From positions 1 to 37,630 of the forward strand of contig JAMCVM010000074.1 in the NCBI GenBank assembly GCA_023475835.1: a DNA stretch of 37,630 nucleotides, in the 5' to 3' direction. Made by a program: the position numbers and the translations under genes. Shown here piece by piece: positions 1-37,630 of the stretch; position 1 is the stretch's first letter, and every line of letters begins with the position of its first letter. The stretch comes from Bacillota bacterium. Lineage in GTDB: Bacteria; Bacillota; Sulfobacillia; Sulfobacillales; Sulfobacillaceae. The notes under the pieces are model-generated. The model searched no databases and had not been told where the DNA came from. It saw nothing but the letters and a program-made list of their open reading frames with translations.

Positions 1-35
1 AGAGCTGGACAAGAGCCCAGGAACGTGACGATGGT

Positions 36-102
36 TTGACCGCATGGTACCATGATATTTAAGCTGACTTGATATAATAACAGTGAGAGCCCGTGAAACG
101 GG
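36..102 (+). promoter_or_regulatory. Probable promoter and operator of the toxin-antitoxin pair
   Basis: A perfect -10 hexamer TATAAT lies at 73-78. A 12-bp perfect palindrome CATGGTACCATG at 43-54 covers the place where the -35 box should be (about 50-55), so it is a natural candidate operator for autoregulation by the antitoxin. A small hairpin CCCGT/ACGGG at 90-102 sits in the leader before the ribosome-binding site at 115-120. No good -35 hexamer is visible at the right spacing. The role of the palindrome is inference. Confidence 0.5.
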
Positions 103-126
103 AATACGAGCGTTGGAGGGACAATG

Positions 127-360
127 ATGACGGACCAGAGCCGGCGTATTCTGACCGAAGCGATGGCCTTGCCACCTATGGACCGTGCTGAATTGGTCGA
201 GCAATTGCTGGCCAGTTTCGACTTCCCGGCACGGGCAGAGATTGACGCGGCGTGGAGCACCGAGGCCGAAGATCGGTTGCGGGCGTATGAGCGCGGAGAC
301 ATGGATGCTCTACCTGCTGAAGCGGTCTTTCGCCGGATTCAACGGTCGCCCAGCAAATGA
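127..360 (+). CDS. Addiction-module antitoxin, Unstab_antitox (TIGR02574-like) family
   Basis: A small acidic protein of about 77 residues with the family pattern: an N-terminal helix, then residues resembling LPPMDRAELVEQLLASFD, then a conserved W and an acidic helix (AAWSTEAEDRLRAYERGD). Members are unstable antitoxins that bind and neutralise a RelE/ParE-type toxin and usually repress their own promoter. Two adjacent ATGs occur at 124 and 127. The second is preferred because GGAGGG at 115-120 is then six bases away. The stop overlaps the toxin start (ATGA, 357-360), so the two are translationally coupled. The palindrome at 43-54 fits autoregulation. Confidence 0.8.
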   Translation: MTDQSRRILTEAMALPPMDRAELVEQLLASFDFPARAEIDAAWSTEAEDRLRAYERGDMDALPAEAVFRRIQRSPSK

Positions 361-674
361 CCGTCGAATTCCTCCAGGTGGCTGCGGCCGAATTAGAGGA
401 TGCGGTGGCCTATTACAACCAGCAAAGCGAAGGACTCGGATACCAATTGGCGGTCGAGGTGCAAAAGACATTGAACCGCATCGCCGAATTCCCCGAGGCC
501 TGGCCGGTCTTGTCGGAGCGAACGCGACGTTGCCGGTTGCGCCGCTTTCCCTATGGTGTAATTTACCGCGTTATCGATGACACGCTGCTGGTGATCGCGG
601 TGATGCACATGCATCGACACCCGGACACGTGGAGAGACCGGGTGTCGCGGATCCATGACGACTTCAATGACTAA
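357..674 (+). CDS. RelE/ParE-family toxin
   Basis: This 105-residue basic protein has the RelE/ParE superfamily layout. An N-terminal helical hairpin contains AAAELEDAVAYYNQQSEGLG. A middle helix ends in FPEAWPVL, followed by strands with R-R-C-R-L-R-R-F-P-Y-G-V-I-Y-R and a C-terminal ...VMHMHRHPDTW. The last motif is typical of ParE/RelE toxins adjacent to TIGR02574 antitoxins. Members either cleave ribosome-bound mRNA or inhibit gyrase, and the sequence alone does not say which. It follows the antitoxin with a 4-base overlap. The ORF is intact, so the pair may be active. Just downstream is a tRNA 3' fragment, consistent with a mobile or island origin. Confidence 0.82.
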   Translation: MTVEFLQVAAAELEDAVAYYNQQSEGLGYQLAVEVQKTLNRIAEFPEAWPVLSERTRRCRLRRFPYGVIYRVIDDTLLVIAVMHMHRHPDTWRDRVSRIHDDFND

Positions 675-933
675 GACGACCACGTGCGGACTTCGGGGTT
701 GCTACGACCTCTTGGGGCGGGTTATTATTGTGTCCCGGCGCCAGGGACGTTGTTTGGTAGTTTGATCGAACGCATGGCATCCGTCGCCACGGCGTCGCCA
801 CGAAGCCACGGCGCGGGTGTTTTGGGAGGGACAGCGTAGATAATACGAAACCACGAATCCGTTGATGTACAAGGATTCCAGCGCATCGTGGCAACGTCTT
901 AGACACTAGAGTGCGGTTCTATTCCCGGTTGTC
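675..933. other. Non-coding stretch between toxin gene and tRNA remnant
   Basis: I see no convincing gene here. An inverted repeat GTCCC/GGGAC at about 731-747 could form a short stem-loop. No 5' half matching the downstream tRNA-like 3' end is present, in particular no GTCCCCA acceptor strand. Confidence 0.4.
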
Positions 934-961
934 GCCGGTTCGAATCTGGCTGGGGACACCA
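934..961 (+). tRNA. Isolated 3' end of a tRNA (T-arm plus acceptor), probable attachment-site remnant
   Basis: Positions 934-950 form a canonical T-arm: stem GCCGG, loop TTCGAAT, stem CTGGC. A seven-base acceptor strand TGGGGAC, discriminator A and CCA (959-961) follow. The acceptor strand resembles that of tRNA-Glu types that begin GTCCCC, but no D-arm, anticodon arm or matching 5' acceptor strand can be built from the preceding 250 bases. It is therefore a partial tRNA, as left when an integrative element recombines with the 3' end of a tRNA gene. A rho-independent terminator follows directly. Partial nature is seen; the integration history is inference. Confidence 0.5.
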
Positions 962-973
962 TGAAAGTCTTGC

Positions 974-1003
974 CCCGCAAGCAACTGCGGGTTTTTTATT
1001 TTC
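974..1003 (+). terminator. Rho-independent terminator after the tRNA remnant
   Basis: The stem CCCGCA (974-979) pairs with TGCGGG (986-991) around a six-base loop, followed directly by TTTTTTATTTT. It is placed as the terminator of the tRNA whose 3' end lies just upstream. Confidence 0.8.
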
Positions 1004-1008
1004 CCACC

Positions 1009-1267
1009 ACAATTCCGATCGGAAAGCCCCTAACCGGAATTGTCGCGGATACCGTGTTGACTGTTGACCTTCACGAACGTGAGTTGTGACCAGAATGATC
1101 AGAATGCGGTCTGGTTTTACTTCACGATGGATCCCCCGTACCTCATCCCACTACCAACGTGCAATGGCTCGAAGCCTATTTTTGGCGCATCACGGTAAGG
1201 ACGAACTATGTCCGTCCCCCAACCACGATGGCCGACGGTCGGAGACCGCTCCAGATCGGACGGTTCA
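1009..1267. other. Non-coding stretch with a 9-bp inverted repeat
   Basis: ACAATTCCG at 1009-1017 is repeated inverted as CGGAATTGT at 1035-1043. No gene is recognised. The region lies downstream of the AbrB-type antitoxin, where a partner toxin would be expected, and I see none. Confidence 0.4.
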
Positions 1268-1567
1268 TCACGCGGTGTCGAGTGTGTGCGGCCCCTCCCG
1301 CATGGACAGAGCCTGATCACGTTCCATTGGCCCCATGACCGATCGTCGTGCGATCTGTGCGTTGATTTCCAGCTCTTCGGATTGCCACGCCTTGCTCCAA
1401 TGCCACGCTTGATCCTTGGGTATCGCAACCGTAGGCACTCGCACGATTTTCCCATCTTCACCGCGAGCATCGAGAATGTCGCTTTGTTTCAAACCCGACA
1501 ATTCTACGAACGCCTTCGGAATCGTGACCTGGTTCTTCGTCTTAAAATGTACGGTCTCTGGTGGCAT
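1268..1567 (-). CDS. AbrB/MazE/SpoVT-type antitoxin, apparently orphan
   Basis: A 99-residue protein with an N-terminal swapped-hairpin AbrB domain: residues about 5-45 with VHFKTKNQVTIPKAF, LSGLKQSDIL and a basic strand. The C-terminal tail (W..AWQSEELEINAQIA, then M..DQAL) resembles antitoxins that pair with PIN-domain RNases. The start is the ATG at 1565-1567, preceded by AAAGGAG about 11 bases upstream; an in-frame ATG/GTG further out lacks a site. These proteins bind DNA and, when paired, neutralise a toxin. No PIN or MazF-like toxin follows on the minus strand, so either the partner was lost or the protein is a stand-alone regulator. Confidence 0.7.
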   Translation of the reverse strand: MPPETVHFKTKNQVTIPKAFVELSGLKQSDILDARGEDGKIVRVPTVAIPKDQAWHWSKAWQSEELEINAQIARRSVMGPMERDQALSMREGPHTLDTA

Positions 1568-2323
1568 GCCAGCCACACTCCTTTCTGTTACTGACGTGGC
1601 GTGCACCACCTCTCACAGGCTTGTCCGAAGATTGGAATTTCATAATCTCACTATCGCGACAGAGCTGATTCGTTGGTAAGTTGGGAAAGCGATACCCAGC
1701 CAATAAAAAGGTTGGTGCTAAGGAGATCTAAGCCCAATACACAAAAGAATACGTATCGATTTTAACGTGCCGCCTACTTTGACTATTTTCTGGGAGGACC
1801 TCGGGGTGCAATTCCCCGGGGCTACTCGCTGACCATTCCAATCGCACTTTGCAAAATGTTGATTCGTATGGCTTGCCATCGCTTTGAAGCTGAAAATTGA
1901 CCGTCGCGGAAGGTGTGAGATCCTTGCTCGGACCGGAAGATCTCCAGTCATGGTCTGCCGAGCGATGGGCGCGTCCTTCCACGACCCCTAACGGTCCAAC
2001 CAAGGCATACCCAGACCCTGCGCTGAGGACGTTCCTCAGACTGCGCTGAGGACGTTCCTCGACCGGGATAGATCGTTATTGGAATCGGATTGGCCGAATG
2101 AGTGCCTAGTGCTTCTCCGCCCACCATTTTGGGCAAGGCTGCAGGGGATCGCGTTTGTCAAAATGAGCGGCAAAGCCTCACGGAATTCTATCCTTGAAGA
2201 AACCAGCAACCGACCGACGATTCGGCCTTGCTCTTGGAAACAATTTGATCGGATTGGGTTTGTCTGATGGAGAATGGGGAATGCTGAAAAATGGTATCTG
2301 GAAAATTTAAAGGAGGTATTGCC
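1568..2323. other. Gene-poor stretch before the coiled-coil gene
   Basis: No convincing coding region on either strand. Open frames here are short, lack ribosome-binding sites and show no recognisable domains. It holds the tandem hairpin repeat at 2018-2060 and a small inverted repeat CGGGG/CCCCG near 1803-1820. It looks like decayed sequence next to a former island boundary. Confidence 0.4.
2018..2060. repeat. Two tandem copies of a 23-bp hairpin-forming repeat
   Basis: The unit 2018-2040 is followed by an identical 20-base copy at 2041-2060. Each copy contains the self-complementary block GAGGA-CGT-TCCTC, so the DNA carries two small hairpins side by side. No gene product is implied. It may be a protein-binding site pair or slippage product. 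Confidence 0.75.
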
Positions 2324-2830
2324 TTGGAAGTCACGTTGAGTGAACTGATGGAGCTGGTGCCGGAAATGGCCCAAGTCGTTCGTGACGACATTCGCACGGG
2401 CCGCTTGCCTGCGGAGCGCAAGACAGGAATGGCGGGACGGCCCTATGTGATTTCGTCAGAGACTCTAGCCCAGTCGGACAGGGAAGGTTACCGGCAACTT
2501 GCCAAGCGCTTGGAACAAGTCTTGGCTAATAAAGGTCGTTCGCGAGCCCGCGTCGATGTGAACCGCAGTGAACGATGGATTAATGGCGACTCGCGACCGG
2601 ACGCTACCGAGAGTTGGTTTCCGTTAGTCAAAATGATGGAGTCCCAGCATCAAATGATGCGGGAAATGGTAGAACTCTTGAGCCAGGAGTTGGCTCGACG
2701 CAACGAACGCATGGATCGTCAAGCGGATGAAATCCAACAGTTGTCGTTTAAATTGGGTCAGGCTCACCAAGAGGTGGGTCGACTAGAACGCCAAATCACC
2801 AACCCCAGTACTTTGGCCCGGGCTGAATAG
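2324..2830 (+). CDS. Uncharacterised protein: putative HTH-like head plus C-terminal coiled coil
   Basis: The start is TTG at 2324, because a perfect AAAGGAGG lies seven bases upstream; an in-frame ATG at 2291 precedes that site and is unlikely. The 168-residue product has no family I can name. Residues 1-55 are predicted helical, with a segment LPAERKTGMAGRPYVIS that resembles the wing or turn of a MerR/phage-type DNA-binding head. Residues about 95-160 are a charged heptad-like coiled coil (MMESQHQMMREMVELL...LARRNERMDRQADEIQQL). This layout recalls RacA or DUF3967-like DNA-binding coiled-coil proteins, but the similarity is architectural only. The DUF1540 gene begins 16 bases later, so they may be co-transcribed and share the terminator at 3025-3066. 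Confidence 0.65.
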   Translation: MEVTLSELMELVPEMAQVVRDDIRTGRLPAERKTGMAGRPYVISSETLAQSDREGYRQLAKRLEQVLANKGRSRARVDVNRSERWINGDSRPDATESWFPLVKMMESQHQMMREMVELLSQELARRNERMDRQADEIQQLSFKLGQAHQEVGRLERQITNPSTLARAE

Positions 2831-2846
2831 CCAATCGGGGGGCGTG

Positions 2847-3020
2847 GTGTCCAACCAAAGTATTCAGTGTTCGGTCGGATTTTGCCGATTTAACGAGCAC
2901 GGAGAGCGTTGCGGTCTGAAGCAAATCACGGTGACTGCGCAACACCGCGGAGGAACGCAGTCAGGCTATGGGGTGGCCGAACCCGGCGATACTTCCTGCG
3001 CATCCTTCGAGCCGAAATAA
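2847..3020 (+). CDS. DUF1540-type four-cysteine small protein
   Basis: This 57-residue protein has the DUF1540 (PF07561) pattern: Cys8-x4-Cys13, then x-F-N (residues 14-16), Cys22, an I-T-V strand, and near the C-terminus T-S-C51-A-S-F-E-P-K. The four cysteines suggest a small metal-binding fold. DUF1540 proteins are common in sporulating Firmicutes and mostly uncharacterised. The start is GTG at 2847, with a GGGGGG run (2837-2842) as ribosome-binding site. A strong terminator begins 4 bases after the stop. The gene lies directly after the coiled-coil gene in the same direction. The identification rests on the cysteine pattern and tail, and no function is assigned. Confidence 0.75.
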   Translation: MSNQSIQCSVGFCRFNEHGERCGLKQITVTAQHRGGTQSGYGVAEPGDTSCASFEPK

Positions 3021-3024
3021 GGTT

Positions 3025-3066
3025 AGCCAAGAACGTCATGAAGTTCAAGACGTTCTTGGCTATTTT
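3025..3066 (+). terminator. Strong rho-independent terminator
   Basis: AGCCAAGAACGTC (3025-3037) pairs perfectly over 13 bp with GACGTTCTTGGCT (3049-3061) around an 11-base loop, followed by ATTTTGTTG. It closes the coiled-coil/DUF1540 unit and isolates it from merR-hpt-guaA. Confidence 0.85.
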
Positions 3067-3131
3067 GTTGTGCGCGAAGATCCGATAAGATAAGCTCAGT
3101 CTTTGAATGTCGTGGACGAACGGAGGAGGCC

Positions 3132-3545
3132 ATGAAGCCGCATCGCGAATCTGAGTTTCATTCTATTGGGGATGTGAAGCTGGCAACGGGTTTGACCGAG
3201 CGTCGGATTCGATATTATGAGACGCTGCAACTGGTTTTGCCCCATCGAACTGGTGGAAATCAGCGCGCTTATACGGAACGGGATATTGAACGGCTCAAAT
3301 TGATTAAGGATTTACTCGATCAAGGAGAATCGTTGCGCCATGTTCGCCAGCGTTTGAAAGACTTGGATGTGATTGCGCGCCGCGACGATGGACACGATCT
3401 TGAGCGCGACGCCGATAGCTATTTTGAAGGCAAGCGCATCGCACGTGGAGAAGACCGACGGAGTGGGTCGTTTCCTATGAAAGATCGACAAGCGCTCTTG
3501 CGCCGCATCATGCGCGAACATGCTTATGACGAGGGAGATGAGTGA
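3132..3545 (+). CDS. MerR-family regulator, GlnR/TnrA-like
   Basis: A 137-residue protein with an N-terminal MerR winged helix-turn-helix at residues about 9-75: FHSIGDVKLATGLTERRIRYYE, then L.LPHRTGGNQRAYTERDIERL, then a dimerisation helix. The RIRYYE and GNQRAY motifs are those of the GlnR/TnrA branch, which senses nitrogen status through glutamine synthetase. No glnA is in the window, so a nitrogen role is only suggested. There are no effector-binding cysteines typical of metal-sensing MerR proteins. The start ATG has GGAGGAGG just upstream. The 3' end overlaps the start region of hpt, so it is probably co-transcribed with hpt and guaA. Confidence 0.75.
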   Translation: MKPHRESEFHSIGDVKLATGLTERRIRYYETLQLVLPHRTGGNQRAYTERDIERLKLIKDLLDQGESLRHVRQRLKDLDVIARRDDGHDLERDADSYFEGKRIARGEDRRSGSFPMKDRQALLRRIMREHAYDEGDE

Positions 3546-3546
3546 A

Positions 3547-4101
3547 GTGCAAGCACGGCCGGGAGAGAGCCTCGAAGTATTAGTTTCGGCAACGGCCGTC
3601 GAAGCGCGGGTGAGGGCATTGGGGGCAGCAATCTCACGGGACTACCAAGGACGTTCGCTGCTGTTGGTAGGGATTCTTCGAGGTTCGTTCGTTTTTTTGG
3701 CAGACTTAATTCGTTCCATTGATGTTCCCGTGGCCATTGATTTTATGGCCATATCTTCCTATGGCGCCTCTACCCGATCGTCAGGAGTCGTTCGTATTTT
3801 AAAGGATCTCGATGAAGAGGTTCAAGATCGCCATCTGGTGGTGGTGGAGGATATCGTCGATACCGGTCTGACCCTCAACTACATCAAGAGTCAACTTGTG
3901 GCGCGAGATGCTGCTAGTGTGGCGATCTGTACCCTATTGGACAAGCCCAGTCGACGGCAAGTGGACGTGCACTTAGATTATCTAGGCTTTCAAATCCCCG
4001 ATGAATTTGTGGTAGGCTACGGCCTCGATTTCGATGAATGCTATCGCAACCTGCCCGATGTCTGCCGCTTGCACATCCATGGTCGGAAGGAGCTCGAATA
4101 A
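3547..4101 (+). CDS. hpt: Hypoxanthine-guanine phosphoribosyltransferase
   Basis: It converts hypoxanthine or guanine plus PRPP into IMP or GMP (purine salvage, cytosol). The PRPP-binding motif VVVEDIVDTGLTL is near residues 98-110, with the acidic pair E-D and the downstream T-G loop. ILRGSFVFLADLIR carries the conserved K/R-G loop, and the flexible-loop SSYG is near 70. The C-terminal LPDVCRLH segment is typical of bacterial HPRT. Length (about 184 residues) is normal. The start is uncertain: GTG at 3547 is nine bases from GAGGGAG. ATGs at 3520, 3526 and 3538 overlap merR but lack properly spaced sites. The stop overlaps the guaA start (TAATG), indicating coupling. Confidence 0.92.
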   Translation: MQARPGESLEVLVSATAVEARVRALGAAISRDYQGRSLLLVGILRGSFVFLADLIRSIDVPVAIDFMAISSYGASTRSSGVVRILKDLDEEVQDRHLVVVEDIVDTGLTLNYIKSQLVARDAASVAICTLLDKPSRRQVDVHLDYLGFQIPDEFVVGYGLDFDECYRNLPDVCRLHIHGRKELE

Positions 4102-5615
4102 TGGCGGTGATCGTCCTTGACTTCGGGGCTCAATATAATCATCTCATTGCTCGGCGGATTCGCGAAGCCCAAGTCTTTTGCGAGGTCCTCCCGTTTGATA
4201 CACCGGCGGCCGTTCTTCGACAAAAATCACCGCAGGCGATCGTGCTTTCAGGAGGTCCGGCCAGCGTTTTTGGGGAAGGCGTGCCTCTGCCAGATGTGGC
4301 TATTTTTTCGTTGGGGATTCCGATTCTCGGCATTTGCTATGGCATGCAGGTCATGGCCCGAATGTTGGGAGGTCAGGTTTCTCCGGCCCGAAAGCCCGAG
4401 TATGGTCGGCGAACCTTATATAAAACAGGGGAAAGCGTACTCTTTGAGAATTTTCCTGATGAAACGCCGGTATGGATGAGCCATGGCGATCAGGTGCAGG
4501 CTGTGCCTCCTGGTTTTTCGATTCTGGCGGAGACGGACACCACGCCGATTGCGGCCATGGCGGATAGCGAGCGAAAGATATGGGCGGTCCAATTTCATCC
4601 GGAAGTCTCGCACACGCCGCTGGGCTCGCACATTTTAGCGACGTTTTTGTTTGCCATTGCCAAAATTGAACCCGATTGGAAGCCGGCTGACGTTGTACAA
4701 GAGGCGGTGGCGATGATTCAACGGGCGGTTCCCAAGGGCAGAGCCTTGGTAGCCCTGTCGGGGGGAGTCGATTCGGCGGTCGCCGCAAAGTTGGCGGAAG
4801 TAGCCCTCGGGGAGCGGGTGCAGGCCGTATTGATTGATCATGGATTATTGCGTCAAGGAGAAGTGGAAGAGGTTGAGGCAGCGTTCCCAGACCTTGACTT
4901 AGTGGTGGTTGACGCCCGCAGGGAATTTATCGACGCCCTTCAAGGGGTTTCGGAACCCGAGCAGAAGCGGAAGATTATCGGCCGCGCGTTTGTGGACAGC
5001 TTTGACCGGGTGCGAGAACGACTGGGACTGGCGGATGTGCTGATTCAAGGTACGGTCTATCCTGACGTAATCGAGTCGGGCGGGCGAGGGGCACAAACGA
5101 TTAAGTCTCACCATAATGTAGGCGGGCTGCCGGAGCACATGCGCATGCGGGTGGTGGAGCCATTGCGTTGGTTGTTCAAAGATGAAGTCCGCAAGGTGGG
5201 CAGCCAACTCGGTCTTTCTGACAATTTGGTGTGGCGCCAGCCCTTTCCCGGACCGGGGCTTGCGGTCCGAATCGTGGGAGAAATCACTGCCGAACGGGTG
5301 GCGCTGGTTCGGGCGGCAGATAGGATTGTCCGCGAAGAGGTGGCCTTGGTGGACCCGGATCACCGCATCTGGCAAGCGTTTGCCGTATTGCTGGGCATCC
5401 AGTCGGTGGGGGTCATGGGCGATCAACGGACTTATGCCCATCCGATTGTGGTTCGTGTGGTCAACAGCGAGGATGGCATGACGGCAGACTGGGCCAGGAT
5501 TCCTAATGACACCCTCGATCGCATTAGTCAGCGGGTGGTGGCGGAAGTTCCCGGGATTAATCGAGTAGTTTATGATATCACTTCAAAGCCGCCCGGAACC
5601 ATTGAATGGGAGTAA
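4101..5615 (+). CDS. guaA: GMP synthase (glutamine-hydrolysing)
   Basis: It converts XMP, ATP and glutamine to GMP. In the 504-residue product, residues 1-190 are a class I glutamine amidotransferase with nucleophile Cys79 in GICYGMQ and His166/Glu168 in QFHPEV. The ATP pyrophosphatase domain carries SGGVDS at 220-225. The C-terminal XMP-binding/dimerisation domain ends in TSKPPGTIEWE, the family's invariant tail. The start ATG overlaps the hpt stop and has AAGGAG upstream. The oxyanion segment reads LSGGPASVF. The family usually binds NYSQLIARR-like residues near the N-terminus and here reads QYNHLIARR. Together with hpt upstream, it channels both salvaged and newly made purines into GMP. 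Confidence 0.97.
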   Translation: MAVIVLDFGAQYNHLIARRIREAQVFCEVLPFDTPAAVLRQKSPQAIVLSGGPASVFGEGVPLPDVAIFSLGIPILGICYGMQVMARMLGGQVSPARKPEYGRRTLYKTGESVLFENFPDETPVWMSHGDQVQAVPPGFSILAETDTTPIAAMADSERKIWAVQFHPEVSHTPLGSHILATFLFAIAKIEPDWKPADVVQEAVAMIQRAVPKGRALVALSGGVDSAVAAKLAEVALGERVQAVLIDHGLLRQGEVEEVEAAFPDLDLVVVDARREFIDALQGVSEPEQKRKIIGRAFVDSFDRVRERLGLADVLIQGTVYPDVIESGGRGAQTIKSHHNVGGLPEHMRMRVVEPLRWLFKDEVRKVGSQLGLSDNLVWRQPFPGPGLAVRIVGEITAERVALVRAADRIVREEVALVDPDHRIWQAFAVLLGIQSVGVMGDQRTYAHPIVVRVVNSEDGMTADWARIPNDTLDRISQRVVAEVPGINRVVYDITSKPPGTIEWE

Positions 5616-5639
5616 GCTAAACATGGGCCTTAGACAAAG

Positions 5640-5670
5640 CACGGGCGCCAACATTCTCCTGGCGCCCGTG
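5640..5670. terminator. Hairpin between convergent guaA and nrdB
   Basis: An 11-bp perfect stem, CACGGGCGCCA (5640-5650) with TGGCGCCCGTG (5660-5670), has a nine-base loop. It lies between the stops of two converging genes. No clean T-run follows on either strand, so termination strength is uncertain, but the placement suggests a bidirectional terminator. Confidence 0.6.
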
Positions 5671-5674
5671 GCCG

Positions 5675-6712
5675 TTAACTGATGCTGTCCCAATCTAAGC
5701 TGCTAGACTTCGCGTAATTGAGCACTCTTTGTTCGAAAAAATCGGTTTTCTGCTGATTAAAGTGGCTGAAAGCATCAAACCAAGGATACGGCGAGTCGAT
5801 GTGTTCGGGGAAAAGGGGCGTCCAGCCAAGAGCGGTCGCCCGTTGGTTGGTTAAAAAACGAATAAAGTCACGAACCGAAGTATCGGTGATGCCAGTGACG
5901 ATGCCAGCACTGATGCGCGTTCCCCAGGCAATTTCTTGCTGTGCAGCTTCCAGTAACAAGCTTTGAAGCTCAGCCTTGAGTGATTGTGTCACCAGGCCTG
6001 GATTTTCGGCGACGATCCCGAGATAGAGGTGCTGAAACAGTACGAGGTGAGTTAACTCGTCGCGTTGAATGTAGCGAATGATCGAGGCGGTGCCCATCAT
6101 GCGATCGCTCCGAGCTAAGGCGTAAAATACCGCAAAGCCTGAAAAAAAGTAGATTCCTTCCAGTGCGCAATTGGCTATTACGGCTCGTAGAAGGTTTTCC
6201 GGCCCGGGATGGTCTAAGAATTGTTGGTAGAGTTCCGTAATGAGACGGTTGCGCTGCATCAGTTGTGCGTCTTGGCGCCAATAATTGTAGACCATGTCGC
6301 GCAGGAGAGTGTCGGCGATGCTGTCTAAGAGATAGGCGTAGCTTTGGCTGTGGACGGCTTCTTGAAAGGCTTGAACGGTTAAACAGAGTGAGATTTCGGG
6401 GGCCGTAATGTACTCGGCCAGGTTGGGCAAATTGACGGTTTGCAGGCTATCTAAAAATATGAGAAACGACAGGGTGAGATTGACGGATTGGCGATGGGAC
6501 TCAGGCAGCCTAAGATAGTCTTTGCGGTCTCGGGCCAAGGGTACTTCTTCCGGAATCCAGAAATTTTGCATCATGTTCCGATAGAGGTCGACCGCCCAGG
6601 GGTATTTGACGTTGTTAAGCTCGATGAGCCGGGTGCTGTTCCCGCCAATGATGCGTCGGGCTTGCCAGTCTCGGTCTCCGTGGGGATTAAATAACGGTGA
6701 GTTGGTGCGCAC
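5675..6712 (-). CDS. nrdB: Class I ribonucleotide reductase, small (radical) subunit
   Basis: This ferritin-like subunit holds the dimetal centre and tyrosyl radical used by NrdA. In the 345-residue product (GTG start) all metal ligands are present: Asp88 (FLDSL), Glu118 and His121 (QEAVHSQSY), Glu185 (ALEGIYFF), Glu219 and His222 (RDELTHL). The radical tyrosine is Tyr125, in E-A-V-H-S-Q-S-Y. The C-terminus is S-L-D-W-D-S-I-S, the acidic tail that docks on the large subunit. The start is GTG at 6712, eight bases after AGGAGG; the upstream TTG at 6718 is too close. No nrdI (needed by class Ib) is adjacent. It follows nrdA by 45 bases in one operon. Confidence 0.95.
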   Translation of the reverse strand: MRTNSPLFNPHGDRDWQARRIIGGNSTRLIELNNVKYPWAVDLYRNMMQNFWIPEEVPLARDRKDYLRLPESHRQSVNLTLSFLIFLDSLQTVNLPNLAEYITAPEISLCLTVQAFQEAVHSQSYAYLLDSIADTLLRDMVYNYWRQDAQLMQRNRLITELYQQFLDHPGPENLLRAVIANCALEGIYFFSGFAVFYALARSDRMMGTASIIRYIQRDELTHLVLFQHLYLGIVAENPGLVTQSLKAELQSLLLEAAQQEIAWGTRISAGIVTGITDTSVRDFIRFLTNQRATALGWTPLFPEHIDSPYPWFDAFSHFNQQKTDFFEQRVLNYAKSSSLDWDSIS

Positions 6713-6757
6713 TTTCAATGCCTCCTTAATGAGGGCAGGGATTAGGGTACAGGTGGT

Positions 6758-8932
6758 TTAGTTCGTGCAGCCGAGACACTCTATGGTTTCCAGCGACTCG
6801 GAGCGAACATAATAGAGGGTTTTGACCCCTTCCCGCCAAGCGCTTAGATAATAATCGAGAAAGTCCGCAGCGCTGGTGTTAGGCGTGATATAAAGATTCA
6901 ACGACTGCGACTGATCAAGATGGCGTTGGCGCTTCGCTGCGGCGCGAATGCTCCAGTGCGGATCAAGGTGGTGAGCGCCAATATAAAATGGAAGAGTGGT
7001 CGGAGACAAATCTGGAGCCACTTGAGGCACCATGCCCATGCGCTTTTCTTCCCAGAACAACGCTGAGAAGATCGGATCTACTCCGGCGCTGGTCCCGGCG
7101 ATTAGCGAGGTGCTCGACGTGGGTGCGATAGCCATCAGGTATCCGTTGCGAAGACCCGTGGCTTTGATTTTTTGGCGAAGTTGTTGCCAGCGTGGGTTTT
7201 TATAGCCGCGCTGGTCGAAGTACTCGCCCGTGTGCCATTGAGACCCCGAAAAATACGGATACGCGCCTTTGACTCGGGCAATCTCACTGGACTCGTCGAT
7301 GGCGGCATATGCCATGTCTTCAAACCATTGGTCTGCAGCCAAAAGATGGGCCTCCGATTCCCAGGGGATTTGGTCTAGCGCCAGTCGGTGGTGATACCCT
7401 GAAACGCCGAGTCCGATAGCACGGTACTGTCGGGCGGTATATTCAGCCTCCTTGACCGGGTATCGATTAAGGTCCACGGCAGCATCCATCATCCTTACCG
7501 CCAGCCGAGCCGCCCGAGCACGATCACTGGCGGTTGGCAGGCGGCCGAGGTTTATTGAGGCCAGATTACAGACGACGAAATCTCCGCTTGCAATTTGGGT
7601 AGTAACCACCCCGTCGAAATCTAAAGTCTCGTTCGTCCTTTGGCTGGGCCGCATATTTTGCGCGATTTCGGTGCAAAGATTGGACGCATAAATCATTCCC
7701 TGGTGAGCATTGGGATTCGCGCGATTTACCGTATCGCGGAAAAACACGAAGGGCGTTCCCGTCTCATAAGCCGAACGCATCAAGAGTTTCATAAGGTCAC
7801 GGGCTAAGAGGGTTACTTTTTTGATTCGCTCGTCCGCGATTAGCTGTCGGTAACGCGCTTCCCATTCTTCACCAAAACTGTCTTCAAGACGCCAACCCAT
7901 GGTCGTGAATACTTGATGAGGATCTAGCAGATACCACTCGGCTCGGGTCTCGACGGCCCGCATGAAGGCATCCGGAATCGATACCCCGGGAAACACATCG
8001 TGTGCCTTCATCCGCGGATCGCCATTGTTGGTGCGAAGTTCCAAAAAGTCCAAGATGTCTTGATGCCAAATATCGAGCCAGACCGAAACCGCTCCGGCTC
8101 GCACGCCCAACTGGTCGACGGCGGTGGCTGTAGTATTGAAAGTCTTAACCCAGGCGACGACGCCACCGGCAGCGTTTTCGACCTGACGAATGGAGCTTCC
8201 TTTAGCGCGCACATGACCTAAGTAAATGCCCATCCCACCGCCCCATTTTGACACCTGGGCGAACACCTGATTGGTGTGGTAGATGCTCCACAAGTCATCT
8301 TCCACGGCGTCAATAAAGCAAGAAGCCAACTGTCCCTTTGGTCGGCCAGCGTTGGCGAGGACTGGAGTGGCCACTGTCAATTCTAATTGAGACAAGGCAT
8401 CGTAGAATTGATGAGCCCAAGTTAGGCGCTCGTCACCGTAAGCACTAGCCAGGCTTAGCGCGACCACCATGAACCGATGTTGGGGCAGTTCCATCAATAC
8501 TCCCAGATGGCGTACCAAATAACGGTCAACCAACGTTTTGAGGCCCGAGTAGGGAATCAAGCGGTCGCGCTCGGGGCGGATCCAACTCCCTGCCAAAGCC
8601 AACTCTTCGGGCGAGTAGGCGGTGGTGAGAAGTGGGTCATAGAGCTCGAGTCTAATCATCTGAGCGACATAGGGCGCAAATTCTTGTGCCGCATATGCGG
8701 GGAGATTCTCGTAAATACGTCCTAAGAGGAGTGTGGCGGCAGTTTGCAGCCAAGACGGATCTTCGATGCTGACTTGGTCCAAAGCGCTTCGGATCCATTC
8801 ATCCCAAGTGTTGCTAGAAAGGGCCTGCAAGTGCTTTCGATGCATAAACGGTATCGCTTGGATCAGCCATGGCCACCCGGAGAATTGGGTGACGTCATCG
8901 TTGCGCGTCTGTTCCGAGATTTCAGTGTTCAT
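6758..8932 (-). CDS. nrdA: Class I ribonucleotide reductase, large (catalytic) subunit
   Basis: It reduces ribonucleoside diphosphates to deoxyribonucleotides. Seen in the sequence: active-site loop LASCFIDAVEDD, the thiyl loop YASNLCTEI, the second redox cysteine in FVVCNLASINLG, the phosphate-binding APTSSTSLIAGTSAGVDP, the radical-transfer pair LYYVR near the end, and a C-terminal redox pair C-L-G-C-T-N. The N-terminus shows no VxxRDG-type ATP-cone, so an overall activity site seems absent. The start is the ATG at 8930-8932, with GCGAGGAA upstream; a GTG at 8995 has no site and would lie inside the leader. About 724 residues. Expression is placed under the cobalamin riboswitch and NrdR boxes upstream. 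Confidence 0.95.
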   Translation of the reverse strand: MNTEISEQTRNDDVTQFSGWPWLIQAIPFMHRKHLQALSSNTWDEWIRSALDQVSIEDPSWLQTAATLLLGRIYENLPAYAAQEFAPYVAQMIRLELYDPLLTTAYSPEELALAGSWIRPERDRLIPYSGLKTLVDRYLVRHLGVLMELPQHRFMVVALSLASAYGDERLTWAHQFYDALSQLELTVATPVLANAGRPKGQLASCFIDAVEDDLWSIYHTNQVFAQVSKWGGGMGIYLGHVRAKGSSIRQVENAAGGVVAWVKTFNTTATAVDQLGVRAGAVSVWLDIWHQDILDFLELRTNNGDPRMKAHDVFPGVSIPDAFMRAVETRAEWYLLDPHQVFTTMGWRLEDSFGEEWEARYRQLIADERIKKVTLLARDLMKLLMRSAYETGTPFVFFRDTVNRANPNAHQGMIYASNLCTEIAQNMRPSQRTNETLDFDGVVTTQIASGDFVVCNLASINLGRLPTASDRARAARLAVRMMDAAVDLNRYPVKEAEYTARQYRAIGLGVSGYHHRLALDQIPWESEAHLLAADQWFEDMAYAAIDESSEIARVKGAYPYFSGSQWHTGEYFDQRGYKNPRWQQLRQKIKATGLRNGYLMAIAPTSSTSLIAGTSAGVDPIFSALFWEEKRMGMVPQVAPDLSPTTLPFYIGAHHLDPHWSIRAAAKRQRHLDQSQSLNLYITPNTSAADFLDYYLSAWREGVKTLYYVRSESLETIECLGCTN

Positions 8933-8936
8933 CAAA

Positions 8937-8985
8937 GATTCCTCGCTTCCTGTGACGGAGGCATCCACCAGTTGCCAGAAGCGAG
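8937..8985 (-). promoter_or_regulatory. Two alternative hairpins that mask the nrdA ribosome-binding site
   Basis: On the minus strand the Shine-Dalgarno block GCGAGGAA can pair in two ways. Positions 8937-8944 pair with 8958-8965 (eight pairs with one mismatch). Positions 8942-8949 pair with 8978-8985 (eight perfect pairs, CTCGCTTC/GAAGCGAG). No T-run is seen between the aptamer and the gene. This fits a riboswitch acting on translation initiation rather than on termination. The pairing is seen; the mechanism is inference. Confidence 0.45.
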
Positions 8986-9060
8986 AGCCAACCACCGTCG
9001 GGGCATGGCCAGGACGGAGTGAACTCCCGACCCTGCAACCGAGGGTCGCCGAGAGTATGT

Positions 9061-9234
9061 CGACAAGGCAGGTCTCCGGACTTCAAGCCTTCGGTCACAA
9101 GACCTTCCCAGGCCAGTCGACCCAGTGGTTGGACCGTCACCGGTCCTTCTCGTGCCGTTCTTGTTACCGTTGCGGGCCAGTTCTGGATTTTCACCAGATT
9201 CCCTTGACAGACACCTTGAGGTGCCACCGTGTCG
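9061..9234 (-). promoter_or_regulatory. Cobalamin (adenosylcobalamin) riboswitch upstream of nrdA
   Basis: Read on the minus strand, this segment has the conserved cobalamin-aptamer blocks in order. First is a GGGAATCTGGTGAAAATCCAG element, then GGCCCGCAACGGTAAC, then GGGAAGG, and lastly the B12 box GAAGTCCGGAGACCTGCC at 9084-9067. Closing stem P1 can form between CGACA near 9234-9230 and TGTCG at 9065-9061. B12 riboswitches lower expression when coenzyme B12 is abundant. Here the target is the B12-independent class I reductase, as known for Streptomyces nrdABS. Confidence 0.93.
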
Positions 9235-9246
9235 CCGATCGCTCTA

Positions 9247-9276
9247 ATTATCGACACATCATCCGGTGTATGTCAA
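9247..9276 (-). promoter_or_regulatory. Sigma-A-type promoter of the nrdAB leader
   Basis: On the minus strand a perfect TTGACA (9276-9271) is followed by an 18-base spacer and GATAAT (9252-9247). Transcription would start near 9240, just before the riboswitch. Confidence 0.8.
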
Positions 9277-9300
9277 TATCATAGACACTAAATATTGTGG
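9254..9300 (-). promoter_or_regulatory. Pair of NrdR boxes at the nrdAB promoter
   Basis: Two 16-bp sites of the ACAC(N8)GTGT type lie at 9254-9269 (ACAC...GTGT) and 9285-9300 (ACACTAAATATTGTGG). Their starts are 31 bp apart, the spacing of about three helical turns known for NrdR boxes. The first falls in the -10/-35 spacer, the second just upstream of -35. NrdR is a zinc-ribbon/ATP-cone repressor of RNR genes that responds to dATP/ATP. The second box fits the consensus well; the first matches mainly in its outer bases. Confidence 0.7.
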
Positions 9301-9834
9301 TTAAAACGTTTGGCGCCGACAATGGCCTAAAATTGGGAAGTCGCATTTAAGTGCGATGTTCTCACCGTTTCAGTGGATCGATAACAAAGAGTCGCCATCG
9401 GATTTTTAAAGGTTTCGACGGGAAATTAGCACCCAAGCTCCCAGGTGGGGGCAGATGGCCTAGACGTGTTAGGATCCGAATGTAAGAGACGCGGTGTTAA
9501 GGGCGGTCTCGGGATTTTAAGATTGGGCGTCAGCCGAAATACGATATGCTTAGGCTAGCCATGACTTGGGCCCTAAGGGGTTGGGGAGAGCGCAGAGTGG
9601 GGAAAATCCGTGGACTGGCCGGAACTCCAAGCGGTTCCGGGATCCGGGTACTTCTAAAGAAACCGGGGAACATTAGAATCACAGGGATTCACCAGACCCG
9701 GGGGCTCTTCGATCAGGGCGAGTTTCGGCTGCTGGTCGTGGGGCGCACGCTCCCAAGACCTAGGGATGCAAGACGGTGTGATTGATGGAATCTTGTCGAC
9801 CAATGGTCGATGCGCGCACGGGGGATGGGGATTA
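9301..9834. other. Non-coding stretch between the nrd and pur units, with several hairpins
   Basis: No believable gene is visible on either strand. Self-complementary blocks include TCGCA/TGCGA near 9342-9357, CTTAGG (9549-9554) with CCTAAG (9572-9577), and CCGGAAC (9619-9625) with GTTCCGG (9634-9640). The second half is unusually G-rich. It could hold a structured RNA or a long pur leader, or be relic DNA. I cannot match it to tmRNA, RNase P, 6S or a known riboswitch. Confidence 0.35.
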
Positions 9835-9851
9835 TCAACCGTAACGGTTGA
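9796..9851 (+). promoter_or_regulatory. Two related inverted repeats upstream of purB, one overlapping the -35 box
   Basis: TCGACC-AAT-GGTCGA at 9796-9810 and TCAACCGT-A-ACGGTTGA at 9835-9851 share the core TCRACC...GGTYGA, with centres about 40 bp apart. The second covers the start of the -35 hexamer at 9848. The arrangement is that of a dimeric repressor with two operators. The protein is unknown. Confidence 0.5.
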
Positions 9852-9898
9852 CCCAACCCGAATGTTTCAACTAAAATTGAGCCATAACGTTCGGAAAA
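9848..9898 (+). promoter_or_regulatory. Promoter of the purine operon with PurBox-like sites
   Basis: TTGACC (9848-9853), an 18-base spacer and TAAAAT (9872-9877) make a good promoter. A PurBox-like sequence (Bacillus PurR consensus AWWWCCGAACWWT) occurs on the minus strand at 9898-9886 (TTTTCCGAACGTT, 11 of 13). A weaker inverted partner CAACCCGAATGTT lies at 9854-9866. The gap between them is 19 bases rather than the 16-17 usual in Bacillus, so PurR control is plausible but not proven. Confidence 0.55.
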
Positions 9899-9908
9899 GA
9901 GGTGCCTA

Positions 9909-11234
9909 GTGATCCATAGATACAGTCGAGAACCCATGAGGCGACTTTGGTCCGATGACCATCGGTATCAGCGTTGGCTCGAGATCGAAGTACTTGCCGT
10001 AGAGGCGTGGCAGCGCCTGGGCAAGATCCCTCCGGGGGTGGCTGAACGACTGGCTTCGGCCACGGTCAAAGCCGATCGGGTGGACTATTATGAAGATCAG
10101 TATCACCACGATGTGCTCGCATTTCTTAGTGCTGCCGGCGAAACCGTGGCTGCGGAGGATGCTAAGTATTTGCATTTTGGCATGACCTCGACGGATGTGG
10201 TGGACACGGCGCTGGCGTCTCTTCTACATGAAGCGCTGGGTATGATCATCGAGGATCTTGACCGGCTGCGGACCACGATAAAGACCCTGGCAATTCGTCA
10301 CAAGGACACCGCCGTGATGGGACGGACCCATGGGATGCATGCTGAGCCGACGAGCTTCGGCTTGAAATTAGCGCTCTGGTGGGTGGACCTGGGCCGGGAT
10401 CGGGAACGTGTGGTAAGAGCAAGAGAACAAATGGGCGTGGTCAAACTCTCAGGGGCAGTGGGAAACTACGCCAATATTCCCCCCGAAGTAGAAGCTTACG
10501 TTGCCCAGGCCTTGGGCTTGTCGCCGGCACCGCTAGCCACCCAGGTGCTGCAGCGCGATCGTCATGCCGAAGTCGTGATGGCATTGGCGCTGGTTGGCAG
10601 CACCCTCGACAAAATCGCTACTGAAATCCGCCACTTGCAGCGATCAGAAGTTGGGGAATTAGAAGAGCCCTTTGCCGCCCGCCAGCGCGGATCGAGCGCC
10701 ATGCCACACAAACGTAATCCGGTCAAATGTGAACAGATTAGTGGACTTGCGCGTGTGCTTCGGGGGTATGTCGTTCCGGCATTGGAAGATATTCCCTTAT
10801 GGCACGAGAGGGATATTTCTCATTCTTCGGTAGAGCGGATCATTCTACCTGATGCGACCATGTTGACCGATTACCTATTGCATTCCATGGACTGGATCCT
10901 AGCCGGATTAACGGTGCGTACAGACCGCATGCGGTCTAACATCGAATCCTCTGGAGGATTGGTGTTTTCGCAAAAGATCTTGCTTGCCTTGATTGAAGGC
11001 GGACTCACCCGAGAAGCTGCCTATAAACTGGTGCAGTCGCATGCCATGGCTGCGCTGGAGAATCCAGAGCAGCCCTTTGCGCAGCGCTTGGCGTCGGATC
11101 CAGAGGTGAAACAGCACATATCATTGCAAAAGCTTTCGACGTTGTTTGAAATTACTCCTTATTTAGCCCGGGTGGACGAAATTTTTCTGAGAATCGGACT
11201 TTACTCGGACCAAGCGGACGGCACGGGGCGTTGA
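9909..11234 (+). CDS. purB: Adenylosuccinate lyase
   Basis: It acts twice in purine synthesis, splitting SAICAR to AICAR and adenylosuccinate to AMP, each with release of fumarate. The 441-residue product shows the fumarase/aspartase-superfamily signature GSSAMPHKRNP at about 261-271, the HFGMTSTD loop near 87-94, and MGRTHGMHAEPTSFG near 137-151 with the catalytic histidine. The start is GTG at 9909 after AAAAGAGGTG; the N-terminus MIHRYSREPM..LWSDDHRYQRWLEIE matches the family. It is the first gene of the operon. In Bacillus it follows purE and purK, which are missing here. purC starts 34 bases downstream. Confidence 0.96.
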   Translation: MIHRYSREPMRRLWSDDHRYQRWLEIEVLAVEAWQRLGKIPPGVAERLASATVKADRVDYYEDQYHHDVLAFLSAAGETVAAEDAKYLHFGMTSTDVVDTALASLLHEALGMIIEDLDRLRTTIKTLAIRHKDTAVMGRTHGMHAEPTSFGLKLALWWVDLGRDRERVVRAREQMGVVKLSGAVGNYANIPPEVEAYVAQALGLSPAPLATQVLQRDRHAEVVMALALVGSTLDKIATEIRHLQRSEVGELEEPFAARQRGSSAMPHKRNPVKCEQISGLARVLRGYVVPALEDIPLWHERDISHSSVERIILPDATMLTDYLLHSMDWILAGLTVRTDRMRSNIESSGGLVFSQKILLALIEGGLTREAAYKLVQSHAMAALENPEQPFAQRLASDPEVKQHISLQKLSTLFEITPYLARVDEIFLRIGLYSDQADGTGR

Positions 11235-11268
11235 CGGAGAGATTCGACCCCATCTTACGGAGGCGATT

Positions 11269-11970
11269 ATGAGCGGAGAACTGTTGTACGAAGGCAAAGC
11301 TAAACGGGTCTATGGATCAGACCAGGATGACGCAGTGGTCATGGAATTCAAAGATGATGCCACTGCTTTTAACGGTGAAAAACGAGGCCAAATTGCCCAA
11401 AAAGGGGTGATTAACCGCGCCTTGACCACTAGGATTTATCGCTATCTTGAAGAGCATCGGATTCCCACTCATGTCTTGGCCGAGATCGACGATCGTCGTC
11501 TTTTGGTGCGGCGGTTGGAGATGATTGGTTTAGAGGTGGTGGTCAGAAATCGTGTGGCCGGATCGCTTTGCCAACGCACTGGGTTGGAAGAAGGCACCGG
11601 GCTGCAATCGCCTATCGTAGAGTTTTACTTCAAGAATGATCGCCTGGGCGATCCCTTGCTTAACGACGATCACATCCTGGCGCTTAATTTGGCGGATGAG
11701 TCCACGATTCACGACCTTCGCGCCTTGGCCCTTCGGGTTAATCGCGTGTTGACGCCGTTTCTTTTCGAACGAGACCTGATTTTGGTCGATTTCAAGCTGG
11801 AGTTTGGCCGGTTTCAGGGGCAGTTAATGTTGGGCGACGAGATTTCGCCCGACACGTGTCGGCTGTGGGATCGGGTGAGTCTGAACAAGTTGGATAAGGA
11901 TCGGTTTCGCCGCGACTTGGGCGATGTGGAAGAGGCGTACCAAGAAGTGTGGAGGAGGGTGCAAAGGTGA
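11269..11970 (+). CDS. purC: Phosphoribosylaminoimidazole-succinocarboxamide synthase (SAICAR synthetase)
   Basis: It ligates CAIR and aspartate using ATP to give SAICAR. At 233 residues it has normal length. Family motifs in order are YEGKAKRVY near 7-15, FKDDATAFNGEKRGQI near 27-42, VVVRNRVAGSLCQRTG near 87-102 and LILVDFKLEFG near 167-177. The ATG has GGAGG seven bases upstream. The stop TGA overlaps the GTG start of purS (GTGA), indicating translational coupling. Confidence 0.97.
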   Translation: MSGELLYEGKAKRVYGSDQDDAVVMEFKDDATAFNGEKRGQIAQKGVINRALTTRIYRYLEEHRIPTHVLAEIDDRRLLVRRLEMIGLEVVVRNRVAGSLCQRTGLEEGTGLQSPIVEFYFKNDRLGDPLLNDDHILALNLADESTIHDLRALALRVNRVLTPFLFERDLILVDFKLEFGRFQGQLMLGDEISPDTCRLWDRVSLNKLDKDRFRRDLGDVEEAYQEVWRRVQR

Positions 11971-12227
11971 CCCAATTTCGGTTGCGGATGGCAGTGACCT
12001 TAAAGCCTGAAGTCTTGGATCCCGCCGGCCAGGCGACCCAGCAGGTCGTGCACGAACGGGGGTTTCCCGAGGTTTCGGAACTCAGGATCGGCAAGGTGGT
12101 AGACATCGCGATGCATGCTCATTCTGCGGAGGATGCCTTGGCCAAAGCCCGGCGTTTGGGCAACGAATTTTTAGCCAATCCGGTGTTGGAAAGATTTGAG
12201 GTGTGGGTGCAATCGGATGAAACCTAA
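11967..12227 (+). CDS. purS: FGAM synthase subunit PurS
   Basis: This 86-residue accessory subunit bridges PurQ and PurL in the three-part FGAM synthetase found in Firmicutes. The fold is evident from RMAVTLKPEVLDPAGQA, the V.ELRIGKVVDI strand and the AEDALAKARRLGNEFLANPVLE helix, ending in FEVWV. The start is GTG at 11967, seven bases after GGAGGAGGG and overlapping the purC stop. An upstream GTG at 11949 would place the site inside the gene. The 3' end overlaps purQ by 11 bases. Confidence 0.93.
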   Translation: MTQFRLRMAVTLKPEVLDPAGQATQQVVHERGFPEVSELRIGKVVDIAMHAHSAEDALAKARRLGNEFLANPVLERFEVWVQSDET

Positions 12228-12906
12228 GGTGGCGGTGATTCGGTTCCCCGGCTCCAATTGTGACCGCGATACCGTTCAGGCATTTCAAAGCCTAGGCGCG
12301 GAGACCACCATCCTGGCCTATGACCGTGAAGATTTGGAGGACGCCACCCACGTGGTCTTGCCCGGAGGGTTTTCTTACGGCGATTACCTTCGTGCGGGAG
12401 CGTTGGCGGCTCACGCGCCGATTATGCAGGCGTTGGTCGACGCCATCAGTCGTGGGGCCATCGAGGTGTTGGGGATTTGCAATGGATTTCAGATTCTCTG
12501 CGAGCGCGGGATCTTGCCCGGGGCGTTGTTTGCTAACGTATCGGGGCAATTTCGATGTAGTTGGGAATGGGTCGAAGTGCTCACCCCGCCGGCCCGATGG
12601 CCCGGGTTTCGCCGAGGTATGCGCTTTCGTTTGCCCATTGCCCATGCTGATGGAGCGTATCGAATTGGCCACTCCGATCGTGAGGCGCTCTGGGCTCAGG
12701 GCTCGGTCTTTTTGCGCTATGTCGATCCTGATGGCCAGGAGACGGGTGAGTATAATCCCAATGGTTCGTGGGAGGCCATTGCCGGCATTAGTGAGGGCCC
12801 GGTGATGGGATTAATGCCTCATCCCGAAAGGGCTATGCAACCGTGGTTGGGCTCCAAGGACGGACGCTTGTTCCTGTCTCTATGGCTGCAGGAGGTGCCG
12901 CAATGA
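12217..12906 (+). CDS. purQ: FGAM synthase, glutamine amidotransferase subunit
   Basis: It releases ammonia from glutamine for PurL. In the 229-residue product the N-terminal strand VAVIRFPGSNCDRDT is followed by LPGGFSYGDYLRAGA, and nucleophile Cys88 lies in GICNGFQ. The catalytic His/Glu are in LMPHPERA near 203-210. The start ATG at 12217 lies within the end of purS, and the stop overlaps the purL start (ATGA). The short 11-base overlap with purS suggests the three subunits are made in matched amounts. Confidence 0.96.
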   Translation: MKPKVAVIRFPGSNCDRDTVQAFQSLGAETTILAYDREDLEDATHVVLPGGFSYGDYLRAGALAAHAPIMQALVDAISRGAIEVLGICNGFQILCERGILPGALFANVSGQFRCSWEWVEVLTPPARWPGFRRGMRFRLPIAHADGAYRIGHSDREALWAQGSVFLRYVDPDGQETGEYNPNGSWEAIAGISEGPVMGLMPHPERAMQPWLGSKDGRLFLSLWLQEVPQ

Positions 12907-15128
12907 CGCCTGACGCGGTGGGATTGACGGCAAAAGAGGCCGAGCGTGTCCGCCAATTGTGCGGGCGAGAACCAAATGATTTGGAATGGGGCTTGTTTGG
13001 CGCACTTTGGTCCGAACACTGCAGCTACAAAAGTTCGAAGCGAGTTTTGGCCTGGCTGCCCAAAGAGGGGCCTCAGGTGGTGGCTGGACCCGGCGGCAAC
13101 GCCGGTGTGGTGCGACTCGATGACCGTATGGAAGTTGCGTTTAAAGTGGAGTCGCACAACCACCCCTCTTATGTGGAACCGGTGCAGGGTGCGGCTACCG
13201 GCGTGGGAGGAATCATTCGCGACATCGTGGCCATGGGCGCACGACCGATTGCGCTAATGGACTCGCTGCGTTTCGGTTTGGAGGGCAACGGACAGCGGCT
13301 TCGAGACGGGGTGGTCGCAGGTATTGGCGGCTACGGCAATGCGATTGGAGTGCCCACGGTGGGCGGCGAGGTGTACTACGGACCGGGATATGCTAAAAAT
13401 CCCTTGGTCAACGTTCTCTGTGTGGGTGTCCGCCAATCGAAAGATGCCATCGTCGGCGCATCCGGAGCGCGTCCAGGGCAAATGGTTTATCTTCTTGGTC
13501 AGGCTACCGGTCGCGATGGCATTCATGGGGCGAGTTTGTTGGCTTCGCGCGATTTTTCAGCGGACGATCAAGACATGCGGCCAACGGTCCAAGTGGGCGA
13601 TCCTTATACCGGTAAACTGTTGATGGAAGCCACTTTAGCCGCGATTGAGACGGGTGGGGTGGCTGCGGTCCAGGATTTGGGCGCGGCTGGATTGGTTTCG
13701 GCTTCTTCCGAACTGGCGGTCCAATCCCAAGTGGGGTTAGAACTGCACTTGGACCAGGTGCCGTGCCGCGAATCGGCCATGAGCGGCTATGAAATAATGA
13801 TGTCTGAGACCCAGGAACGGATGCTGTTGGTGCTGAATTCCGCGCACGGGGGAGAGGCTCTGGCAGCGATTTCACAGTGGGGATTGAACGCGACGCCAAT
13901 TGGGCGGGTGACGGCAAGTGGTCGCTATGTTCTCTACTTCGGCGAGCGTGAGGTGGCCAATCTCGAGGCATCGTGGTTAGTCGACGGCTGTCCTCTAACG
14001 CCCGCCGGCAAAGATCTAGTGGCGCCGGCTTTTAAGCCCATGAGGCCATCGCCGGGATCTATGGAAGAAGGCGTTGAGGAGGGCTTTGACGCAGGGGCAT
14101 TGATGGCCATTGCTTCTGACCCCGATTGTCGGGAACGAAGACCGATATTTCAGCGATATGATTCAATGATTCAGACGGCGACGGTATGGGGCCCGGATCA
14201 TGAGGTTTCGGTTTTGACGGTGGATGGATCGCCCTGGGGTCTGGCGTTGGCGGTCTCGGGCATAGGGCGTTGGGCAGCGGTCGATGCGTATGCGGGGGGC
14301 GCGGCAGCGGTAAGTGTGGTGGTGTCGCGGCTGGCCACTCAGGGGGCGGTAGCCTTAGGCTTGACGGATGGACTGAACGCAGGCAATCCCGACAAGCCCG
14401 AGGTCAAACAGGCATTCGAACAGATGGTATTAGGCATTCGCGATGCCGCGCGCGCCCTCGATGTGCCGGTGACCGGCGGCAATGTGTCGTTTCACAACGA
14501 GACCGATGGCGCTGCCATTTGGCCCACCCCGGTGATAGGAGGGGTCGGCCGTCATTTCCATCCCACGGCTCCTGTGGCGGACAGCCTGAACCGCCCGGAT
14601 GTGACCCTGCTGTTGATCAATCCCGCACTAAGCCCAAGCCTGGGCGGGAGTGTGTGGGAACGTCAGCATGGGGTGCTGACGGCGTACCCTAGGGTGCGCT
14701 TAAGCGATTTAGCGCACACGGTGACTTGGTTGGGCACGGCGGTCTCCGACGTCGATGCGGACATTCGGGCGGTTCGGGCCGTCGCGGATGGGGGGCTTTG
14801 GCTCGCTTTAGTGAAAATGTGGCTGGCTAGTGCACCCTCGGTGGGCATGACGGTGACCTTGGAGGCTGTCCACGCCATGCCCAGGCTTCTTTCCGAGGAG
14901 GCAGGCCAATTTTTGGCAGCGGTGGCCACTACCCGGGTGGAAGCGACCCTCCTGCAATTGCAATCAAACGCTATCGGATGCCTGGTGGTTGGCCAGGGAC
15001 ACGATGGCGACTACCTAGAACTTCAGGTGGGGCGCCCGTCTCGGTGGACTCGACGATGGTCGCGTAGTCAGATGAGAGCGGCCTGGCAATCTTGGGAAGG
15101 AGACTCGGGTGGCTCAGGAACTCCATGA
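12903..15128 (+). CDS. purL: FGAM synthase, large synthetase subunit (small PurL type)
   Basis: ATP-dependent conversion of FGAR to FGAM using ammonia from PurQ. At 741 residues this is the short PurL that needs separate PurS and PurQ. Seen: LWSEHCSYKSSK near 36-46, KVESHNHPSYVEP near 80-92, VGGEVYYGPGY, and the second-half VTGGNVSFHNE motif. The start ATG follows GGAGGTG and overlaps the purQ stop; an in-frame upstream ATG at 12843 lies deep in purQ and is rejected. The gene's end overlaps purF by 20 bases. Confidence 0.97.
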   Translation: MTPDAVGLTAKEAERVRQLCGREPNDLEWGLFGALWSEHCSYKSSKRVLAWLPKEGPQVVAGPGGNAGVVRLDDRMEVAFKVESHNHPSYVEPVQGAATGVGGIIRDIVAMGARPIALMDSLRFGLEGNGQRLRDGVVAGIGGYGNAIGVPTVGGEVYYGPGYAKNPLVNVLCVGVRQSKDAIVGASGARPGQMVYLLGQATGRDGIHGASLLASRDFSADDQDMRPTVQVGDPYTGKLLMEATLAAIETGGVAAVQDLGAAGLVSASSELAVQSQVGLELHLDQVPCRESAMSGYEIMMSETQERMLLVLNSAHGGEALAAISQWGLNATPIGRVTASGRYVLYFGEREVANLEASWLVDGCPLTPAGKDLVAPAFKPMRPSPGSMEEGVEEGFDAGALMAIASDPDCRERRPIFQRYDSMIQTATVWGPDHEVSVLTVDGSPWGLALAVSGIGRWAAVDAYAGGAAAVSVVVSRLATQGAVALGLTDGLNAGNPDKPEVKQAFEQMVLGIRDAARALDVPVTGGNVSFHNETDGAAIWPTPVIGGVGRHFHPTAPVADSLNRPDVTLLLINPALSPSLGGSVWERQHGVLTAYPRVRLSDLAHTVTWLGTAVSDVDADIRAVRAVADGGLWLALVKMWLASAPSVGMTVTLEAVHAMPRLLSEEAGQFLAAVATTRVEATLLQLQSNAIGCLVVGQGHDGDYLELQVGRPSRWTRRWSRSQMRAAWQSWEGDSGGSGTP

Positions 15129-16497
15129 GGAATGCGGTGTGTTTGGGATTTATAACGATCCGGAAGCAGTCAGCGAGACCTATTGGGGGATTTTCAGTCA
15201 GCAACATCGCGGGCAAGAAAGTGCCGGCATTGCGGTAGTCGGCGAAGACCATCTGATCGCGGTGCGAAAAGGGATGGGGTTGGTCACCGAGGTGCTGAAT
15301 CCAGTGCTCTCCGAACTTCCTCGGGGCCGGGCCGCCATCGGCCACGTACGCTATTCCACGACCGGTGAATCCGAGGCGTTTAATGCCCAACCGCTGCTCA
15401 TGCATGCCCGCTTTGGCCCTATTGCCTTGGCTCACAATGGCAATGTCGTCAATGCGCGGGCACTGAGAGACCATTTAGAAGAGGAAGGGGCCGTCTTTCA
15501 AGGGACCAGTGATAGTGAAATTCTAGCTCACCTTATCGCTAAGAGTTCTAAAGATTCGATGGTCGAAGCGTTGGCTGAGGCGGTTTCGAGGCTTTTGGGA
15601 GGATACGCCTTCGTAGTCCTTCACGCCAGTGGTCTGTTTGCCGTCCGCGATCCTCATGGGATTCGTCCGCTCGTGCTGGGCCGTTCGAAATCTGGCCAGG
15701 GCTATGTGCTGGCCTCGGAGACCTGCGCTTTGGACATCGTCGGTGCGGAGTATATGCGTGATATCGACCCGGGAGAATTGGTGGCCATCGGGCCCAAGGG
15801 AATGGAGCGGCGCCGGGTCGGCGAGGCATTGCCGATTCGTGACTGCGCCTTTGAATCGGTCTATTTTGCGCGCGCCGATTCGCAAATCCGAGGCGAAAGT
15901 GCGCAGATGGCCAGGCGTCGTCTCGGTCGAGTGTTGGCGAAAGAGGCTCCGGTGGATGCCGATGTCGTGGTGGGGGTCCCAGACTCCAGTCTGCCCCATG
16001 CGATGGGATACGCCGAAGCCTCCCACATTCCTTTTGATTTTGGATTGGTGAAGAACCGATATATTGGCAGAACGTTTATTCTGCCCAAACAGTCGGATCG
16101 CACGCGACAGGTTCAGTTGAAATTGTCTTCCGTGATAGAAGTCGTATACGGCAAACGCGTGGTGTTGGTCGACGACTCACTGGTGCGAGGGACGAATTCT
16201 CGCTATCTCATCCAGTTGTTGCGCCGGTCCGGGGCAACCGAGGTGCACATGCGCATTGCCTCACCCCCGTATACTGATCCTTGTTACTATGGAATTGACA
16301 CCTCGCGCGCGGCGGAGTTAGCGGCGCGGACCAAGTCCGTGGAGGAAATTCGGCAGATGGTGGGAGCAGACTCTTTGGCATATCTGTCACTGGATGGTCT
16401 TCGCGCAGGATTGAAGGATGAAGGTTGGTGCCTCGCATGTTTCGGCGGCGGCTATCCGGTAGTCCCCGCCAACACCAAGGAGGATGAGCGTGGCTAA
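15109..16497 (+). CDS. purF: Glutamine PRPP amidotransferase (Fe-S, propeptide type)
   Basis: First committed step of purine synthesis: PRPP plus glutamine to phosphoribosylamine. A short propeptide MAQELHEE precedes Cys9 (CGVFGIY), which becomes the N-terminal nucleophile after self-cleavage. The PRPP motif VVLVDDSLVRGT is near 351-362. Four cysteines match the Bacillus [4Fe-4S] ligands: in CAFESVYFARADS, in DPCYYGID and the pair in WCLACFGG. The enzyme is therefore probably oxygen-labile, with a structural cluster. The start is GTG at 15109, six bases after AAGGAG, inside the end of purL. Confidence 0.96.
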   Translation: MAQELHEECGVFGIYNDPEAVSETYWGIFSQQHRGQESAGIAVVGEDHLIAVRKGMGLVTEVLNPVLSELPRGRAAIGHVRYSTTGESEAFNAQPLLMHARFGPIALAHNGNVVNARALRDHLEEEGAVFQGTSDSEILAHLIAKSSKDSMVEALAEAVSRLLGGYAFVVLHASGLFAVRDPHGIRPLVLGRSKSGQGYVLASETCALDIVGAEYMRDIDPGELVAIGPKGMERRRVGEALPIRDCAFESVYFARADSQIRGESAQMARRRLGRVLAKEAPVDADVVVGVPDSSLPHAMGYAEASHIPFDFGLVKNRYIGRTFILPKQSDRTRQVQLKLSSVIEVVYGKRVVLVDDSLVRGTNSRYLIQLLRRSGATEVHMRIASPPYTDPCYYGIDTSRAAELAARTKSVEEIRQMVGADSLAYLSLDGLRAGLKDEGWCLACFGGGYPVVPANTKEDERG

Positions 16498-16513
16498 CGA
16501 CGGAGGAGACAAC

Positions 16514-17524
16514 ATGGAGTTCGGATATCGCCAGGCGGGTGTAGGGTTGGATCGAGCGGACGAGGCGGTCCATCGGATTCGCCGAGCAATCGCAACCCGG
16601 CCGTCGCAGGCCCAAGGCTTGAGCGCTATCGGTCAATTTGCTGGGGAATACGCCCTTCAGCCTGGGACCACCCTCCTAGCCGGCGCCGACGGAGTCGGCA
16701 CCAAAATTTTAGTGGCTAAAGCCATGGGAGAAGCTCGGAGCCTTGGGGTGGACTTGGTCGCGATGAACGTTAACGACGTGCTGGCATCGGGGGGGCGGCC
16801 TTTGTTCTTTTTAGATTATATTGCGTCTCAGCGACTCGACCCGGATCTGGTCGAGTCTTTAGTGGAAGGCATGATCGATGGCTGTGATCAGGCACAGTGC
16901 GTATTGCTGGGCGGCGAAACCGCAGAGATGCCCGGCCTTTATGCCCCCGGCGACTATGACTTGGCCGGATTCGCGGTAGGCCTCAAGGTGTTCGATGGCA
17001 CTCCCTGTCAAGTGGGAGACTTGGTGCTGGGGATTTTGGCCGATGGGTTTCATGCCAACGGCTTCAGTTTGGTCCGCAAGATTGTCCAAGATTCTCAATT
17101 AGATTACCACGCACGTTACGCGCCCATTGGCAATATGGTGTTGGGCAGCGCTTTGTTGAAGCCGACGCCGATTTACGTGGCACCCATATTAGAGACCCTG
17201 CGCCGTCTACCCGCTGCAGTGCGCGGCATGGCGCATATTACTGGGGGAGGTCTGATCGATAATTTGCCTCGGGCCCTGCCCCAGCACTTAGGGGTCGAGT
17301 TAGACCGTCAACATTGGGCGATGCCCGAACTGATGCAATGGTTTCAGCAACTGGGGGCGTTAAGTTTTGAAGAAATGGTCCATAGCTTCAACGGTGGGAT
17401 TGGCTTTGCGATGATCGTAGATCCCCGACTGGCGGAACCTGTAGTCAGCCTGCTCGCCGGATTTAAGCTTAAGGTGGAAGCGATCGGCACCGTGATTGAG
17501 AGCCCGGGAGTGCATTGGAAATGA
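16514..17524 (+). CDS. purM: Phosphoribosylformylglycinamidine cyclo-ligase (AIR synthetase)
   Basis: It closes the imidazole ring (FGAM to AIR, ATP-dependent). The 336-residue product has YRQAGVGLDRADEAV at the start, LLAGADGVGTKI near 53-64, MNVNDVLASGGRPLFFLDY, LLGGETAEMPG and HITGGGLIDNLPR, all family hallmarks. Start choice: ATG at 16514 has GGAGGAG five bases away and gives the usual N-terminus. A GTG at 16490 after AAGGAGG, overlapping the purF end, is the alternative. The stop overlaps the purN start (ATGA). Confidence 0.96.
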   Translation: MEFGYRQAGVGLDRADEAVHRIRRAIATRPSQAQGLSAIGQFAGEYALQPGTTLLAGADGVGTKILVAKAMGEARSLGVDLVAMNVNDVLASGGRPLFFLDYIASQRLDPDLVESLVEGMIDGCDQAQCVLLGGETAEMPGLYAPGDYDLAGFAVGLKVFDGTPCQVGDLVLGILADGFHANGFSLVRKIVQDSQLDYHARYAPIGNMVLGSALLKPTPIYVAPILETLRRLPAAVRGMAHITGGGLIDNLPRALPQHLGVELDRQHWAMPELMQWFQQLGALSFEEMVHSFNGGIGFAMIVDPRLAEPVVSLLAGFKLKVEAIGTVIESPGVHWK

Positions 17525-18162
17525 AGTGGGCGGTTTTGGTGGGAGGCAAGGGCAGCAACCTCCAAGCCTTGTTGGACCACTCGTTAGAGGTGGGCTTGGT
17601 GATTTCCCACCGAGAAGGCGTCGGGGCACTCCAGGTGGCCGAAGCCCATGGTCTAGCGCACACCACGATTTTGCCGGGAGCATTTGGCTCTCGAGCAGAG
17701 TATGGCCAAGCACTGCGGGATGCATTGGAGCGGACGCACATTGAGGCCATCGCCCTGGCAGGATTTATGCGTTGGTTGGATGGGGAGACGGTAGCCGCCT
17801 GGTCTGGGAAGATCTTTAATATTCATCCCTCCTTGCTGCCCGCGTTCGGTGGGATGAATGCCGTAGGCCAAGCGTTGGCCCACGGTGTCCGTTGGACTGG
17901 AGTTACCATCCACCTGGTGGACGAAGGCGAAGACAGTGGACCGATTGTGGCCCAGGTCCCGGTCCCGGTGCTGGGCGATGACACCGAAGAGTCATTGAGT
18001 GAACGCATTCATCGCATTGAGCACCAGATCTATGGCCCCGTACTGAAGGCTTTCGAGGCCGAAAGCTTCGGCGTTCACGGACGACGAGTGATTTGGCGAC
18101 ACGACATTGAAGGGTTCGAGGGGGGTCGTTATGCAGTGGGCATTGATCAGTGTGACCGATAA
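17521..18162 (+). CDS. purN: Phosphoribosylglycinamide formyltransferase
   Basis: Transfers a formyl group from 10-formyl-tetrahydrofolate to GAR. The 213-residue product carries GGKGSNLQAL (8-17) for phosphate binding and the catalytic triad Asn100 and His102 (IFNIHPSLLPAF) and Asp138 (EGEDSGPIVAQ). The loop before HPSLLPAF and the truncated GMNAVGQAL helix are as in the family. The start ATG overlaps the purM stop. The C-terminal 32 bases overlap purH, a longer overlap than elsewhere in the operon. Confidence 0.95.
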   Translation: MKWAVLVGGKGSNLQALLDHSLEVGLVISHREGVGALQVAEAHGLAHTTILPGAFGSRAEYGQALRDALERTHIEAIALAGFMRWLDGETVAAWSGKIFNIHPSLLPAFGGMNAVGQALAHGVRWTGVTIHLVDEGEDSGPIVAQVPVPVLGDDTEESLSERIHRIEHQIYGPVLKAFEAESFGVHGRRVIWRHDIEGFEGGRYAVGIDQCDR

Positions 18163-19630
18163 GACGGGCATAGAAGATTTGGCACAATCCTTGCTGCAGC
18201 AGGGGATAGGGATCTTGGCCAGTGGAGGGAGCGCGCAACATCTGGAAAATGCCGGGATTGCAGTCACGCGGGTGGAGACTTTAACTGGATTTGAGCAGTT
18301 GCTCGGTGGACGGGTGAAAACGTTGCATCCGGTGCTTTACGCAGGAATTTTGTCCCAAGAATCGGTGCAAGACCAAAAAGATCGGGCCATGGTCGCGGCT
18401 CCAGAGATCTCGGTGGTCGTGGTGAATCTTTACGATTTCGAAGGAGCTCTGGCAGATTCAGGCGACCTCGAGGATTTGGTCGAGGCGATTGATGTCGGTG
18501 GCGTGTCATTGATTCGAGCGGCGGCCAAGAATTTCGCACGAGTGCTGGTGGTGACTCGACCCGAGCAGTACGATGCGCTCATCGGGCGCCAGGTTGCAGA
18601 TTTTACCCTCGAGGAGCGCAGAGTCTGGGCGAGTCAAGCGTTTCGCCATATGGCGTATTATGATGCGGTGATCGGGAATCGGTTGGCTGAAGACGATCAC
18701 TTTGGCCCTTTTATGGTGCTGGCCGGACGACGCCAGAGTACGGCACTTCGCTACGGCGAGAATCCACACCAAGCGGCAGCATGGTATCGAACGCCGGGCG
18801 CTGGGGGCTTAGGTGATGCTCGCTTGGTGCAAGGCAAACCGTTGTCTTATAACAATGTGCTCGACGCCGACGCCGCCTGGCGGCTGGCCCGAGAGTTGCC
18901 AGAAGCCGCAGTGGTTGCCGTCAAGCACCAAATCCCTTGTGGGGTGGCGGTGGGACCAACCCCACACGAAAGCTACCGCATGGTGCATGCCTCGGATCCG
19001 GTCTCTATTTTCGGCGGGATTGTTGCGGTACACGGTTCAGTCGACGAAGAGTTGGCAAGAGCCCTCGTGGAAGTGTTCTTGGAAGTGGTGGTGGCCAAGG
19101 GTTATACGCCATCGGCGCTTGCAATTCTGGCCCAAAAGAAGAATCTGCGCGTGCTGGAAATGTTAACCTCAGCTCCTCACGATTTGGAGGTGCGCATGGT
19201 GGCGGGCGGCTTTTTAGCGCAAGAAAGCGACCGCCTGAAAACGCGTGCGAGGGATTTTCGCCACGTTGCCGGTCCCCTAGTTCACCAATGGACCGATGTG
19301 GACCTGGCGTGGCGAACTGCCGCTCACGTGCGTTCCAACGCCATTGTAATCGCTCGCGATGGCGCCACGGTGGGAATAGGCGGCGGGGAGACCAACCGCA
19401 TCGATGCGGCTCGCCATGCCTTGGAGAGGGCAGGCGATAGAGCGCAAGGGGCCGTGCTAGCCTCGGACGGGTTTTTCCCATTTGGAGACGTTGTGTTGGC
19501 TGCGGCTGAATACGGGATCCGAGTCGTGGTGGAACCGGGCGGAGCCCTTCGAGACCAAGAAAGTGTGAACGCGGCCGACAACGCCGGGATCACCCTGATT
19601 TTTACTGGTGAGCGACATTTTCGGCATTGA
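18131..19630 (+). CDS. purH: Bifunctional AICAR transformylase/IMP cyclohydrolase
   Basis: Last two steps to IMP. Residues 1-about 150 are the MGS-like cyclohydrolase domain (ALISVTDKTGIEDLAQ, LASGGSAQHL, GGRVKTLHP, INLYDF-like VVVNLYDFE). The remainder is the transformylase, with RYGENPHQAA, LSYNNVLDADAAWRL and the catalytic Lys-His in VAVKHQIPCGVA near 263-274 (KHxxPCG; here QI replaces the common AN). The end GITLIFTGERHFRH is the invariant tail. 499 residues. The start is ATG at 18131 after a GAGGGGGG site, inside the end of purN. Confidence 0.96.
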   Translation: MQWALISVTDKTGIEDLAQSLLQQGIGILASGGSAQHLENAGIAVTRVETLTGFEQLLGGRVKTLHPVLYAGILSQESVQDQKDRAMVAAPEISVVVVNLYDFEGALADSGDLEDLVEAIDVGGVSLIRAAAKNFARVLVVTRPEQYDALIGRQVADFTLEERRVWASQAFRHMAYYDAVIGNRLAEDDHFGPFMVLAGRRQSTALRYGENPHQAAAWYRTPGAGGLGDARLVQGKPLSYNNVLDADAAWRLARELPEAAVVAVKHQIPCGVAVGPTPHESYRMVHASDPVSIFGGIVAVHGSVDEELARALVEVFLEVVVAKGYTPSALAILAQKKNLRVLEMLTSAPHDLEVRMVAGGFLAQESDRLKTRARDFRHVAGPLVHQWTDVDLAWRTAAHVRSNAIVIARDGATVGIGGGETNRIDAARHALERAGDRAQGAVLASDGFFPFGDVVLAAAEYGIRVVVEPGGALRDQESVNAADNAGITLIFTGERHFRH

Positions 19631-19649
19631 ACAGAAGGGAGCCCATGTG

Positions 19650-20900
19650 ATGAAGCAGCAAAATATCCTGATTATTGGCCAAGGGGCTCGCGAGCATGCG
19701 TTGTGCCAAGCGCTGGCCCAAAGTCCTTCAGTGGCCAAACTGTGGGCCTCGCCGGGAAATCCTGGCATCGCCGAATTGGCGACGCTGGCACCGATTCAAG
19801 GAGTGCAGGAGTGGGTCAACTTAGCCGATGAAATCCAGGCTCTCACCATTGTTGGCCCCGAGGTGCCGTTGGCCGATGGGATAATCGATGCGCTAACCAC
19901 TCGCGGATTGTTAGCGGTGGGTCCCAGTCAGGCGGGGGCCAAATTGGAGAGCAGCAAAATCTATGCAAAATCGGTGATGACCGAATTGGCTATCCCGACC
20001 GCTCGATCTCAAACGGTGCAAAGCGTTGAGCAACTGCACAGAGTGGTGGAACGGGAGTGGTCCCTGCCCTTCGTGGTGAAAGAAGATGGCTTAGCGCAAG
20101 GCAAGGGAGTCACGGTGATTACCGAACCGGCTCAGTGGCAGGATTTTTTGCGCCGCAGCCCGTTGTCGTCGGGGCCGTTTGTAGTGGAGGAGTACCTCGA
20201 AGGGCGGGAAGTATCGGTCGAGGTTTTGACCAATGGTCATCAATATGTGTGGTTGCCTACAGCGGCAGACCACAAACGCTTGACGGCTGATCCCAAAAGC
20301 CCCAACACGGGCGGAATGGGCGCGTACAGTCCGGTGCCGTGGCTGTCTGACGCTGAATGCCGCATTATCGATCAACGTGTTTTGGAACCCTTGGTCGGGT
20401 TCTTGAGTCGAAACGGCATCGACTATCGCGGGGTATTGTATGTCGGATTGATGATGACGGCTGCCGGCCCCTATGTTTTGGAGTTTAATGCCCGCTTCGG
20501 CGATCCGGAGGCTCAGGTGATTCTTCCTCTAATCGCAGACGACTTATACGAGTGGTTTTCTGAATTGGCTCAGGGGCGGCTTTTGAAACCGCAAATTGCG
20601 CTGACCGGACAAAAAGCCGTGGGGCTGGTGCTGGCGTCGGACGGATATCCCGAGCAGCCTCGGGTAGGCCGCGCTATAGACATCGGCCGCCGAGTTTCGG
20701 GAGCCAGGATTTACTACGCGGGAACCACAGTGGTCGACGGAAGGCTTCAAAGCAGTGGAGGACGGGTTCTGACGACGGTCGGGGTCGGGGACGATTTCGA
20801 TCACGCTCGGACCATTGCTTACCGCCAAATGGCCGAGATTAGGCTGGATGGAGGGATGTTTCGCCAGGATATCGCCATCAACTTGGCAAACCACGGCTAA
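19650..20900 (+). CDS. purD: Phosphoribosylamine-glycine ligase (GAR synthetase)
   Basis: ATP-grasp enzyme joining phosphoribosylamine and glycine. The 416-residue product shows the N-domain IIGQGAREHAL, the ATP-grasp core PFVVKEDGLAQGKGV, the VEEYLEGREVSVEV strand, DHKRLTADPKSPNTGGMGAYSPVP, and the metal-binding VLEFNARFGDPEAQVI. The start ATG at 19650 follows GGGAG by eight bases; an in-frame GTG at 19608 overlaps purH and has no site. It is the last gene of the operon, as in Bacillus. Confidence 0.96.
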   Translation: MKQQNILIIGQGAREHALCQALAQSPSVAKLWASPGNPGIAELATLAPIQGVQEWVNLADEIQALTIVGPEVPLADGIIDALTTRGLLAVGPSQAGAKLESSKIYAKSVMTELAIPTARSQTVQSVEQLHRVVEREWSLPFVVKEDGLAQGKGVTVITEPAQWQDFLRRSPLSSGPFVVEEYLEGREVSVEVLTNGHQYVWLPTAADHKRLTADPKSPNTGGMGAYSPVPWLSDAECRIIDQRVLEPLVGFLSRNGIDYRGVLYVGLMMTAAGPYVLEFNARFGDPEAQVILPLIADDLYEWFSELAQGRLLKPQIALTGQKAVGLVLASDGYPEQPRVGRAIDIGRRVSGARIYYAGTTVVDGRLQSSGGRVLTTVGVGDDFDHARTIAYRQMAEIRLDGGMFRQDIAINLANHG

Positions 20901-20942
20901 AACCGAGGGATAGAGACCACACTAGACGAAACGGTTTAGGAG

Positions 20943-21539
20943 GTGGTCACCCTGGGTCGGCAGATCTGGGTTGCGGTGAGTGCCATTACCGCGATGGTGT
21001 ACCTGTCCGGTTGCTCAGTTTCGATGGGAGAACCCTCTCCTGATAAAGGAACGTCGGCTTCGGTAAACCATAAGAGTTCATCAGGGGGCAGTTCGTCAGG
21101 GGGCAGTTCATCTCAGGGCGGCGCCTCAAGCGAAGAGGATAAAGCGGTGGCCAAAGCCGTGGAAGATGAACTGAACACGCCCAAAATGCAAAAATTGATT
21201 GCCGAATCGATCTCGACGACCCAGCTCGAAACCGCCCTGATGACGCCACTGGGTCAGACGACCATCACGAAGGCGCTAGCCAGTGTGATTGGCAGTGCGA
21301 CCATCCAACAAATGATAGAAGCAGATGTGCTGAAGGGCATGTCATCGGCCACGATAAAGTCTACTATCGATCAGGCCGTGCGAACGAGTTTGGTTGCTAT
21401 GGCGTCTTCTTCCTCATCCTCTAGCTCAGGATCCTCTTCGGGTCGTAGTGGATCATCGTCCGGCGGCAACGGCTCATCCTCGGGGGGAGGATCGTCTTCG
21501 GGCGGGAGCGGCGGGGCCTCTTCCGGAGGCGGTGGCTAG
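20943..21539 (+). CDS. Ser/Gly-rich lipoprotein, possibly GerD-like
   Basis: Signal peptide of the lipoprotein type: basic start, hydrophobic VAVSAITAMVYLSGC with lipobox L-S-G-C (Cys24). It is therefore exported and lipid-anchored. After a Ser/Gly/Gln linker (about 45-65), a helical core of about 90 residues contains LNTPKMQKLIAESI, LETALMTPLGQTTITKALASV and IQQMIEADVLKGM. The repeating helix style recalls the spore-germination scaffold GerD, but this is a weak guess. The C-terminal 55 residues are almost only Ser and Gly. Start unclear: GTG at 20943 overlaps AGGAGG. An in-frame CTG at 20952 is eight bases from that site and would be a rare start codon. Confidence 0.7.
   Translation: MVTLGRQIWVAVSAITAMVYLSGCSVSMGEPSPDKGTSASVNHKSSSGGSSSGGSSSQGGASSEEDKAVAKAVEDELNTPKMQKLIAESISTTQLETALMTPLGQTTITKALASVIGSATIQQMIEADVLKGMSSATIKSTIDQAVRTSLVAMASSSSSSSSGSSSGRSGSSSGGNGSSSGGGSSSGGSGGASSGGGG
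21081..21110 (+). repeat. 15-bp tandem repeat inside the lipoprotein linker
   Basis: Two copies of a 15-base unit (TCAGGGGGCAGTTCR) at 21081-21095 and 21096-21110 encode repeated S-G-G-S-S. They are a likely slippage site giving length variation in the linker. Confidence 0.7.
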
Positions 21540-21565
21540 CCCCGATGTGGAGGTTCAGCTTGAGC

Positions 21566-21671
21566 CTATATATTCGGCACTAAAGAATTGAAACGTCCTC
21601 CTTGATCAAGAGGGCTGTGGCACTCAAACCTGATCGGTGCCAGTATCAGATCTTTAATGCCGAGTATATAG
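21566..21671. repeat. 106-bp element bounded by 21-bp inverted repeats
   Basis: CTATATATTCGGCACTAAAGA at 21566-21586 matches the inverse complement of 21651-21671 at 19 of 21 positions. Inside are the palindrome CTTGATCAAG and a smaller stem GGCAC/GTGCC. It could be a MITE-like insertion or a long RNA hairpin. No flanking target duplication is visible. It lies just after the lipoprotein gene. Confidence 0.65.
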
Positions 21672-21677
21672 AGACCG

Positions 21678-21824
21678 CCGAGAATTGGCTCGGTTAGTAG
21701 CGCCGGGCGAACGGCGTCAGACCCGAAAGCGATCGCGTGTTTGCCCCAGTTGTGCTGGTTGCGCGATTAATCGGCCGGAGGCTGATTATGGCGGCGGCCG
21801 TTTGGCCGCCTTTCGGGGTTTTTT
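21678..21824 (+). ncRNA. Candidate structured RNA ending in a U-tract (multi-helix junction)
   Basis: Helices in order are as follows. CCGAG 21678-21682 pairs with CTCGG 21689-21693. CGCCG 21701-21705 pairs with CGGCG 21712-21716. A closing stem CCCGAAAG 21722-21729 pairs with CTTTCGGG 21810-21817. Inside the closing stem are ATCGCG/CGCGAT (21732-21737, 21762-21767) with CCAG/CTGG nested, AATCGGC/GCTGATT (21769-21775, 21781-21787, one G-U) and GGCGGCC/GGCCGCC (21793-21799, 21804-21810). TTTTTT follows at 21819-21824. The geometry is that of a terminator-linked riboswitch or a compact non-coding RNA. I do not recognise a known class, and no gene follows closely. Confidence 0.45.
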
Positions 21825-22371
21825 GGGCCTTGAACTTCAACGCAACGTTTCACCGTCTACAGCTCTGAAGAACATCATTTGGCAGTGCCTATGGGGACCG
21901 CGTTTGAGAATGCGCAAACCCAATTCCCGCATCCAGGCCTGGATCTCTGCACGGACTTGGGAAATTTTGCGACTCTATTCGTGTCAGCATTAGAGATATT
22001 ATCTGGTAATTGGGCGAGCGGGTAAATACCAAATGATTCGGCTGATGGCGAGCGAATGATGGCGAGCGCCTGATATCCCCAAGCGGGAAGGGGGTGTTAC
22101 GGCGCGTTTGATAACGTCTCTTGGGGCTTGGCCGTCCACGCCAGGGGCTCACGGTTTGACCGCGGTGCGAAGCTTCGCAGTGAGAGATCCCGACCTGTTC
22201 CAGAAACCAAACCATGAGGTCCATAGTATACTGAGGACGAGCCCTTGACGGCGGCTATTTGGCCAACGCTTTCGATCTGAACTTCGGCCGATGCGCGCCG
22301 CATATTTGGGATGTGGGCTTGGCGAAGAGGTAGATACCCTAGGACACATAGAACGTGAGGAGTGCGTGGAA
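21825..22371. other. Gene-free stretch before yerC
   Basis: No credible gene is seen. It contains a nested hairpin, CCCCAAG (22077-22083) with CTTGGGG (22120-22126) and an inner GTTA/TAAC, and a small GGCGAGCG repetition near 22046-22068. The AT-rich parts show no recognisable promoter with both boxes. Confidence 0.35.
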
Positions 22372-22671
22372 GTGAATCCGAAACTGATCGGTCCCGAATT
22401 TCATTCTCTTTTTCAGGCGATTTTAGCCTTGTCCACGATTGAGGAGTGCTACGCTTTTTTTGAGGACATTTTGACCACTGCGGAATTGCATTCGGTGGCG
22501 CAGCGTTGGCAGGTGGCGTCGCTTCTGGATCGCGGCCAAACCTATGAAGACGTTGCCCGTGCGACCGGAGCTTCATCGGCGACCATTTCCCGGGTGAATC
22601 GATGTTTGCGCTTCGGGGCTGACGGATATCGATTGGTGTTGGACCGACTGAATTCGCAGGAACCGGGATAA
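22372..22671 (+). CDS. yerC: YerC/YecD-family TrpR-like DNA-binding protein
   Basis: A 99-residue helical protein related to the Trp repressor fold (TIGR02531-type). The sequence FHSLFQAILALSTIEECYAFFEDILT is followed by a helix with LHSVAQRWQVASLLDRGQTYEDVA and the helix-turn-helix TGASSATISRVNRCL. The start is GTG at 22372, nine bases after GAGGAG; a GTG at 22366 is too near, and the longer open frame from 22291 has no site. As in Bacillus, it sits upstream of pcrA and ligA. The biological role is not established. Confidence 0.85.
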   Translation: MNPKLIGPEFHSLFQAILALSTIEECYAFFEDILTTAELHSVAQRWQVASLLDRGQTYEDVARATGASSATISRVNRCLRFGADGYRLVLDRLNSQEPG

Positions 22672-22702
22672 CCGCCGCCGGCGACGATCGATCGGCAGAT
22701 GT

Positions 22703-22735
22703 TATAATTAGACTAACTAAGGGCGGGGGGTCCGA
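22703..22735 (+). promoter_or_regulatory. Possible -10 element and leader of pcrA
   Basis: TATAAT occurs at 22703-22708, 30 bases before the pcrA start. No recognisable -35 hexamer lies upstream, so it is a weak or activated promoter at best. GGGCGGGGGG upstream of the ATG serves as the ribosome-binding site. Confidence 0.35.
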
Positions 22736-22737
22736 AT

Positions 22738-24873
22738 ATGGATTTGTTGATGCAATTGAATGAACCACAACGCATAGCGTGCGCTAAGACCGACGGCCCG
22801 GTGTTGATTCTAGCCGGGGCGGGCAGCGGCAAAACGCGAACGCTAACCTATCGGGTCGCTCATTTGATTCAGAATTTGGGCGTGGATCCGGGGGAAATTT
22901 TAGCTTTTACCTTTACCAACAAGGCTGCACGGGAGATGGTCGAACGGATCGACCAGTTGGTGGGCTCGGCGAGCAGGCGAATGTGGGTCGGGACGTTTCA
23001 TGCGATTTGCGTTCGGATCTTGCGCCAAGACATCGAGCGACTTGGGTTTGGCCCGCGGTTTTTAATTTATGATACGGATGATCAAAAGGCGCTCATGCGC
23101 TCGATTGTCCGAGACTTGGATTGGGACGAAAAAAAATTCCCTGCAGGCGCTCTTTTAGCTCAGATCAGTCGCGCCAAGAATAGCTTTATCGATCCCGATC
23201 ACTGGAATGACTTTTCGTTTATGGGAAGAAGAGTGCAAGAGGCATTTCAACGGTACCAAGAACGTCTAAGAGCCCTCAACGCATTAGACTTCGATGACTT
23301 GATCTATTTTGCGGTTAAGCTTTTGGAGGCGAACGAGGACGTTTTGGCGATGTACCATCGTCGCTTTCACTACGTGATGGTGGATGAATATCAAGATACC
23401 AACTTGGCCCAATATCGGATGATTGAGTTGATTGCGCGTGGGCATGGCAATTTGTGCGTGGTAGGAGATGATGACCAGGCCATTTATGGGTGGCGCGGGG
23501 CTGACATGCGCAATATTCTCGAGTTTCAAAAACAGTTCACCGGAGCCACGGTCGTGCGCCTTGAAGAAAATTATCGTTCGACGTCCATGATTTTAGAAGC
23601 GGCTAATGCTGTAGTCGAGCATAATCATGACCGATTGGGCAAGGAGTTGTGGACTAGTCGCGAGGGGGGCGCCAAACTTCGCTGGCATATCGCGCCCGAC
23701 GAAGAAAGTGAAGCATGGTATGCCGCCGAAGTGATTCATGAGGCCGTCGGCCGCGGTCGAGCTCCTGGAGACTGCGCGGTCTTGTATCGCACCAACGCCC
23801 AATCCCGGGCCCTGGAAATGGCCATGACCCGCGCTGGCATTGGCTACCGCTTGGTGGGCGGCAAGCGCTTTTATGAGCGCAAAGAAGTGAAAGATTTGCT
23901 TGCATATTTGAAGATCATTTATAACCCACAAGATGATATATCGCTGGCTCGGATTATCAATTTTCCCCGTCGCGGGATTGGTGATGTGGCCATTGGCCAC
24001 TTGCTGAAAGCCAGTCAACAGCAAGAGATTTCGCTCTATGAGACGCTCGGTGATGCGGCGAAGGTTAGTGGCTTGACCCCGGCCGCGCAAAAGGCGGCGG
24101 TTGAGTTGTGGGGCCAATTTCAAAAATGGCGTCAAGACCTTGGCCAGAGTCTGCCCGACCTGGTGCAGCAAGTTGCAGACGAAAGTGGGCTTTTGCGCTA
24201 TTTTGCCTCGGAAGGTGGCCGCGAGGGAGAAGAGCGGGTCGAAAATGTTGGAGAATTAATTTCTGAGGCCAAACGTTTTCAGGAGACGGAAGGCATCGAT
24301 GATTTGGGGGATTTCTTGGGGTTTTTAGCCCTGGTTTCCGATTGGGAAGCCACGGAAGATCGGGGCCAAGGCGCCTGGCTAATGACGGTCCACAGTGCCA
24401 AAGGTTTAGAGTTCCCGTTAGTCGTCTTGGTGGGCATGGAAGAAGGGGTATTTCCACATATCCGGTCCATTGAAGAGGATCGAGTCGAAGAGGAGCGCAG
24501 GCTGTGTTATGTCGCTCTGACTCGGGCCAGAGATGAGTTGTATCTGACTGCGGCGGAAACTCGGACGCTGATGGGGCGGACCGAATCGCATCCGGTGTCA
24601 CGATTTATAGCGGAAATTCCTGCCAATCTCATTGATGAATCGGAAGACCAAGACCATATGGGGATGGGACGAGCGTCCGTTAGGACGAGTGTGCCTGAGG
24701 GCGGCTATCAAGTCGGCGACCGATTGCGACACCCTCGGTTTGGCTGGGGTACGGTGGTGAGTCAACGCGGTGGCGGCGATGAATTGGAAATTACCATCGC
24801 CTTTCCAGGAGGCGGAATTCGTTCGTTTTTGGCCAAGTATGCGCAATTAGGCCGAGAGCAGGAAGAGGCTTAA
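22738..24873 (+). CDS. pcrA: ATP-dependent DNA helicase PcrA (UvrD/Rep family)
   Basis: 3'-5' SF1A helicase for repair and plasmid/rolling-circle replication. The 711-residue product has motif Q LNEPQRIAC, Walker A GAGSGKT at 27-33, motif Ia FTFTNKAAREMVERI, Walker B VMVDEYQDTN near 214-223, motif III QAIYGWRGAD, motif IV RLEENYRS, motif V TVHSAKGLEFP and motif VI YVALTRARDEL. The C-terminal GDRLRHPRFGWGTVV...FLAKYAQL is the Tudor-like RNA-polymerase-binding tail of PcrA. ligA starts directly after the stop. Confidence 0.96.
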   Translation: MDLLMQLNEPQRIACAKTDGPVLILAGAGSGKTRTLTYRVAHLIQNLGVDPGEILAFTFTNKAAREMVERIDQLVGSASRRMWVGTFHAICVRILRQDIERLGFGPRFLIYDTDDQKALMRSIVRDLDWDEKKFPAGALLAQISRAKNSFIDPDHWNDFSFMGRRVQEAFQRYQERLRALNALDFDDLIYFAVKLLEANEDVLAMYHRRFHYVMVDEYQDTNLAQYRMIELIARGHGNLCVVGDDDQAIYGWRGADMRNILEFQKQFTGATVVRLEENYRSTSMILEAANAVVEHNHDRLGKELWTSREGGAKLRWHIAPDEESEAWYAAEVIHEAVGRGRAPGDCAVLYRTNAQSRALEMAMTRAGIGYRLVGGKRFYERKEVKDLLAYLKIIYNPQDDISLARIINFPRRGIGDVAIGHLLKASQQQEISLYETLGDAAKVSGLTPAAQKAAVELWGQFQKWRQDLGQSLPDLVQQVADESGLLRYFASEGGREGEERVENVGELISEAKRFQETEGIDDLGDFLGFLALVSDWEATEDRGQGAWLMTVHSAKGLEFPLVVLVGMEEGVFPHIRSIEEDRVEEERRLCYVALTRARDELYLTAAETRTLMGRTESHPVSRFIAEIPANLIDESEDQDHMGMGRASVRTSVPEGGYQVGDRLRHPRFGWGTVVSQRGGGDELEITIAFPGGGIRSFLAKYAQLGREQEEA

Positions 24874-26874
<2,001 letters not shown>

Positions 26875-26941
26875 GTCTCGAGAGCAAGGGCCCGAGGGCA
26901 GGCGGTGGTGGTTTGGATGAAAAACGGAAAGGGGGGCTTGG

Positions 26942-27934
26942 ATGGAACCGGTATTAGAAGTCAAACATCTTCAAACACACTTTTTCACCGATGAGGGCGT
27001 GGTGCGGTCGGTCGACGACGTGAGCTTATCCATTAACGCTGAGGAGACCCTCGGCGTGGTCGGAGAATCAGGCTGTGGTAAGAGCGTGACTTCGCTCTCG
27101 ATTATGCGCCTGGTGCCAAATCCTCCCGGTCGAACCGTGGGCGGAGAGATCTGGTTTCGCGGCGAGGATCTGCTGCAAAAGCCTATGGATCAGATGCGGA
27201 AGATCCGCGGCAACAATCTAGCCATGATTTTTCAGGAGCCGATGACTTCCTTAAATCCGGTGTATACCATTGGTGATCAAATATCAGAAGCCATCCTGCT
27301 GCATCAAAAAATTGGCAAGCGCGAGGCGTGGTCGCGAGCAGTCGAGATGTTGCGAATGGTAGGCATTTCGTCGCCCGAGCAGCGAGTGAGGGAGTATCCT
27401 CACCAAATGTCGGGTGGGATGCGGCAGCGGGTAATGATCGCCATGGCACTTTCCTGCAACCCAGAACTCTTGATCGCCGACGAACCGACGACGGCTCTAG
27501 ATGTCACCATTCAAGCGCAGATTCTGGAACTGATGAAAGAAATGAAGCAAAAATTTCACACCGCGATCTTGCTGATTACCCACGACCTCGGAGTGGTTGC
27601 CGAGATGACGGATCGCGTATCCGTAATGTACGCCGGCAAGGTGGTGGAGGAATCGTCCACCAGGGACTTGTTCCGACGTCCCCTGCACCCTTATACCCAA
27701 GGTTTATTGGCTTCGATTCCGCGATTGGACACTCCGGTCGAAGACCGCTTGCATGTCATTGACGGCGTAGTCCCGAATTTGCTTCGTCTGCCGCCAGGAT
27801 GCGCGTTTGCGCCTCGTTGTCCGCGGGCAATGGAGGTATGCCGAGTCAAGACGCCAACATTGAACGAAGTCGAACCCGACCGCAAGGTCTCCTGCTGGCT
27901 GTATGCCAGCCCCAGTCAGGAGGCGGTGTCGTGA
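26942..27934 (+). CDS. Oligopeptide/dipeptide ABC transporter ATP-binding protein (OppD/DppD type)
   Basis: One of two ATPases that drive peptide import at the inner membrane face. The 330-residue product has Walker A GESGCGKS at 41-48, the Q-loop [12 protein letters not shown], signature [15 protein letters not shown], Walker [13 protein letters not shown] and H-loop ITHDL. The C-terminal oligo_HPY extension with [15 protein letters not shown] is specific to peptide/nickel transporters. The stop overlaps the GTG start of the second ATPase. No permease or binding protein is nearby, so substrate is unassigned. Confidence 0.93.
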
Positions 27935-28923
27935 GCGTGGTCGAACCCGTTCGAGATTTAGGCGACGTGTTGCTCTCAGTGAAGAATCTAAAAAAGTACT
28001 TCCCGATTACCGGGGGCATCATGTCGCGGGTGGTAGGCAACGTCCGCGCGGTCGATGGGGTCAGTTTCGATATCGCTCGCGGCGAGACCTTGGGCTTGGT
28101 GGGGGAGTCGGGTTGCGGCAAGACCACGACCGGACGAGCCGTTTTGCGCCTGATTGAACCGACGGCCGGCAGGGTTGAATTTGAAGGCAAAAATATTATG
28201 GAATTCTCGCCTAAGGCTATGCGCGCGGTTCGTCGCCAAATGCAGATTATTTTCCAAGATCCGTTTGGGTCATTGAATCCTCGGATGTCAGTGGGGCAAA
28301 TTATTCAAGAGCCCTTAGTCATTCATGGGGTCGGCAACCGGACCCAGCGCGAAGCTAGGGTGAAGGAATTATTGGACGTGGTGGGCTTGGCTTCATATCA
28401 TGTCCAACGCTTTCCGCATGAGTTTTCGGGTGGCCAGCGGCAACGGGTAGGCATCGCCCGGGCTCTTGCGCTCAACCCCAAGTTGATTGTTGCGGATGAG
28501 CCGGTATCGGCGTTAGACGTATCGATTCAGTCTCAAATCTTAAATTTGCTCGAAGACCTGCAAAAGGAATTTGACCTCACCTATTTGTTTATCGCTCACG
28601 GCCTAAATGTCATCCGCCACATTTCTGACCGCGTGGGCGTCATGTACTTGGGGGTCATGGTGGAACTGGGGTCTGCTGCTGAGATTTATCAAAAACCCTT
28701 GCATCCATACACCGAAGCATTGTTTTCGGCGATTCCAGTGCCCAACCCCGAACTCAAGCGGTCGCGGATAGTGTTGCAAGGAGACCTGCCAAGCCCGGTT
28801 CATCCCCCGTCAGGTTGTCGGTTTCATACCCGTTGCCCGATTGCGCAAGATCGCTGTCGAAGGGAAGTGCCGGTGTGGAAAGAATCCTTCCCTGGCCATT
28901 TTGTCGCCTGTCACTTTCGCTAG
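27931..28923 (+). CDS. Oligopeptide/dipeptide ABC transporter ATP-binding protein (OppF/DppF type)
   Basis: Second ATPase of the pair. The 330-residue product has Walker [19 protein letters not shown]-loop [15 protein letters not shown], signature [15 protein letters not shown], Walker [13 protein letters not shown], and a C-terminal [15 protein letters not shown]. The H-loop reads IAHGL where family members usually have SHDL; the histidine is kept. The start is GTG at 27931, seven bases after GGAGG and overlapping the first gene (GTGA); the open frame extends to 27799 but has no site there. Functions with permeases encoded elsewhere. Confidence 0.93.
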
Positions 28924-28987
28924 GGGGGCGGGATTGACCGAGCCGAGATGCGGTGCCTGAGGCGGCTGAGTCCCATCGGAGCCGTGA

Positions 28988-29020
28988 TATAATCGAGCAA
29001 TAGCGAGGGGGCTTGTCGAT
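28988..29020 (+). promoter_or_regulatory. Possible -10 element and leader of gatC
   Basis: TATAAT at 28988-28993 lies 27 bases before the TTG start of gatC. No -35 hexamer is visible at the right distance. GAGGGGG (29005-29011) acts as the ribosome-binding site. Confidence 0.4.
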
Positions 29021-29323
29021 TTGCGACTGTCAACGGATTTGGTGGCATATGTGTCGGATTTAGCACATCTACGTCTAAATATGACGGATGTGGAGAGGAT
29101 TGCCAATGAATTGGGACGTGTTCTAGACTATGTCGAGGTTCTCCAAGCCGTGGATACGAGTGCGGTCGATGCCACCTGGCAAGGGTCTCGCGGGCCGGGG
29201 GGGATGCGTTCGGATGAAGCAGGGCCATCGTTGGATCCCTTAGTGGCGTTGGCCAATGCGCCAGCGGCCCAAAATGGGATGTTTCGAATCCCTCGGATCT
29301 TAGCGGAGGGAGAGGATCAGTGA
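29021..29323 (+). CDS. gatC: Asp-tRNA(Asn)/Glu-tRNA(Gln) amidotransferase subunit C
   Basis: Small subunit that holds GatA and GatB together. The 100-residue product has the family layout: YVSDLAHLRLNMTDVERIANELGRVLDYVEVLQAVDT, a central proline-free linker, then R.DEAGPSLDP and the end ...NGMFRIPRIL. The start is TTG at 29021 with GAGGGGG about nine bases upstream; the next in-frame ATG would remove the first helix. The stop overlaps the gatA start by one base. Confidence 0.92.
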   Translation: MRLSTDLVAYVSDLAHLRLNMTDVERIANELGRVLDYVEVLQAVDTSAVDATWQGSRGPGGMRSDEAGPSLDPLVALANAPAAQNGMFRIPRILAEGEDQ

Positions 29324-30771
29324 TGGCAGTTCCCGATTATTCAGCGAAGGGTCTGGCTGACGCGGTGAGAAGTGGCCAGGTCTCAGCGGAAAGCGCGATG
29401 ATTGGGTATTTGGAACGGATTCGGGCCACTGAGCCTGAAGTGCATGCACTCTTGGCTCAAGATCAAGACTTGGCCTTAAGTCGCGCCCAAGGCGTGGACC
29501 GCATGCCCTTGGATCAGAAAAGCCACCTGGCTTTGGCAGGTGTGCCGCTGGTGGTCAAGGATAATATCGTGACCAAAGAGTTTCCAACTACGGCGGGTTC
29601 TCGCATGCTGGAAGGCTTTCATTCTCCGTACACGGCGACGGCAGTAGAGCGCGCCGAGGCCCAAGGCGCTATTGTGTTGGCTAAGAGCAACTTGGACGAG
29701 TTCGGCATGGGTTCGTCGACCGAACATTCGGCGTTTGGGCCGACTAAAAATCCGTGGGATTTGACTAGGGTGCCAGGCGGGTCGAGTGGCGGGTCGGCGG
29801 CGGCGGTGGCGGTAGGGATGGCGCCCTTAGCCCTGGGATCGGATACTGGCGGATCCATTCGTCAGCCCGCGGCTTTTTGTGGGATCGTAGGCCTTAAGCC
29901 GACTTATGGGCGGGTCTCTCGCTATGGGCTCATTGCCTACGCTTCCAGTTTAGATCAAATTGGGCCTTTGGCTCGAACTGTCGAGGATGTTGGTCTGTTG
30001 CTGCAGGTGATTAGTGGGCAGGACGTGAGGGATGCTACCAGTGGGGAAAATCCTGTCTCCGATTATTTGGCGGAGTTAAAGCGGCCACTTGAGGGCCTTA
30101 GGGTAGGGATGCCCAAAGAGTATTTTGGTCAAGGCATTGACCCTAAGGTGCGATCGGTGGTTGAAAAGATGTTGACTCGTTTAGCGACCGAGGGAGTGAC
30201 GGTGATCGAGATTGAAATGCCGCACACCCGCTACGCTATCGCCACGTATTACCTGATTGCCCCAGCCGAGGCTTCTTCCAACTTATCGCGATACGACGGA
30301 ATTCGTTACGGATTTCGGGCTCCGGCCACGGATCTTGACTCATTGTATCGAAATACCCGCGCTCAGGGCATGGGCGAAGAAGTGCAGCGAAGGATCTTGC
30401 TGGGCACGCATGTGCTGTCGGCGGGCTACTACGATCAATACTATGTCAAAGCTCAGAAAGTCAGAACATTGATTCGGCGCGACTTTGATGAAGCCTTCCA
30501 GACCGTCGATTTGGTGGTGACGCCAAGCGCCCCGGATTTGCCCTTTGTTCTCGGTTCGCGGTCGGATGATCCGATGCAGATGTATTTATCAGACATCTGC
30601 ACCGTCACGGCCAATTTGGCCGGATTGCCAGCCCTTTCGGTTCCGGCCGGATTTGATGATGGGCTTCCCATTGGGATGCAGTGGATTGGTCCAGCCTGGT
30701 CGGAAGACTTGTTGCTGAGAGCCGGCTACATGGTGGAACAGATGGTAGAACGGCCTCGTTGGCCTCTGTAA
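29323..30771 (+). CDS. gatA: Amidotransferase subunit A (amidase)
   Basis: Glutaminase component of the GatCAB transamidosome that converts Glu-tRNA(Gln) or Asp-tRNA(Asn). In the 482-residue product the amidase-signature triad is visible: Lys79 (VVKDNI), Ser154 (GGSSGGSAAA) and Ser178 (DTGGSIRQPA), at the same positions as in characterised GatA proteins. The C-terminus has the LPIGMQWIGPAWSED segment. The start is the ATG at 29323, seven bases after GAGAGG and overlapping the gatC stop. Implies the organism lacks or supplements GlnRS and/or AsnRS. Confidence 0.96.
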   Translation: MAVPDYSAKGLADAVRSGQVSAESAMIGYLERIRATEPEVHALLAQDQDLALSRAQGVDRMPLDQKSHLALAGVPLVVKDNIVTKEFPTTAGSRMLEGFHSPYTATAVERAEAQGAIVLAKSNLDEFGMGSSTEHSAFGPTKNPWDLTRVPGGSSGGSAAAVAVGMAPLALGSDTGGSIRQPAAFCGIVGLKPTYGRVSRYGLIAYASSLDQIGPLARTVEDVGLLLQVISGQDVRDATSGENPVSDYLAELKRPLEGLRVGMPKEYFGQGIDPKVRSVVEKMLTRLATEGVTVIEIEMPHTRYAIATYYLIAPAEASSNLSRYDGIRYGFRAPATDLDSLYRNTRAQGMGEEVQRRILLGTHVLSAGYYDQYYVKAQKVRTLIRRDFDEAFQTVDLVVTPSAPDLPFVLGSRSDDPMQMYLSDICTVTANLAGLPALSVPAGFDDGLPIGMQWIGPAWSEDLLLRAGYMVEQMVERPRWPL

Positions 30772-30822
30772 AAGGACGTGAGGGTGAACCGTGGAGTGGC
30801 TGATGGGGGAGAGGACATTGGG

Positions 30823-32289
30823 ATGGTAGACGAGGCGTATCGTGTGGTGATCGGTTTAGAGGTGCACGTAGAGTTGAAGACGCGGACTAAGCTTTTTTGC
30901 CGATGTGTAAATGCGTTTGGTTCCGCCCCGAATACCCAGACTTGTCCCGTGTGTTTGGGATTGCCTGGAGTGCTTCCGGTTTTGAATCGAAACGCCGTCT
31001 CCTTGGCGGTTAAAGCAGGAATGGCTCTTCATTGTAGGATTCGATCGGTCTCCAAGTTTGACCGAAAACAGTATTTTTATCCCGATTTGCCCAAGGCTTA
31101 TCAAATTTCGCAATATGATTTGCCATTCGCCGAGTGGGGATTTGTGCCGATCGCCGACGGAGCCGAGGTCAAGCGGATTCGTATTCGCCGGGTTCACATG
31201 GAAGAAGATGCGGGGAAATTAAATCATATTGGCCAAAATTTGAAAGAAGCGGAAGGCTCGCTCGTCGATTTGAATCGAGCGGGGGTCCCCTTGATTGAGA
31301 TCGTCTCTGAGCCCGATATGGGCTCTGCGGAGGAAGCGCGGCGATATTTAACCGAGTTGCGCACCATTCTAAGCTACCTCGATGTTTCCGACTTACGGAT
31401 GGAAGAAGGCTCCATGCGTTGCGATGCGAACGTTTCTTTAAAGCCTAGGGGGTATCAAGGCAGTCTCGAAGACTTGCCTCGGGTCGAAGTCAAAAATGTC
31501 AACTCGATTCGCAATGTTGGCCGAGCGATTGAATATGAGATTGAGCGCCAAGCGGCCCGGCTCAGCCAAGGCGAACGTGTTATCAAGGAGACGCGGGGGT
31601 TCGACGATGGCCGAGGGCGCACCTATAGTCAACGAAGCAAGGAAGAGGCCAATGACTATCGGTATTTTCCTGAGCCTGATCTGCCACCTCTGGTGCTGGA
31701 TGAATCCTGGTTGGCGGAGGTCCAGGCCAGTCTACCGCTGTTGCCCGATGCGTGGCGAGAACGGCTCCGCGGTCTGGGCGTAGCCAGCCAGGATGTCGAA
31801 GTGCTGGTTCAAGATCGGGTGCAGGTCGCCTTTTTATCCGAAGCGCTGTCGTTTACCGACGATGTGCGCGCGGTCAGCAGTTGGATGCTTTCCGATATGT
31901 TGCGCCTGTTGAACGAACGGGGCCTAGGGTTTGACCAAAGTCCGGTCAGTCCTAAAGACTTGGTTGACCTGTTGGGGTTCATTGCCGATGGCAAGATTTC
32001 GGGACGTATGGCCAAGGAAGTTTTGGATAAGATGTTCGAAAGCGGAGAATCGGCGGCGGTGTGGGTAAAGCGATTGGGCATGGCCCAGATTACCGACGAT
32101 AGTCTTTTGCGGGGGCAAGTGGCTGAAGTCTTGGCAGAACACGGCAAGGTGGTTGCCGACTATCGTGCGGGCAAGGAGAGGGCGTTTGGGTTTTTGGTGG
32201 GTCAAATGATGAAGCGTACCCAGGGACAAGCGAGTCCCGAGGTCGTCAATCGGTTGCTCAAGGAAGCGTTGGAATTTGATGCCCAGTAG
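30823..32289 (+). CDS. gatB: Amidotransferase subunit B
   Basis: tRNA-binding and kinase subunit of GatCAB. The 488-residue product has VVIGLEVHVEL at the N-terminus and a zinc site of Cys26, Cys28, Cys41 and Cys44 (CRC...CPVC). The KFDRKQYFYPDLPKAYQISQ motif, HMEEDAGKL, DLNRAGVPLIEIVSEPD, RCDANVSL and a C-terminal YqeY-like tail follow. The start is ATG at 30823, eight bases after GGAGAGG; an earlier in-frame GTG at 30778 has no site and would add 15 atypical residues. The stop overlaps the LD-carboxypeptidase start. Confidence 0.96.
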   Translation: MVDEAYRVVIGLEVHVELKTRTKLFCRCVNAFGSAPNTQTCPVCLGLPGVLPVLNRNAVSLAVKAGMALHCRIRSVSKFDRKQYFYPDLPKAYQISQYDLPFAEWGFVPIADGAEVKRIRIRRVHMEEDAGKLNHIGQNLKEAEGSLVDLNRAGVPLIEIVSEPDMGSAEEARRYLTELRTILSYLDVSDLRMEEGSMRCDANVSLKPRGYQGSLEDLPRVEVKNVNSIRNVGRAIEYEIERQAARLSQGERVIKETRGFDDGRGRTYSQRSKEEANDYRYFPEPDLPPLVLDESWLAEVQASLPLLPDAWRERLRGLGVASQDVEVLVQDRVQVAFLSEALSFTDDVRAVSSWMLSDMLRLLNERGLGFDQSPVSPKDLVDLLGFIADGKISGRMAKEVLDKMFESGESAAVWVKRLGMAQITDDSLLRGQVAEVLAEHGKVVADYRAGKERAFGFLVGQMMKRTQGQASPEVVNRLLKEALEFDAQ

Positions 32290-33199
32290 GCGGCCTCGGG
32301 CGTTGACCAGGGGATCTAGAATCCGAGTGGTGGCGCCCGCCGGTCGAGTGAACAGAGAGCGGCTGGAACAGGGAGTTTTAGGCCTCCAAGGATTGGGATT
32401 TGAGGTCAGCCTGGCCGAGCACATATGGCATAGTGCCGGGTATCTGGCCGGCACGGACGAGATGCGGGCGCGAGATTTGGAAGAGGCTTTAGTAGACGAG
32501 TCCTTAGACGCTGTATTTTTGGCCCGCGGCGGCTGGGGGACGTTACGGGCATTGCCCTTGCTTGACGCTGAGCGCATCGCACGGGCAACGCCTAAAGTGG
32601 TGCTTGGCTACAGTGATATTACGGCTTTGCATGGATTTTTGAACGGTTTGGGTTGGGTTACCTTTCATGGTCCAGTGGTCGAGATGGACTGGAAGAGTGA
32701 AAATGGGATCGAAGCCTTGCGGATTGTGGGCGGAGGGAGCGGCTTTATCGGAGACAGTCCGATGGAGCACTTGTGGCAAAGCCAAGATTTTTCCGGGCCC
32801 CTCACCACCCCTTGGGTCGGTGGTAATTTGTCGGTGTTCTGTGCATCGTTGAAGACGCCGTTTGAAGTTGACGTGAGGGATAAGGTCTTATATCTGGAAG
32901 AGGTGCAAGAGCCACCCTATCGCATTGACCGTATGATGACGCAGTTGCGATTGGCGGGTGTGCTCAGCCAAGCCTGTGCCATTGTGTTTGGGGAAGCTAT
33001 CCGCTGTCAAGGCGATCCCGAGCTTGCCGACTATGGCCCCCGCGATGTGGTCATGGAGCAGTGTCGACGGGCGGGGGTCGATCTGTTTTGGGGTCTTCCT
33101 GCCGGCCATGGTGTCAAGAAACTCACCCTCCCATTGGGGTGGCCGCTGAGCATTGAAGATGGCTGGGTGCGACTGACAGAGGCTGCGGTTGGATCATGA
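32279..33199 (+). CDS. LD-carboxypeptidase (peptidase family S66, LdcA-like)
   Basis: Trims the terminal D-alanine from murein tetrapeptides during cell-wall recycling; S66 also includes microcin-immunity MccF proteins. In the 306-residue product the nucleophile is Ser112 in GYSDITALH, the catalytic Glu lies in LYLEEVQEPPYRIDRM near 205-220 and His in GLPAGHG near 275. RGGWGTLRALPLLD forms the substrate pocket. No signal peptide is seen, so it is cytoplasmic. The ATG overlaps the gatB stop, and its own stop overlaps the methyltransferase start (ATGA). Confidence 0.9.
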   Translation: MPSRRPRALTRGSRIRVVAPAGRVNRERLEQGVLGLQGLGFEVSLAEHIWHSAGYLAGTDEMRARDLEEALVDESLDAVFLARGGWGTLRALPLLDAERIARATPKVVLGYSDITALHGFLNGLGWVTFHGPVVEMDWKSENGIEALRIVGGGSGFIGDSPMEHLWQSQDFSGPLTTPWVGGNLSVFCASLKTPFEVDVRDKVLYLEEVQEPPYRIDRMMTQLRLAGVLSQACAIVFGEAIRCQGDPELADYGPRDVVMEQCRRAGVDLFWGLPAGHGVKKLTLPLGWPLSIEDGWVRLTEAAVGS

Positions 33200-34554
33200 C
33201 CGTAGGCGAGGTCGATCTCAAGATCTTACGCATGGGGCAAAATGGGGAAGGCGTGGCCACCTTGCCGGATGGTCGAATCGTTTTTGTCGCTGGGGCGTTG
33301 CCGGGCGAGACCGTGCGCGCGGAAGTCACCGAGGAGAGGAAAACCTTTGCCCGAGCCCGAGTGTGCTCCATCATCGATCAAAGCCCGGACCGGGAACCCG
33401 CTCCTTGCCCTGTGTTTAATCAGTGTGGCGGGTGCGATTTTCAACATTGGCGCTACGCTGCCGAATTAGCTTACAAGCAAGCGTGGATCGGTGAAAGTTT
33501 GGCCCGAATTGGACACCTGAGCGACGTGTCCATCCGGCCGATTATTGGAGCCGAGAATCCGTACGGCTATCGCAATAAAGGTCAGTTTCCGTGGGGTACG
33601 GACCGAGGTGGGCATCCAATCCTAGGACTTTACGCCCGGGGCAGTCATCGCTTGGTGCAGGTGTCGTCTTGTGCTATTCAAAGCGGCGTGATCAATCGCA
33701 TCCTGGCGGTGGCGCCGGGGATAGCCCGGGAACTGGGCCTGTCGACCTATCAAGAAAAAGTACACCGCGGGACTCTGCGCCATCTATTGGTGCGCAGTGC
33801 GAAAGACGGCTCCGGCGCGCTGGTCGCTCTGATCGTCAAGGACCGAGATCCGCGGCTGGTGCACTTGGCCGAGGCGCTGATGACAGCGGTCCCCGAGGTG
33901 GTTGGGGTAGTAGAAAATGTCAACGTCGCCGAAAGCAACCGAGTGTTGGGAGATCAAAGTATTTTGCTTGCCGGTCGACCCTATTTTTTGGATACTATTT
34001 TGGGACAGACCTTTCGCGTCTCGACCCGTACGTTCTTTCAAGTCAATCCGTACCAAGTCGAGCACTTATATGATACGGTGCGCCAGGCCGTGTCAAAAAC
34101 TGCCCGCGAAGTATGGGATTTGTATGCCGGTGTGGGTACGGTGGCCTGCTTGGTGGCCCCTCAAGTGGAGTCGGTTAGGGCGGTCGAAGTGAACGCGTCT
34201 GCCGTGAAAGACGCTATCGTCAATGCGCAATTGAACCATCTGGATAACGTGCGGGTGGATGCGGCAAGCGTAGAACAATGGCTCAGCCAAAAACCTGACA
34301 CAAAAGCCGTGGACGTGATCATTGTCGACCCGCCACGGGCCGGTCTCAATTCTCAAGCCGTGCACAGCTTAAACCAGTTGGCGGCGAAGCAACTCATCTA
34401 TGTCAGCTGTAATCCGGACACGCTGGCCAGAGATTTGAATTTGCTCCGGGTTCAATATGAGGTCGAGTGGATTCAACCCGTCGATATGTTCCCGGAGACG
34501 GACCACGTCGAGTGCTGTGTTGTGCTCAGACGCCCGGAAGACCGTCACGGTTAA
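33196..34554 (+). CDS. TrmA/RlmD-type RNA m5U methyltransferase with TRAM and Fe-S cluster
   Basis: Methylates uridine C5 in rRNA (RlmD/RlmCD-like) or tRNA (TrmA); the exact target is not readable. In the 452-residue product an N-terminal TRAM domain (GEGVATLPDGRIVFVAGALPGE) is followed by the cluster ligands Cys71, Cys77 and Cys80 (CPVFNQCGGC) and a fourth Cys near 157. The SAM-binding DLYAGVGTVACL lies near 312-323 and catalytic Cys in YVSCNPDTLARDL near 397. The start overlaps the preceding stop. The stop codon overlaps that of the convergent permease gene by three bases. Confidence 0.92.
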   Translation: MTVGEVDLKILRMGQNGEGVATLPDGRIVFVAGALPGETVRAEVTEERKTFARARVCSIIDQSPDREPAPCPVFNQCGGCDFQHWRYAAELAYKQAWIGESLARIGHLSDVSIRPIIGAENPYGYRNKGQFPWGTDRGGHPILGLYARGSHRLVQVSSCAIQSGVINRILAVAPGIARELGLSTYQEKVHRGTLRHLLVRSAKDGSGALVALIVKDRDPRLVHLAEALMTAVPEVVGVVENVNVAESNRVLGDQSILLAGRPYFLDTILGQTFRVSTRTFFQVNPYQVEHLYDTVRQAVSKTAREVWDLYAGVGTVACLVAPQVESVRAVEVNASAVKDAIVNAQLNHLDNVRVDAASVEQWLSQKPDTKAVDVIIVDPPRAGLNSQAVHSLNQLAAKQLIYVSCNPDTLARDLNLLRVQYEVEWIQPVDMFPETDHVECCVVLRRPEDRHG

Positions 34555-35963
34555 TGGATCTGATTTTTACTTAGGCGGTGGCCAAACACGAGCCAGATGC
34601 CCCAAACCAAAAGAATGACGCCGATTCCAACTACGACCCCAACTCGTTCTGGTTTAGCCACGATGGCGAAAGCCATGGCGAGGATGACTAAGACCATGAC
34701 CAGATAGGTGCTTGAGGGGAAGCCGGGTTGGTGGTAGGTGAGACGTTCGGGATGATGTTGTTGCAGGTAGGGCCGATATCGCAACTGGGTCAAGAGGACC
34801 ATCAGCCAGATGAACATGGCTTGAAATCCGGTGGCCGTCACCAAATACGAGTACGCCTGTTTGGGCAAGACGTACGCCAGAACGATGGTGCAGGCGAGCA
34901 GCGCCGCGCTGCTCAAGATGGCGAAGGTGGGCTGTCCTCGTCGATTGAGTTTGCTCAACCAAGAGGGTGCCTGACCTGCCTTGGCCAGACGGTACAACAC
35001 CCGGACATTGGAGTACAGGGCGGCATTCATGGTGGAAAGCACAGCGAACAGCAACACCAAGTTCATGGCGAAGGACCCGTCAGGAATGGCGATGGCGCGC
35101 AAGACCACCGTAAAGGGACTGACGCTGGCGGAAAAGCGTTGCCACGGTACCAGGCTCACAATCAAAAAAATCGATCCGAGATAGAGGACAAAGATGACAA
35201 CGGAGGTATTGCGGATGGCCTTGGAAATGGTGGACGACGGTTTTTTGGTTTCAGCGGCGGCCAGCCCGATGACCCCGGTACCGGCATAGGCGAAAAGCAC
35301 CAACAACATCGAGGGGGCGGCTCCCAACCAGCCATGAGGGAGCCAGCCGCCATGAGCGGTCATGTTCACCAAGGGGTTTAGGGGAGTGTGGGCGGGGGAG
35401 GGAAAGAGGTGGAGCAGGGTGGCAGTCCCGACGATGATAAAGAGTGCGACCGCGACGGTTTTCACCCCGGCCATAATTCCCTCGATGGTTCCGAATCCGC
35501 GGACGCTAAGAAAATTGACGGCAATAATTAATGTCGAATAGACCAGAGACCATATCCACAGCGCCATGGAGGGGAACCAGAACTTCGTAAAGAGCGCAGC
35601 TGCGGTCACCTCACTAGACATGGTGAGCACGCTGGAAAACCAGAAGATCCAGCCCGAGACAAAGGTCCAGCCCGGACCTAAGACGGCCTCGGTATACACT
35701 AAGAAAGAACCGGGGGTAGGGGTGGCGATGGACATCTCGGCTAGGGCGGTAATTTCAAAATACATGGCCACGGCGGCCAGAATAAACAGCGGGAAGACGA
35801 TGGGACCCGCATTGTGAATAGCGAGCCCACTGGCCAAAAACAAGCCAGAGCCCATGATGCCGCCAATGGTGAGAAGGGTCAAGGTAGGTGAAGTCAAATC
35901 CCGTTGAAACGCCTGATGTTTATGGTTAGACTGAGATTTAGGGCCTTTCGATTTGATGGACAT
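34551..35963 (-). CDS. Amino-acid permease, APC superfamily
   Basis: Integral membrane protein of 470 residues with about 12 hydrophobic segments. The first segment carries the APC signature TIGGIMGSGLFLASGLAI. Later segments include EITALAEMSIATPTPGSFLVYTE and FAYAGTGVIGLAAAETKKPS, characteristic of the amino-acid/polyamine/organocation family with proton symport. The start ATG follows GGGAGG, six bases away. The substrate is not inferable. Divergent from the thioesterase gene, with about 80 bases between the two starts. Confidence 0.93.
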   Translation of the reverse strand: MSIKSKGPKSQSNHKHQAFQRDLTSPTLTLLTIGGIMGSGLFLASGLAIHNAGPIVFPLFILAAVAMYFEITALAEMSIATPTPGSFLVYTEAVLGPGWTFVSGWIFWFSSVLTMSSEVTAAALFTKFWFPSMALWIWSLVYSTLIIAVNFLSVRGFGTIEGIMAGVKTVAVALFIIVGTATLLHLFPSPAHTPLNPLVNMTAHGGWLPHGWLGAAPSMLLVLFAYAGTGVIGLAAAETKKPSSTISKAIRNTSVVIFVLYLGSIFLIVSLVPWQRFSASVSPFTVVLRAIAIPDGSFAMNLVLLFAVLSTMNAALYSNVRVLYRLAKAGQAPSWLSKLNRRGQPTFAILSSAALLACTIVLAYVLPKQAYSYLVTATGFQAMFIWLMVLLTQLRYRPYLQQHHPERLTYHQPGFPSSTYLVMVLVILAMAFAIVAKPERVGVVVGIGVILLVWGIWLVFGHRLSKNQIH

Positions 35964-36046
35964 GATTAGCCTCCCATGGACTTACATTGCTGGGGTTAGG
36001 ATGAGGATTCTCGTGACGTTCTATTCCAACGAACCGGAGGGACGCA

Positions 36047-36538
36047 ATGGACGCTAGTGGGAAGACGGTCGCCCAGTCACGCACTGAGATGACCGAGTTG
36101 GCATTGCCAGGAGACTCTAATCCTTTAGGCAACATCCTTGGTGGTCGGGTCATGCATTGGATCGATCTAGCCGCAGCCATGGCCGCGGCCCGCCATGCAG
36201 GCCATATTGCGGTGACGGCGTCGATGGATCGGGTGACGTTTTTAAATCCGGTGAAGGTCGGTCAGGTGGTACATCTCATCGCCGAATTGACCTGGGTGGG
36301 ACGCACGTCGATGGAGGTTCAGGTCGAAGTAACTAGCGAGGATTTGTTGACCGGCCAAGTCCAGCCGACGAGCACGGCCTATTTAAGCTTCGTCGCCATG
36401 GGCTTAGATGGTCGGCCTGCTCCGGTTCCGGCATTGATTTTGGAATCCGCCTTGGAACGGGAGCGGTTTCGTACCGCAGAGATTCGGCGGAGGGAGCGGT
36501 TGGACCACCGCGAGCACAGCACTAAGCGTTCTTCGTAG
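36047..36538 (+). CDS. Hotdog-fold acyl-CoA thioesterase (YciA/BACH type)
   Basis: Hydrolyses acyl-CoA. The 163-residue product has the family motif NPLGNILGGRVMHWIDLAAAMAAARH (Asn, Gly-Gly and Asp conserved), then SMDRVTFLNPVKVGQVVHLIAELTWVGRTSMEVQVEV, the typical hotdog sheet. The C-terminal 35 residues are highly charged (ESALERERFRTAEIRRRER). The ATG has GGAGGG five bases upstream. It stands alone, divergent from the permease, with mobile-element debris downstream. Confidence 0.88.
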   Translation: MDASGKTVAQSRTEMTELALPGDSNPLGNILGGRVMHWIDLAAAMAAARHAGHIAVTASMDRVTFLNPVKVGQVVHLIAELTWVGRTSMEVQVEVTSEDLLTGQVQPTSTAYLSFVAMGLDGRPAPVPALILESALERERFRTAEIRRRERLDHREHSTKRSS

Positions 36539-36636
36539 CCGTCCTGACCGAGATCGCAAAGAGTGTCTGGCTCCTCCATAGCTAAAGAATTGGTCGAATT
36601 GGGTGGTTTGCTAGTTATTCTTGATGAAGATGGAAA

Positions 36637-37285
36637 TTACTGCTGATTTGAAGCAACGGAAATGTAGTTGGCCTGTGAGTCGGGAAACCACTTGGCCACT
36701 GCACGCACCAAAGCGGCGGCCAGATCGAGGAGCGTGACTTTCGGACCCTCCTCCTGTTCGGGCTGGCGATGAATCCTGAAATTCATCGGGATAGCCCACG
36801 GTGCCAGCACTCGCCGTAAAACTCGTCTCCGCCCCAAAGCGGGTCCATATCGATAGCCAGCACCACGATATTCGATCCCCGGGTGGTCACCGGCTTGACG
36901 CCTGAACGGACGGCATCGCCATATCGTCCCGGCTCTTCGACCTTGCGTCCGATTTTGTGAAATAAGGTGTCATTGCAGAGTAGCAAAAGTTCACGCACAT
37001 CCGGAAGGTTGCGGGCGGACAGATGGGGTACCAACCGATGCGCCCAGACTCCCAGCAAGTCGGACCGTTTGGACCATCGGCCTTCACGGCAAAATGCCAT
37101 ATAGGCCTCCTACCGGGGCCGGTCGGCCCCGGCAACCATTTGCCATAGACGCGTGCTGATCCGATGACCGGGACATCGCACCCATGCCGTCAGCAACTCG
37201 ACAAAACGGTTGGCCATCGGTTCGGTAAATAATCTGCGAAATGGGTCCAATAATTTGGACCATTGTCCTACTACTTTGATACTGG
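36637..37285 (-). pseudogene. Broken DDE transposase (IS701/DDE_5-like)
   Basis: Minus-strand translation gives fragments of one transposase. VVGQWSKLLDPFRRLFTEPM, ANRFVELLTAWVRCPGHR, then an in-frame TAG at 37112-37110, then EAYMAFCREGRWSKRSDLLG. The N-terminal catalytic motif follows as LLLLCNDTLFHKIGRKVE and VLAIDMDPLWGGDEF. A frameshift near 36800-36837 moves the reading into IPMNFRIHRQPE and LLDLAAALVRAVAKWFPDS, after which the protein stops short. The style matches DDE_5 (PF13546) transposases. At least two lesions plus a missing C-terminus make it inactive. Confidence 0.7.
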
Positions 37286-37535
37286 GCGCGGCTCCAATTT
37301 GATGGTTTGATACCAGGGGTGTCGGCTTCTCAACCGGTGGTTTTATAATGGTTTTCCAAGACGATGGCGTTCTCCCAAAAAAAGAAAACTATAACCCGCG
37401 CACAGTATATTGGACATCGCCTCCACGAAGCACGTTAGCACTCGTACGTGAGTTTGTTCAGGGGAATATTGGAAGTATTCATTGCGAACATACTTTTGGT
37501 TCTTGAGCTGATTCCATGAATGTGCAGTGCTGATT
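37286..37535. other. Gene-free spacer between transposase relic and IS end
   Basis: No coding region or strong structure is recognised. It is AT-rich compared with the rest of the window and contains a 7-base A run at 37377-37383 that breaks open frames. Confidence 0.35.
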
Positions 37536-37594
37536 TTGACACTCCCCACGCCTAAAGGCGAGGGATTCTTGCGAGGAACCCACTCACGTGAGCT
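37536..37594 (-). mobile_element. Probable right end of an IS200/IS605-family element (omegaRNA-like 3' end)
   Basis: On the minus strand the sequence AATCCCTCGCC-TTTA-GGCGTGGGGAGTGTC forms the hairpin CGCC/GGCG with flanking CCC/GGG (37545-37564). This is the style of the 3' end of TnpB-associated elements and of the omegaRNA scaffold. Element polarity places tnpB to the right, on the minus strand. The boundary is near 37536-37542. Identification is by pattern, not alignment. Confidence 0.5.
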
Positions 37595-37630
37595 TTACTC
37601 GCAAAGGGTTCGCCAAAAGCCCCCTAGCCA
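37595..37630 (-). CDS. Possible 3' end of a tnpB gene, cut by the window edge
   Basis: Reading the minus strand from the window edge gives W-L-G-G-F-W-R-T-L-C-E followed by TAA (37597-37595), ending 30 bases before the IS605-like terminal hairpin. This is where the tnpB stop usually lies. Only 11 codons are visible, so coding status is inferred from position. Confidence 0.3.
   Translation of the reverse strand, partial: WLGGFWRTLCE

What the first reader, a model, noticed from the sequence alone, without database searches (positions are those of the whole stretch)
8932..9300. Class I ribonucleotide reductase under double control by a cobalamin riboswitch and NrdR
A cobalamin aptamer with a clear B12 box lies in the nrdAB leader. 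Two ACAC-N8-GTGT sites start 31 bp apart across the promoter. B12 repression of a B12-independent reductase makes sense only if a class II enzyme (NrdJ) is present. NrdR would add a dNTP-level signal. Streptomyces is the known precedent.
Basis: partly seen in the sequence, partly recalled or inferred. Interest (0 to 1): 0.62.

Follow-up and report, generated by a model that had tools for sequence, protein, structure and literature searches.

The report
B12 and NrdR control of nrdAB
The genes for a B12-free, oxygen-using DNA-building-block enzyme carry two predicted off-switches, a vitamin B12-sensing RNA and a binding site for the nucleotide-sensing repressor NrdR, and the genome also encodes the B12-using enzyme and the repressor; this layout is already known from other bacteria and is here found in another lineage.

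Summary
A complete cobalamin riboswitch (Rfam RF00174, 97.7 bits, cut-off 31.5) covers 9246-9050 on the minus strand, in the leader of nrdA (start 8932) and nrdB. Upstream, TTGACA-18-GATAAT (9276-9247) is bracketed by two NrdR-like boxes exactly 31 bp apart: 9285-9300 just upstream of -35 and 9254-9269 in the -35/-10 spacer. A matrix trained only on other genera ranks this pair first in the window (23.8 bits; next 9.6) and no shuffle reaches it. Both stated refuters fail: the genome has nrdR and nrdJ side by side, with their own box pair. Class II NrdJ is present in all 14 surveyed genomes whose nrdA carries the riboswitch (four of these are trimmed, weak matches); six nrdA genomes without NrdJ have none at nrdA; two genomes are exceptions. 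No terminator-like sequence was found in the leader; an 8-bp hairpin can cover the Shine-Dalgarno, so translational control is the likelier output. The same arrangement is published for Cutibacterium (Propionibacterium) acnes and, across papers, Streptomyces coelicolor. New member of a known kind. One extra: NrdR holds the only ATP-cone detected in this genome; the cone of this genus's NrdA has lost its nucleotide-binding motif.

The parts
9285..9300 (-). NrdR-like box 1 (distal), CCACAATATTTAGTGT on the coding strand, just upstream of -35
   Evidence: 16.05 bits with a matrix trained on other genera, rank 1 of all 16-mers in the window; conserved position in relatives
9254..9269 (-). NrdR-like box 2 (proximal), ACACCGGATGATGTGT, in the -35/-10 spacer; 31 bp from box 1
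   Evidence: 7.8 bits alone (rank 12), pair score 23.8 is rank 1 in the window, next best 9.6; the C4 and G13 positions contacted in the NrdR-DNA structure are kept
9247..9276 (-). Predicted sigma-70 type promoter TTGACA-18-GATAAT
   Evidence: 11 of 12 consensus matches; TTGAC kept in most relatives with the riboswitch
9050..9246 (-). Cobalamin riboswitch aptamer (RF00174)
   Evidence: cmscan 97.7 bits, E 2.2e-23; second copy in the genome upstream of a FecCD-type transporter
9022..9055 (-). P13-like hairpin directly 3' of the aptamer (ACUCUCG...CGGGAGU outer stem, ACCCU...AGGGU inner stem)
   Evidence: sequence; forcing it raises the SD-sequestering hairpin from 0.10 to 0.97 in the fold model; a similar two-part hairpin can be read after the aptamer in relatives (sequences)
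8940..8986 (-). Predicted SD-sequestering hairpin: CUCGCUUC pairs with GAAGCGAG, which overlaps the Shine-Dalgarno GAGGA ahead of ATG 8932
   Evidence: partition-function fold; both arms identical in the second species of the genus, L096
6758..8932 (-). nrdA, class I ribonucleotide reductase large subunit (724 aa, ATP-cone degenerate)
   Evidence: TIGR02506 579 bits; PF02867 and PF00317, no PF03477; best solved relative 7agj
5675..6718 (-). nrdB, class I ribonucleotide reductase small subunit with metal ligands and radical tyrosine
   Evidence: NF007184 430 bits; alignment to 6zjk and 7ail

Best explanation
The nrdAB operon encodes an oxygen-dependent, B12-independent class I ribonucleotide reductase that is switched off at two levels. 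At the DNA, a NrdR tetramer loaded with dATP and ATP binds two boxes three helical turns apart that bracket the -35 element and fill the promoter spacer, so RNA polymerase cannot bind when dNTPs are plentiful; the same protein represses its own nrdRJ operon. At the RNA, adenosylcobalamin binds the leader aptamer, a P13-like hairpin forms, and the freed strand CUCUCGCUUC pairs with the Shine-Dalgarno region so nrdA is not translated. The cell then relies on class II NrdJ when B12 is available and falls back on NrdAB when B12 is short. Shown here: aptamer, boxes, promoter, both reductases, NrdR, and their co-occurrence. Inferred: ligand response, direction of control, and the translational mechanism.
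For: Aptamer far above cut-off. Box pair is rank 1 in the window and unmatched in shuffles. nrdR and nrdJ adjacent, with a box pair upstream of nrdR (25.8 bits). NrdR keeps R12, D15, R17, RRRR26-29 and R37, the DNA contacts named in PMC9110341 (sequence; alignment to 7p37). Riboswitch near nrdA in 14 genomes with NrdJ and in none of six without it. G009, G017 and G026 have nrdA but no NrdJ and no cobalamin riboswitch found anywhere, yet keep boxes at nrdA. No terminator-like site in the leader. Forcing P13 raises the SD hairpin from 0.10 to 0.97.
Against: No expression or binding data. Two genomes with NrdJ (G013, G103) lack the riboswitch at nrdA. In the second species of the genus the SD hairpin is predicted stable even without P13 (0.88), so the exact anti-sequestor is not conserved. 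A Rho-dependent or other termination output cannot be excluded. A PduO-type cobalamin adenosyltransferase was not found; the CobA/BtuR type was not searched.
Confidence: 0.85

Rival explanations
1. Dual control exists, but the riboswitch acts by transcription termination (intrinsic or Rho-dependent) rather than by hiding the Shine-Dalgarno sequence.
For: In Streptomyces coelicolor B12 controls nrdABS transcription (title of Borovok 2006, cited in PMC4342826), and in Cutibacterium acnes most nrdAB transcripts end before the first gene (PMC3848588). Rho-dependent stops leave no clear sequence mark.
Against: No terminator-like site in 8800-9950 and no stem plus T run flagged in the leader; a strong SD-overlapping hairpin is present.
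Confidence: 0.25
2. Only the riboswitch is functional; the 31-bp box pair is a decayed or chance match and NrdR acts elsewhere.
For: Box 2 has a less AT-rich centre (ATCATCCG) than the consensus and scores only 7.8 bits on its own, rank 12 in the window.
Against: Pair score unmatched in shuffles; position, spacing and -35 overlap repeated in relatives including the same-genus genome, where box 2 has an AT-rich centre.
Confidence: 0.08
3. The riboswitch is not about choosing between two reductases but simply belongs to a B12 regulon, with nrdAB under it by descent.
For: Some relatives have a thioesterase gene between riboswitch and nrdA, and two genomes break the NrdJ rule.
Against: Presence or absence of the riboswitch at nrdA and of NrdJ agree in 20 of 22 genomes (Fisher p 4e-4, not corrected for descent).
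Confidence: 0.07

Closest known systems
Cutibacterium (Propionibacterium) acnes nrdAB and nrdRJ operons (PMC3848588)
   Same: Cobalamin riboswitch in the nrdAB leader, NrdR box over the nrdAB promoter, box pair at an nrdRJ promoter, nrdR co-transcribed with nrdJ.
   Different: There a single box was found at nrdAB and transcripts mostly end before nrdA; here a clear pair with 31-bp spacing and no visible terminator. That organism also has nrdDG; no class III enzyme was found here.
Streptomyces coelicolor nrdABS and nrdRJ (Borovok 2004, 2006; Grinberg 2006; PMC9110341)
   Same: Class I reductase under B12 riboswitch and NrdR, class II in an nrdRJ operon, boxes about three turns apart and over the polymerase site.
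   Different: No nrdS looked for here; the control output there is described as transcriptional.
Bacillus methanolicus AdoCbl riboswitch upstream of nrdAB (PMC4342826), and Bacillus sp. SA1-12 and Metabacillus loci found here (L022, L023)
   Same: Riboswitch ahead of nrdAB in Bacillota; the two loci also carry box pairs.
   Different: NrdA of the two loci only about 45 percent identical; leaders differ; NrdR boxes were not discussed in the passages read.

Membership tests
Cobalamin riboswitch (RF00174) | Covariance-model score above gathering with complete aptamer core and B12 box | tested here: met
   97.7 bits against 31.5, model 1-189
Cobalamin riboswitch (RF00174) | Binds AdoCbl and changes expression | not testable with these tools
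   needs in-line probing or a reporter
NrdR regulon promoter | Two palindromic boxes with 15-16 bp spacer (31-32 bp apart) overlapping the polymerase site | tested here: met
   spacer 15 bp, boxes at 9254 and 9285 around TTGACA; 15-16 bp is the common spacer in PMC12051234
NrdR regulon promoter | NrdR with Zn-ribbon and ATP-cone encoded in the genome | tested here: met
   TIGR00244 197.5 bits; PF22811 and PF03477
NrdR regulon promoter | Measured binding or repression by NrdR | not testable with these tools
   needs MST, EMSA or a reporter
Class I ribonucleotide reductase | NrdA and NrdB with dimetal ligands and radical tyrosine | tested here: met
   families; ExxHxxxY (EAVHSQSY) and DELTH motifs in NrdB
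Class II B12-dependent reductase elsewhere in the genome | NrdJ above curated cut-off | tested here: met
   TIGR02504 550.1 bits against 399.95 on C83
Streptomyces-type dual control (riboswitch plus NrdR on class I, nrdRJ for class II) | nrdR and nrdJ side by side with their own NrdR boxes | tested here: met
   6-bp gap between nrdR and nrdJ, box pair 25.8 bits upstream

The most novel reading that the evidence does not exclude
In this genus the dATP brake has moved from the enzyme to the gene. NrdA has lost the nucleotide-binding motif of its ATP-cone, NrdJ has no detectable cone, no class III enzyme was found, and the only ATP-cone detected in the genome is in NrdR, so overall dNTP feedback would act through transcription alone, with B12 as a second, RNA-level input.
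Probability: 0.3. Interest if true: 0.45.

Novelty: new member of a known kind. Interest (0 to 1): 0.3.

Why it matters
It extends a regulatory layout known best from Actinomycetota to another lineage (by my guess an acidophilic Bacillota group), and the class-wide pattern gives a comparative test of the old idea that cells silence a B12-free reductase when B12 lets a class II enzyme work: in the genomes followed here, those without NrdJ do not carry the riboswitch at nrdA, while three closely examined ones keep the NrdR boxes. It makes a clean prediction for a two-input promoter-leader and for dNTP feedback without an enzyme-borne ATP-cone.

Tried and rejected
The intergenic stretch 9400-9770 has GGTTTCGACGGG, which looks like a tmRNA 5' end; ARAGORN and permissive Rfam found nothing, and its divergence in the same-genus genome looks like that of ordinary intergenic DNA. 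A genome-wide single-box pattern was too loose to be useful (24 hits against 13 for the reversed control). I thought of an SD-hiding hairpin in the thioesterase-bearing relatives, but the ATG I had used is out of frame with the gene, so I dropped it. A kissing contact between L5 (UGAAAAU) and L13 was looked for by eye and not settled. The lineage is unnamed: the same-genus genome holds a contig that matches a record titled Clostridiales MAG (DAHXNH010000034), but that title is not proof; a Sulfobacillus-like group is my guess.

Full report
Observation. The window holds nrdA (8932-6758, minus) and nrdB (6718-5675, minus), identified by curated families and by solved relatives. The NrdB alignment keeps EAVHSQSY and DELTH, that is metal ligands and the radical tyrosine, so this looks like a tyrosyl-radical class I enzyme that does not need B12. 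Rfam reports one RNA in the window: a full-length cobalamin aptamer at 9246-9050, minus, 97.7 bits against a gathering score of 31.5. The promoter scan gives TTGACA-18-GATAAT at 9276-9247, so transcription would start within the first bases of the aptamer match.

NrdR boxes. The second departs from GTGT by one base but is the stronger box. To judge chance I trained a matrix on 15 boxes from other genera, leaving out this genome and its congener, and scored the window. The pair is first in the window at 23.8 bits, the next pair is 9.6. None of 20000 dinucleotide shuffles of the 120 bp upstream of the aptamer, and none of 100 shuffles of the window, reached it. The training boxes were themselves picked by consensus and spacing in relatives, so the matrix carries that expectation; the window was not used. 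Spacing is 31 bp with a 15-bp spacer, the common value (15-16 bp; PMC12051234), and both boxes keep the C and G, nine positions apart, that the NrdR-DNA structure shows as critical (PMC9110341). Box 1 lies just upstream of -35 and box 2 lies in the -35/-10 spacer.

Genome. nrdR (197.5 bits) and nrdJ (550.1 bits) are neighbours with a 6-bp gap on another contig. NrdR has the Zn-ribbon and ATP-cone and the DNA-contacting residues R12, D15, R17, RRRR26-29 and R37. A box pair of 25.8 bits lies upstream of nrdR. A second cobalamin riboswitch precedes a FecCD permease and an ABC ATPase, plausibly a B12 importer. No class III enzyme was found. A PduO-type adenosyltransferase was not found; another type may be present.

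Comparison. In 154 genomes of the class I followed 23 that carry this NrdA or a related one. A riboswitch lies 5' of nrdA on its strand in G000, G001, G003, G007, G008, G011, G108, G121, G124, G130 and, as a trimmed match, in G136-G139 (two of these below the gathering score). All have NrdJ. G009, G017, G026, G102, G106 and G107 have nrdA but no NrdJ over the cut-off, and none has the riboswitch there; for G009, G017 and G026 none was found in the genome. In G102, G106 and G107 the class I match is itself close to the NrdJ cut-off, so their class is less certain. G013 and G103 have NrdJ and no riboswitch at nrdA. G127 cannot be judged, since its nrdA is cut by the contig end. The table 14/2 against 0/6 gives Fisher p 4e-4, not corrected for shared descent; restricted to the closer NrdA relatives (9/1 against 0/3) p is 0.014. 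In G003, G121 and G124 a thioesterase gene stands between riboswitch and nrdA. The order box, -35, box, -10, aptamer recurs in these promoters, and Bacillus sp. SA1-12 and a Metabacillus have riboswitch plus boxes at nrdA too. Box pairs score upstream of nrdR in the genomes with NrdJ that I scanned, and none is seen upstream of nrdR in G009, G017 and G026, though these keep boxes at nrdA.

Mechanism. The leader from 9050 to 8932 has no terminator-like element. GAAGCGAG, overlapping the Shine-Dalgarno GAGGA, can pair with CUCGCUUC about 30 bases upstream. In the partition function of the 149-nt platform this hairpin has probability 0.10 when the region folds freely, because a long alternative helix takes up CUCUCGCUUCU, and 0.97 when the hairpin next to the aptamer is forced. 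In the free fold the Shine-Dalgarno is not open either: it pairs with early coding sequence instead (unpaired probability about 0.1), so the calculation supports a switch in partner, not a clean opening. In the congener the hairpin is favoured in both cases (0.88 and 0.975), so the alternative helix is not conserved. This step is a model. What is shown is sequence and co-occurrence; ligand binding, repression and the output level are inferred.

Literature. The combination is known. In Cutibacterium acnes the nrdAB leader has a cobalamin riboswitch, an NrdR box overlaps its promoter, and nrdRJ has a box pair (PMC3848588). S. coelicolor NrdR binds both nrdAB and nrdRJ promoters with dATP plus ATP (PMC9110341), and its nrdABS operon is under a B12 riboswitch (Borovok 2006, cited in PMC4342826 and PMC4991794). 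B. methanolicus has the riboswitch at nrdAB. Hence: new member of a known kind.

Extra. The only ATP-cone found in this genome is in NrdR. NrdA here and in the congener has lost the VTKRDG part of the cone and keeps only the later helices, whereas NrdA of G003 has a cone Pfam detects. Degenerate cones also appear in G007, G013, G026 and G130. NrdJ has no cone match. This suggests that dATP feedback may rest on NrdR alone, but remnant cones can still bind dATP in some enzymes (own knowledge, Bacillus NrdE), so it needs an assay.

Noticed in passing
window 6758-8932 (N-terminus of NrdA); L096; L033 1378-3696: NrdA of this genus has a degenerate ATP-cone without the VTKRDG motif, while G003, G009, G011, G017, G121 and G124 keep it; the sole ATP-cone detected in the genome is in NrdR.
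   Followed up: partly
L033 3723-4238 and the same place in L059, L060; broken in L030, unclear in L029: A hot-dog thioesterase gene lies between the cobalamin riboswitch and nrdA in several relatives and looks frameshifted in G008; it is absent from this place in the window.
   Followed up: partly
L098 (G013:C224) and L099 (G013:C195): G013 has two nrdA-like loci, NrdJ, NrdR boxes but no riboswitch at the complete nrdA, an exception to the rule.
   Followed up: partly
L021 3981-4152: Second cobalamin riboswitch of the genome, upstream of a FecCD-type permease and ABC ATPase, plausibly B12 uptake.
   Followed up: partly
window 9301-9908: About 600 bp of intergenic DNA between the nrdA promoter and purB, with no RNA family found; a tmRNA-like string (GGTTTCGACGGG) appears to be chance.
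   Followed up: yes
window 9909-20900: A long purine biosynthesis cluster (purB, purC, purQ, purL, purF, purM, purH, purD) runs away from nrdAB, with guaA on the other side (4038-5615), so nucleotide and deoxynucleotide genes sit together.
   Followed up: no
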